Below are positions 1 through 64,000 of a DNA stretch of 64,000 bases, one piece after another. The first letter of the stretch is position 1; the number at the start of each line of letters is the position of its first letter. Under the pieces are notes generated by a model. The model was not told the origin of the DNA and did no database searches. It saw only the letters and a program-made list of their open reading frames with translations. The DNA is from Meandrina meandrites (taxonomy: Eukaryota; Cnidaria; Anthozoa; Scleractinia; Meandrinidae). The stretch lies in assembly GCA_963693305.1 (NCBI GenBank), contig OY855904.1, positions 46,449,315 through 46,513,314 on the forward strand. The letters are read 5' to 3'. Made by a program: the position numbers and the translations under genes.

Positions 1-117
1 TGTTGAGGATGGTTGCCGTGAAGGGGTGGTAACCCAATTGTTCTCTGTAGATTGGAAGGGTCTGCCGTTCTCTGACTACAATGGCTTCCTGATGCTCGCC
101 TTCAAGTGATTGGGCCA
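1..117 (-). CDS. Gene A, TPR exon (partial, continues past window start)
   Basis: This is the start of the 3' TPR exon of STAND gene A, cut by the window edge. On the minus strand a 3' splice site ending CTAG precedes position 117. Read in phase 1 the exon is open and begins VAQSLEGEHQEAIVV, followed by the ERQTLPIYRE and HPFTATILN blocks found in the equivalent exons of genes B (44884 down) and C (61333 down). The two nucleotides completing the split codon match the single G left by the upstream NTPase exon, so the frame is kept. TPR segments of this kind act as protein-protein interaction scaffolds in NLR-like and nephrocystin-3-like proteins. The rest of the exon lies outside the window. 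Confidence 0.8.
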
Positions 118-1437
118 CTAGAAATACATACATACATACATACATACATAACTTTTTGTTAAGGCAGGTCTAGTAGGGCAACCATAAGGCTGGTGTGGAC
201 CTGTGGACCTGTGGACCATTTACAACCAAATTGGTTACTTTTTTTCTATTTGTTAACCTTCATAACTATACATTAACCTTCATTTGGCTCGATACGAAAA
301 ATATGCAGTGACATTTTTCCCTGGACATTATCTATTCTAAAAAGCGAACAAAAGCAAATCCTTGGTATCCTTCAAATATGTTTACACAAGACTACTATTT
401 TCAAAGTTGTTAATTAGCATCAAAGTAATCCTGTCGAAGTTCCTTGGCGCTGTTCAAAGGTTCATTTCCATGTACTTGGGATTAAAAGTTCGAAGAGCAA
501 ATTCGCAAAGTTTGAAACCTGGGGAATATCATTTTGGGAATAGTGGCCGATATTCCTCAGTTTTGGCTGCATACTCGTGATGATGGAGTGATGGGTTTAA
601 AAATATTTGATGGCTATTATTAACAACTATAACACGAGCGCGCGTTGGATATGAGATGGTAGATAGCTATCGAGGTGCAAAGTGCTTAAGACGGAATCCA
701 CCAGGAAGTCGAGTAATATTTATTTAAGTTGGACAAAAATCGAGTAGCAGAATAATTGAAATCCTATTGCGTTATTTTCTACCCTAAATTAAAGGTAAAG
801 ATGTAAGTAATTATCACTGATAACACCAACAAAAATTTCTTATCAGAGTCTTAGAAAATGAAATTCAAAGTTCACAAGCTATAGGGAAATTCTCACGTGC
901 AGCCATTTTGTAAAATAGTCTTTAAGCGATTCAGTGGAATTCAGTGAAATTTCAAAATTTGTTTTCGGTGTTTGGTGTTGTTAGAAAAGATTTGTTTTGA
1001 TAAGATATTTGAAGCAGTAACAAAAAGGTTTGCAATAAGGTGTAAATAATTTTGGTACAACAATTTCTTATCAGAGCCTGAAAAAATGAAAGCTATAAAG
1101 CGATTTAGTGGAATTCAGCGGAACTTCGAGATTGGTTTTCGATGTTTGGTGTTGTTAGAAAAGATTTCTTTTGATAAGATATTTGAAGCAGTAACACAAA
1201 AGCTTGCAATAAGGTGTAAATAATTTTGGTACATAATTTTGTCCAACAACTACTCGAAGTCCTGGCGGATTCCGTCTTAAAAACATACATGTGCAGTGGT
1301 GTGGTGTGCAGTGGTCCATGGTATATGAGCTCATATACCATGGCTTGTAAACCAATAAAACCTCGATAATTGCAATATACCATGGCTATTTTAAAATAAA
1401 ATGGATATCATGCGATAACAGAAATAAGAGCATTTAC
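118..1437 (-). other. Gene A intron between NTPase and TPR exons
   Basis: A GT donor (CAG|GTAAATG) lies at 1437 and an AG acceptor at 118. The intron is 1.32 kb; the same intron is 426 bp in gene B. It holds an (ACAT)n microsatellite at about 123-149 and a direct duplication of roughly 105 bp (about 963-1070 and 1134-1240) with a flanking block that is also duplicated. At 1316-1343 there is a perfect 28-bp palindrome centred on GAGCTC. I see no coding exon in it. Confidence 0.7.
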
Positions 1438-3087
1438 CTGCCATGTCATTGTATGTTGCCGCCAGCATGACGATGTCTTCTTCCCTACGTGTTTGTCGAA
1501 TGTCGATTGCCTGTTGGATCTTGTCTTTCCCTTCACGAAATCTACCTTCTTTTGCGAGACATCGACCAAGTTTGGCGAGACACTGCGCTCGGCTGTTACC
1601 GGTGTTAATGGTAAGATCCAGACTGCTCTGGATTCTGTCGGCCTCTACCAAATATTCCCTGGCTCTTCTAGCGGCTACATCGCACAGGCCCGGTGAACAG
1701 GAACAATGGAACACTTCCTTGATGCCCAAGGAGGTGAGACATTCACTCAACCTCTCTTGATCTCCCATTTCTTCGCATTTTTTTCTTAACGAGGCGAAAA
1801 CAGATTTATATTTCGTCTTTCCAATCATCTTTGCCAGTAGCTCCCCAACGCTGTTGAAGACATCGATGCACCTTGTGATTTGTCCTTCATCCATTTTCCC
1901 ATTTTCACACCACTCAATAAGCTGCATGACATTCTCTTCTTCTTGTTGGAAAGCCGATATTGCGTCTGAGGCCTTCTTGCTTAAGAACGTCCTAAATGTG
2001 TCATTGAGGAAGGCCAAAAAATGGTCAATGAACAGATTGCGGGCATTGGCAAAGACGACAGGAAAACCAGATTCCTTATTTCTGGAGTAGTCGCGAACGA
2101 CTCTGAGAAAAGTATACAAACAATCACCTCCAATGATGTTTTGTTCTAAAAGAGATCGCTTAGCCAGTTCCAACACGCTATTTTTGAGCTGATGTTCGCT
2201 TAACACCGTTGAACGAAATATTTGTACAGCCCCGGACAGAGTAAAGTGCCCTCTTAGCAATGCTAATGTTATGAGGGTGTTCTGTTCTTGTTTATCAAGT
2301 CTGCCAAAGCAAATATCGAGGCACACACCTATCTTTTGCTCCACTGGAACTGTCTGGATCTTTAGTAAGAAGTCGAATTTTTCTTGTGGTGATGGGCTGT
2401 TCATAAGTTCCAAGAGGCCAAGCAAGTCGCGATGCGATAAGGCCAATGTGTAAAGGACGAGGGGAATGCCATCACAAATCTCGGATAGCTGCTTGGCGTG
2501 TTGTTGGTTCACCGCTCTATCTTTCCACGCTATTTGCAAGAGCTGAAGTGATTCTTCTGGTCTAAAGCAAAGAAGATGAATCATTTCTTGGCCTAATTCC
2601 GGGAAAACAACTTTTTCCGATGAGGTGACCAGTAACTTAACTTTTCCTGATATCTTTACGATTTCAGTAATAAGGTTCATCACCTGTGATTTTTGTCCTC
2701 TGTCGCCCAAATGAAGCAAGAATTCGAAGTTGTCGAGTAATAAGATCGTGTAGAAATCTTGACTTTTCAGACGATTTTTTAACTCAGATATCGGGTTCTC
2801 TACAGGGTAATGGTAAACTTGTTGAAGAATCTTTTCCGAAAAATCATCTAGTGAGTTTATGTATCGGCAATTCACGTAGACAACAACGGTGCGACTGTCG
2901 GAATTCAATCTTTCGTTCGCTACCTTGATAGCAGTACTTGTTTTTCCCACACCAGTAACACCATGTACAAGAACGCATCTGCAGCTGTGTTCAGGACAAA
3001 GGTATTTCATAATGTTCTCGCATTCCTGGTCGCGACTGACAAAATGAGAAACTGTCTGGGGAAGTCGGGACAAACCTCTACAGGCTC
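1438..3087 (-). CDS. Gene A, STAND NTPase (NB-ARC/NACHT-like) exon with TPR start
   Basis: This 1,650-bp exon is open throughout (phase 1 in, phase 1 out) and encodes the nucleotide-binding engine of an NLR-like protein. Visible motifs in order are the P-loop GVTGVGKTS, Walker B TILLLDNFEFLL, a sensor-like strand LLVTSSEKVVFP and the GxP block CDGIPLVLYTLAL. A winged-helix-like region follows, with TFLRVVRDY at the position where NB-ARC proteins carry MHD, then a helical TPR-like segment ending at AATYNDMA. STAND NTPases switch by nucleotide exchange and oligomerise in innate immunity or cell-death signalling; that role is inferred from the family. The acceptor is TTTTATAG before 3087 and the donor CAG|GTAAATG after 1438. 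The exon has no ATG at its start, so it is internal. It lacks 11 codons that B and C carry just after Walker B. Confidence 0.9.
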
Positions 3088-3798
3088 CTATAAAACAAAT
3101 GTTATTTCATTAATAAATATTTGGTGTAGCTAAACTTTCGTTTGGAAGGAGTCACTCGCCAAATGGATATTGTTACTAAAAGAATTTTATTATCAGCATC
3201 TGCAACTAAATACAGCAAAACTCCTGATGACCATAAGAACCCGTTAATACATAAACAGATTTTCCCACACTTAAACTATGAATCAGCGATGTAATAAGAG
3301 AAAGAAATCAAAATCAGTGTCTTTTCTTCGTTTTAGTTAAGTAAACTACTCTGCATTTGTTCTATTTAATTATAACACCTTTAAGGTTTTCTGTTCTGTT
3401 TTTCGTTTTTGTTTTAGTACCAGCTGACGTAGATACAAAACATAATCAACCTGAAATTATTTGAAAATGAACGCTGGAATGTAGGCTGTTCACAGCCCTC
3501 TAGTTTTTCGTGTTTTTCTCCAATCGTTGAGCGCGGGGAAAGAGCGGCGAGTGAACGGGATGCCAGCGCAAAACGAGGGGGCGGCAGTTCGCTCCCTACC
3601 CCCACCCCCCGTGCCTCGCGCTGCACGCTCGCTTTGCTCGCCGACTTCCTCGCATTTTCTTGCGTTGAAAAATAGAGAGGCTGTGAACAGTCTAGTTGGA
3701 ATGGTGATTTTTAAACTATTCATTCTTTTATCCTTCAGATGTAGCAAATGGCGAATGACGTCCTCAGGTGGATACTGGGTTAAATACAAAATTTTTAC
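3088..3798 (-). other. Gene A intron carrying a small TIR element
   Basis: This intron separates the NTPase exon from the adjacent mini-exon. It corresponds to 46994-47462 of gene B and is longer mainly because of the inserted element at 3484-3692. No other coding signal is seen. Confidence 0.6.
3484..3692. mobile_element. Short TIR element (MITE-like), GC-rich core
   Basis: The ends are inverted repeats: GGCTGTTCACAGCC on the left and the imperfect complement GGCTGTGAACAGTC on the right, both flanked by TA. The core is much more GC-rich than the surroundings. The homologous intron of gene B near 47,350 reads straight through without it, which supports a real insertion. No protein is encoded. 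Confidence 0.6.
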
Positions 3799-3852
3799 CT
3801 GCAATAGTTTAATGTATTGGCAACGGCGAAGCAGCACCTGCATGGAGCGGAT
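3799..3852 (-). pseudogene. Gene A, NTPase-proximal mini-exon with in-frame stop
   Basis: This 54-bp mini-exon has an acceptor (TTTGACAG) and a donor (GCAG|GTAAAAA) and is the counterpart of 47463-47516 in gene B and 63760-63813 in gene C. In the phase required by the downstream NTPase exon it reads PLHAGAASPLPIH and then TAA. Genes B and C have CAG GAA where A has CAT TAA, a GG to TT dinucleotide change. Either this exon is skipped (54 bp is a multiple of three, so skipping keeps the frame) or gene A is inactive. Confidence 0.7.
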
Positions 3853-4891
3853 CTGTCAAAGAACATGAACCATTCGTCAATATAAATTTCTTATTCTTTT
3901 ATCTTCCCATACCAGGGTCGTAACAAGGTATATGGGATCAGGGATCACAGCCTCGGGATCGGGATCATGCACCCGGGATCCCGGGTCACAAGCGATGGGA
4001 TCGGGATGAGCCAATTTTTTAATGTCTTGGAGGGGATCAAGGATCAATCGCTTTTTAGATACCTTAATCTTTATTAGAAGCAAGAATATTCCGTTTTGCA
4101 AAGAAAAAGCAATGAAAAAGGCCTCTTTTCAGGACTATTGAAAAAGCTTTTAACCTTTATACCTCAATTACTGTACTTTATACGTTTCCGTCACGCAACC
4201 AGCTGTTTAAATATAGATCGTTTTCACTGTCACGCAATAAAAATAAAAATTGAAGAACCATTCATTGAATGAGGTCAACAAAATAGGATATCATAGGAAA
4301 TAAGTAAATAAGTCATTCCTCCAAGTTTTAGGTCTGTGCGCTATCCCAAACTTCAGATATTCGTCGAAATGTTTTGCACAAATTTACAGAGCCCAGTATG
4401 GATCCACCATATTGGTGCACCACAGATGTGCACCAATATGGCGGCCGGAAAATACTGTAAACATCTGGAACTTACTTTGGTCATCTAGGCCACTGATTAT
4501 TGGTACTGGACAAACAGACATTTACATAAACACATTTCCTGCTACTTTAACTTCTCAAATGGCAAAAAGTCATAACATAAATGCATATTTTTTGACAAAC
4601 ACGATCGTAACTGTATGTCACGCACCGCCATAACTCTGAAATTCAAAGTGCGCTGGTTTCAAAACGAAGGACGCTACTGAGCTGAAAAGTTGCAAACAGA
4701 TATAATTTTAGTACCTCTTATGCCTGATGTGGATGCAAACTTTGGTGTCTCTTTAGTTTTGGAATTTAGTATCTGATGACGTCACGTGAAAACGATCTAT
4801 TGCATAATTTTGCGGTTTCCGATGTGTCGGACTCTCTGAGAAATCGGATACTCGCTTATCGATACCATGCGTTCATGATGCGAGATTGACT

Positions 4892-5894
4892 ATGGGCAAG
4901 ACAAGGAAAAGAAGTAGAGAGCGACGGTATGACAATTTAACTTCTATTTTGCAATTAATACCATACTCTTACCGTATTGATCTGCTGTTATCATGGTTGT
5001 AAAATGCTGCGCGCAAATTGAAGGCCACTGTTCTTCATATTTCTAGATCACGTTCCTATTCCTGGTCGCCAGCTAGAGAACGGTCACGGCGATCAGAAAG
5101 CCGAAGACGATCATCAAGTCGGTCAGTTAACTGTTCTTTTGTGTTTTATCCAGCACTAATTCCTTTATAAAGCTTGATAGATGTATGTTGCTTTATCTAA
5201 TAACTACCGATGTATTGCAATGCGCAACAGTTAAGAATTCAGTGATAATAGAGAACAATGCACCAGAATTGGTCAGATACATTGTCCTTGACACTTCTTA
5301 AGATCCCGTTTTCTTTACTTAGATCTCAGAAATCTAAGTCGAAAAGATCCAGGTCTCGTTCGCCGAATCGTCATCACAGATATGAATTGCAAGAACGACA
5401 AAGGTAAAGCTTTAGTTTATTGTAGACCTGACACCCTGTTGTGTGATGGCTACTGTGACAACAAGTCACGCTGGCCATTAATACCACTTGTACTATCACA
5501 GCGAGCGAACAAGCGAAAATATTGCGGGCAGAGAGAGAAATGCACATCCTCGGAAATCCCACCGAGAAGTGCAATATTTGTAAGATACGGAGCAACAGAA
5601 AAATAATGAAAAATTATGGCGCAGGTGCGGGAATTCGAGAATTTTTTTTTTTCATTTCTTGCATGAATATTTTTTCAAACGTTTGGAAAGGCAATGCATG
5701 ATTTTATTATTAATTTTTTCAGGGGGTACTCGCTGCATAATATTTTTTTGTTCCCAACAATAGCAAGACGATCTTACCACGATGACAAGTCCTATGTTAA
5801 CACTGAAATCAAAATTGTTGTAACATTTCTCTTACAGGTCCCAGCGCCGCTCGAGATCCCAGTCACCAAGAAGTTATCATCACGAGAGGTCAAG
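4892..5894 (+). CDS. Arginine/serine-rich (SR-like) N-terminal exons inside transposon
   Basis: Four exons join in one frame, every junction being phase 2: 4892-4926 (ATG, MGKTRKRSRERR), 5047-5121, 5323-5403 and 5838-5894. Donors are GTATGA, GTCAGT, GTAAAG and GTAAAT, and each intron ends in AG (TTTCTAG, TACTTAG, CTTACAG). The product is an RS domain, with runs such as SRRSESRRRSSSR, KRSRSRSPNRHHRYE and QRRSRSQSPRSYHHERSR. RS domains direct proteins to splicing speckles and bind other SR proteins. Whether this was captured from a host SR gene or belongs to the transposon is unknown. The exon that should follow 5894 was not resolved. Confidence 0.6.
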
Positions 5895-6166
5895 GTAAAT
5901 AATAATCATTTTATTCTTTAATTAATCATTTTTATTATTAAATTGCTGGAGGAATTCGAGAACTTTTTGGTAAAACGTTTGAAAAGGCAAAGCATAAAAT
6001 TTTCCCCCAACAAACAACAGCAAGAGAATCTTACGACAATGCCAAAAATGGATTCGTTCATTGACCTCTTTCAACTTGAGAAGATTCAAGTAAAGACAAT
6101 ATAAACCACCATACAAGTCTGAATGACGGCTTAAAGATTTTTAAGGATAAGGGAACAGCCGATTTT

Positions 6167-6670
6167 ATGAAAGAGATAGAAGTCCAAGCACGTGCTCGAA
6201 CGGGACGGAGATGCCCACAAGGACCAGATCTTGGGTTTACGAAACCAACCAGAGACTCTTTGCAAATGCTACACTCTTCATTTGCCAAGATCAAGTCAAT
6301 TTTAGATGACAAGGGTCTTCTTCACATTGCAGAAAATATTGATTTCTCCAGCTTCACAACCTTGCAGGTCGAACATTTCTTTGCCGGCATGAGGACGCCG
6401 AGTAGGCCGACACCAGACATGCACGATTACGCAAGCCGAAGGCCAAACTGCATCACTGAGTCGCTTCAGAAAACCTATCAGTCCTTCTTCGTAGTTTACA
6501 ATGGTCCTCAAAGTCACTATGCTGAAAAGAGAGTTCATGAAAAAGAACCAGAGTGGCTGTATGAACGCTGTAAGTCAAGAACTGTGCACACTCTGGAAGA
6601 GAGGGATGAGACCAGGGAAGAGGCTAAGGAGCTTGGGCTTTTCAACAAAGAGTTTGGCCAAGGAGTGTGA
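6167..6670 (+). CDS. Unrecognised transposon ORF fragment
   Basis: An open segment of 167 codons lies inside the TIR element, downstream of the RS-rich exons. It includes SFTTLQVEHFFAGMRTPSRP and then CITESLQKTYQSFFVVYNGP. The pattern of an aromatic-rich EHFF-GMR motif followed by a tyrosine-rich segment resembles proteins I associate with anthozoan repeats, but I cannot name the domain. It ends at a TGA at 6668-6670, and the next open frame (6680-7192) lies in another frame, so there is either a small intron or a frameshift between them. It is probably the element's own protein. Confidence 0.4.
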   Translation: MKEIEVQARARTGRRCPQGPDLGFTKPTRDSLQMLHSSFAKIKSILDDKGLLHIAENIDFSSFTTLQVEHFFAGMRTPSRPTPDMHDYASRRPNCITESLQKTYQSFFVVYNGPQSHYAEKRVHEKEPEWLYERCKSRTVHTLEERDETREEAKELGLFNKEFGQGV

Positions 6671-6679
6671 CAGCAAAGG

Positions 6680-7192
6680 GTGAGGGGTAAAACCCAAGAA
6701 AGAGCTGGGACACTACCTTTGGCTATTTCCATGATGAAAAGAATCATTGCGCCAGAAACTCGAAATTTAAACGTGCTTGAAGAACTCCAGGGCCTCGAGG
6801 AACAAAGTGGTGATCACCTGGATGCCGGGACGTCAGTGGAAAAGAACAGAGTTGTTTTTTCAAAAGGAGAAGTTGTCGCTCTTAAGCATAACGACAGGAC
6901 GTACCTGGAGCCCTTTTTTCTGGTAATTCTCTGTGAAGATATCCACAGCAGGAATGATTGTTTCCTGGAGGAAAAGCTGAAAATAAATTGGCTGGAGCAA
7001 TCAGAGGAAGATCCCTTAGTCTACAACAAAGGAACCTTTGACGAACAAAATTCACCGAAATGCATCATGGATCGAGTCTCTGTTGATCGGGAAGCTAAAC
7101 ACTTTATTCTAAGAGGAAACGAAGAACGGCGCTTAAGAAATTTGGCTCACGGGCATGTAGACAACGTGTCGACTGTAGGTATTTTTGCTTAA
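6680..7192 (+). CDS. Unrecognised transposon ORF fragment, possible BAH-like module
   Basis: This open segment of about 170 codons follows the previous fragment in a different frame. It contains GEVVALKHNDRTYLEPFFLV, then KINWLEQSEEDPLVY and SVDREAKHFILRGNEERRLR. The order of a beta-rich 'value/regulator' segment followed by a W-L-E core loosely resembles BAH or chromatin-reader-like folds, but I do not assign it. It ends just before an AT-rich stretch. It probably belongs to the same coding unit as 6167-6670. Confidence 0.35.
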   Translation: MRGKTQERAGTLPLAISMMKRIIAPETRNLNVLEELQGLEEQSGDHLDAGTSVEKNRVVFSKGEVVALKHNDRTYLEPFFLVILCEDIHSRNDCFLEEKLKINWLEQSEEDPLVYNKGTFDEQNSPKCIMDRVSVDREAKHFILRGNEERRLRNLAHGHVDNVSTVGIFA

Positions 7193-7940
7193 TCCACAAT
7201 ATTTCAAAAATCAAGCAATAGAACGTTGATCTACATTTGACAGTTTTTTAAAATTAAAGATCCTTTTGCTTTCACGTTCAAAGTGCATTTCGCGTCTTGT
7301 ATATATTTTTTTGCAACATATTTAGATTCAGTCTTTTTATTCACTTTTTACTTGACGTCAACCAACTCGAATCAGGGAGTTTTAATTAAAAAAAAAATGT
7401 CTTTAATCTTGTCAGTTTTATCAAATTGTTTTATGGCGCGTTTTCTAGTGTTCATACGAATCTTAAATTTCTCAACCAAGAAAGATTTTCTTCAAAAGCA
7501 CGCTAATCAAGTAATATGCAATGGACTGAGCATTTTTCACAAGCAAGCAACAGAATTCCAGTTATTCCTCAATACATCATGGAAGAGAACATGACAACTT
7601 GACTCATAATGAGCAAATGAAGATCTACTTGAGGTAAATACACTTTGTTGTTATTAATGAATGATAAATCGACGTCGGGGAAACTTAACTTGATCAAATC
7701 TCTCTACGGGATCAGGGATCAAATATTGCCACATTTTGGGGATCAGGGATCCAAATTTAGGGCTAAAATTTGGGATCAGCGATGAAAAAATATACCTGGT
7801 TACGACCCTGCCATAGCCCCGTTGAGGAATCTTCAATACCACGCTTCCTTCTTTTCGTCTTTTCATTTCTGTATTTCTCATCTTTCTATCCTCTTGCGAA
7901 AGAGGGGTAAAGAAAAGACCTGACACTAAGTCTGAAATAC

Positions 7941-7982
7941 CTGCCAAGGTTTCCTGCATTTGGTGATGAAGTTGCGGCACCT
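7941..7982 (-). pseudogene. Gene A, truncated and frameshifted mini-exon
   Basis: This is the counterpart of gene B mini-exon 47770-47820. The donor side (GGCAG|GTATTT) is intact, but its 5' end is fused to unrelated sequence found upstream of the Q-class mini-exons (the CACCTAAATTAACTC block, also near 9298 and 10108). It also has one extra base in its PIQE region. A recombination between array units is the simplest explanation. Confidence 0.55.
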
Positions 7983-8236
7983 TTCACCTAAATTAACTCT
8001 TTTAGGGGAAGGGTTGACGATCGACAATAACTTGTCTTCCGTTCATCCATTGTCCCATTCTGCCATCTACCCATTCCCCTATTCTCAAATTTTCGTTATC
8101 GTGCTTCTTTCTTTACATCATTCCATTTTAAAATCCTTTCATCATACCGATGTCAGGATTAAACAAGATAAGAATTGGAAACACCTCTCTCAGGAAAAGA
8201 CTCTGAAACGGAGTTTGACATAAACGTTTAAAATAC

Positions 8237-8287
8237 CTGTACAGGTTTCTTGTATTGGCGATGAAGCTGCGACACCTGCATGTTGGT
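8237..8287 (-). CDS. Gene A mini-exon, H class
   Basis: This 51-bp phase 1-1 exon has acceptor TTTTGCAG and donor ACAG|GTATTT. It encodes QHAGVAASSPIQETCT between split codons. It is the first member of the regular array on the NTPase side. Confidence 0.7.
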
Positions 8288-8577
8288 CTGCAAAAAAAAG
8301 TAAAAAAAAAACACGCGTAAATATAACTATGTCATGAAGCTGTTTTGTCGTTTTAACTAGAGTAACCTTTTACTTTCCCGTCATTCTCAACTTCTGTCAT
8401 ATTCCAATTCTCTTCTCCTCTTTCCATTCTTCTTTTCTTTTTTACTCCTATTCACCTATTTTCCCATCCTTTTATCTTCCCATCTAACTGTTCTTCAACG
8501 TCAATTTCCCCTTTTGAGGGCTTGGGACGACGATCGCAATAACCTGAGAACGAGATTAACAAAATAGTTCGAGATAC

Positions 8578-8628
8578 CTGCACTACTTCCCTGTGGTGAC
8601 GATAAAGCTTCAGCACCCACTTGTTGAT
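8578..8628 (-). CDS. Gene A mini-exon, Q class
   Basis: This 51-bp phase 1-1 exon has acceptor ATTGCCAG and donor GCAG|GTATCT. It encodes QQVGAEALSSPQGSSA between split codons. It differs from the H class at its start (QQVG against QHAG) and in having no PIQE. Confidence 0.7.
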
Positions 8629-9006
8629 CTGGCAATGGAAGTGAAACACTCTTTAACATGATTGAATGACGAACTCGTGAGGACGTTTTGTCCTTAATAT
8701 CCTACCATCCTTTAGCTTACGTGCAGCCCTCTCCCATTTCCTCGTTCCCATTTTCTTTCTGCATGAGGAAATAGGAGACGGTTGCACACAGACTTGCATG
8801 TCTTCCGACATCCATTGTCCCCTCCTGCAATCTACCCATCCCCTTATTGTCAATGCAAATTGCCATTCCCATGCATCTATCTTTACATCATTCCATTTTC
8901 GAATCTTATCATCATACCGTTGTCCAGATTTAACAAGGTGAGAATTGGAAACACCTCCCTCGGAAAAAGACCCTGAAACCGACTTTGATATATAAATTTA
9001 AAATAC

Positions 9007-9057
9007 CTGCACAAGATTCCAGTATTGGTGGTGAAGCTAGGGCACCTGCATATTGAT
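9007..9057 (-). CDS. Gene A mini-exon, H class
   Basis: This 51-bp phase 1-1 exon has acceptor TTTTTTGACAG and donor GCAG|GTATTT. It encodes QYAGALASPPILESCA between split codons and lies about 770 bp from the previous H-class exon. Confidence 0.7.
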
Positions 9058-9380
9058 CTGTCAAAAAAGTACAAAAAACACCCTTAAATATAATTTATCA
9101 TGTCATGAAGCTGTTTTGTCGTTTTAACTAGAGTTTCATTTACTTTCCCATCATTCTCAAATTCTCTCATACTTCCAATTCTTTTCTCCCGCTGACCTTT
9201 CATCCTGCCATTCTCACTTCCTTCTATACTCCTATCCACTATTTTCCAATCATTCTATCTTCCCATCTAACCGTTCTCCAATTTTAATTCCCCTCCTTCA
9301 CCTAAATTAACTCTTTCTGCGGAAGGGTTGACGATCGACAATAACCTGAGAATGAGATCGATAAAAAACTTTCGAAATAC

Positions 9381-9431
9381 CTGCACTAGTTTCCTGGTGT
9401 GGCAATAAAGCTGCTTCACCCACTTGTTGAT
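9381..9431 (-). CDS. Gene A mini-exon, Q class
   Basis: This 51-bp phase 1-1 exon has acceptor TCGCCAG and donor GCAG|GTATTT. It encodes QQVGEAALLPHQETSA between split codons and lies 803 bp from the previous Q-class exon. Confidence 0.7.
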
Positions 9432-9806
9432 CTGGCGATAAACGTGAAACACTCTTTTAAACATGATTTAATGATGAAGTCGTGAAGACGTTTGTCCTTT
9501 ATATCCTATTATCCTTTAGCCTACATGCAGCCTTCTCCCATTTCCGCACGCCCATTTTCTTTCTGCGTGAGTAAAAAAGAGACGGCTGCACGCAGGTTAA
9601 CATGTCTTCCGTTCATCCATTGTTCCATCCTGCCATCTACCCGTTCCCCTATTCTAAAATTGTCATTCCCATGCTTCTTTGTTTAAATCATTCTATTTTC
9701 AAATCTTCTCGTCATGCCGTTGTCCAGATTTAACAAGATAAGAACTGAAAACACATCTCTCAGAAAAAGACCCTGAAACTGTGTTTGATATTAACGTATA
9801 AAATAC

Positions 9807-9857
9807 CTGCACAAGATTCCTGTATTGGTGATGAAGCTACGGCACCTGCATGTTGCT
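9807..9857 (-). CDS. Gene A mini-exon, H class
   Basis: This 51-bp phase 1-1 exon has acceptor TTTTTTGACAG and donor GCAG|GTATTT. It encodes QHAGAVASSPIQESCA between split codons. Its first split codon gives Glu rather than Asp. Confidence 0.7.
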
Positions 9858-10185
9858 CTGTCAAAAAAGTACAAATTAAAAGCATTCGTTAATATAACTT
9901 ACTAAGTCATGAAGCTGTTTTATCTTTTTAACTAGAGTATCATTTACTTTGCCTGTCATTCTCAAGTTCTCTCATATTTCAATTCTCTTCTCCCTCTATC
10001 CTTTCATCCTGCCATTCTTCTTTTCTTCTATACTCCTATCCACCTATTTTATCATTTTTATATGTTCCCATCTAACTGTTCCTCAATGTCAATTTCCCCC
10101 TTTCACCTAAATTAATTCTTTTACGAGAAGGGTTGACGATCGACAATAACCTGAGAATGAGATTGATAAAAATAGGTCGAGATAC

Positions 10186-10236
10186 CTGCACTTGGTCCCG
10201 GTGGTGGCGATGAAGCTTCGGCATCCACTTGTTGAT
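10186..10236 (-). CDS. Gene A mini-exon, Q class
   Basis: This 51-bp phase 1-1 exon has acceptor ATTGCCAG and donor GCAG|GTATCT. It encodes QQVDAEASSPPPGPSA between split codons and lies 805 bp from the previous Q-class exon. Confidence 0.7.
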
Positions 10237-10595
10237 CTGGCAATGAAAGTGAGACACTCTTAAACATGATTGAATGAAGAAGTCGTGAAGACGTTTGTCC
10301 TTAATATCCTACCATCCTTTAGCCTACATGCAGCCGTCAGCCGTCTCGCATTTCCTTTCTTCGTGAGGAAATAGGAGACGGCTGCACGCAGTCTAGCATG
10401 TCTTCCGTCCATCCATTGTTCCATCCATCCACCCATTTCCCTATTTTCAAATTGTCATTCCCCACTTCTTTGTATCATTCCATTTTCGAATCTTCTCATC
10501 ATACCAGATTGGCCAGATTTAAGAAGATAAGAATTGAAAACACCTCTATCAGAAAAAGACCCTGAAAGTGAGTTTGATAAAGAAGTTTAATATAC

Positions 10596-10646
10596 CTGCA
10601 CTAGATTTTTCTATTGGAGACGAAGCTGGAGCACCTCTGTGTTGAT
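10596..10646 (-). CDS. Gene A mini-exon, H class (divergent)
   Basis: This 51-bp phase 1-1 exon has acceptor TTTTGACAG and donor GCAG|GTATAT. It encodes QHRGAPASSPIEKSSA between split codons. It is the intact array member nearest the first exon. Confidence 0.65.
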
Positions 10647-10849
10647 CTGTCAAAAGTACAAGAAACATGTGTAAATGGAAATGACACTGATTAAGTCCTG
10701 AGGACGTTTGTCCTTCCAATGATGTACCATTCCCCAGTCATTCTCTGTTGTGACTCTGTTCTCCGCTCCTACCCCCATGCTCCTACCTACTCATCTTTCC
10801 GTCTTCCCATCTACCCATTCTTTAAAACCACTTTCATGGAATACACTCT

Positions 10850-10907
10850 CTCAGAGGAAGTATTGAAGAATGAGTGGGTGATGAAGCAATGGCACCCCCA
10901 CGTTCAT
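10850..10907 (-). pseudogene. Gene A degenerate mini-exon without donor
   Basis: The acceptor TTTGACAG before 10907 and a body reading ERGGAIASSPT match the H class, but no GT donor follows at the expected distance and the frame soon reaches TGA. It is most likely a decayed array member. Confidence 0.4.
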
Positions 10908-11593
10908 CTGTCAAAGAACGCGAAACACTTGTAAATAGGTCGTAAACGTAAATAAATCTATCGTCACTGGTGACATTAGGTCAGTAATGGAACATTCACT
11001 CATCTTGCCATCCTCTCATTTTTCAGACCTCTCAGCTCAACCTTCTGTCCTAACACTTTTCTCTTACATGCTCCCAGAACTTTCACTCCCCCATCATCCC
11101 CTACTTCCATCCTCGCACCCCTCCGTTCTTTATCCTTACAGTTTCCTATTCGCCAATTCTCCCATCTACCCATCCCCGGTCTTGTCATCCTCCTGTTTCT
11201 CCATCACCTCGTCTACCAATCTTCCGATCCTCCTGTCTTCCGATAATCTCGACCGTCCATTCTCTGCCCATTTACCCAAAACAACTCCCTTGGGAGATTG
11301 GGAGAGGGGGGGGGGATAAAAAGTGATGCTGTAGCTACAGGTTGACTGAGGACTGCAGATACTCTGAGTGACGTAACTTTTAGCAGACAATAGTTACATT
11401 GGGGCAGGGGATGTAAATACCTACCGGTCTCTTTCTTACAGAACGTTAACACGGAAAGAGGTCAGTCTTTGATAGTTGATAGATAAGCTCTAGAGAGAGA
11501 TGGAGCCGTTTAATTCAGAAGAATGTAAAATAACTGACATTCGACTGTAGCAAACAAACAAATGGTACTGGGAGAAAAGTAAATTTAAAATAC

Positions 11594-11651
11594 CTCCTTG
11601 TCCTGCAAGAATAGGAATAGGCTGGCTACTAGCTCTCTCGTTTTCAGCCAT
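11594..11651 (-). CDS. Gene A first coding exon
   Basis: An ATG at 11651 opens a 58-bp coding segment, MAENERASSQPIPILAGQG, ending in phase 1 at the donor GGAG|GTATTT. Gene B has an equivalent exon at 48083-48026 with 12 identical opening and scattered residues and the same upstream 5' UTR sequence (GAAGACC before the ATG). The phase matches every mini-exon and the NTPase exon. The end of the exon (PIPILAGQG) resembles the SSPIQETLAG part of the mini-exon repeats, so the repeat may have grown from it. Confidence 0.7.
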
Positions 11652-12804
11652 TACATCAACCAGTGAGGTCTTCCTTGACTATGGAGAGTAACAGGAAGTG
11701 AAGATATCGAAAGTGTAGATTGAAGCACAATATAGACTGCAACATAATAATGCGAGCCTCTTACTCGCTCTTACACACTACAAAAGTACCACTGGCAACT
11801 TGGTTTTTTAATGCAGAAAATGGTTTCTAAGAAGGCGGCAAAAATGGTTTTTATTAATTAACAATTTAAAGATTATGAGCTCGAGATTTCTCCTTCATCA
11901 ACTATCACCTCATAGAAATCGAGAATGAATAATGTAATTGTTTTAGTAGAATTCTAACTCATTTTCGTTCAAATAATGATTTCTGATTATTTTTCTACAT
12001 ACGACTTCACACTTTAACGATTTTGCTCGCGGACTGAATTGCCATTTGAAACTTTAATTTGTGTACGCACGCTCATCAGTTCATTCAGTTTAACGTTTTT
12101 TCCCTCGTTTACTCTTCCGGGAGAAGAGTAAACTTCGGAGAAACGAGAGAATGTCGCCATTTTGTAGACGACCTTCAGCCACTGTACACTAATTAGCGAT
12201 TAGATTATTCTATGAGGTGATAGTTGATGAGGCCGCAGGCCGAATCAACGAGAGCAAATAATCTAATTGTTTTAGTAGAATTCTAACTGAAATAAACGCA
12301 AATAACAGTTTCTAATTATTTTTCTACCCATTATTGAACTTAACGCTTTATCAAAATCGCGCACATTGGATTGTCCTTGGTAAATTTGCATTTGTTTAAG
12401 CGCGTGCACCCGTTTTTCAATAATTTCAAGCTTTTAAAGTCAAGAAACCGCTAATGTCCTTCTTTTAGTCTTCTCGGGAATTTAATTAGATAATTATCCA
12501 TTTACATCTAGACTTTATTCCAAAACTTCGGAAAAACGATAAAAACGTCGCATTTTGTGGACGACCGACATCCACTGCACTCTAATGGCTGATAGTATAC
12601 GAGTAGCTCAGCCAATCAGATTGCAGCATTGCATTAGTATACTAGTAGAATTCTACTAATGGCTGATAGTGTTCAAAAGCTCAGCCAATAGATTGCAGCA
12701 TTTGCATAAGTAGTTTAGTTGAATTTTACTAAAAGATAATTATCATTCGATGCATTTTTTCCTTTCTTTTCATTGGTCGAGACCCTAACACGTGATCTGC
12801 GTAG
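11652..12804. other. Repeat-rich spacer upstream of gene A
   Basis: This contains the presumed 5' UTR and promoter of gene A, where I see no clear core element. It also has a direct duplication of about 350 bp (about 11,860-12,200 and 12,205-12,560, both with TTGTTTTAGTAGAATTCTAA) and a roughly 73-bp tandem duplication (about 12,584-12,730) around the motif CAGCCAATCAGATTGCAGCA. There is no coding signal. Confidence 0.5.
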
Positions 12805-13008
12805 TTGTATCCACTTCCGAGAAACAATGGCGGCTTGTTTTCCAAAGTTGTGGGAGAGCGTTTGATTTATCTACTAGACCCGAAAAAACAGCGGGAATAC
12901 AAAAAAGCAACGGAAATTTCCTTTAATGTATTTTGGAAATATCTGAAAGAAAGAGAACAGGATGAAGAACAGTTACGCAAGAAAGCGCGAAGTTCCAACT
13001 TCCCGTAG
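12805..13008 (+). CDS. Possible exon fragment, lysine-rich helix
   Basis: A 67-codon open frame contains LLDPKKQREYKKATEISFNV and FWKYLKEREQDEEQLRKK and is followed by a possible donor (CCGTAG|GTAATT). The pattern of a short hydrophobic start, KKATxxxxxxFxxYLKER and an acidic run loosely resembles the N-terminal segment of Crypton-derived (ZMYM/QRICH1-type) proteins. There is no good ATG in this frame: the ATG of ACAATGGCGG is in another frame and stops at once. It is probably a fragment of a transposon gene. Confidence 0.3.
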   Translation: MYPLPRNNGGLFSKVVGERLIYLLDPKKQREYKKATEISFNVFWKYLKEREQDEEQLRKKARSSNFP

Positions 13009-13069
13009 GTAATTGTGCAAAACAAATTCAATGATCAAATGATAAAACAATCATTGAACTCGGTTTTCG

Positions 13070-13150
13070 CAAAATATCGTGATTTGTCAGTGTCTCGCAG
13101 ATCAATTATAATAATCGATCTGCTCGCCACTGACAAATCACGATATTTTG
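13070..13150. repeat. Imperfect hairpin with ~23-bp stem
   Basis: CAAAATATCGTGATTTGTCA on the left pairs perfectly with the right end (TGACAAATCACGATATTTTG). The stem continues with one mismatch into a second short pair around CAGATC/GATCTG. It is a small fold-back repeat with no coding content. Confidence 0.7.
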
Positions 13151-13689
13151 ATCACCCTCGTCCAATAATTGTTAAATATTTGCATAAAATTGCACTGTCA
13201 ATAAAAATTAATGACCATTGCTGCATTAGTCTGCCGCGTTCCTTTAATCTTGCGCGTTATGACGTTAATGGCTAATGACAATGACCCCTGTGTTATCACA
13301 AAAGACAAAATAATCCTTCTTTTTGTCTTTGGTTTGCCGAATAGTTTGCACCGTATCTGGTGAGCGATTTTTTGCGCAGACCACTTAATCGACCAGCGGT
13401 GTCAAAGAAATGAAAGGACTGGATTATCAAACTGCTTGTCTGAATGGAAAAGATCGGGTCGCCCACTACCTCTCGGAACGAGTGACTTCATTGGTTCCTA
13501 AAACAATAGATAGCAGGTCATAACAATGCCCCTAGCCCTGAATAACAATAGAGGTAGTGTTTACAGCGGGCGAATGAAAATAGAGGTTCCAGAGATGTAG
13601 TGCCTTACTGAAAAGATCCAATGAGCAATTAGTTTTTGCCTCGTGTTTCATACATGCTTTGCTCAAAGCTCATTTAAGTGGATAAAGTT

Positions 13690-15790
13690 ATAACAATGGC
13701 CGGTGTATTGCTCCGTCGAAGTCAAGTAATTGTTATTGTCTGAAGTCTGTTTGGGATTTTTCCCAATTTGCCGAACAGATTACTAAGAACATTGTATATA
13801 AATACTTACCGGTTTGGTGGTATTAATATAGGCAACAACGACCGAGCAACAAGTCATGAAAACTCTTAAAAAATCTGAGTACAGTTAGTATATCGCTTAG
13901 CTTATAAGAGTTTGCCCTCAGGCAACTGCAGAACTTTTATTAAATATCTCACAATCCGCCCAAACTATAACTCTAAACACTCCCTGGCAGTTCCATGTAA
14001 TTAATAAATCTTTTGATAGTTTTTACTAGATGTTTACATTAAACGATAATCTTTATATTAAACTGCACAGTTATTTGTGCAAGTTCCACTTCTCCTTAGA
14101 AAATAAAGATGTATTTTCTTTTCAAATATTGTGAACTATGAGCGACGTAACTTCCCGGAATTGCTTTGCCATCGTCTTTAAGTCTTCAAGCTCCTTCTAC
14201 GCATCTTCAGGTCAAGAAGAAAGGTAATAAAATCTCGAGTTGCCTGAACTTTTACTTCAAATTGAAGAAGGTCAGATTAAGTTTGTCTTGCTAAACAATT
14301 TGTATGTGGTGGTCTGAGAGTGAATATACGAGTGATATTTGCTCGAATTAAGGTCGCGCTGGACCCTTGCTATAATTATGTATGCATTATTTTAAGAGTA
14401 TGCACGAACTGTGACGATTGAAGCCGACAACAATCCAAATATTCATGAGAATATATTTCTTAAAGTTCTTTGAATAAGTAATTACATGTTATTGTTCTCC
14501 GCTTTGTGTCCTGTGCGCTGGAACATAGGCAATTATCATAATTCAGCATAATTCGATTCGAAGCTTCGAATAAAGCGCACGTTGTTGTAAACACTGACTC
14601 GGTAGGTCTTCGGAAGCGGCAAAACCTGCAATTTTGTGTCCAAGTTTTCTCCACCTATACAGAATTTCATGACTTGATTTGCAGGGAACATAAACTTGGT
14701 GTACTCTATTGTGTTCTGGTCAAAACGGATTTTTAAAATCCCTTTTCAAAAAGAAGATAGCACGTTTCGAAGTTTAGATTTCACATTTTTACCCTCTTAG
14801 GAGCAAATAACTCCTAGTAATTATTGAATTCGAGAATTTCGTTCTGACCAGAACACAGAAGAGGTTGTGATTTACCACTAGGTTATATAGTCGTTTAATT
14901 TGGTGCGCTATTCTAGCTGGAAACTTGGACACAAAATCGCATTATCTGCAGATTAACACTTTAGAGCTTGTAACATCAAAGTAAACGGTCATCTCTCAGT
15001 AAAACGACAATCATGATAAAATTCCATCAACCCCTATTATCCTTGATAAGTTTTGAAGGAATCGGTGTTCAGAATTCGAAGAATTAAACATTTACAACAT
15101 GACACCCCGTCAAAATAAATTGCTAATGAATTTATTAATGAGCAAGGGTCCAGCGCGGCCTTAAGGTAAGACAGGCTTCAGGTAGTTTGCCGTTTTGGAA
15201 AGCGCATCTAACTAATCATAGTATATTTACGACGTTCCAGACATTAAACAAATATCGAAAAACCGGACAAAACCGGCAAAAGACTTTTTGGTCCCAAAAG
15301 TGACTGCAATTACGCTTCTGGCAGACGATACGCTTGGCTTATTTTGAGATCTCGTTGATCTCTTTAAATCCCTCTATGCGTTTTATGCTGACCGCGATTC
15401 CTTTCTCGTTAAAATGGCTTTCGTCGACATTTAAGGCAACAGGATCTTAGATACTTTCAAAAGAATGAAAACAAACTTGAGCTACAACTGAAATTCCGTT
15501 ACACGGAAGACACAGGCGGAAGTAAGCGCTGAGTAAACAATTACAGAGCTCTTTGATTCAATGAAGGTGCAAAACCTTAGCAGGTTTTCACTACTGACAT
15601 TACTTCGCCAATTTAGGGCCTTATTCTTACCTTTTTTCACAGTTCAGCCGGCTCCGTAGTCTACGATATGATTCAAACGTGAGATAAACATTTAGTCACA
15701 GCCTGATATAGCTTTCTGCATAGACAACGTAAAATGTCAACACCTCTTCACATGAGGCATTTGATTGGTCGATTCATTGATCCATAAGTG
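13690..15790. repeat. Dispersed ~2-kb repeat, copy 1
   Basis: Segments match the copies near 32.6 and 51.2 kb in the same order: the GGTGTATTG..CGTCGAAGTCAAGT start, the TTTTTCCCAA..TTTGCCGAAC block, and the GACTTTTTGGTCCCAAAAGT block near 15,280. It holds no convincing exon. Its 13,280-13,690 upstream flank and the 15,790-16,410 downstream flank show no feature. Confidence 0.6.
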
Positions 15791-16766
15791 GTTACAATTT
15801 ATTCACGTAAAAGGCCGCCTTAATATAAAGGATACAAGGGAAACTAGAGTGGGGCTTATATCTGCGGGAATTATTTAAGCAATAAATCGCACTTTCTAGC
15901 GGTTTACCTGCGCAATAAACCCCCTTGGGATGTTGGGAGAACACGAGAAAAGATAGTAAATCACGAGACGTCAGGCGAGTGATTTACAAGCTTTTCAAGT
16001 GATTTTTTCGAGTGATTTTCAAGCTTTTTGATCTATTGCTTTTATGAACTAACTATCGAAAACGATTTTTAAAGATATGGGAATCTATTTTATATTTCGT
16101 GATCAACAACCTTATTCTCAACATGTTCATCGAATTAAGCAGTAAACCAATCACAGCGGCTGAAAAAATGAAACACAGGTTCAGCTTCACCGATCGCTCA
16201 CACCAAAATCAACGACGAAAACGCGACGCGACGAAAACGTTCAAAAGTCCGTTTAAAGCTGTAAAAGTCATAAGAAGAGAAAGGTAAACGGTAAACGGAA
16301 CAAAGTGTATTCAACGATTTAAGAGGCTGTCCGCGTAACAGCGGATAAGGCAAATTTTGGACCTTCGCCGATTTCTCTAATATTTTCAGTGAAAGTCGAC
16401 CATTGGTATCCGGTCATTTCGTTCCATGGTCAGATCATTCCAAGCCACTTCGTTCCAAAGAAAAGTTATTTCGTTCCACAAAAAAGTCACTTTGTTCCAC
16501 GATATGGTTAGTTCGTTCCACGACATAGTCAGATCGTTCCACAAAGTGTTAAAGTAGAAAAAAGTTACCTCATCTGATAACCTGCACATTGTATACGTGT
16601 AATTTTAATCATCAAAATGGCGAAAGGAACAGCTTTGCAACACTGCGCTCTCCCCAATCTCCCTGCACGCGCTTGAAATATGGCTTCTTCAAGTGGAAAG
16701 TCAACGTGTAACTAAAGCCAAATGTCTTTTCTATATTTACAGAATGAATACTTGAAGTAAATGAAA

Positions 16767-17050
16767 ACTTCAAGTAAACGCGCGTGCTTTAATTAGCATT
16801 GAAGCAACACTGAAACAGAGAAAACAATAGAACGAAAAAAGTCTCGCCTTCATCAGAGTCAAAAACACCGAGTCAACGCAGAACGAGTAAACTAAGAACC
16901 TTGACAACTTCAAGTAAACGCGCGTGCTTTAATTAGCATTGAGCCAACACTGAAACAGAGAAAACAATAGAACGAAAAAAGTCTCGCCTTCATCAGAGCC
17001 AAAAAGGTTAAAAAATAATATAAAAACCTTGACAACTTCAAGTAATACTT
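16767..17050. repeat. 142-bp tandem duplication
   Basis: CTTCAAGTAAACGCGCGTGC and the following ~95 bp occur at about 16,767 and again at about 16,909, with a third short piece (CTTGACAACTTCAAGTA) near 17,030. The rest of 16,560-17,940 is AT-rich with no gene seen. Confidence 0.7.
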
Positions 17051-17942
17051 AGGTTAAGGTTATAGTTTTCAATTCAGTTAAGGCTTTAGAATTGAGATCT
17101 TGTAAACCAAGCCTATAGACCATAGATTCAAGTCTTAAGAACATAGGTTAAGTCTTCAGAACAAAGGTTAACGTCATTCCTCTGTTTTGCATTGCGCATC
17201 CTTACTGCGCACGATTTCTTGCGCCATTAGCGCGCGCACATAAACAAAATGGCGGCTTTTTTCTACGCAACTTACTCCGCGAGAGAAATAAATCGTCGAT
17301 TTCTCGTGAACGAGTATGGGGACCTATCAATTTTTTCACGTATTTTGGGTGTAACGATCAAACTCTTTCTATAAAATGAATACAGATCAATTTCTATATT
17401 TGAAAAAAAGATTATCCCCGAAAACGTGTACTTTGCCAGTATTCGCAATGGAATTATAAGGAATTATGAGGTAAATACAAGGTCTTCCCGCTCCTAAACG
17501 AATGTGGTGACCCCCCTTTTTTATTTCAAAATTTAAGTTCCCTTTAGGTAATCAACCAATAGGCAAAGTTTGGCTGAAAATCTATGTTCAGTTCTATTTC
17601 GGGGGAATGACCTTAAGTCTTTAGAAAATAGGTTCAAGGCTTTAGAACATAGGTTAAGGTTTTAGTTTTCAATTAAGACTAAAGAATTTAGATCTTGTAA
17701 ATAGGTTACAGAAATGTCAATAAAAATGACGATATGCTTTCTTCGCGTCTTTCATTCAGGTTAAAAGGTGAACAACGTACCAACTATTTGCTGCCTTTTC
17801 ATACAACCGCTTCGTTTAAGTTGAAATGAAATGTCCAGATCAAGAGAAAACATGAGAAAAAAAACGCTGAAGTAATACAGTGTTCTTACAAGTTTCTATG
17901 ACATTTAACTTAACTCTCAACAAACCAAAACATGTTTTTGTG

Positions 17943-18095
17943 TTACTTTTTGCGTAAGAAGGACTCCAAATCAAGGACAAAGATAAACTCGTCCCCAGGC
18001 CTAATCCGTGCGTACTTACGGACGCGGGCGACTACCAAATTTTCTCGGCTTGATGGATTTACCAAATAGACAATATTCGTATTCCCCGACGGTCC
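17943..18095 (-). CDS. Possible terminal exon, opposite to the THAP gene
   Basis: The minus strand reads, after a CCCAG acceptor-like site near 18,096, PSGNTNIVYLVNPSSREN and then ARIRPGDEFIFVLDLESFL before TAA. The composition looks like a real protein C-terminus and not a chance frame. It could be the last exon of a second gene of the transposon on the opposite strand. No homologue is recognised, so this is tentative. Confidence 0.3.
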   Translation of the reverse strand, partial: GPSGNTNIVYLVNPSSRENLVVARVRKYARIRPGDEFIFVLDLESFLRKK

Positions 18096-18198
18096 TGGGA
18101 CGAGTAGTCCCTTGAGCATGAATGCGAGGCTAATACGGAGAAAAGTTAAAGAGACGTGCAGTGTTTGTGTTGGGATTTCTTCGACTTTGCGTGAAAAA

Positions 18199-19103
18199 AT
18201 GCCCAAACATCACTGTTGTGCGTACAACTGTACCAACAGCGAGGCAAAGAAAAAAGACCCAGTCAGATATCCCGAAGTTTCAAATGTTTCTTTCCACTGT
18301 TTCCCATCAAATGACGAAAACAAACTGTACGCTCCTGGAATGAGTGAGAAGGAAAGACGTCGAAGGTGGATCGCAGGATGCCGCCTTGAGAGTCTAAATG
18401 TCACAAGGCATACTCGTGTATGCTCCCAACACTTTGAAGGAGGCTAAGGGCCCACAAAGGCAAACCCTGTTCCTTCGATCTTTGATTTCCCTAAGCATCT
18501 TCAGCCGAAAGAAGTAAAACAGCGCCAGGATCCGGAGTCCAGACGCTTGAAGAATGCTTCGACATGTACAACAACCAGAATGCAGAAAGAAAGGAAATCA
18601 GGCCATGGCAAATCGAAGGTTAGAAAATCTCTCGATTTCGATATTTTAGAACCGCAAGAACATCATTTGGAACATGATAAAAGTATCATAGGCGAGGAAA
18701 TCGGTAATCAGGATTTGTTCCTTGTGGCGCCAGAGTTACATCACAATGATACTTTGATCGGTGATCAGCATTTGCTGCTCGAAATATCTGTGCATGAATT
18801 CAACATGAGTCCTACGAACATCAAAGACGATGTCTTATATCATGATCAAGCTGTCCAGACAGAATTAACAGCAGATCAAATCACTAGAATGGAACAGTCG
18901 CACTTTAAATTACACGAACAGCGACATGAATTAAAAAGAGACTTGTTCCTGGAAGATGTGCAAGAAATGATAGCTCAGTGAAGTTTTACACTGGATTGCC
19001 GTCACTCTCGTGTCTGCTTATGTTATTTGAATTTCTTAAGCCAATTGCAAATTGCATGAAGTACTGGGATGGAAAGAACAAGACACGAGCAGAAACATAT
19101 CAG
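18199..19103 (+). pseudogene. THAP-domain transposase, exon 1 (broken)
   Basis: ATG at 18199 begins MPKHHCCAYNCTNS, a THAP zinc finger (C2-CH) with the conserved W in RRRWIAGC and the CxxH in RVCSQHF. THAP fingers bind specific DNA, here presumably the transposon ends. A TAA at 18445-18447 interrupts the domain before its conserved proline (FDFPKH follows in the same frame). A second lesion near 18,965-18,980 shifts the frame by one before the block KFYTGLPSLSCLL. The exon ends at a donor (CAG|GTAAAG) at 19103. Middle residues are acidic and low in conserved motifs. It is a dead copy unless the stop is an assembly error. Confidence 0.75.
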
Positions 19104-19442
19104 GTAAAGCTGTAGTAATTAATAATCTTCATTGCTCTTAAAAGGTTTTATGAAAAAATCCAATTATAACTATTTATTTTGCTTAGGAAAGGACTATTAT
19201 TTTTTTTTGGAGGAGAAGGGGGCATTGAAAAAAAAATTAATGGTCCAAAGAACTTGTGTAAGCAAAGTGGGAGTCACAAGCATAATATATTTAAAAAATA
19301 ATAATATTTTTTCCCTGCTTTACACCACTAAACTGCCTGTTCCCTAGGCTAGGCTGCACTGTATCGCACTGTATAGCATATGCTTGCTTATCATTAACAA
19401 TAAGGCAGTTTACTAAGAACTGAACATTGACATCATTTACAG

Positions 19443-19740
19443 GAAAATTATGTGCCAAAACTGCCAAAAGTACAGAAACGCAATATGAGAAAATTAGAAA
19501 AAGTAATGTGTGAAGTTCTGATTTATCTTTGTTTGCTTCTAAAGGAGAACACTGACAAGGGTAAGCCTGGCCCCAAGAGGCAGCTTCCTTTATTTGCTGA
19601 GTTTGTCATGGTGATGGTTCGCCTTCGATTGGGTTTGCTGCAGAGACAAATTGCAGACATATTTGGCATTTCCCAGTCATCGGTTTCAAAGATTTTTACA
19701 ACATGGATAACCATGTTATATCATGTGTTCAAACAACTAG
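19443..19740 (+). pseudogene. THAP transposase exon 2, HTH_Tnp_4-like, truncated before DDE
   Basis: After an acceptor (TTTACAG) and in phase with exon 1, this exon reads ENYVPKLPKVQ, then GKPGPKRQLPLFAEFV and VRLRLGLLQRQIADIFGIS plus QSSVSKIFTTWI, a helix-turn-helix of the type preceding the DDE_Tnp_4 nuclease. The nuclease should follow but is missing. Homology stops near 19,740, where a GC-rich hairpin and unrelated sequence begin. Confidence 0.75.
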
Positions 19741-19759
19741 TATTTAGCTATGGATGCTC

Positions 19760-19790
19760 CTCCCGCGGGTGCCTTCGGCGCCCGCGGGAG
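19760..19790. repeat. GC-rich hairpin
   Basis: CTCCCGCGGGTGCC and GGCGCCCGCGGGAG are inverted with a 3-bp loop and one mismatch. It sits exactly where the transposase frame loses similarity. It stands out against AT-rich surroundings. Confidence 0.8.
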
Positions 19791-20144
19791 CTCCGCTATT
19801 AAGAGTTAATAATTTGCTACTCGCGAAGAGTAACGATATAACATTTTCGGCTTCGGCATCTTGCAAAAATTCAAAATGGCGGACCAGTTCATTCTCAGAT
19901 ATAAACGGTACTATCGTATTATTTAGCTCGATAAATTGAAAGGAACGTTTTTATTTACACTTTCATTGAGTAAGAAGGTTTTAATTCTTTGCATAACCGA
20001 ATTTTTTTTAAAGTGGAACGATCCGACTATGTCATGGAACAAAGTAACCATATCGTGGAACGAAGTGACTTTTTTGTGGAACGAAATAACTTTTCTTTGG
20101 AACGAAATGATTTGGAACCATCTGACCATAGAACGAAATGACCG

Positions 20145-21057
20145 TAAACCCGACCATTATATCCCATGAACAAATATCACATTTATTTGGATCAAATCTT
20201 TTATCTTTATTTTTTGCGAGGCGGTTTTCACTGCAACCTCAAAACCACCCAATTTGCATTTGAAGACTCCATAATTTAGCATTAAATGTTGATCGCTGCC
20301 AAAGCGTATTTCCTTAACCAAACAAGTTGAATATTTTATATATCAATGTTTTGTGTTTCTTCTATACTTTAACGGTTAAACCATTGTATTCTATAAAATT
20401 TTGACCGAGTTATGAATTTTCAAAAACACTTCCTAACGGACTCAGGAATGAGTGACACGTAACATACCTGTAGTTGAAAGCGATTTTCTCGAATGTGGGA
20501 CCTGATCAGAAGTCAAGTCTATTGTATTTCGAAAGTACTAATACCAGTCTAGACATCTATCGAATAAAATTTTTGGGCACTCTGCACTTCGCGCCGTACA
20601 GAGCAGTAAGATTTTGCCAAATTTTCGCCATTTTGATTAAAACCAAAGATAACGACGGTCCGATTTCTTTACAGGAAACGCCTACAGATACGATCATTAC
20701 CACTAAACACCGCACTGTGGCATGCAAATAAATAATATTTGTCGATTTAGCCGTCGTTTGGGGAAAAAATCTACCGTTGTTGCCAGATTTTCAAAAGAAA
20801 CAGCGATAAATATCAATATGCAAATTAGTTCCGAAAACGACATTTTGCTATATTTCCCTCTGTAATTCCCGGAAACTTTTTTCCTTAAAAATTATTTTAC
20901 AAGGCAAAGAAATGTTTCTTACCTGAGAAAAGATGCCTTTCAGACTATGAAAAAGCGTTTCACTTTTGCTGTGAATCATTATTTTCATTTCCCACCGTGT
21001 GGCCGGTAACACAGTGGTGTGTTTGTTTTGTTTGCAAGGTTGTTGGTTTCACCCTAA
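20145..21057. other. Spacer, no gene seen
   Basis: This is AT-rich sequence. An 85-codon open frame at 20474-20731 has no recognised motif and no good start, so it is not called. Confidence 0.4.
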
Positions 21058-21100
21058 TTAACCGCGCGGCCATGGGCCGAGCGCGGTTCTTGCTTTACAC

Positions 21101-21139
<39 letters not shown>

Positions 21140-22079
21140 TCGGTGACCAGACCCAAACCTCCCCTCGGCCAAATCACGATCGGGACTGAATCACGCAACC
21201 TGGAATGCTTATTCGCCAAAAGCTGTTGGAGCAATGATGTACGGGGAATGTTACGGATAATGTTTTCTTTGTTGTGAATAATATATATTTTTCTTTGGGT
21301 TTTTTTCCGAAGCGTTGGATTCAAAGGGAATATTGAATTCACTAAGAAAAGGTATGACATCAGCCATGGAATGCGCTGACGTTGCAGCTTTCACTTTCAC
21401 TACGTGACAAATAAGATTGTGTTTACTTGGCATGTTTATTTCGCCAGAAGCGACGGTCGTTGCAGTCAAAACAGCTCAAGCGTTTCTATCGAGGGTGAAT
21501 AATGAATTTATTTATGGAAATTTGATTTCATTCTTCGCTTCAATATTCCAGTCATGAAGAAAATATTTCAATGTTCAAAAGGCGGCTCAATTCAAATCGC
21601 GAATGTTAAATAGTTTGTTATCTTGCTTCACGCGACGGGCACGTGGGAATTTGGCCAAAATTTGCATAATTTCCACTGCAACAAGTCAACCACCAATTGT
21701 CACGCACACTGTTTCTTCATCATTTTGTTCGCATTGTGTGTTTTTTTGCAAGTTTATATCGGCAGAAGCGACGGTCATTAATTTATTTGCACCTCTGCGA
21801 GTATTTCTTGTGGGTTTAGGCAATTGCAAAGAAATTCTTTAGCTGTTTCATCGAAGCAAGTTCAAAGATTTAAAGGGAATTAAAATATTTGCTTAAGTAA
21901 ACAATTGAGCGTGCCCAAACGTGCAGGGGTTACGTCATTAGAAGGGAAAAAACCCCGGATTGTGTGACTAACGTGACTACTTTGCTTGTCCTTTACTCAT
22001 AATGCAAACAGATTAAATTTAACCGTGACTTTTGAGAAAGAAAGCTGTTAATTAGCCAAAAATATAAGCGCGGTTTTAA
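21058..22079. mobile_element. TTAA-bounded repeat element, copy 1
   Basis: It begins TTAACCGCGCGG and ends GCGCGGTTTTAA, so short inverted ends lie next to TTAA, as in piggyBac-type elements. Copy 2 lies at 28337-29367. It contains a run of about 32 T (21,106-21,138). Similarity between copies extends about 20 bp beyond the right TTAA (AGCAACTTCTTGTT), so the exact right end is uncertain. There is no transposase. Confidence 0.6.
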
Positions 22080-22306
22080 GTTGCTATAGCAACTTCTTGT
22101 TCAATTTAAAGCAGGCAAGTTGTCTACTTTTTCAACGCTCTCTCAGCTCATCCTTACAACGCCTGAGGCACCTGACTAATTGTCAATAAAGATTTATTGA
22201 CAATTTCCCCCAATAAATGTCGAAAAAAAAATCCTGAAAATAAACTGAAGTATCATATCAAAACGAAACTTCAAGTAGTGGGTCTTAATGAGGTTAGCCG
22301 TAGGCC

Positions 22307-23571
22307 TTAGGCGTAACAGTCGTTGGCCGAAAAAAAAAATGTTAACCGTAAAAAGAAAATTCTAGCCACGAAAGCAGAAGTCTCAGGATTTCGTGTCAAG
22401 ACTTTTACGTGTCTTGGTACCGAGAAGTGTTAGATTTGATCCAAGTCGTTCGCTTTTTCTTTGTGTCAACAGAGTTACTGTATTTGAATTGATCATTCTC
22501 GTCCCCAGAGCCCGCGATCCTTCTGGTCTCCATCAGTCTTCGAGAACTCTGACCGTTCCCAATTTCTGAGCATTAGTATTTTTTCGCAAAGTTCTCGTTC
22601 TGTATCTTTAAGCCAATCAGATTTTTCAGATTTGACAATGAGTCCGTGAATCGCGGACTTGCGGTCTCGATTCCATTCATATGCCTTCCACTTTCACGTC
22701 CATTTTCATGCAAATCAAACCTCTTTTTATTTGAATGGTTTCACACGAAGACTCGTTTTGAATCTGAGGCAAAAGGCAACTCGGAGATGGCCAAGCGCCT
22801 ATAGATCTTTTTCGCTTGGGCGATTTGTTGCCCCATTACAGACCATTTGATGATACTCTTGAGGATTCTTGCTTTCAAATTTTCAAATAGTCGCGTGTAT
22901 ATGAATGAATAAATTTTATGTGGATAAAAGAAAAATTCTCTAGAGAATATCACGTGGTCTGTAATGGGAAAACAAACCGCCCAAGCGAAAAAGGTCTATT
23001 GATCGCTTACAAAAAAGGATACAAAATCGTGCATTGAAGTGTTCGCGCGCGAAACGCAGAATTTCCAGGAATGGCTCGTTGCACGATCAGACGCAACTTG
23101 CTTCAAGTTGCTCCCTCGTTTGATTCGCAAAAGACCGCTAGATGAGGAGGGTGCACAGTCTGGCTTGAAATTCAAAAATTGCGATCCTTCTCGTCTACGC
23201 CAGGAATCAAGACCTCTGGCCGCCTCCAATACCGTTAGTCCGCGATTAACGGACTCATTGTCAGATATGACAAATCTGATTGGCTGAAAGATACTGCAGA
23301 ACGAGTGCTCTGCGCGTGTTAATGCTCAGAAATTTGAGTTCTCGATCCCCGATGGAGACCAGAAGGATCGCGGGCTCTGGGGGCCAGAATGATTAATTCA
23401 AATAACTCTGTTGACACAAAGAAAAAGCGAACGACTTGGAGCAAATGTAACACTTTTCGGTACCAAAACACGCAAAAGTCTTGACAAGAAATCCTGAGAC
23501 TTTCGCTTTTGCGGCTAGAACTTTCTTTTACGGTTAACATTTTTTTTCCGGCCAACGACTGTTACGCCTAA
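22307..23571. mobile_element. 1.27-kb fold-back palindromic element
   Basis: It starts TTAGGCGTAAC and ends GTTACGCCTAA. The two arms are inverted copies along most of their length: for example 22,500-22,550 with GCGATCCTTCTGGTCTCC against 23,349-23,380, and GATCTTTTTCGCTTGGGCG (22,805) against 22,975-22,996. The unpaired centre is about 22,850-22,950. Open frames inside are mirror images and not genes. Confidence 0.8.
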
Positions 23572-23574
23572 GAC

Positions 23575-25800
23575 TTCTACTGCAATCTTCTACACTTGTA
23601 ACAGGCAATAGATCGATCTCGGCTACTTTCAAAAGAATGAAAACGAACTTGATCTACAATTAAAATTCCGTTACACCAAAGACATCAGTTACTTAAAAGC
23701 AGGATTGAGCTACAACCGAAATTCCGTTATCCAGAAGACAGAGGCGGAAGCAAGGGCTGTGTAAACAATACAGAGCTCTCCAAAACAGCTATTATTAGAC
23801 TCAGTTAAGTCGCCAAAAATAAGCAGGCTTCAAAAAAACTCACTGCTAGCAATACCTCATCAATTTAGGATCTTTTCCTCGCCTTTTCCTTAGTGCAAGC
23901 GGTGTCCGTAACGAACTGAGCGGTTTAACGTAGAGACGAAAACATCCCTTGTAAATTGTTTGCGCAAAAGAGATATAGGTTTTCGCATTATTCACTTAAT
24001 GTGTCAACAACTCTTCATATTAGACATCCGATTGGTTCAAGGTCAAATGAATTGGATTAAGTACTGGGGGCAATATTTTTCACGGCGCAGACTGTAGAGG
24101 AGAGATTGCTAAAAGAATATTCTTTTAAAGGCAATCTTGCCATTGGGCGAACGTCCTTTCTCCAAGCTAGGCCAAGTAAACTAAAAGCTTTTAGCGTCCA
24201 TACCTCACCGGTAAAGGAAATCGATAGACTCGTGAAGACAATAAATTAATAGTGTCCAGTCCCCGCCGACTAAGAGAGACAGGCAGCTCTGGAGACGAGA
24301 ATGTCATCCAGCCTCGTGCCCAGTCTCTATTTACTTTGTTCTTTCTGCGTGGCAGCGCGCAGACAGACAGTGACAGTCTAAACCGACGGTAAAGTCCGTC
24401 TGCGCAACGTGTGACCGCAAACGTTAGACAAAATATGAGACTAGCCAATCAGAATGAATACACAAACCTGCGGGATATCAGAACAATAGGGACTTCAATA
24501 TCCGGGACGCGACTGCTGTAAAACGCGGCCGGCCGGAAGTAGATTTTCACATAGAAGGCATCCTACGCATGGTCAGGCCGTTGTCCCGATGGCGGCACGT
24601 TGCGACAAAAACGTGAAGTTTGAGGTTTTGGCGTTGCGAAGAAAACGTGTGTAGTTTTCCTTTCAATTTGCAAAGTAGGCGGCTTTATTTACCGGTTAAT
24701 GTCTCGAAACAGTTGTTTCAGATTCCGTTGATGCATATTATTTTTAAATACAATTATTTAGCCAGGAATTATTGTTCTAATGTGAAGATATTATTTCGAC
24801 TCTTTTCAAGTAAACTACCTGGAAGGCGACCGGTGGAATCATGATGGAATCAAATTTAAATGATTGACTGGTAATTTACTTTCAAGCTTCATCGTATGCA
24901 GTGTTTACCGATTTTGTTGTGGATGTGTTACTTTGGGATACTCCAAGACAGGCCATTTTTTATAGTTCTTAAATGAAAATTATGTATTTATTTTTCTAAC
25001 TTTTTAAAACGATTCTCGAATCATCCACGTTGTCTTGTTCTCGCGTTAAGCATCTTAATGATAACATTACCTCGGTCAGATTCAGCGTTCTCGTCGCAGC
25101 GTCACAGCGTTCTCGTCGCAGGCCAGTTACCGGCCATCGGGTTCAAAAATCCGTCGCGTCTCGGATCGTCAAGTCCCTATTCCCTGGCTGCAACCCACTC
25201 TATCAAAATGAGGTCCGGCAGCAAAACAAAATCATTTGTATGAAACCAAAGTAACTTTTGCCTGAAAAGTTTCACCAGGCCTCAGCTTGAAACACGCAGA
25301 GACAAAAGGCAACAGGCGGAGGCGTACACGCATGCAGGCGTTTGAAAATCCATGCACTTGTTCGCACATGCCACGTGCTCTTGCTCTCCACGGACGCCTT
25401 GGCGAAGCACTGGAATGATCAGCGGACACTCATCCCATCCGAAAAATAATAAGATAATTTGCGATCCTTGTGCGTTACTACATGCATGTGATGCTTTGTT
25501 GAGCGACAGCCGATGAATTTCCAAGTCCCAATTAAATAACTGCAACGTATAGTGATTTTTACCAGAGTGTCGAAAGTAATTTGAGTCTACTTGATTTTGC
25601 ATTACTATGCTTAGTAATTGTTTGAAATAACTCCCACAACTTTTCCAATCAATAAGAAGTAAAACCAAAAGCAATCGTCACTCGCTCACATAAGTTATCC
25701 CGCGCTTCGCGCCGGCTCCATGTACATTTCTCGAGTTTTTTATTGTGTTTGGATTGTCTGAGTAATAACCTTGGATTTACGACACTCAATCAAAAATCGC
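23575..25800. repeat. Dispersed ~2-kb repeat, copy 2 with inserted segment
   Basis: 23,575-24,470 matches 33,425-34,335 and 51,930-52,790 (blocks CTTCTACACTTGTAACAGGC and CCAAGCTAGGCCAAGTAAAC). 24,470-25,195 is an interruption not seen in the other copies. Similarity resumes at about 25,200-25,800 (CTCAGCTTGAAACACGCAG). Open frames in it are not supported as genes. Confidence 0.55.
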
Positions 25801-26262
25801 GATCGGTGATAGCCATTTGATTGTCAAGATTTTATTTTGCATTAAAAATATGGCAAAACGGAGTCGCAAGTGTTCACAAGTTGATAAAAATGTATTCTTG
25901 TCATTTATGGGAGAGTTCCAACGAATTTTTTCCTGGCTTGTAGCTTAGTTCTACCATCTCTTTTATTGACTCCGTGGCAACCATAACATTCTTCAGAAGT
26001 TTAGTTTAGACATGTCAAGTTAACCGAGAACACATCAGCGACAGAACGAGATAAAGAAACAAAGAAAATTAGAGTTATTTTCCTTATTTCATCACTTATG
26101 TCCAGAATTGAACGCATTTTCATAGTACTTCATATTTGACACATTTATATGTGTTTTAGCAGATCGCAAAAGAATACTCTAGAATGCTTATCATAAAGAG
26201 TTTTAAATCGCTTCTCATCAGTATTGGTCAATTTTAGGCATTTCTGTATTCATGTTTGTCGA
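25801..26262. other. Spacer, no gene seen
   Basis: AT-rich sequence lies before the fold-back element. A 24-codon frame from an ATG at 25850 is too short to support. Confidence 0.4.
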
Positions 26263-26282
26263 GGCCTCAAATGTAATAAATG

Positions 26283-28023
26283 TCCCTAAATGTAATAAAG
26301 GTCCTAAGTGTAATAACTTTTGGTCCTAAATGTAATGAAGTTCCCAAGTGTAATAACTTTTGGTCCTAAATGTAATAAAGGTCCTAACTGTAATAACTTT
26401 TGGTCCTAAATGTAATAAAGGTCCTAAGTGTAATAACTTTTGGTCCTAAATGTAATGAAGTTCCCAAGTGTAATAACTTTTGGTCCTAAATGTAATAAAG
26501 GTCCTAAGTGTAATAACTTTTGGTCCTAAATGTAATAAAGGTCCTAAGTGTAATACCTTTTGGTCCTAAATGTAATGAAGTTCCTAAGTGTAATAACTTT
26601 TGGTCCTAAATGCAATAAAGGTCCTAAGTGTAATACCTTTTGGTCCTAAATGCAATAAAGGTCCTAAGTGTAATACCTTTTGGTCCTAAATGTAATAAAG
26701 GTCCTAAGTGTAATACCTTTTGGTCCTAAATGCAATAAAGGTCCTAAGTGTAATAACTATTGGTCCAAAATGTAATAAAGGTCCTAAGTGTAATACCTTT
26801 TGGTCCTAAATGTAATAAAGGTCCTAAGTGTAATACCTTTTGGTCCTAAATGCAATAAAGGTCCTAAGTGTAATAACTTTTGGTCCTAAATGCAATAAAG
26901 GTCCTAAGTGTAATAACTTTTGGTCCTAAATGTAATAAAGGTCCCAAGTGTAATAACTTTTGGTCCTAAATGCAATAAAGGTCCTAAGTGTAATACCTTC
27001 TGGTCCTAAATGTAATAAAGGTCCTAAGTGTAATAACTTTTGGTCCTAAATGCAATAAAGGTCCTAACTGTAATAACTTTTGGTCCTAAATGCAATAAAG
27101 GTCCTAAGTGTAATAACTTTTGGTCCTAAATGTAATAAAGGTCCTAAGTGTAATAACTTTTGGTCCTAAATGCAATAAAGGTCCTAAGTGTAATAACGTT
27201 TGGTCCTAAATGCAATAAAGGTCCTAAGTGTAATAACTTTTGGTCCTAAATGTAATAAAGGTCCTAAGTGTAATAACTTTTAATCCTAAATGTAATAAAG
27301 GTCCTAAGTGTAATACCTTTTGGTCCTAAATGTAATAAAGGTCCTAAGTGTAATAACTTTTGGTCCTAAATGTAATAAAGGTCCAAAGTGTAATAACTTT
27401 TGGTCCTAAATGTAATAAAGGTCCTAAGTGTAATAACTTTTGGTCCTAAATGCAATAAAGGTCCTAAGTGTAATAACTTTTGGTCCTAAATGTAATAAAG
27501 GTCCTAAGTGTAATAACTTTTGGTCCTAAATGTAATAAAGGTCCTAAGTGTAATAACTTTTGGTCCTAAATGCAATAAAGGTCCTAAGTGTAATAACGTT
27601 TGGTCCTAAATGCAATAAAGGTCCTAAGTGTAATAACTTTTGGTCCTAAATGCAGTAAAGGTCCTAAGTGTAATACCTTTTGGTCCTAAATAAAATAAAG
27701 GTCCTAAGTGTAATAACTTTTGGTCCTAAATGCAATAAAGGTCCTAAGTGTAATACCTGTTGGTCCTAAATGCAATAAAGGTCCTAAGTGTAATAACGTT
27801 TGGTCCTAAATGTAATAAAGGTCCAAAGTGTAATAACTTTTGGTCCTAAATGTAATAAAGGTCCCAAGTGTAATAACTTTTGGTCCTAAATGTAATAAAG
27901 GTCCTAAGTGTAATAACTGTTGGTCCTAAATGTAATAAAGGTCCCAAGTGTAATAACTTTTGGTCCTAAATGTAATAAAGGTCCTAACTGTAATAACTTT
28001 TAGTCCTCAATGTAATAAGGTTC
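26283..28023. repeat. 40-bp minisatellite, left arm (~43 units)
   Basis: The unit is two diverged halves, GGTCCTAAGTGTAATAACTT plus TT, then GGTCCTAAATGTAATAAA. Variants recur (TGCAATAAAG, ACCTTT, GTTCCCAAG), and some two-unit combinations recur in order, suggesting growth in multi-unit steps. Confidence 0.95.
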
Positions 28024-28336
28024 AGCTTGTGACGTTACATTCGGATAAGGAATCGTACATCCATTTGCGTGACAGATCTGTTTATTTGAGTGGATAGCTC
28101 AGATTTCCCTTTCATGGTTGTCACATCAATTTAAATTTATATACATTATAAACTGGCTTAAATTGTAGACTTAGATATTCATATGATCGAACTGGTATAA
28201 AATGACATTGGCCAAGATTTACTACTTTTTGTTGTTACTATGTATAAATACTGACAACGAAAGTAATAATCCATTTAATTTCATGACACCAAGTTATTAT
28301 ACTTGCGACCTTTCTTACATTCAGGGCAAAACATTA
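28024..28336. other. Unique segment inside fold-back element
   Basis: AT-rich sequence lies between the left array and the nested TTAA element. No gene is seen. Confidence 0.5.
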
Positions 28337-29367
28337 TTAACCGTGCGGCCATGGACCGAGCGCGGTTCTTGCTCTGCACGAGATTTTTTTTTCGTTTTTT
28401 TGTCGGTGACCAGACCCAAACCTCCACTCGACCAAACCTTAATCGAGACTGAATCACGCAACCTGGGATGCTTATTCGCCAAAAGCTGTTGGAACAATGA
28501 TGTACGGGAAATGTTACGGATAATGTTTTCTTGGTTGTGAATAATATATATTTTTCTTTGGGTTTTTTCGAAGCGTTGGATTCAAAGGGAATATTGAATC
28601 ACTAAAAAAAAAAGGTATGACATCACCCATGGAATGCGCTGACGTTGCAGCTTTCACTTTCGCTACGTGGCAAGTAAGATTGTGCTTTTGCAAGTTTATT
28701 TCGCCAGAAGCGATGGTCATTAATTTATTTGCAATTTTGCAAGTGTTTCTTGTGGGTTTTAGCAATTGAAGTGGATCCTTTGGCCGCTTCATCTAAGCGA
28801 GTTCAGAGATTTGAAGGAAAAAATAAATATTTGCAAAGGTAAACAATTGAACGTGCCTGAACGTGCAGGGGTTACGTCATTTTTGGGGAAAAAAACACCA
28901 AGCTAAAGATAGTCTTGGATAACGCAACCTCTGGTTGTGTGACTCGCGTGACTTCTTTGCTAGTCCTTTCCTATACTCGTGACAAATAAAATTGTGTTTT
29001 CTTTGCAAGATGATATCGGCAGAAACGACTGTCATTTTGTCAGTTTGCTCTTCTGCGAGTATTTCTTGTGGGTTTAGGCAATTGAAGTGAATTCTTTAGC
29101 TGTTTCATCAAAGCGAGTTGAATGATTTAAAGGGAAATTAAATACTTGCTAAAGTAAACAATTGAGCGTGCCCGAACATGCAGGAGTTACGTCATTAGAA
29201 GGGAAAACCCCCAAGCTAAAGATAGCCGGGGATAACGTAAACCTCGGATTGTGTGACTCGCGTGACTACTTTGCTAGCCCTTTACTCACAATGCAAACAG
29301 ATTAAATTTTACCGTGACTATTGAGAAAGAAAGCTGTTAATTAGCAAAAAATAAAAGCGCGGTTTAA
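28337..29367. mobile_element. TTAA-bounded repeat element, copy 2 (nested)
   Basis: It begins TTAACCGTGCGG and ends GCGCGGTTTAA and is a diverged copy of 21058-22079. It contains an internal duplication: the block around AGTATTTCTTGTGGGTTTAG to AACAATTGAGCGTGCCCGAA occurs at about 28,690-28,970 and 29,000-29,300. It lies at the inner edge of the right minisatellite arm. It is not coding. Confidence 0.65.
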
Positions 29368-29385
29368 AGTTGTAAGCAACTTCTT

Positions 29386-30376
29386 GTTACACTTAGGACC
29401 TTTATTACATTTAGGACCAAAAGGTATTACACTTAGGACCTTCATTACATTTAGGACCAAAAGGTATTACACTTAGGACCTTTATTACATTTAGGACCAA
29501 AAGTTATTACACTTGGGACCTTTATTACATTTAGGACCAAAAGTTATTACACTTAGGACCTTTATTACATTTAGGACCAAAAGGTATTACACTTAGGACC
29601 TTTATTCCATTTAGGACCAAAAGTTATTACACTTGGGACCTTTATTACATTTAGGACAAAAAGTTATTACACTTAGGACCTTTATTGCATTTAGGACCAA
29701 AAGTTATTACACTTAGGACCTTTATTACATTTAGGACCAAAAGTTATTACACTTAGGACCTTTATTGCATTTAGGACCAACAGTTATTACACTTGGGACC
29801 TTTATTACATTTAGGACCAAACGTTATTACACTTAGGACCTTTATTACATTTAGGACCAAAAGTTATTACACTTAGGACCTTTATTGCATTTAGGACCAA
29901 AAGTTATTACACTTAGGACCTTTATTACATTTAGGACCAAAAGTTATTACACTTAGGACCTTTATTACATTTAGGACCAAAAGTTATTACACTTAGGACC
30001 TTTATTACATTTAGGACCAAAAGTTATTACACTTAGGACCTTTATTACATTTAGGACCAAAAGTTATTACACTTAGGACCTTTATTACATTTAGGACCAA
30101 AGGTTATTACACTTAGGACCTTTATTACATTTAGGACCAAAAGTTATTACACTGAGGACCTTTATTACATTTAGGACCAATAGTTATTACACTTGAGACC
30201 TTTATTACATTTAGGACCAAAAGTTATTACACTTAGGACCTTTATTACATTTAGGACCAAAAGTTATTACACTTAGGACCTTTATTACATTTAGGACCAA
30301 AAGTTATTAAACTTAGGACCTTTATTACATTTAGGACCAACAGTTATTACACTTAGGACCTTTATTACATTTAGGG
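29386..30376. repeat. 40-bp minisatellite, right arm, inverted (~25 units)
   Basis: This is the reverse complement of the left-arm unit (TTATTACACTTAGGACC alternating with TTATTACATTTAGGACC). It is shorter than the left arm by about 18 units. Confidence 0.95.
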
Positions 30377-30487
30377 ACATTTATTACATTTGAGGCCTGA
30401 ACATGTTGCTGCCACAATAAATAAGCCAACATTATGGTCCTATGCCTTCATTGTAGTTTGACAGACAGAGGCCCATAGCTTTTGTGT

Positions 30488-30556
30488 AATACAATATAAT
30501 GTAATGTACTGTAATGTAATGTAATATAATGTAATGTAATGTTATGTAATGTATGA
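30488..30556. repeat. (TAATG)n microsatellite
   Basis: Imperfect TAATG/TAATA units lie just outside the fold-back element. Confidence 0.85.
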
Positions 30557-32599
30557 CTCTTATTAAGTGTCAACGGTATTTATAGCTTTCACAAACTAAT
30601 TGAGAACACTAATAAAGTTAAATAAAGTTAAAAAAGAAGGCGACACTGAAATTTCTTAAAGTGCTACCGAAACGAAATTTTCTTACCTGAGATTTTTGTT
30701 TCAACCTTGCTAACAAGTGCTATCAACTTTTTTTTCGCCAACGGTTTGCGAAACCTGCTTTTTAGCCGCTCGAAGTTGGCTGGTTGGGAAGAAAATTGGC
30801 GGCCATTTTGGGCGCGGCCAAAACAGCCTTGTGACGTCACTGGTTGTGTTGATTTCGTGCCGGGACAAAAATCAACAGTGAAAATAAGGGAAACAAGAGA
30901 TGTGGCCGGCGGTTTAAGCCCTCGAATCTTATGTTTTAGAACCCTCAGAGCTGCAAGGAAGTCAAGAACAGTTAGCCTGACATACAATTTACGAATTGTT
31001 CGAATCTGTAGCGTTTTCGGTTCGGTTTCGATATTTTCACGATATTCAGTTCTACCCAAGCAATCCAGTGCGCTGTGCCGAGTTTTTGAAACTGCTTGAC
31101 AAGTACACGAATTGAAATGGCATCTACTGCAACAACTAAAGCCATTGAATACGATAAGCATAAAACTTAGAGAAGTGACTTTAGAAAGCATAGCTTACTC
31201 GGACAAGAGCTCTCCGAAAACAATGCGATTCTTAACAAGATCTGCTTCTATACAGTCAGTCTCTCAAGGTACATGTATATTCGAGGTCATTTGACCTTGA
31301 AGGTTTTGACCCGCGAACACTATGTATACTTCTAAGAATTACATGAAGAAGTCGAATTCCGGCTTCAATTGTTCATTTTGGTTAAGCGAAGCTTTCTAGG
31401 GAATGATTTTTGTATTTTGCATTTCAAAGATCTTACTTTTCGGATCCTCATTTTCCAATCGACATGCGACGGAACGTTGTTCTAAAACACAAGTAGCGCT
31501 CTTGTCTGAATCTGAGCTCAAGTTTGCGGTAATTATCATAAAGCATTTTACGAAGGAAACAAGTCTTCTGTCAAAAATAACGAAGATTATATATTTCCGA
31601 GAGAGAAAGCGTGATATTTTTGAGGCCTGACATTTACTGATATTTGTTTATTTCCTGCTGGGCAATGTAACCTTTTTTATGTTCTCATGCATTGCTTATT
31701 TTGCAACTGATATGAAACATTTTCAAATCTATGAAGGACGATTGTAAAAAGAAATAAATATTAAAACCACCTAAAGCTTGCCATCAACTGTAAATTATGC
31801 GCAAGTATATCAATAACTTCATAATGAAAGAGTAGTGCGTTATTCCCGCATGTTGAACACTCGACTCCTGCGCCAACACAAAGACGACCCTCGATCAAGG
31901 ACATCACAAGTTTTGTGGTCTTCTTGGGCTAACACAGTGAAAAGTCTACTTTTCTGTCCTTTGATATGCCTTCCGAGTAGTCAACTCAAGGCTTACAGAC
32001 CGTGAATGGTCGTAGAAAAACCTACAATCGGGTGGCTCACCGATGCGCTGAACGTAAGAATGTGGACCATCAATTCTCATCTGTTGCACTGATTTAAAGC
32101 AGAAAAGAACTTAATCCTCTCTCAGATGTCTACACTGTGCATTTTCCGTTTGTGTCTGGACAAAAATTAGGAATAATTGTTGCCCTAGCTTCCTCCGCAG
32201 GCAACCCCGCTGCTGAGAGAAAACTAGGGAACAACGAAAGGAAAGTAAGCAAAAAAGACTAGGAACGAAACTATGTGAACGAGAAAGACTAGAAACGAAA
32301 CGCGCAAAATAAAATAGAACTCGCGGGACTTCCCGCGGCCTGCAGCCCGTGAACTCGCTTTTGTTTCTAGTCCTTGTTGTTCGCCTCCTTTTCCCGGGTC
32401 ATTGGCTAGTCTTCCTTCAAAAGCGTAAATGCTTGCAGAGGAGGCTATTGTTACACCACACAACTAAATCAGGCAAGTTAAAAAAATGCGAGGACTTGGT
32501 AAATAAACTGCTGTATTTGGATCCAATGAAAAACTGTGTTGTTTTGCTTCGTACGCGAGATTACTTTACTAAGCAATTAAGCAGAATGGTCGTAGTTAA
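30557..32599. other. Spacer with overlapping open frames, no supported gene
   Basis: A 175-codon minus frame (30664-31191) and a 130-codon plus frame (30707-31099) overlap in a more GC-rich patch. The minus frame has Cys-rich and basic stretches but no recognised domain. Their overlap on both strands and the lack of splice-supported partners argue for a repeat or a promoter-like patch (ATTTTGGGCGCGGCC, TGACGTCA). The rest shows nothing. Confidence 0.35.
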
Positions 32600-35107
32600 A
32601 TATAACCACAGACGGTGTAATGTTTCGTCGCGGTCAAAGTGATTGTTGTTGCCTGAGCTCTGTTCGGATTTTTCCCATTGAATTTTGCCAAACTTATCAC
32701 TGAGAAAATTTTATTAAAAGACTTAGCATTTTGCTGGCATCGACATCATATAACATTAACCGAACAGCAAGTTGCGAAAACTCTAGAAATTAACCTGGAT
32801 TCAGTTAGGTTACTGTGAGCTCGAGTTGAGTTTCATTCCTCAAATATTTCCGACTAAAGACTGTCTGTCTAAAAATATATGTGCAGTTAGGTCTTTTGAT
32901 TTTCACCGTCTACGCAGCAAAGTACAAACTTTGTGTGCCCTCTGATGTCCAACATTTTTACATTAAACAAGAATTAATCCCTACACTAAATTGCAAAAGT
33001 ACTTCCACGAGTTTCACTTTTTTTAAAAGTGCATATTCCTATGAATATTAGTGACGCTTGAACGAAGAGGTCATTCCCGGAATCGATTGACCTCGTATTA
33101 GCGTCCATTCTTTGAATTCAATTTCTGGTTTATACAAAAGGTAATACAATCTCAAGTTGTCTAAACGCTTGATACTCGAAATTCAAGAAGGCTACATTAA
33201 AAGCTGTAATCTTGCTAAACAATTCGATGTGGTATGTATTCAAAGATTCTTTTCCTCTGCATTAGGTAGCACAACAACAAGAAACGCTTCAAATACTTTG
33301 CCGGACATTTGGTCCCAAACGGGACTGCAATTAGGCTCCTGGCCCAGCGATATGCTTGCCTAGTTTTTGACGTCTCGTTAATCTCTTTAAATCTTTGTCT
33401 GCGTTCACTGCTAACGAAGGCGGTAAAAATTGCAATCTTCTACACTTGTAACAGGCAATAGATCGATCTCGGTTACTTTCAAAAGAATGAAAACGAACTT
33501 GATAGACAATTAAAATTCCGTTACACCAAAGACATCAGTTACTTAAAAGCAGGATTGAGCTACAACCGAAATTCCGTTATCCAGAAGAGGCAGAAGCAAG
33601 GGCTGTGTAAACAATACAGAGCTCTTCGAAACAAATATCATTAGACTCAGTTAAGTCGCAAAAACTAGCAGGCTTCAAAATACTCACTGCTAACAATACC
33701 TCATCAATTTAGGATCTTATCCTCACCTTTTCTTTAGTGCAAACGGTGTCCGTAACGAACTGAGAGCTTTAACCCAGAGACGAAAACAGTCCTCGTAAAT
33801 TGTTTGCGCAAAATTGATATAGGTTTTCGCATAATTCACTTAATGTGTCAACAACTCTTGCTATCAGACATTCGATTGGTTCAAGGCCAAATGAATTGGA
33901 TTAAGTACTGGGCGCAATACGTTTCGCCGGGTAGACTGTAGAGGAGAGATTGCACCCAAAAGAATATTCTTTTAAAGGCAATCTTTGCCATTGGGCAAAC
34001 GTATTTTCTCCAAGCTAGGCCAAGTAAACTAAAAGCTTTTAGCGTCCACTCCCCATCGGTAAAAGAAATCGATAGACTTCTCAGTCTTGTGAAGAGAATT
34101 TATAGCTTCCAGTCCCCATCGGCTCAGAGGGTCAGGAGGCTCTGGAGACGAGAATGTCATGCAACTTCGTGCCCAGTCTCTACTGATTTTGTTCTTTCTG
34201 CCTCATTTTCAAAATGTAGCCTGTGTGGCAGCGCGCAGACGGTTTAAACCGGCGGTTATTTCCGTGTGCGCAACGTGTGACCGCACACGTTAGAAAGAAA
34301 TACGAGACTAGCCAATCAGAATGAATATCACGAACAATGCCCGGCTGTAACGCAGGCTATCAAAATGAGGCCTGGTGCAAAAAAATTCATTTGCATGAAC
34401 TAAACTCACTTTGGCCTAAAAAGTTTCACAAGCCCTCAGCTTGAAACATGCAGAGGCAAAAGGCAACAGCCGTGGGGTGTGCACGCATCCATCCTCGCAG
34501 ACCCAGGGGCAGTTAGTCGGGGTAAAGCAATGTAAACCGGGCAGAAATCGTAGCGGCCAAAGTTTTGAAGAATAGTTACAATAGCCACTAGGAAACTAGT
34601 CTCTCCAGACCATTTCCAAACGGCTCTGTGAATAATGGCTCCTGATTGAGCCAAAGAAATCCTTTGTACTATTCTGCCCAATCGGGTAACAGTAACTTCA
34701 GAGTCACTTTCGTGTGTTCTTATTTGAATAATGAGAAAACCAGCTTTTCGAAGTATACAAACCCCTCCACGTGATAGTATGGCGGCCATATCCCTGACCC
34801 AATATATTAAAATTGTTTGCAAGCACCAAGAGCGCTTTTCACTTGTGTCGACAGTATTTCGCATCTGCTTTGGTTTTGCATTACTACGCTTAGTGATTGG
34901 TTTTAAAATCTCGCGCCACTTTCTCACCAACCACAAGTAAAACTAATCCTAATCGTGACTCCCTCACAGATGTTTTCCCGCGCTCTGCGCTGGCTACATG
35001 TATTGACCTCGAGTTTTGATTGGTTCTTTGGATTGTCTGTGTTCTTTGTGATTGGCCAGAGTGATTACTTTGGTTTTGGTTTTACGAAACTCAAGCGAAA
35101 ATCACTG
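32600..35107. repeat. Dispersed ~2-kb repeat, copy 3
   Basis: This is the most complete copy, running from the GACGGTGTAATGTTTCGTCG start to the GATTGGCCAGAGTGATTACT end block. The BEL/Pao element is inserted at its right edge. A related inverted block of the end lies near 56,250-56,440. Long minus frames here are not supported as genes. Confidence 0.6.
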
Positions 35108-35312
35108 TGTGCCTCCCGCTTCCCGAACTTCCGTTGTCAAGTTACATGGTAAATTACATCATGTTGCTATGGGCCACGTGCGCCTGTCGAGATTAGCAGA
35201 ATTTCGCTCGAGCTGTGTTGTGACTGTTGTAAAATGAAAATCTCGAGTGTCTGAGTAAAGTTTGTGTTGAGTTAACGAACCAGCCTTCGTGTTTAATCGT
35301 CGCCCCGCGACA
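35108..35312 (+). repeat. 5' LTR of BEL/Pao element
   Basis: It starts TGTGCCTCCCGC and ends CGCGACA. Its partner at 40841-41045 has the same length. Confidence 0.95.
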
Positions 35313-35314
35313 TT

Positions 35315-35332
35315 TGGTCCACGGAGCCGGAT
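35315..35332 (+). promoter_or_regulatory. Primer binding site
   Basis: TGGTCCACGGAGCCGGAT lies two bases after the 5' LTR. Its complement ends in CCA preceded by a T-arm-like ATCCGGC, as expected for the 3' end of a tRNA. The tRNA identity was not determined. Confidence 0.7.
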
Positions 35333-35434
35333 AGTGAGACGACAATCGAGAAAATACGCCGTCCGGTTTCGAATGTGAGCTGTGCAGAGTTGTGTTACGT
35401 GATTCAAAGCTGTCAAGAACTGTGAATTGCCGAA

Positions 35435-36925
35435 ATGAGTGTCAGGAGAGATGAAACCCCGCGGCTATTTACGTCCAATGAATCGACTTCATCATCAAGG
35501 TCAAGCAAGGTTTTCATTCTAAGAAAGAAAATGGAAGCCGATAAGTTAGCGCTGGAGGTGAAATTAGCGGAGCAAAAGTTTGCTGATGAAATCGAGTGTT
35601 TACGCGCCGAACAACAACAGCGTGCAAAGATTCTGGAGCTCAAAAAGAAAGCCGAGGAATTACGACTGGAATATGAGTTCGAAGATGCTATCGCACAGGA
35701 AGAAGGTATGTCGAATAACAATGATGTTGATAAGGAGTTGAATGAATTACCTGTTGATGATATGAGTGACCCGGTCTCACGCTTAGACAAGAACACTGCT
35801 GAAAATGATGTTGTCGATAAACCTCCTATCGAGCCAAGTTACTTTACCAAACCTGAACTAGTGAAAGATGAATTAAGTGAGCCTCGTAAAGATGAGAAAA
35901 GTGAGTTTGGTCGAGCTGATTCGAAAACGAGTGCTAACCCGAGCGTACAGGCGTCGAACATTGATAAGTTATTGGAAAAAATGCTACCAGCCTTTGTCAA
36001 AATAGTGAAACCAAGCGTGCAGAAATTCAATAGGAATCCATTAGAGTTTTCAAAATTTAAGGCGGCGTTTAAGGTGGAGGTTGATAGTAAGGAGGTTTAC
36101 GATGCAACGAAGAAGCTTAAATTTTTGTTAGATTCTGTGGAAGGTAGTGCAAAATCCTGTCTTGCAAAATTCATGCCAGGTTCAGATAGATATGAGGTGG
36201 CGTGGACTGCGCTCGAAGAGCGTTTTGGCCGTGTGGATACGGTTGTGTCAGCCGCTAAGAAGCGCATAGATCAATTTCCAGTCATAGTCAAAGGAAATAG
36301 CGGGCAGATCAGGCAGTATCAAGAAGTGGTTTCTGAGCTGATAGGTGTTTTCAAGGAACATAAGTTTGTTCACGAACTTAACTCACAAATCCCTGAAGAA
36401 TGTGTCGCGAAACTCCCGGTACGCCTTTGCGGTAGATGGGCTGAATTTGTTGAAGGAAAGCCAAAATTATCGACCTGGAGTTCGTTTGCAAGTTGGCTGG
36501 AAAAAGAGGCAAAAATCTCTGAGTCCAAACAGCGGTGGCTAACAGAAAAGAGAGAGTGGAAACGTCCTGACCCATTTAAAGGTGACAGGCGTAAGACCCC
36601 TGACAAACCCACACCTGGGTTGTTTGCAGGAGCTACAGGAGAGTCTCTACGCACCAGGAATGGAACAAAGTGCCCAGTTCATCAGTCGACTAATCACGTG
36701 TTACAAGAGTGCAAAAAGTTTGAGGGAATTTCGACAAGCGAGAAGGAGAAAGTTGTGGAGGAGAACAGACTTTGTTTGCGTTGCCTATTACCTGGTCATC
36801 GTCTGAGCAAATGCTATAGTAAAAATAAATGCAATGTTCGCAACTGTGATATGCGCCATCACACCCTTGTACATGAAGTTGACTTGAAATTTATTGAGCG
36901 TGCGAAAGCAAAACGTGAATCATAG
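35435..36925 (+). CDS. BEL/Pao gag protein (DUF1759-like, zinc knuckle)
   Basis: ATG at 35435 opens 496 codons. Residues about 25-90 form a charged coiled coil. A DUF1759-type capsid region follows (FNRNPLEFSKFKAAFK, LDSVEGSAKSCLAKF, WTALEERFGR). Near the C-terminus lie cysteine/histidine clusters (CPVHQSTNHVLQEC, then CLRCLLPGHRLSKC, a CCHC knuckle) for nucleic-acid binding. The frame ends at TAG 36923-36925, and the pol reading continues in the same frame immediately after. Confidence 0.9.
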   Translation: MSVRRDETPRLFTSNESTSSSRSSKVFILRKKMEADKLALEVKLAEQKFADEIECLRAEQQQRAKILELKKKAEELRLEYEFEDAIAQEEGMSNNNDVDKELNELPVDDMSDPVSRLDKNTAENDVVDKPPIEPSYFTKPELVKDELSEPRKDEKSEFGRADSKTSANPSVQASNIDKLLEKMLPAFVKIVKPSVQKFNRNPLEFSKFKAAFKVEVDSKEVYDATKKLKFLLDSVEGSAKSCLAKFMPGSDRYEVAWTALEERFGRVDTVVSAAKKRIDQFPVIVKGNSGQIRQYQEVVSELIGVFKEHKFVHELNSQIPEECVAKLPVRLCGRWAEFVEGKPKLSTWSSFASWLEKEAKISESKQRWLTEKREWKRPDPFKGDRRKTPDKPTPGLFAGATGESLRTRNGTKCPVHQSTNHVLQECKKFEGISTSEKEKVVEENRLCLRCLLPGHRLSKCYSKNKCNVRNCDMRHHTLVHEVDLKFIERAKAKRES

Positions 36926-38587
36926 AGAGCATCAGAGGTTGAGAGAGACAACGTGCCTACCTCGCAGGAGAACATAAGCTCACCATCAAATCAGGCTGTG
37001 GAACCGCAAGAGCAGCAGCAGCATCAATCAGTGTACTCAGGTCATGAGACTGATGGTCGTGCATTAGTTGAAGTCTTTCCTGTAGTTGTCTTTGAAGAAA
37101 CAGGGAAACAACAAGTGATGGTGTTGCGTGACTCAGGCTGTAACACAACACTCATGGATGAAAGTTTGGCGCTGGTGCTAGGGCTTCAGGGCAAGGAGGC
37201 AGATCTTGAAATACAAGGAGTTAATGCCCAGAAAGTGTTTACTTCCCAGCACATCAAGAAATGCAGTGTTGCACGAGTCGATGAAGAGAACATTAAGTAT
37301 TCATTACGAGACGTGAAAACGATTCCTAACCTGAATGGTCCGGATCAGAAGTTGAAGTGGTCAACAATAAAGCACAAGTATCAACACCTAAAGGACTTGG
37401 ACTTGCATGATACAGACACAGATCCAGTGCAGCTGATAATTGGAACAAACAATTCTGACTTAATTCTACCAAAACAGATTGTGAAACCCTCAGGTGAATC
37501 GGAAGTTGAAAGAGTACCTTATGCAGTTGAGACCCTACTCGGATGGGCGGTCACTAACTGGTTACCGGGTGAACACAGAGTATCATCACCCTACAGTGGG
37601 TTCAATGTTTATGAAAGAAGTTCAGTTGATGACGAAGAGTTGAAGCAGCTTGTCATGGCCCAGTCAGAGATAGAAGGTTTAGGCGTGGTGAAGGTAGCAA
37701 ATCCGACCCGTTCGATCGAGGATAAGCGGGCACTCTCACTGATGGAGCGGACAACCTTTAAGAAGGAGGGTGAAGATGCGTATATGTCAGGCCTACTTTG
37801 GCGAGAAGAGAATTCATCGCTTCCCAACAACTATGACGTGGCGAAAAGGAGGCTACAGTCCCTGGAGAGGAAGTTCGAGAATAACCCTGAGATCAAAGAG
37901 AGATATGCGAAGTCGATTGAGGATGACATTGAGAAGGGCTATGTAAAGAAACTGAGTAAAGATGAAGTGCAGTGTGAAAGCAGTGTGGTTTGGTACTTAA
38001 CTCACAGATTTGTCATCAATCCTAAGAAACCTGATCGTCTCAGAAGAGTGTATGATGCATCGGCGAAATTCATGGGGCAAAGTCTGAATGACAAAATCTA
38101 CACAGGATCAGATCTCCTGTCCTCTCTGTTTGGAGTCTTCCTCAGGTTCTGCGAAGGGAGAATTGCTATGGCTGCAGATGTGAAAGAAATGTATCATATG
38201 CTTCACCTACCTGACAGTGATAAGCCAGCGGTGAGATTCTTGTGGAGGGAGTCATTAGAAGAAGAACCGAGCGTGTATCAGTTTGAGAGAACAGTGTTCG
38301 GAGAGGTGTCTGCACCATCCAGAGCTAACTACACCATGAGGCGTAATGCGGATGAGAATGGTGCTGATTTACACCTTGGTGTCAGAGCAGTCTACAGGCA
38401 CTTTTACATGGATGATGGTTTGCCATCTACCAATTCTCGAGAGGAAGCTATTGAAATGCGGGAGCAGATGACAGAGTTACTACGCCGTGGAGGTTTCCGC
38501 CTACACAAATGGCTTACGAATGACCCAGAAGTCTTAGCCAAAAATCCCCGAACAAGACAGGTCTCCGCGTTTTCTAGAGCTGAGTAA
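36926..38587 (+). pseudogene. BEL/Pao pol, protease and reverse transcriptase part
   Basis: This stays in the same frame as gag after the TAG and is open to a TAA at 38585-38587. The aspartic protease shows LRDSGCNTTLMDE (DSG triad). The reverse transcriptase shows the first catalytic Asp in MAADVKEMYHMLHL and the YMDD box in HFYMDDGLPS. The TAA is reached after a one-base change in the T-run near 38,570; the homologous sequence continues in the next frame at 38588. Copying of the element RNA into DNA would be its role. In this copy it is interrupted. Confidence 0.85.
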
Positions 38588-38901
38588 AGATAGGCTGCCA
38601 ACAGACAGAACGTTGGGCATCACTTGGGATTCTCAGAAAGATGTGCTAAGGTTTACTGGGCTCAGTGGTGATCCAGGAACAACCAAGAGGAAGATCTTGA
38701 GCCAAGCATTCGCAGTGTGGGACCCACGAGGACTCCTCCTCCCTTTTTCAGTCAGAAGTAAAATCATCCTCCAGAATATGAACCGCATGAAGTACGGGTG
38801 GGATGACGAGCTGAAAGAATGTGATCTTCGAGAGTGGCGTGAATGGCACAAGGAAGCAAAGGAACTGGACGAAGTAAAGATTCCGAGAGCTCTCCTCATA
38901 T
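38588..38901 (+). pseudogene. BEL/Pao pol, region after RT, shifted frame
   Basis: The plus-one frame reads LPTDRTLGITWDSQKDVL and then FAVWDPRGLLLPFSVRSK, typical of the BEL/Pao segment after the RT. Similarity ends near 38,900 at a GGGGGGAGGGC run. Confidence 0.8.
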
Positions 38902-39966
38902 TTTGGGGGGAGGGCCGTATGCCCTCCCCCCCCCCCCAAAAAAAAAAAAATATATAACAACACGCAATAACATACGTATTAAGGCGTTTTTTGCAACGTT
39001 CGTTTACAGCATATTTTAGTTATTATTCACTTCCATGGGCAGTTGTAGCTAGGCACGCGAATTGCTATATATGCTGTTCTTTGCTAGTTGTATTCATTCC
39101 CTGAAGAAGTCTCAGTTAGAGACGAAACGGGTCGGAAATAAACGACAAGCTTACAACTACAAGAAGTCTTTCCTTGTGCTGCTCACTGGTCTTCGTTAAA
39201 AAATTAAAAAAAAGTTTCTCTGACTTCTATGCAAACTATTTTTTTAATACATATGATGTTTGCAAACAATTTATTTTGTCTTTTTAGGCCCTGCAAACAA
39301 TTTTTTTCAATATTTTTCATCCCCCCCCCCCCCCCCCTCCAGAAAAATAATGGTCCGTCCCTAAGCGTACCGGCCGGTCCCGCCAACGAATAGTTGACTG
39401 CAAATTATTCATACGCGAGTACAGACTTTCGTCGTAGACTTTCAATACTGATTATTTAAGTCAATAAATTTTCTATCTTTTTAAAACTCTGAGGCGATTC
39501 TACTTATTTAAACTGTGCATGCTGTGCCAAGGTCAACAATTCGTGTTGTGTTGCGATACTGCGTGTCGATTACGGATTAGGGCTCTCTTGGTCTCTCTTT
39601 GAGTTTAAAATGCTCAGGCAAATTTCGTGATAATCTTTTCCCACGTATGTACATACAGACATATATAAACATGCAGTACTTGAATTCTCCTATAATAAGT
39701 TATTACGTTGAAATTCTACGAAAATTATTTACTCGCCGTCAAGATCTACTCCTATTATTCCACTTCAGAACGATTACCAATATCCTGGTTTTACGTCACT
39801 AGTCCCAGTTTCCACTTCACTCGGTCGTGAGTAGAAAAATCTCAACTTTAAAAATTCGCAAAAAATAGCGATTTTAACCAAATCAAAAAATTTTTGCGGC
39901 ATTTTACTCAGTACAATGCAAAGATTTAATCCGGCCAAAAAATGTTTTTGGGGTTATAGGCACTTT
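38902..39966. mobile_element. Foreign ~1-kb segment replacing part of pol
   Basis: The segment begins with a palindrome (GGGGGGAGGGC then GCCCTCCCCCC), contains C/G runs (about 39,319-39,337) and AT-rich stretches, and ends where integrase similarity resumes. It carries, near 39,100-39,150, CCTGAAGAAGTCTC / GAGACGAAACG, a stem-loop motif common at the 3' ends of Penelope-like and LINE-type retroelements. The RNase H and integrase zinc-binding regions expected here are absent, so this is a replacement and not just an insertion. Confidence 0.6.
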
Positions 39967-40572
39967 AAGGTGTATGGTTGTTTGTTCACTTGCTTGAGTA
40001 CGAGAGCGTGTCACCTGGAATTGGTCGATGATCTTTCAACAGATCACTTCATTATGGCATTAAAGAAATTCATTGCACGGCGTGGAAGACCGCAGAATAT
40101 CTACAGTGATAATGGCTCGAACTTTGTTGGGGCTGATAATGAACTGCGGAAGTGTATTAAGCAACTAGATGAGAAAAGAGTACAAAACGTTTGTGCGCCT
40201 AAGGAAATTGAATGGAGCTTTCAGCTGCCAAATGCTCCACACTTTGGGGGTGCATGGGAGAGATTGGTGCAGTGCACAAAGAAGATGCTGAAAGCAATAC
40301 TGGCAAACAGGATCGTTTCCAAAGAAGTACTTAGAACTGCACTCGTCGAGGCAGAAGGGATACTGAACAGCCGACCGATTACTCATGTGTCCAACGATGC
40401 AGGAGACATTGAAGCACTGACGCCAAATCACTTCCTGCTGATGCGGGCGAATCCGAGTTATGAAGATGCTGATGTCAGTGATAGAGAGATCAACTCGACA
40501 AAGCTGTGGCGACAGTCCCACTGGCCAACTTCTTCTGGAGACGTTTCACAAAGGAGTACCTTCCTAGCCTGA
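39967..40572 (+). pseudogene. BEL/Pao integrase core
   Basis: The open frame is KVYGCLFTCLSTRACHLELV, then IYSDNGSNFVGADNEL and FGGAWERLVQ, a retroviral-type integrase core. The second Asp is in SDNGSNF and the Glu probably in GAWERL. It ends at a stop caused by a frame change near 40,510, where the correct frame moves to the next entry. Confidence 0.85.
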
Positions 40573-40796
40573 CAGAAAGGAAGAAGTGGAAAGAGAAGAA
40601 GCAGAATCTCAAAGAAGGAGATGTTGTACTAGTCGCGGAACCTAATCAACCGCGAGGTGTATGGCCATTGGGCAGAATCGTGTCTACCTATCCTGGACGG
40701 GACGGGATGGTTCGAGCAGTTACAGTGCGTACTAAGACCGGAGAGTACAAGAGACCAATAGCAAAACTTTGCTTGTTAGAGGAAGCGTTAGGCTAG
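40506..40796 (+). pseudogene. BEL/Pao pol C-terminal DUF5641-like domain
   Basis: This reads LTERKKWKEKKQNLKEGDVV, then RGVWPLGRIVSTYPGRDG and VRTKTGEYKRPIAKL, the C-terminal SH3-like region that follows integrase in BEL/Pao elements. It is out of frame with the integrase core by a short indel near 40,510. Confidence 0.85.
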
Positions 40797-40830
40797 AACT
40801 GGAATTTGTCTTAACATTGTGTCTCGACTA

Positions 40831-40840
40831 GGGACGGGGA
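40831..40840 (+). promoter_or_regulatory. Polypurine tract
   Basis: GGGACGGGGA lies directly before the 3' LTR, where plus-strand priming occurs in LTR retroelements. Confidence 0.6.
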
Positions 40841-41045
40841 TGTGCCTCCCGCTTCCCGAACTTCCGTTGGCAAGTTACATTGTAAATTACACCATGTTGC
40901 TATGGGCCACGTGCGCCTGTCGAGATTAGCAGAATTTCGCTCGAGCTGTGTTGTGACTGTTGTAAAATGAAAATCTCGAGTGTTTGAGTAAAGTTTGTGT
41001 TGAGTTAACGAACCAGCCTTCGTGTTTAATCGTCGCCCCACGACA
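40841..41045 (+). repeat. 3' LTR of BEL/Pao element
   Basis: It is 205 bp and differs from the 5' LTR at about five positions. It is followed by the CACTG target duplication. Confidence 0.95.
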
Positions 41046-41868
41046 CACTGTAAATAGAACTCGATGAGTTTAAATTTGCAGAATACCCACGAGTGCTAAC
41101 GGTACTCCGTGAACTTATATTACCACTCTACGAATGACTGTTGATTGACATTTTTTTGTATGACGTTATAAAGAAAACAACGACAACTACGACAATTTTT
41201 TTTTATTGTCAAGAGAATAGTCGTTCTATTTAACAATTAGACTATGAGCGAATAGTCAACGACAAGGCGCAGCCGAGTTGACTATCGCGCATAGAAAGCT
41301 AGGGTGATTAGTTTAATAGATATTTTTCAGCAATTTATATTCTTTTGTATTCATGCTACTCTCCCCGCCAAGCCTCGTCAGTATGAACAAAATACAAAAG
41401 AATTCGAACTCCAAAATGAAATCTAGCGGGCAATTGACATAAACATAAACGAATAAATAATAAACAGCGGGAAAACGGTCTATTGTCTTAGTGCAAACTC
41501 TAAAAGATTGCAGTCCAAAACCTACAATTTTATGTACATTTTTAAAAGCCACAAATCAAGGATAATTGTCCCTTTAAAGATCAACACGTGCGAGATCGTG
41601 TTCTATCAGCGAATAGAAAACAATGGGATAACCAATCAGATCCGCGGATTTCCAATACAACATGACTGAGTTTCTACTCAGTTACAATATTCGATCTACA
41701 GCGAGCTACTGACATAAAAAGTTCAGTATTACACCAGAGCCGCTAGCTCCAATTCGCAGAACTCGTACACGTTCTCCAAGTCTCAATATTTGCTGTTTTG
41801 AGGGGGGGGGGGGGGGGGGGGGGCGTCTGCTAAGGAACGTACTATATATAACGCGCGCGCAAAGCTAA

Positions 41869-42350
41869 GGCCCGGTTCATACGTCGCATTTCTGCCGTGT
41901 TCGAATTTAATCAATTTAGTGTGGCAAAAATGCGACTGTTGATTCATACGTAGCACTTGTGTCGCACCTTATTTATACTGCAAGTTGTGTTTACTGGCTA
42001 GCCGAACTATATATCCAAACGCAAGATGTGTGTAGTTTTTATTAGGTTCGACACGGCAGAAATGCGACGTTTGAATCGGTGTCGCATTTCTGTCGGACAA
42101 CTCGAACGTGCGGCAGACTGAATTCGACAGCCGATTGAGACGTTGAACTTCTGCCGAATTTAATTCGTTTAATTGAATAGGCCATTTCCGAGTTACCCTT
42201 TTCCTCCTCTGTTTCAAAACGAGTCTACGTGCGAAACCATTCATTTTCATTTCAATGGTTTCGCACGTAGACTCGTTTTGAAACTAAGGCAAAGGGCAAC
42301 TCGGAAATGGCCTATTCGACAGGGCAGAAATACGACGTATGAACCGGGCC
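41869..42350. mobile_element. Harbinger-type MITE with TAA target duplication
   Basis: The ends are inverted (GGCCCGGTTCATACGTCGCA left, its near complement right), flanked on both sides by TAA (41866-41868, 42351-42353). The paralogous site downstream of gene C (near 58,229) has a single TAA and no element. A 3-bp TWA duplication and GG.. ends fit PIF/Harbinger. It contains a nested palindrome at about 42,178-42,317. Confidence 0.85.
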
Positions 42351-43276
42351 TAATTGTGCTGCTAACTAAACCCTATTGTAGCGACGTTTTCGTTTATAAA
42401 TTACATGCAGTAAGAACGAATATACATAATTATTTACAAAATTCAGCATTCCTTGACTTAGGAGTATTAAAATGTTGTAGCTAATCCTCGATTACGACTA
42501 ATCCACATTTCATGTTGTCATTTTCCTAATTAGGAATTATCATTTGATTGGACACTGGTTGGTGTTTTTTCTTCGCCTAGGCTAAATTTAGAACAAATGG
42601 AGGAGTCACGCTCATTAACTAGGGTGTTAAAAATGTATATTTAGACGTCTGTATATTTACGAGTTCAGTGTGACACGTTTTCTTTGAAATATAGCGATAC
42701 TCTAAATTCTATAACTATCGAGGAAAATTAAAGTTTGATTAGTAGAAAGCTGGAGAGAAACCAAAATTTAATAAAGTATATATTGACATCCTATGTCCTA
42801 CTATTACATATATTATGCAAAAACGTTGTTTGACTATTTTACACATTATTTCAGATCTCAAATATTGTTTACTAAGAAGTGCGCATGCGCGTAAAATAAA
42901 ATAAAAAATTGGAGAAAGCCCAATCTCGTCCCAGAGCCTGCATAACCTCGGCGAGAGAGCCGTTAATCACCCAGGGAAAAATTTTCAGGTTTTCTTAGCA
43001 GGAGACGAACCTATTACATTCCACACAACTTTCCAACGTTCTACACCAAGCATTGTGCGAAAAGTTTTTGTCAAATTTGAACCCAATTGTATTCCTACCG
43101 CTTGTTTGGAGATAAATCTAAAGCTTAGTTGTAAATCCTTTTGACCATGTGAGGAAGGTGATAGGTTTGACTCCTTTCACTCCATCTACCTGACATCTGT
43201 CTCTATAAAATACATACCAGGCATGATATAAACTACTAATAAAAGTGGTTTTTGTTTTGAAAAGGAATACCGTTTA

Positions 43277-43463
43277 ATAAGAGAACATTTCGGAATACAA
43301 TTGACTATAAAAATAAGCGAAATAAGATTACGACGTCTCGCGAAACAGCTCTTTTAAATATTCTAACATACTCTGTCACCTTTATCTTTCTTTCTACTTG
43401 GTAATGGCGTCAAGATGATTCCGAAACGTCGTAATCTTATTTTGCTTATTTTTATAGTCAATT
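43277..43463. mobile_element. 187-bp palindromic insertion with 12-bp target duplication
   Basis: GAATACCGTTTA occurs at 43265-43276 and again at 43464-43475. The paralogous site near 59,803 has it once. The insert begins and ends with inverted segments (TTGACTATAAAAATAAGCGA and its complement). It carries GATTCCGAAACGTCG, a motif shared with Penelope-like tails. Confidence 0.75.
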
Positions 43464-44086
43464 GAATACCGTTTAGTTGGCGATAACTATTTTTTGACAT
43501 CGGTTATTGGTAACTTGCTTCACGCGTTGACATTTTAGCTACTAACTCTTTCTTTACTGTTGAGGTCCTAAGTTAAATTTACGAAATCCTTTTCCCAAAA
43601 ATGAGAGCAAATCAGCTTTACCTTCTGTTACGGTTTTGTAATGGGATCAGGGTTTGAATCGATAAGCAAATCTACCATTGATCAATTTTGATAGTGTATT
43701 TCCACTCAATCAGTGCAACTCGTTGTCTTGTGAAGCAAGGAGAATGCGCAGTTCTTCCAGTTCATCTCTGGTTCTGTGTAAAGACATCAAGTAAGACATT
43801 ATTTTGTCATTAAAAAGTCATTAAAATTCCACGGTATTCTGATGATTATAGAAGTAGCAGTGTTAGATACATAAACGTTGTCTTCATCAACACTACGTAG
43901 TATTTCCCCACTACTCAACGTATTAATCTGTACCCTCTTAACATAGCAGATAACAAATCCTCTGTGCATGTAGAAAAATAGATACCGATGGTATCCGTTT
44001 CGCTTCGCTTATTTCACTGACGTTCATGTAACAAGTGCAAACGAGTTTCTCCTTCCTCCGAATCTTTTCTGTTTGGAATTGTAACA

Positions 44087-44513
44087 ATACGTTAGTGGCG
44101 GGTTTACCCTCAACTTTGCTGGGATAATACTTGTATATTTTTATAATTGGAGCTTTGATGCTCGTCCTGAAAATAAACAGCCACACCTGCGGCCAAAAAA
44201 ATGCCAAATTGGACTGTCTTTTTTATTTCCTGGCAAAAGCAAACGGAACACATACTTTTTTGATGAGTTTTTATAAATTTAAAAGAGGCCCGCTATTCAA
44301 ATTCAATACGTTAGTGGCGGGTTTACCCTCAACTTTGCTGGGATAATACTTGTAATTGGAGCTTTGATGCTCGTCCTGAAAATAAACAGACACACCTGCG
44401 GGCAAAAAAATGCCAAACGGGACTGTCTTTTTTTAATTCCTAGCAAAAGTAAACCGAACACATACTTTTTTGATGAGTTTTTATAAATTTAAAAGAGGCC
44501 CGCTATTCAAATA
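44087..44513. repeat. ~215-bp tandem duplication in gene B 3' flank
   Basis: CGTTAGTGGCGGGTTTACCC through AAAAGAGGCCCGCTATTCAA occurs twice. Gene C has one copy (about 60,745-60,960). Confidence 0.8.
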
Positions 44514-44525
44514 GAAAACATTGAT

Positions 44526-44884
44526 TTACCGTTGAAGATCCTTGATGTTGTCATCTAACACCTTCTTCTGCATCTGCATTGACTTTTCAAAGCAATCTCT
44601 CGCTTGCCGGAATTCTTCTCTTTCTTTGTGCACCATTCCAAGATCAAACAGTGATTTGGCCGTGTCACGATGATCCTTCAGCAAATCAAGCCGCATCCTC
44701 AACGCTTCCTCAGAATATCGTTTAGCGTTGTCATATTCACCCAGGGCGTAATAGTTGTTCGACAGGTTGTTGAGAATGGTTGCGGTGAAGGGGTGGTTGC
44801 CCAGTTTTTCTCTGTAGATTGGAAGGGTCTGTTGTTCTCTGACCTCTATGGCTTGTCGATGTTTTTGATCAAGCGAGAGGGCGA
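44526..44884 (-). CDS. Gene B, TPR exon
   Basis: The exon follows a TTTTTCCAG acceptor and joins the NTPase exon in phase 1. It encodes TPR-type helices: VALSLDQKHRQAIEV, NHPFTATILNNLSNNYYALG, YDNAKRYSEEALRMRLDLL and ARDCFEKSMQMQKKVL. It ends DLQR and then TAA. The same bases form a possible donor (ACG|GTAAAT at 44530), so the protein may either stop here or continue into further TPR exons. In gene C the matching site is a stronger GTAAGT. TPR arrays of this kind usually serve as protein-binding scaffolds or sensor regions. Confidence 0.85.
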
Positions 44885-45310
44885 CTGGAAAAATAATTTG
44901 CAAACTCTTTTAATAACTAATTGAAAATTATTTCTCTAATGACACAATGGCTTCCCAATGCCCTTCTTCAAGTGATAGCCCAACTAGGAATAAAATTTGA
45001 CAATCAAAGATAACCTCTGTTTGGCACGAAAATGTGCACTGATATTTTTTCCGAGAACCGAAGACAAATGAAAGCTATTTTGTTTATTATCCTTCCAATA
45101 TTTTCACACAAAACCGCTGAGTTTGGGAGACCTTCTCGAAGTTGTCGCCGTTCTAAATATTGGCAGGGTGTTTGGAATATCGTCTGAAATTCACTAGATT
45201 TGGTTGCATCAGGTGGTGTGTTTTATAGACCAGTCGTGTGCGTGAAACATATTTGATGGATTTTAAAAATGAACATTATGTGATGGCATAGACAAATGCA
45301 TTACACTCAC

Positions 45311-46993
45311 CTGCCATGTCATTGTATGTTGCCGCCAGCATAACGATGTCCTCTTCCCCGTGTGTTTGTCGAATGTCGATTGCCTGTTGGATCTTGTCTC
45401 TCCCTTCACGAAACTTGCCTTCTTTGGCAAGACATCGGCCATGTTTAGCGAGACACTGGGCTCGGCTGTTACCGGTGTTGATGCAATGATCTGGACTGCT
45501 CTGGATTCTGTCGGCTTCTTCCAAATATTTCCTGGCTAGTTCAGCGGCTTCATCACACAGACCCGGTGAACAGGAACAGTTGAACACTTCCTTGATGCCT
45601 AAGGAGGTGAGACATTCACTCAATCTCTTTTGATCTCCCATTTCTTCACACTTCTTTCTTAACAATGCGAAAACAGATTCATATTTGATCTTTCCAATCA
45701 TCTTTGCCAGTAGCTCCCCAACGCTGTTGAAGACATCTATGCACCTTGCGATTTGTCCTTCATCCATTCCGCCGTTTTCACACCACTCAATAAGTTGCAT
45801 GACATTCTCTTCCTCCTGCCGGAAAGCTGTGATTGCATCTAAAGCATTCTTGCTAAAGAACATTTTGAATTTATCATTCAGGAAGGCTAAAAAGTGATTA
45901 ATGAATAAATTGCGGCCATTGGCAAAGACGGCATGAAAATCGGTTGCCTTATTTCTGCAGTAGTCGCGAACGACTCTGAGAAAAGTATAAAAACAAGCAC
46001 CCCCAATGATATTTTGTTCCAAAAGAGACCGCTTAGCCAGTTCCAACGCGCTATCTTTGAGCTGATGTTCGCTTAACGCTGTTGAACGAAATATTTGTGC
46101 AGCTCCAGACAGCGTAAAACGCCCTCTCAGTAATGCCAATGTCATGATGGTGTTCTGTTCTTGTTCAGCAAGTCTGCCAAAGCAAATGTCCAGGCACACG
46201 GTAATCTTTTCATCCTTTGGAACTGACTGGATCTTTCTTAAGAACTCGAATTTCCTTTGTGGTGATGAGCTAATCATTTGTTCCACGAGGCCAAGCAGAT
46301 CGCGATGCGATAAGGCCAAGGTGTAAAGGACGAGTGGAATGCCGCTACAAATCTCTGATAGCTGGGACGCCTGTAGCTGGTTGACCACTCTATCTCTGCA
46401 AGATTTTTGCAACAGCTGAAATGATTCTTCTGGAGTAAAGCAAGTAAGATGGATATTCTCTTGGCCTAAGCCTGGGAAAACAACTTCTTCAGATGAGGTG
46501 ACCAGTATCTTGACTTTTCTTGATATCATCACAATGTCAGTGATGAAGTTCATCACCTTCGATTCTTCGCTGGCTGGATTTACCCTTCCTTCCAATTCAT
46601 GGTGACTTTCGCCCAAATAAAGTAAAAATTCGAAGTTGTCGAGTAACAAGATCGTGTAGAAATCTTGACTTTTCAGACGATTTTTCAACTCAGATATCGG
46701 GTTCTCTACAGGGTAATGGTAAACTTGTTGAAGTACCTTTTCAGAGAAATCGTCTAACGACTTTATGTATCTGCAGTTCAGGTAGACAATAACGGTACGA
46801 CCGTCAGTGTCCAATCTTTCGTTTGCCACCTTAATAGCTGTGCTTGTTTTCCCCACGCCAGTAACACCATGTAAAAGGACGCATCTGCAATTGTTTGTTG
46901 GACAAAGGTATCTCTTTATTTCCCCGCATTCCTGGTCGCGACACACAAAATGAGGAACTGTCCTTGGAAGGTGAGACAAATCTCTAAGGGCTC
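45311..46993 (-). CDS. Gene B, STAND NTPase exon
   Basis: This 1,683-bp exon, phase 1 in and out, is open throughout. Visible motifs are GVTGVGKTS (P-loop), TILLLDNFEFLL (Walker B), ILVTSSEEVVFPG, CSGIPLVLYTLAL (GxP) and TFLRVVRDYCR. Helical repeats follow (AQCLAKHGRCLAKEGKFREG). It binds and hydrolyses ATP or GTP by family inference and should act as an oligomerising switch. The acceptor is GTGTTATAG and the donor CAG|GTGAGT. It keeps the 11 codons after Walker B that gene A lacks. With exon 1, two mini-exons and the TPR exon it gives an uninterrupted frame of about 734 residues. Confidence 0.92.
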
Positions 46994-47462
46994 CTATAAC
47001 ACAAATTTTATTTCAGTGATAGACATTTAATGTAGCTAAAATATCGTCTGGAAGGAGTAGCAAAATGGATGTCGTTCCTGAAAGATTTTTTCCTTATCGG
47101 CATCAGCAGCCACATACTGCAAAACCGCTGACAGGAACGAGATCCCGTTAATAAATGAACAGATCTTCCTATAACAGGTAAACTATGAACCAGCGATGCA
47201 ATAGGAGAAAAAAGTCAAAATATGCATTTATTATATTTATTATTGTTCGTTTTAAGTTTTGATTTCTGTTTAGCGTATATTTTTCATTGTGTCTTTAGTA
47301 CCACCTGACGTAGATACAAAACATAATCACAGTGAATTTATTTGAAATTAAACGTTGGAATGGCGATTTGTTAGCTATCCACTCTTTCATCGTCCAGATT
47401 TAACAAAAATGGCAAATGACGTCCTCAGGTGGATACTGGGTTTAATATAAAATTTCAGTTAC

Positions 47463-47516
47463 CTGGGATAGTTTCCTGTATTGGTGACCAGGCAGCGGCA
47501 CCTGCATGGAACAGAT
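47463..47516 (-). CDS. Gene B, mini-exon 2 (NTPase-proximal)
   Basis: This 54-bp phase 1-1 exon has acceptor TTTAACAG and donor CCAG|GTAACT. It encodes LFHAGAAAWSPIQETIP between split codons. Its frame is open, unlike the gene A counterpart. Confidence 0.75.
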
Positions 47517-47769
47517 CTGTTAAAGAACGCAAACCATTCGTCAATGCAAATGACTAAGCAGTGTTTTGCTTACCACGTCCTTCCGTCCACCCAATTTCCT
47601 ATCCTTCTATCTTCCCATCCCTCCATTGCCACGCTTCTTTTTTTCATCCTTTCATTTTTGTATTTCTCATCTTCCCATTCTCTTGATGAAATAAAGAAGA
47701 AGTGGAATCGAGCTCTCCGGCCCCCAGGAAGAGGGTAAAGAAAAGAGCCTGACACTAAGTTTATAATAC

Positions 47770-47820
47770 CTGCCAAAGTTTCCTGTATTGGTGATGAAGC
47801 TGCGGCATCTACATGTTGAT
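47770..47820 (-). CDS. Gene B, mini-exon 1
   Basis: This 51-bp phase 1-1 exon has acceptor GACAG and donor GCAG|GTATTA. It encodes QHVDAAASSPIQETLA between split codons. It is the single-copy counterpart of the gene A array. Confidence 0.75.
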
Positions 47821-48025
47821 CTGTCGAACAAATACAAATAAAAACACTCGTAAATATAACTGACCTTGTCATGAAGCTGTTTTGTCGTTTTAAGACGGAA
47901 TCCATCAAGAAGTCGAGTAATATTCAAAATGGACAAAAATCGAGTGAAGAATGACCGACTGTAGTATTTAGATGAAGTATGTAGTATTTAGTATTTGGTA
48001 CCGGAAAGAAATAAATTTCAAATAC

Positions 48026-48083
48026 CTCTTTGTCCTGCAGGAATTGAAATAGGCTGGGGACAAACTCTCTCGTTTTCAGCCAT
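48026..48083 (-). CDS. Gene B, first coding exon
   Basis: ATG at 48083 begins MAENERVCPQPISIPAGQR and ends in phase 1 at AGAG|GTATTT. It matches the gene A first exon in start, length, phase and 5' flank. No signal peptide or membrane segment is seen, so a cytosolic protein is expected. Confidence 0.75.
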
Positions 48084-48822
48084 TACATTAACCAGTGTGG
48101 TCTTCCTTCACTATAGAAATTAAAAAATGACTACAGTGCGTACCTTCGCTATACTACTCGATCTCTGGGCCCCTATGCAACAGCCAGAAGACATCAAAAG
48201 GTTACGCAGTACTAAACTACCACCTACAGCTTGGCATTTGAAGGCATAAAATGGTTTCCAATAAGGAACAAAATATGGGCTTTAACTTATAAATATAATT
48301 TGCATCAAATTGCAGTGTCAGTAGTGTAATAAATCCATTTTAGTCTTCCCAAATCGTAACCATTGCTGCTGCTGGCAATATATGTACTGAATGAATCAAT
48401 CTATTAAACCTGGAACCAACATTATCATCACCTTCCGTTGAAGCAACCATATACACATCGGTAAGGCGAAAATCTAGTGCAATACGAAGAACGTCCAGCC
48501 TTGGCGGAAAATTAGACGCTTTTTAAGGTCGCAGGGGACACCTAGCATGAATAAATTCATTAGGCAAATTTTGCTTGTCCTGCATGTTTTAAAACGTTTA
48601 TTTCTTGGCTGTCTTGGGATTGAGCAGACATTTTGCAGAGACATTAAAGAATGATGGAAGTTTACCAATGTCGTCTTTAATTTGTTAGATTGCTCTTCAC
48701 TGCGACGCTAGAGCGCCATTGTTGCCAAATTTAAAAATCTATGATTTTGTGTACAAGTTTGCGGATCGAGTAGAAGAAAGCATTCTGTGATTTTATCAAA
48801 AAAAGATCAGTCATAACCTCTA

Positions 48823-48961
48823 GTGTGTCATGACAGAAGCGGATTTTTTAATTTAAACTTTGCCAGCAAGTAACCGTCGTTTATTGTGCAAATTTGTATT
48901 AACAGCTTCTATCTTTGTTAAAAAAACGCTCTTTTAGAATTCCGCTTCTGTCATGACACAC
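48823..48961. mobile_element. 139-bp MITE with 20-bp TIRs and TA duplication
   Basis: Exact inverted ends GTGTGTCATGACAGAAGCGG and its complement, flanked by TA on both sides, fit a Tc1/mariner-type non-autonomous element. Confidence 0.8.
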
Positions 48962-49684
48962 TACAGTATTCATAGTTTACCTCTCTGCAGTGCCAGCTCA
49001 TGAAGTTCTAAATCTGCACTGAATTCTTGAACACAAAATTGTCGGAAAAGTCCAAACTTTGAGATTTCCGAAAGTGTTCCGATTAAAACACGAGTGCAAA
49101 GGGGTTAATTATGGTAATAACATTCCATGCTTTAATGTTGAGATAAGAAAAGAACAATGCGATAGATATGTCTTTCGCCTTGTACGCTTTTTTTTAGAAT
49201 AGCTTTGCCGCGAACAAGAAGCCAATTACGTTGAAGTATTTTTCAATTCGCGCCTTTGATTGGTTGAACAAATTGTTTGAAGAAGAGCAGAACTGCAGAG
49301 GACGAGCGGTCTTCATAATTTCCGTTTTGTGAGGATTAAATCGTTCGGACAAGAATCACCAGGCCGTCTTTCATTGATGATGATAGCATCGAAGTTGCTA
49401 AAATTTCGGAGCATCTAAATAAGCGAGAGGATCTCAGTGTTTTGGAGTCAGAATACGAAATGGCAGCGAGCAAGAGAGACTAATTCCGATTCAAATTCAA
49501 AATGGGAAGACACCAAGAATTATGGTACTCTCAAGATGAAGAGAGACATTAAGAGAGAAAGTACATTTTGGCACAGGTTCTTTCCTATTTTGAAAAAGAA
49601 AATCGTCGTCCTCGAAGCGCTCAAAATCGATCGCGAAATGAAATTTGATTCATTTGTGAACAACATTCTCTATTTTCCAATTGT

Positions 49685-49813
49685 CCATAATACACCTTGT
49701 TTGCCCCCCCCAAATTTTCCATAAACTATTGTTTTCAAATCCTCTTGGGAGGACTGCATATTTTCAAAACAATAGTTTATGCAAAAATTGACGGGAAACA
49801 AAGTGTATTATGG
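49685..49813. repeat. Inverted-repeat element (~55-bp arms)
   Basis: CCATAATACACCTTGTTTGC on the left pairs with the right end (…AACAAAGTGTATTATGG). The arms are imperfect, with a short centre around 49,740. Confidence 0.75.
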
Positions 49814-51159
49814 GCAACATGAAAATATAGATTTCAGCTTCTGCAGCTTCAGGTGAGAAAACAACAAGTTTAGCATGTTAGGGACGGCATGACAACAATG
49901 GACTGACCAAGGTAATGTACCTGTTTTAATATTAATAGAAATTTGAGTTGAATTCATCGAACAATTATGATTTCATTCACAGCCGTCAAAAGTTTAATTC
50001 AAGTTCTGCTTCTCGGGCACTTTGCAGTGTGCAGCTATCGTGTCGTGTGTTGTTCAGTATACACGAAGATATGCTGTATAAAATAAAGACACATTTTCCT
50101 ATTAAAGTTTGGGGTACTTCTGTTCATAATTCTCTCGTAAATTAAAAACTCGACATGTTTGTTTTGTGATTTGTCTCTGGCCCGGCGACGGGATGCTTTT
50201 TCGCTCGCCTTCAAAAGCCACTGAACAGACGTTTGAAAATCATTTTTTATGATACTACTTCTGTCGAAATGTGAGAATTAAAGAGAATGGCCTATCAAGT
50301 GTTTTGATGTGATTTGATTTATTTCATCGGCCACTTTCCAAAATATTCGCAAACAATTTCAGGCCGCAACTTAAAACTCCAATGGTGTCGAAATAGGGGG
50401 TCACGTGATTTTCTCGCAAGCACATCAATTTCAAAAAATAGCCTACTCGCGAAAGACATAGCACGCGCCCTAATACTAGATGTACACTTCTAGTTATGGA
50501 CTTCTGGAAAAAAATACAACCAAAAAAGATTAAAATGCACAATAAAATAAACCGATTTCATAAACAAGACAAAATCTCTAACAGCAAATTTTGAAATGCA
50601 AACAAATGTTTTGTGCCTAGGACTTGAATCTTTTGCTGTCGACTGGGGCCACTGTCGTTTTTCTTAACATCGCTTACTACCACCGGGTCCGTGCCGCACG
50701 TGAACACTTTAAATCATGCGCCATATTTTATTCAGTCGTGAATATTCCGTACACTTTTCTGCAAGTTATTTGATAATCTCACGTTTGTCTTGTTCAGCCA
50801 AACAAGACAACTGAATCGACCAGTCGGGTGGAAAATACGAGTATTGAATAAATAAACAGCTGTTTTGGATGCAATAAACAATTATGCGAGAGTGCTTTAC
50901 TTAATAGCCAGGGTGCATTCCGTGTACATCCAACACCGAAGATACGCCAAGGTTTTAAAAGTCTACGCCAAGGTTCTTTGTTATTCTTATATAAAATAAG
51001 TCATTTGTACGCCAACTTAAACGCGCCGACTACCATCGCACGCCAGTACGCCGCCAACTTTTGACATCCACGCCGAAAATCTTCGGCGTAACCTACATAA
51101 AATGCAGCCTGGCTTAATAGTCGACAGCTGCATGCTAATGAGGCGGACATAACAACGGG

Positions 51160-53370
51160 CGGTGTATTGTTTCGTCGCGGTCAAAGTGATTGTTATTATC
51201 TGAGCTCAGTTTGGGCTTTTTCCCAACAAAATTTGCCGAACTTATTATTTTAATAACTGAGAACGTTTTATTAAAGTACATAGCAGTTTGATGGCATCAA
51301 TATAAGCAATAACTGCCGAACAACAAGCTATAAAAATTCTAAAAATTAAACTGGATACAGTCTAGTTAGACTACTATGAACTTGACTTCAATTTAAAAAA
51401 TATTAAATATTAAATATTTTTGGCTAAAGACTGTCTGTCTTTAAAATTTACATATAAGGTCTCTTGATTTTTACAGTCTACGCAGGAGAGTACACAGTAC
51501 TTCGTGTACCCTCTGGTGTCCAACATTTTTACATCAAACAAGATTTAATCCCTACATTAAATTTCAAAAGTACTTCCGCGAGTTTCACTTTTTTCCTTAG
51601 AAAACAAAAGTGCATATTCCTATGAATATTAGTGACGCTGAACGAAGAGGTCAATTCCCGGAATCGATTGGCCTCGTATAAGCGTCCATTCTTCAAATTT
51701 TCGACAAAAGATAATAAAATCCTAAGTCGTCTAAACACTTTACCCTTGAATTTATATCATATTTTCGGTGTTCCAAACATCAAGCGAATATGGAAACACC
51801 GGACAAAAACCAACAAAAAGACTTTTTGGTCCCAAAAGTGACTGCAATTAAGCTTTTGGCAGACGATACGCTTGCCTAATTTTTTGACGTCTCATCTGAT
51901 GTACAATGTCAACGAAGGCGGTTAAAATTGTAATCTTCTACACTTGTAACAGGCAATAGGTCTATCTCGGTTGCTTTCAAAAGAATGATACAAATTTGAT
52001 CTACAACTAAAATTCCGTTACGCTAAAGACATCAATTACTTAAACAGCTACAGACGAACTACAACCAGAAAGACAGAGGCGGAAGGAAGCGCTGTGTAAA
52101 CCATACAAAGCTCTTCAAAACAAGTATTAGCTCTCCAATAAAGTCGAAAAGCCGGCTTCAAAAAACTCGCTGCTAACAATACTTTAGGATCTTTTCCTCA
52201 CCTTTTCAGTCCTTTAGTGTAAACGGGGTGTCCGTAACGAGCCTGAACGGTTCAAAATAGAGACAAAAACATTTATCGTAAATTGTTTGCGCAAAATTGA
52301 GATAGGTTTTCGCATAATTTACTTAATGCGTCAACAACTCTTCATATTAGACATCCGATTGGTTCAAGGTCAAATTAATTGGATTAAGTACTGGGCGCAA
52401 TACGTTTCCCGGGCACACCGTAGAGGAGTGTATGCACCTAAAGAAATATTATTTTAGAGTCAATCTCTGCCATTGGACGAAAGTCCTTTCTCCAAGCTAG
52501 GCCAAGTAAACTAAAAGCTTTTAGCGCCCACACCCCATCGGTAAACGAAATCAGTAGACCCCTCAGTGTTGTGAAGAGAATTTATAGCTTCCAGTCCCCG
52601 CCGGCTAAGAGGGTCAGGAGGCTCTGGAGACGAGAATGTCATACAGACTCGTGCCCAGGCTCTACTGATTTTGTTCTTTCTGCCTTATTTTCAAAATCTA
52701 GCCTGCATGTCAGCACGAAGACAGTCTAAACCAGCGGTTAGGTCCGTGTGCGAAGGGAAGAAATATGAGACTAGCCAATCAAATTGAATGGAAATCAAAA
52801 CAACGCCCGGCTATTTTTTGGCTAGTGCAAAAAATCCATTTGTATGCAACTTAGCCTGCGTGGCTTGGCGGTTTATTGGGGCGAAACGCGAGCAGATAGA
52901 GAGGCGAGGCCGCGAGAGACCTGGGGAGGTTTCCTCCCCATGTTTGCGCGCACTTCGCCACAATAAAACTGCCAAGCTACGCATGCTATATGAAACTGAA
53001 CTCACTCAGCTTGAAACATCCACAGACAAAAGGCAACAGGCATGTCTCAGGCGTGCACGCATATAGGCGTCTAAAAACCCACGCAGGTGGTTGCACATGC
53101 GACGTGCTCTCACTCTCCGCAATTGCAACTTTTATATCGTCACGAAAAATAAGAAGACAATTCCCGTGTATGTACGTTACAACTGATGCTTTGTTGAGGG
53201 ACAGCCGATGCATTTCCAAGTCTCAATTAAGTAACTGCAATTTAAAGTGATTTTAACTAGAGTGTCGAAAGTAATTTGCGTCTCGTTGCATTGGTTTTGC
53301 AAAACTAAAAAGCTCGCGCCTCTTTTTCGACCATCAGAAGTAGAACTGAAACCAATCGTGACTCGCTCAC
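51160..53370. repeat. Dispersed ~2-kb repeat, copy 4
   Basis: It starts GGCGGTGTATTGTTTCGTCG and runs through the shared blocks seen in copies 1-3 (GACTTTTTGGTCCCAAAAGT near 51,825; CCAAGCTAGGCCAAGTAAAC near 52,493). No gene is seen. Confidence 0.65.
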
Positions 53371-53480
53371 ATACGTTATCTAGCTAGCTTTCACCCTACA
53401 ATCAAATTCACGGCTGAAATATCAGAAACAGAGACTACTTTCTTGGACACGATAGTAGGCTAACCGGAGTGTATAGTACG

Positions 53481-53587
53481 GAAAATCCTCCAAAATCCTA
53501 ACTCGAAATCCTAACTCGAAAATCCAACTCGAAATCCTAAGTCCAACATGAAATCCTAACTCGAAAATCCGACTCGAAATCCTAAAC
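53481..53587. repeat. 14-17-bp tandem repeat (AAATCCTAACTCGA)
   Basis: About seven imperfect units of AAATCCTAACTCGA are present. Confidence 0.85.
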
Positions 53588-53754
53588 TGGATAAATAGGC
53601 AACCTCTGGTGTTTACACGTAGTTGATGCAAAATTGTTTTAAAAACAACTGCCCCGCAGGTATCGTTTGCTGAAAACAAATCTTCCTTCCTTGTTTGGTT
53701 ATGTAGGGAAAGAAAATAGACACCTGTTATTTCTGCGGCCCGTGATGATTAGGG

Positions 53755-54215
53755 GAAAGTGAAAGTCGCTATTTGCCGAAGCATTTATCCACTCACCGGT
53801 CAAGGGCTGTATTAAAATAAGCTGTTAGCAAAGATGTTTGCCGAGCTCACAAGTACAGTTAAATACGCGTCCAAATAGCCATAAAAAGGCAAAACTAATA
53901 AGTCTACCTATAAAGCGATAAATGATGAGCGCAATTTTCAGTGGCATATTGCTTGATTCTAATTAGTTTGACACTCTCGTCTGTTTTCTGGACATAAGCA
54001 CCACAGGAGATTTCATCGATATTTTCCAATTTCTTTGATTTGCTACGTCAAAATATCCATGTCTCCGGCTCCTGGTGGGACAAAGTGAAAACAACTGTTT
54101 GCCGAACCATTTATCCACTCACCGGTCAAGAGCTGCATTAAAATAAGCTGTTAACAAAGATATTTGCCGAGCTCACAAGTACATGCAAATACGCGTCCAA
54201 ATACCTATAAAATTC
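53755..54215. repeat. Direct duplication of ~133 bp, ~325 bp apart
   Basis: TTATCCACTCACCGGTCAAG and flanking sequence occur at about 53,755-53,888 and 54,080-54,215. Confidence 0.8.
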
Positions 54216-54436
54216 AATCCATGGCTTTTCTTCAGCTTAATCATAACTCGGACCGCCTAGATCATACTTTTTTCTCGGGATTTGGTTCCGCTTTTTCTCA
54301 AACTCATTAATAATTCAGAAACACAGAAAATCATAACCGTGAAGGAGGTTTGGATAGCAGATCTTAAGTAGCATAGCTTTTACGATTTTATTTCTCCGTT
54401 TACATCTTAGTTTTAGTTTCGATTTAGAAGATATAT

Positions 54437-54575
54437 AAAACACTCGAGACAGTGTTACATCGGCTATCCAAACACCTCGAATTTCGTCAAAAATACTCCG
54501 CTGCAACTCGTCGCTGCTGCGTCAACTCTCTTCTCGGTGTCCGGATATCCCGATGAAACACTGTCTCGTGTGTTT
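54437..54575. repeat. Inverted-repeat element
   Basis: AAACACTCGAGACAGTGTTA on the left pairs with the right end (…AACACTGTCTCGTGTGTTT). It is a MITE-like fold-back with unclear ends. Confidence 0.65.
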
Positions 54576-57229
54576 GATATATTATGACGTCTCTTTATTG
54601 ATGAAGCCAAACTGTTGAATATTGGCAGTAGTTTTTTTTCTATAACCCTATATATTTTTTTAATTTTTAAATATTCCTTACTGACCCGTATTGACCATTG
54701 CGAACAAGCAGACAAACAAAGAAAACGAACATGAGAAATATTCGACTGCACAATTTAAATTGATGATTTCAAATATTCTTTGCAAACAAAGTAAGATGTT
54801 CAAACCTTCTGATGAAAACCACCGACTTCTCGGTTGCATTAAGGTAGAAATCGTCCGTTTTTTGTGTTGACTGATACGAAGTATTCGTATAACGCTATGC
54901 TATGGTTGCTCTAGCTCTGCTCTCTGATCTCAGTTGTTGCTGAGTAGCACGTGATCGGCCCTCGCTACTGGGTCAGCTAAGTGGACTGAGTACCAGTAAT
55001 TTTTTTTTTTAGTTTCGCTCGGCCGGCCATTGCTCTCAAACGTATGGTGTTGCTTGTGCTTTTTGTCTGTTTTGAAGAATTTTTGTTCAGTATTTCGTGT
55101 TCGTCTTTTTGCATGGTAAGTCATTTTCCTACCGACCTAATGCCGCGGAGCCGCTACTGAGCAGGTGACCCGGTCAGTAAAGACATCACCCAGTTTTACA
55201 GTTTCTCTACAGTCGTGGTCTCCCAGCAACTGCCAGGCTCTTGACTTTATATACTAACCGTTACAAGAAAATAAACTTTTTTTTGTTACATTTCATGGCT
55301 GTATTTCTGATATACGAGGTTCATTGTTCAACTGATACATAACTAGCACTATTGAGTTACTATTGGTTGAGCATGATACTCTTTCTAATAGTCTGTGCAT
55401 AGAACACACTGAAATCTCGTTGCGGGGTTTTTATAGTCACTTCGTGCGCTATTTATACTCTATCGATAGCTGGATGGATTTTAATGTTCTAGTCACTCCA
55501 AAAATATAATCACATAAAAATAACTGCTGTTTCGGCTCATTCCTCTCTACTTTATATTATGGAACGGATTGCTGCCCTTTTACCAGGGAAGACATTTCTC
55601 TATACCGTCCCCTCGAGCCATCTTTACCAAGCGATTGTATGGGAAAAGTAAGGGGGGTGGTTGTCCCTATAATCCCATCAGTGTACATTTGGTGAAACAT
55701 TTAAGAATAAAGCATATTAAAAACGCACAACGTTTTGAGATCGTCACGATACCATTGTCAATTGAAAAAGTTAAAAAAATAAACAGCTAAGTTAATATAT
55801 GCATGTAGAGTGTCAAATAGTTCCATGCAGAAAAATAAACGAGTAATGGTGTAGTGTCCAGTGTAAACTAATAGTTAATTAACTTAAACACCTAAGTTAG
55901 TGGGTCAAGCAAATACGTTGCGCGTGGTACTGGCTTGAAGGCCGGCCTTCAATCACGGTTTGCGGAGTCCACCTTTTGTCAAATCCGTGTAGATTGTGAC
56001 GGTTTTCGTGATGTATAACACTCGCACCCCCGATTCTCGACGTTTTTCATGCTCCGGCGCTGCCGCTCGACTTTTCTATTGTTTCGATATCTTCTATCGC
56101 CACAGAAAAATAAAATCAGAATCAGAGATTCCTCGCTGTGAAATCTTCACCACATTCAGTTTTTCATAAAATCTTTGTCAAATCAAAGCATGCAGCTGGA
56201 AATAAAATGGCAACAAAATGTATTAGCCTGGTCGCAGGCTAGAGCGTTTTTCGATCGAGTGTCGTAAAGCCAAAGCAAAATTAATCACTCTGGCCCATCA
56301 CAAAGGACACAGGCAATTCAGTGAACCAATCAAAACTCGAAGCAAATACACGTAGCCGGCACAAAGCGCGGGAAAACGTTTGTGAGCGAGTCATGATTGG
56401 TGTTGGTTTTACTTCTGATTGGTCGAGAAAATGGCGCAAGTTTTCTAAACCAATTCACTGTAAATGAATATGGATTGCTCGCTGTCTCGACTAATCACAC
56501 CGGAATATTAAGTATATAAGCACACTTTTCGATGGAAAACGACTTATGAATTTCGTCATTAATAAGGCTGGAAATGACGAACAGTTATGGGTAAAGTACT
56601 ACTTTAATCCAGCGAAAACAAATGTTTTTTTTTTGTTTTGTTTTTTGAGCCTCGAATTGGTGTTTCCGGGCAAGGGTGTTTCAAAGTTTTGAATTCAAAG
56701 TTTTGGAAACATGAGTTGAAATATAAAATTAATGTGTTAACTATTTATTTTCTTCACCAAAGAAAACGACCAGAATTGAAAATTGTTAGCCTGACAAGTT
56801 TTCTGCAAACTTAGAGAAGTTCTCACAATTTTTCTGGCCAGCTTAAACTATCTCAACCCAGCACGTTCTAAATAATTATGTTTCAATCAATTGTTTCGTT
56901 TCACTTTTGGCCTAAGCGAGGTTCCTTGAATTAGTTTTGTAACTTTTGTAGCTTTTCTTTTTGGAGAGCTATGAGCTCCTCCTAAGTGCGTCAAGATGGA
57001 CAAGGCAGTGCACGATGATAATGATGATTCGATTGTGAGTTCTGTCGTAAATCCAATAGGTCCGGTTTCTGTTCCTCTTTAGAAATGTTGCTAATTTTGG
57101 TTTTACTAAAGATTTTTTTGCTAGTTTACGAAACATCTTCCCGATACAGATTTATAAACTAAAATTTTTGTGGCGTGCGCTGTGTTTGTTATAGGCTAAA
57201 TATTGATTTTAAATTAGGATAAATGACAT
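54576..57229. other. Spacer, no supported gene
   Basis: A block near 56,250-56,440 is the inverted form of the 34,970-35,100 end block of the dispersed repeat. A possible first exon (ATG at 56996, MDKAVHDDNDDSI, donor ATT|GTGAGT at 57034) has a fair start context but no matching second exon, so it is not called as a gene. Confidence 0.35.
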
Positions 57230-57321
57230 CCCAACCTCGTTCCCAGGGCTTTTCCCTTCTTTGTGGGGGCGGTCCCGACCACCCCCACGAAGAAGGGAAA
57301 AGTCCTGGGAAAGAGGTTGAT
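57230..57321. repeat. Near-perfect palindrome with ~38-bp arms
   Basis: CAACCTCGTTCCCAGGGCTT... pairs with its complement ending GAGGTTG, around a ~10-bp centre (CGGTCCCGAC). The type is common in coral genomic repeats, to my knowledge. Confidence 0.8.
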
Positions 57322-57649
57322 GAAATCCCTGGGATATCTGGGAAGCTCAAAAGACTATATTTGATTCGACCCATAGTCGCACTTTTCTGGATCGCAGCAT
57401 GAAAAGTCAAAATGTCAAGCGATTAGCTCAAATGCCCTATTTTCAAGACCCTCTCGATTTTTTTCGTTTTATTTACGCAAGATAGTTTTTTGATTGGTCC
57501 AAGGTCATATAAGTTCTTTCGGGAAGCAGAACGAGAACGGTGAGTGGCGGAGAGGGGGGAGATTGCACCTAAAAGAGCATCGTAAAATTCCGGGTATTGA
57601 AAAACATTAATTATAACTCAACAATAAGGTGTATTGCTTAATATAAGCT

Positions 57650-60600
57650 CCCTAATAATACACGACAAGGCGCAGCCGAGTTGATTATCGCTCATAGAAA
57701 ACTAGGGTGACTAGTCTAATAGATCTTTTTGTGTTCATGCTACTCTCCGCGCCAAGGCTCGTCAACATCTGCAAATACAAAAGAATTTGAACTCCAAAAT
57801 GAAATCTAGCGGGCAATTAACATAAACATAGAAGAATAAATAATAAACAGCGTGAAAAAGATCTATTGCTTTAATAGAAACTCTTAACGATTGCAGTCCA
57901 AAACCTACAATTTTATGTACAATTTTAAAAGCCAAAAATAGAAAAAAACTGTCCCTTCAAAAAGCAACGCACGCGAGATCGTGTTCTATCAGCGAAAAGA
58001 AAACAACGGGAGAACCAATCAGATTCCCGGATTTCCAATAAAACATGACTGAATTTCTACTCAGTTGCAATATTCGATCTACACCGAGCTACTGACACAA
58101 CAAATTCAGTACTACACCTGAGCCGCTAGCTCTAATTTGCAGAACTGGTACAAGTTCTCCAAAATCTCAACATTTGCTGTTTTGAGGAGGACGTCAGCTA
58201 AGAAACGTACTATAACAAGCGTGCAAAGCTAATTGTGCTCTTAATTAAACCCTATTTTAGCGAGATTTTCGTTTACAAATTACACTGCAATAACAACGAA
58301 AATACATAATTATTTACAAAATTAAGCATTCCTTGATTTAGAAGTATTAAAATGTTGTAACCAACCAAGACTAATCAACATTTCAGGTTTTAATTTTAAT
58401 AATTAGGAATAATTATTTGGTCGGACAGTGGTTGGTGTTTTTTTCGTAGCCTGGGTTAAATTTAGATCAAATAGAGGAGTCACGCTCCTTAAATAGGGTG
58501 TTAATGAATATCTAGGCGAATGTATATTCTACGGTGATTTTGCAGACTATAAATGTCCAAATGATGCATACATCATATGAGCGAATATATACTCTCAAGG
58601 TGATGCTGAATAAAATTCAATATCTAGGAATGCATTATCGAAGTGTGACACGATTTCTTTGAAATATAGCGATTTTAAATTGAATTTAAGGAAAATGTAA
58701 GCCCGTCTAGCTCTTTTCACCTTTCATTCTAAGAGAAAAATTACGTAGAATGATAAGTAGTATTAAGGCGGATGTACACCCGAAGCCCGTTTGTCCACCA
58801 CTAAACTTGGGTTTAATGCGAATATCTCGTTCGCGTTTTAAGCAATCCAAAAACCCTATGCTCATTTCACAAAGCTATGTTTAGCGGTGTTTTGCAAATT
58901 TTTGGGTGATTATTGGGGATTTTTGGGAACAGATAGTTTTTCTCAAAGGATTAGTAAAATTTGGAGAAGTAAGAAATATTTAACATTAATGTGATTTTAA
59001 AATTAGAATTTGAAGATAAAAATTAGTAGATGGATACCAAAACAGTCCCCTGACAACCATGGTTGCTCTTGCTTGGAGGTTAACTGTCTGGTGGTGTTTC
59101 CAAAATAATTTTATTTCTTCTATTCCTCCTTTTCACCTCTTAAAATTTCACTCAAAATTGGATGTACCCCGCCTTAAAAAATACTGACAGTGTGTTCTTC
59201 TATTACATAAATTATACAGAAAACGTTGTTTGACTATATGCGATTTTTATGCCATTCCCAGGATCCTATTTACGATTATGCTATACCGGTATTGATCTGC
59301 ACCAAAATTTTAAGAGGTTTAAAGAAGGGATAGGAGAAAGAAAACTATGTTTGGAAAACCACAGTTGACCAGCACGCAAGAGCACCCCAGGTTGTCAGGG
59401 GATTGTTTTGGTGTCCATCTACTAACTTTAAACTTCAAATTCTAATTTAAAAACAGGATTAAATGTTCAACATATCTACTAATTCTTTGAGAAAAACTGT
59501 CTCCTCCTAAACTTCCACAAAAGTCACCCAAAAAATATATAAAACACAGCAAAACATATATTCGTGGAATAAGCATAGAGCTTTTGGATTACTTAAAACG
59601 CCAACAGATTTGAACCCAATTGCATTCCTACTACCCGTTCTACAGACTAATCTAAAGCTTAGTGGTAAAACCTTCGACCGATGTGAGGAAGGTGATAGGT
59701 TTGACTCCTGTCTCTGCATCTATCTGACATCTGTCTCCATAAAATACATACCAGGCATGATATCAACTATCAGTAAAAAAAAAGCGGTTTTTCTTTTGAA
59801 AAGGAATACCGTTTGGTTGGCGGTAACTATTTTTTGACATCGATTTTTAATAACGTGCTTCACACGTTGGCATTTTAGCTACTAAGTTTTTCTTTTACGT
59901 TGAGGTTCTAACTTGAATTTACAAAAGCTTTTTCCAAAAAATGAGAGAAAATCAGCTTTAACTTCTGTGACGGTTTTGTAATGAGATCAGGGTTAGAACC
60001 GATAAGCAAATCTACCATTGACCATTTCTGAGTGTGTTTCCACTCAATCAGTGCAACTCGTTGTCTTGTGAAGCAAGGTTAATGGGCAGTTTTTCCAGCT
60101 CATGTCTGGTTCTGTGTAAAGAAATCAAGTAGGACATTATTTTGTGTCATTAAAAAGTCATTAAAATTCCACGGTATTCTAATGATTATAGAAGTAGCAC
60201 TGTTAGATACATAGACATTGTCTTCATCAACACTACGTAGCATTTTCCTGCTATTCAAAGTATTAATTTGTATTCTCTTAACATAGCAGATAAGAAATCA
60301 TCTGTGGATGTTGAAGAATAGATAGCGATGGTATCTGTTTCGCTTTCTTCCATGATCAATACTAAGAAACAAATTTGACACCAGCTAAATAAAATGTTGC
60401 CGAAAACAATATTTGCAGCAAAGATAGAAACCACGAGTTGCAGTCAAATTATTTTACTATAACCCAGTGAATGATTGGTCAGAAACTGAATATCATTAAA
60501 ACTGTTTTAATGACGGTTCTGCTCGTTCAGAGGTTTCCATCAATGTAGCCAATCAGATTCCGAGGCTGCCAATAGCCACACACTGCGTTACGTTACGCTA

Positions 60601-60977
60601 AAACTCACTTCTTTGCCACAAAGAAAAAGGCCCAAAATAGATGTTTCTTAGTGCAAATTCGATCTTATTCCCTGGCGTTCATATAACAAGTGAAAATGAG
60701 TTTCCCCTTCCTCTAAACCTTTTCTGTTTGGATTTGTAACAGTAAGTTTGTGATGGGTTTACCCTCAACTTCGCTGAGGTAATACTTGTATATTTTTATA
60801 ATTGGAGCTTTGATGCTCGTCCTGAAAATAAACAGCCACACCTGCGGCCAAAAAAAAAATCCAAATGGGGCTCTCTTTTTTCATTTCCTGGCAAAAGCAA
60901 ACGGAACACATACTTTTTTGATGAGTTTTTATAAATTTAAAAGAGGCCAGCTACACAAATAGAAAATATTGACTTAC
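57650..60977. repeat. Segmental duplication, gene C 3' flank
   Basis: This is collinear with 41,260-44,525. It lacks the Harbinger MITE and the 187-bp insert but has its own insertions (58767-59173 and an inverted relative at about 59,370-59,610). No gene is supported. Confidence 0.8.
58767..59173. mobile_element. TIR element flanked by TTAA
   Basis: The left end is GGCGGATGTACACCC and the right end is GGATGTACCCCGCC, inverted imperfectly. TTAA flanks both sides. It is absent at the gene B paralogous site. Confidence 0.6.
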
Positions 60978-61333
60978 CGTTGAAGATCCTTGGTGTTGTC
61001 ATCCAACACCCTTCTTCTGCATCTCCATTGACTTTTCAAAGCAATCTCTCGCTTCCCCGAATTCTTCTCTTTCTTTGTGCACCATTCCAAGATCAAACAG
61101 TGATTTGGCCGTGTCACGATGATCTTTCAGCAGATCCATTCGCATCCTCAACGCTTCCTCAGAATATCGTTTAGCGTTGTCATATTCACCCAGGGCGTAA
61201 TAGTTGTTCGACAGGTTGTTGAGGATGGTTGCCGTGAAAGGATGGTTACCCAGGTATTCTCGGTAGATTGGGAGGGTCTGCCGTTCTCTGACTACAATGG
61301 CTTCTCGATGATCTTGTTCAAGTGATAGGGCCA
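60978..61333 (-). pseudogene. Gene C, TPR exon with 1-bp insertion
   Basis: The acceptor is TTCCTAG and the join is phase 1. The translation matches gene B (LEQDHREAIVV, NNLSNNYYALGEYDNAKRY, ARDCFEKSMEMQKK) until a C-run at 61009-61011. There one extra base relative to gene B shifts the frame to an early TGA. The exon is 356 bp against 355 bp in B. It ends at a strong donor, ACG|GTAAGT. The lesion may be a real loss of the C-terminus, a polymorphism or an assembly error. Confidence 0.8.
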
Positions 61334-61673
61334 CTAGGAATAGAATTAAACAATCAAAGATAACCTCCAATTGGCACAAAAATATGCACTGATATTTGTG
61401 CCCGGACATTGTCTGTTCCGAGAACCAAAGCAAAGCCAAATGATTATTTAACTACCCTTGAAGCGTTTTTACACAAGGACGCTGAGTTTGGGAGACCTTC
61501 TCTCAAAGGCGTTGGCGTACAAAACCATTTACAGGTTGTTTGGAATATCTGGAATTCTCTAGATTTGGTTGCATCAGGTGGTATGTTTTGTAAACCAGTC
61601 GTGTGCGAAATATGTTTGATGAATTTTAAAAATGAATATTATGTGATGAAATAAACGAAAGCCCTACACTCAC

Positions 61674-63356
61674 CTGCCATGTCATTGTATGTTGCCGCCA
61701 GCATAACGATGTCCTCTTCCCCGTGTGTTTGGCGAACTTCGATTGCCTGTTCGATCTTTTCTCTCCCTTCACGGGACTTGCCTTCTTTTGCGAGACATCG
61801 GCCATGTTTAGCGAGGCACTGGGCTCGGCTGTTACCGGTGTTGATGCAATGATTTGGACTGCTCTGGATTCTGTCGGCTTCCTCCAAATATTCCCTGGCT
61901 CTTCTAGCGGCTTCAACGCACAGACCCGGTGAACAGGAACAGTTGAACACTACCTTGATGCCCAAGGAGGTGAGACATTCACTCAATCTCTTTTCATCTC
62001 CCATTTCTTCGCACTTCTGTCTTAACAATAAGAAAACAGATTCATATTTGATCTTTCCAATCATCTTTGCTAGTAGCTCCCCAACGCTGTTGAAGACGTC
62101 GATGCACCGTGCGATTTGTCCATCATCCATTTCACCGTTTTCGCACCATTCAATAAGTTGCATGACATTCTCTTCCTCCTGTCGGAAATCAGCGATTGCG
62201 TCTGACGCCTTCTTGCTTAAGAACGTTCTAAATGTCTCATTCAGGAATGCCAAAAAATAGTCGATGAACAGATTGCGGGAATTGGCAAAGACGACAGGAA
62301 AATCGGATTCCTTATCTCTGCAGTAGTCGCGAATGACTCTGAGGAAAGTATAAAGACAAGTACCCCCAATGATGTTTTCTTCTAAAAGAGATCGCTTAGC
62401 CAATTCCAACGCGCTATCTTTGAGCTGATGTTCGCTTAACGCCGTTGACCGAAATATTTGTGCAGCTCCAGACAGAGTAAAACGTCCTCTCAGTAATGCT
62501 AATGTTATGAGAGTTTTCTTTTCTTGTTCAGTAAGTCTGCCAAAGCAAAAATCGAGGCACGCGCTTATCTTTTCTTCCTTTGGAACTGACTGGATCTTCC
62601 TTAAGAGGTCGAATTTTTCTTGTGGCAATGAGCTGGTCATGTGTTTCACGAGGCTAAGTTGGTCGCGGTGGGATAAGGCCAATGTGTAAAGGACGAGTGG
62701 AATGCCACTACAAATCTTTGATAGCAGGTAGGCGTGTTGTTGGTTGACAACTCCATCTTTCCACGCTATTTGCAAGAGCTGAAGTGATTCTTCTGGTGTA
62801 AAGCAAGGGAGATGGATCATTTCTTGGCCTAATGTCGGGAAAACAACTTTCTCTGATGAGGTGACCAGTAACTTAACTTTTCTTGATATCATCATAATCT
62901 CAGTAATAAAGGTCATGACCTTCGATTCTTCACTTGTTGGATTCACCCTTCCTTCCAATTCATGCCGCGTTTCGCCCAAATGCAGTAAAAATTCGAAGTT
63001 GTCCAGTAACAAGACCGTGTAGAAATCTTGACTTTTCAGACGATTTTTCAACTCAGATATCGGGTTCTCTACAGGGTAATGGTAAACTTGTTGAAGTGCC
63101 TTTTCCGAGAAGTCGTCTAGCGACTTTATATATCTGCAGTTCACGTAGACAACAACGATCCGACTGTCAGAGTCCAATCGTTCGTTGGCCACCTTAATAG
63201 CTGTACTTGTTTTTCCCACGCCAGTAACACCATGTACAAGAACGCATCTGCAATTGTGTGTTGGGCAAAGGTATCTCTTAATAGCCTCGCATTCCTCGTC
63301 GCGACAGACAAAATGAGGAACTGTCTGGGGGAGGTGGGACAAACCTCTACAGGCTC
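61674..63356 (-). CDS. Gene C, STAND NTPase exon
   Basis: This 1,683-bp exon, phase 1 in and out, is open throughout and has the same length as in gene B. Motifs are GVTGVGKTS, TVLLLDNFEFLL, LLVTSSEKVVFPT, CSGIPLVLYTLAL and TFLRVIRDYCR, then helical repeats ending AATYNDMA. The acceptor is TTTTATAG and the donor CAG|GTGAGT. Its closest relative here is gene B; A shares the early P-loop block but has the 11-codon deletion. The role as an NLR-like switch is inferred from the fold. Confidence 0.92.
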
Positions 63357-63759
63357 CTATAAAACAATCGTTATTTCAGTGATTTCCATTTGGTCTGGCT
63401 AACTTTTTGTCTGGACGGAGTCGCCAAAAGGATATCGTTACTGAAAGAGTTTTATTTATCAGCATCAGCAACTAAATGCAGCAAGACCCCCGATAGGAAC
63501 GAACAGATCTTCCCATAACACCTAAACTATGAATCTCGAATGAATCAGCTATGCAATAGGAGAAAGAAGTTAAAATCAGTGTGTTGCTGCAGTTTTATTT
63601 ACGTAAACTACTCTGCATTTATTCTATTTAATTATAGCACCTTTAAAGTTTTGAGTTCAGTTTTGTGTTTTTGTTCCCATTGTGTTTTAGTACCATCTGA
63701 TGTAGATACAAAACATAATCACAGTGAATGTTTTGGGTTTAATATAAAATTTCAGTTAC

Positions 63760-63813
63760 CTGCAATAGTTTCCTGTATTGACAAGGACGCAGTAGCACCT
63801 GCATGGGACGGAT
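63760..63813 (-). CDS. Gene C, NTPase-proximal mini-exon
   Basis: This 54-bp phase 1-1 exon has acceptor TTTGACAG and donor GCAG|GTAACT. It is open and encodes PSHAGATASLSIQETIA between split codons. The first exon and any further mini-exons lie beyond the window. A C-run (about 63,917-63,930) and CT-rich sequence follow at the edge. Confidence 0.75.
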
Positions 63814-64000
63814 CTGTCAAAGAACGTGAACCATTCTTCAATACAAATGACTAAGTCATTAAGCAGTGTCCTTCCGTCCACCCAATTTCCTATCCTTCTA
63901 TCTTCCGATCCCTCCCCCCCCCCCCCCCCCGCCATTGTGGAATCTTCAATGCCATGCTTTCTTTTCGTCCTTTCATTTTTGTATTTCTCATCTTCCCATC

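Follow-up and report, generated by a model that had tools for sequence, protein, structure and literature searches.

A tandem array of symmetric 51-bp mini-exons with candidate TRAF-type docking peptides in a coral NLR-like STAND gene

We analysed a 64-kb stretch of the Meandrina meandrites genome (hereafter the window), in which lie three paralogous NLR-like STAND genes (NB-ARC + TPR) of this scleractinian coral. One of them is present with its 5′ part. In this gene (gene 1, minus strand), seven 51-bp mini-exons span positions 8237–10646, between an ATG exon at 11594–11651 and an NB-ARC exon at 1438–3087. The reading we tentatively prefer is that these cassette exons encode a disordered tail that would recruit TRAF-type adaptors to the STAND receptor. 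The N-terminal effector part would then be a tail built from phase-1 mini-exons in place of a folded domain. The ancestral mini-exon may have encoded a TRAF-docking peptide like those of CD40 and MAVS, Px(Q/E)E(T/S), which was multiplied in gene 1 as the array expanded by tandem ~800-bp duplications carrying two mini-exons each. The symmetry of all units allows a transcript to include any number of them; upon oligomerisation of the NB-ARC core, the tails, now clustered, would draw in trimeric adaptors of TRAF type, and avidity would be set by the number and choice of exons.

The first coding exon of gene 1 (MAENERASSQPIPILAGQG + 1 nt, 58 nt) ends in phase 1, and its “PIPI”-like box also occurs in some Oculina, Montipora and Acropora N-termini. 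The initial annotation had described seven intact, open 51-bp mini-exons, phase 1-1 with AG/GT sites, between the ATG and NTPase exons, and all seven were confirmed on the minus strand. They alternate between B type and A type: mini-exon 1 (DQHRGAPASSPIEKSSA, B, 10596–10646, degenerate motif PIEKS), mini-exon 2 (DQQVDAEASSPPPGPSA, A, 10186–10236, without a TRAF-type motif), mini-exon 3 (EQHAGAVASSPIQESCA, B, 9807–9857, motif PIQES), mini-exon 4 (DQQVGEAALLPHQETSA, A, 9381–9431, motif PHQET), mini-exon 5 (DQYAGALASPPILESCA, B, 9007–9057, degenerate motif PILES), mini-exon 6 (DQQVGAEALSSPQGSSA, A, 8578–8628, degenerate motif), and mini-exon 7 (DQHAGVAASSPIQETCT, B, 8237–8287, motif PIQET). The spliced model of the ATG exon, the seven mini-exons and the NTPase exon encodes 688 aa without a stop. 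The claim that these units can be combined freely without breaking the frame also holds, as 128/128 subsets of the seven are open.

Two relic mini-exons flank the array on the same strand. One (10857–10907, profile score 14.7) has kept its acceptor and lost its donor; the other (7900–7982, around 7928) retains the 3′ part and donor without the 5′ part and acceptor, and matches the gene 2 mini-exon at 47770 plus its downstream intron with 88% identity over 84 columns. Closer to the NTPase exon lies a 54-bp symmetric mini-exon (3799–3852, minus strand; DPLHAGAASPLPIH followed by an in-frame stop and TIA); with its flanks it is 81% identical to gene 2 (198 columns) and 85% to gene 3 (115 columns). 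When it is included, the gene 1 model stops at residue 153, so a full-length gene 1 protein needs this exon to be skipped. The relics, the stop-bearing exon, the paralogues and the TRAF-type motif were all absent from the initial annotation. The NTPase exon (1438–3087; NB-ARC/STAND, phase 1 at both ends, Pfam NB-ARC E = 1.5e-12) is followed by a TPR exon that runs off the end of the window (1–117, minus strand), of which 39 aa align with the TPR exon of gene 2 at 74% identity in tblastn.

Two further paralogues, also on the minus strand, lie beyond gene 1. Gene 2 has an ATG exon (MAENERVCPQPISIPAGQR, 48026–48083), a sole 51-bp mini-exon found by both profile and strict scan (DQHVDAAASSPIQETLA, 47770–47820, motif PIQETL), a 54-bp mini-exon (DLFHAGAAAWSPIQETIP, 47463–47516, motif PIQET), an NTPase exon (45311–46993, Pfam NB-ARC E = 8.9e-11), and a TPR exon (44529–44884, ends approximate as a tblastn span, TPR_12 E = 7e-19); its spliced model is 615 aa without a stop. 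The single 51-bp exon of gene 2 matches all seven units of gene 1, in line with multiplication of the exon in gene 1. Gene 3 has a 54-bp mini-exon (DPSHAGATASLSIQETIA, 63760–63813), an NTPase exon (61674–63356, NB-ARC E = 1.8e-9, AAA_16 E = 1.2e-10), and a TPR exon (61011–61333, ends approximate, TPR_12 E = 8.5e-21, tblastn 91% to gene 2). The gene 3 ATG exon was not found within the window and probably lies beyond its end.

The array does sit in front of a STAND gene, as first proposed. Pfam NB-ARC is present in 3/3 window genes, the P-loop GVTGVGKT is seen intact in the translations, and the C-terminal repeats are of TPR type, with gene 1 reaching the start of its TPR exon. For P0003, an Orbicella homologue, the best PDB match is a STAND-TPR protein, followed by Apaf-1. 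Upstream of the NTPase domain, no Pfam domain (E 0.001) was found in the gene 1 tail (167 aa) or in the homologues P0003, P0127 and P0153, including the known N-terminal effector domains CARD, DED, DEATH and TIR. AlphaFold gives the repeat tail of P0003 (residues 1–302) pLDDT < 50 and the rest of the protein mostly confident values; a solenoid fold of the repeats was rejected, as the tail is predicted to be disordered in this homologue. A 36-residue piece of gene 2 mini-exon peptide had no match when the PDB was searched by sequence, Rfam at the gathering threshold gave nothing, and a scan of the viral_contigs set with the gene 2 NTPase exon gave no related DNA.

Related units also occur in proteins of other corals. 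P0003 carries 17 × DQHTGATASSPTQESCA, and PVQET occurs twice in Acropora palmata P0153, SIQET and PIEET in Montipora P0094, and SVQET twice in Oculina P0127. A homology search with P0003 residues 1–340 returned three proteins, P0003 itself and two covering only 11% of the region, and no further arrays. The initial annotation had proposed that the array varies the N-terminal peptide of an immune-type receptor by alternative splicing or copy-number change, which is partly supported: symmetric cassettes precede a STAND gene, and unit number differs between related genes (1 in gene 2, 7 in gene 1 and 17 in the Orbicella protein). At the level of annotation, alternative mini-exon inclusion is suggested for an Acropora palmata homologue gene, whose isoforms X4 and X5, both annotation models, differ only in N-terminal residues 74–110 of X5, where they combine different blocks. 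P0143 and P0147 were set aside as splice evidence because their protein bodies differ.

The peptide encoded by the unit reads PIQET in the window, while other corals have PVQET, PTQES or SIQET. It fits the motif Px(Q/E)E by which CD40 and MAVS bind TRAF1/2/3/5, as defined in section 6 of PMC6125299; MAVS PVQET (143–147) binds TRAF2/3/5 (PMC5699845). The strict form Px(Q/E)E(T/S) occurs in 2/2 gene 2 units and 3/7 gene 1 units, and the one gene 3 unit fits only the looser form [PSAT]x[QE]E. Among 41 coral homologue N-termini, a set after redundancy removal in which shared ancestry still inflates the enrichment, we found 13 PxQE[TS] motifs, spread over 8 proteins (on average 0.19 and at most 2 in 1000 shuffles), and none in 29,124 aa of protein bodies; [PSA]xQE[TS] occurred 22 times in 15 proteins, against 0.63 in shuffles. 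The form [PSAT]x[QE]E[TS] is present in 6/12 robust and 14/35 complex coral N-termini. The looser motif is lacking in 6/12 robust and 21/35 complex N-termini, some of them very short models and others long.

Two stronger statements about the motif were dropped. Its residues are not the best conserved inside gene 1 (0.42 vs 0.54 elsewhere, with 80% of four-position sets equal or better); when one unit was taken from each of four genes they were weakly more conserved (0.88 vs 0.63, with 19% of sets as good). QET was the top word common to both coral clades only when the three window genes were counted and the lists were hand-picked, leaving out P0034, P0142, P0147, P0149 and P0160; in the full lists without window genes, S.PI, I.ET, PIP and P.QE outrank QET (2/12 and 12/35).

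The enrichment of the motif in homologues, its presence in both coral clades and the retention of PIQET in both gene 2 mini-exons argue against the alternative that the exons are real and spliced and the tail is a mere disordered spacer, with copy number drifting by unequal crossing-over, no specific partner for each unit in gene 1, and selection acting only against frame-breaking. We regard this alternative as possible but doubtful, and several features of gene 1 agree with it. Across the array the residues appear to drift almost neutrally: pooled mini-exon dN/dS is 1.01, exon divergence is 0.209 vs 0.178 for introns, and N:S is 65:26 (counted over non-independent pairs) vs a neutral 0.67:0.28. 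The motif itself is lost in 4/7 gene 1 units, and within gene 1 its positions show no special conservation. Such drift and loss weigh against the docking reading as well, as do the stop in the 54-bp exon of gene 1 and the homologue N-termini lacking the looser motif.

All seven exons have kept their frame, splice dinucleotides and length although the introns have diverged by 18%. A neutral simulation on a star tree gives P = 0.0007 for this, or P = 0.012 once the two relic copies are counted, which supports the preferred reading and argues against the improbable alternative that the 5′ end of gene 1 is decaying, the array being a dead remnant and the gene silent or starting elsewhere. The in-frame stop in the 54-bp exon and the two relics would fit such decay, as would the many homologue entries that begin at or near the NTPase exon, though these are possibly single-exon ORF calls. 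The gene 1 NTPase exon is nevertheless intact, with dN/dS of 0.24 and 0.26 in the two paralogue comparisons and no relaxation relative to genes 2–3 (0.27), and the ATG exon with its adjoining flanks is 84% identical to that of gene 2 over 129 columns.

The A-type exons (2, 4 and 6) are the fastest changing, with second-position divergence exceeding third-position divergence and a pooled dN/dS of 1.63, a ratio over only 51 codon comparisons and given without a significance test. This pattern could point to a surface that diversifies in order to bait or recognise proteins of pathogens or symbionts; we consider that unlikely, more so than decay, given that the tail is predicted to be disordered in a homologue and that motif words recur across species.

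We also ran a random-frame control for the splice units. Segments of the form AG-N51-GT number 201 per strand in the window, and 96 on the minus strand are open in the array phase (13 of them inside the array interval); AG-51-GT alone was rejected as proof of exons because such segments are common. A strict scan (CAG acceptor, CAG/GT donor) at 51 bp left 8 units on the minus strand of the 64 kb, namely the seven and the paralogue exon at 47770–47820; the plus strand had none. Repeated at 20 further lengths between 30 and 90 bp, the scan gave 0–5 units per strand; matches were inspected unit by unit at 30, 39, 48 and 54 bp, and those at 30 bp (4), 39 bp (5) and 54 bp (2) are pieces or members of the mini-exon family, while those at 48 bp (2) are unrelated to it. 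A profile built from the seven gene 1 exons scored the untrained gene 2 exon at 83.5, the seven themselves at 82.4–98.2, and one shuffled window at a maximum of −9.7. That the units are chance open AG...GT segments in a repetitive intron, as the abundance of loose segments might suggest, is largely refuted and very improbable given the strict scan and the 17-aa units of the same kind in Oculina and Orbicella proteins.

Coral NOD-like receptors combining NB-ARC and TPR were reportedly described by Hamada et al. in 2013. To our knowledge, the TRAF motifs of MAVS do not lie on a cassette-exon array, and we know of no exon array in CD40. Dscam-type arrays share with gene 1 the tandem duplication of exons in an immune-linked gene. 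In Dscam the exons encode parts of folded domains and are used in a mutually exclusive way, whereas the gene 1 mini-exons are symmetric cassettes for a predicted disordered tail, usable in any number. The coral receptors in PMC10236652 resemble the genes here in their NB-ARC core, TPR C-terminus, tandem copies and occurrence in stony corals; the part of that article cited here describes domain combinations and truncated N-termini, with no mention of a mini-exon array or docking motif. In the matched passages of the open-licence PMC literature, no STAND family with a comparable array was found among the matches listed. Like the array with its TRAF-type motifs, MAVS carries several TRAF motifs (three; PMC5699845), but it is an immune adaptor and not a STAND receptor. 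The CD40 tail PVQETL is of the same motif class as PIQETL of gene 2 (PMC6125299, cited section), CD40 being, unlike the window genes, a membrane receptor of the TNFR family. Vertebrate NLRC3 is likewise an NLR, and its TRAF-binding motifs have the form (P/S/A/T)x(Q/E)E; they lie inside the NACHT domain (PMC8105094), in contrast to the N-terminal exon array of the coral genes.

Coral genomes contain large NLR families, and for many members the annotation shows a truncated protein or no N-terminal domain (PMC10236652), which leaves open how they signal. Beyond TRAF docking itself, it is conceivable, though rather doubtful, that these genes represent a class of coral NLR-like receptors with signalling output set by splicing, in which docking-peptide or decayed non-binding mini-exons would give graded TRAF valency and the stop-bearing 54-bp exon would give a free docking-peptide decoy of ~150 residues. 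Part of the answer to coral NLR signalling may hide in mini-exons, which are easily missed in gene prediction, as amplified and possibly splice-chosen TRAF-type docking peptides. If so, there would be a direct tie between cnidarian NLRs and the TRAF branch through which CD40 and MAVS act, and receptor output could be varied simply by exon number.

Three paralogous genes lie on the minus strand of the window, and their NTPase exons (gene 1, 1438-3087; gene 2, 45311-46993; gene 3, 61674-63356) are all NB-ARC per Pfam. Genes 2 and 3 have TPR exons downstream of their NTPase exons, and gene 1 has the start of a TPR exon. The window has the character of stony-coral DNA, as the named proteins matching it best came from Oculina, Orbicella, Pocillopora, Stylophora, Desmophyllum, Montipora, and Acropora. 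Upon re-reading gene 1, an NLR-like STAND gene, we recovered the array of the initial annotation: seven open 51-bp mini-exons (8237-10646, minus strand) with AG/GT sites and phase 1-1. That no combination of them breaks the frame also held (128/128 subsets open); the spliced model of ATG exon (11594-11651), seven mini-exons, and NTPase exon is 688 aa and stop-free. The initial annotation had asked if open, splice-flanked 51-bp units occur elsewhere in the region, and the answer depended on stringency. Bare AG-N51-GT segments were common (201 per strand; 96 open on the minus strand), but those with a CAG acceptor and a CAG/GT donor numbered only eight in the window, namely the seven array exons and the 51-bp exon of gene 2 (47770-47820), with none on the plus strand. 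The strict scan at other lengths yielded 0-5 segments per strand, and those of 30, 39, and 54 bp were pieces or members of the mini-exon family.

The initial annotation overlooked another type of mini-exon, of 54 bp, which occurs on the minus strand in gene 1 (3799-3852), gene 2 (47463-47516), and gene 3 (63760-63813). The gene 1 copy contains an in-frame stop, and a model with the seven mini-exons followed by this exon ends at residue 153. A full-length gene 1 protein therefore requires skipping of the 54-bp exon, which its symmetry permits. A relic 51-bp copy lies on either side of the array, and one of the two (7900-7982) has 88% identity to the gene 2 exon-intron junction.

All seven mini-exons retain frame, splice dinucleotides, and length (P = 0.0007, star-tree simulation starting from the consensus and omitting the two relics; P = 0.012 with relics counted). 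Divergence was about equal in mini-exons and introns (0.209 vs 0.178), and the mini-exon N:S of 65:26, from non-independent pairs, was close to the neutral expectation of 0.67:0.28. Pooled with the gene 2 exon, the mini-exons had a dN/dS of 1.01 (1.63 for the A-type mini-exons 2, 4, and 6; 51 codon comparisons), compared to 0.24-0.27 in the NTPase exons, so that the receptor body is under constraint and the array peptide largely free of it.

The gene 1 array contains larger repeats with a period of 770-805 bp, each covering one A-type and one B-type exon (mini-exons 1, 3, 5, and 7), and the single 51-bp exon of gene 2 matches every one of the seven units. Because uncorrected intron divergence among these units averages 0.178, against a dS of 0.31-0.43 among paralogous NTPase exons, the array appears to have expanded after the genes were duplicated. 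Proteins of other corals contain 17-aa units from the same family: Orbicella P0003 (isoform X3) has 17, all identical, and Oculina P0002 has one.

In Acropora palmata LOC141860362, the annotation models of isoforms X5 (P0153) and X4 (P0158) are identical except for residues 74-110 of X5. The block ANLRLSTEEENP is preceded by D in one isoform and by N in the other, as would be expected if different upstream exons were joined at a codon split after its first base. Separately, Acropora digitifera LOC107354065 isoforms X4 and X14 (P0143 and P0147) share an 857-residue N-terminal part, with Pfam accessions that we take to be glycosyltransferase-type, on two different NTPase-TPR bodies; one of these models ends in a sequence resembling the following gene's N-terminal array. 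This arrangement may reflect either read-through or annotation error.

Other elements were found in the window. A 40-bp satellite forms two arrays in opposite orientation, 26285-28018 (43 copies) and 29387-30375 (25 copies), which lie ~1.4 kb apart and look like a long inverted satellite pair; a TGTAA repeat comes next, at 30485. The presumably BEL/Pao-like retroelement at 35426-40572 (plus strand) has three successive ORFs, with DUF1759 over its Pfam cut-off and reverse transcriptase and integrase just under theirs. Neighbouring ORFs with a THAP domain and a DDE-endonuclease HTH (18070-19802, plus strand) are presumably DNA transposon remains, and two ORFs next to each other in a gene 1 intron (6080-7192, plus strand; 196 and 173 aa, no Pfam match) are possibly a mobile element piece.

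Some units carry a putative TRAF1/2/3/5-docking peptide, of the type described as Px(Q/E)E# and as P-V-Q-E-T-L in CD40 (PMC6125299); MAVS PVQET is described as binding TRAF2, 3, and 5 (PMC5699845). Gene 1 has PIQET in exon 7, PIQES in exon 3, and PHQET in exon 4, gene 2 has PIQET twice, and gene 3 has SIQET. We measured enrichment in homologues no shorter than 640 aa in which the NTPase exon could be recognised, and 44 of these had at least 15 aa upstream of it; N-termini were limited to their last 150 aa, P0003 was reduced to two repeats, and removal of near-duplicates left 41. PxQE[TS] occurred 13 times, in 8/41 proteins (mean 0.19 and maximum 2 in 1000 shuffles), and was absent from the 29,124 aa of homologue protein bodies. 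The looser [PSA]xQE[TS] occurred 22 times, in 15/41 N-termini, vs 0.63 in shuffles, with 2 occurrences in bodies. This enrichment is inflated by shared ancestry. When every named entry was counted, [PSAT]x[QE]E[TS] was found in the N-termini of 6/12 from robust and 14/35 from complex corals, clade labels that we assumed for the species. These clades are reported to have separated at least 245 million years ago (PMC5730576). Counting against a docking role, the strict motif is missing from 4/7 gene 1 units; motif positions in gene 1 show no special conservation (0.42 vs 0.54), and even the still looser [PSAT]x[QE]E[TS] is missing from over half of the N-termini, some of which are truncated models and others long. 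We discarded QET as the top word common to both clades, as this came from a count that included the window genes and incomplete lists; in full lists without the window genes, S.PI, I.ET, PIP, and P.QE rank ahead of it.

AlphaFold2 modelled residues 1-302 of P0003 (53 aligned sequences) with pLDDT <50 and without secondary structure, and the rest mostly with confidence. The best Foldseek match of P0003 was 6mfv (a STAND protein with TPR) and the second Apaf-1, with plant NLRs lower. The gene 1 tail had no Pfam domain, nor did the region upstream of the NTPase domain in P0003, P0127 (Oculina), or P0153. Together, these predictions point to a flexible tail on an oligomerising-type ATPase. NB-ARC NLRs that have TPRs and whose N-termini are truncated or undetected have been described from corals (PMC10236652); among the matches listed from open-licence PMC literature on TRAF motifs, NLRs, corals, splicing, and exon duplication, no title or abstract opening described such an array. 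TRAF3 homologues are reported in S. pistillata (three) and A. digitifera (one) (PMC5730576), so the proposed partner family is present in corals. Receptor oligomerisation would bring the tails together, and each PxQET-type unit could dock a TRAF trimer; exon number would then fix the valency, with decayed units serving as spacers.
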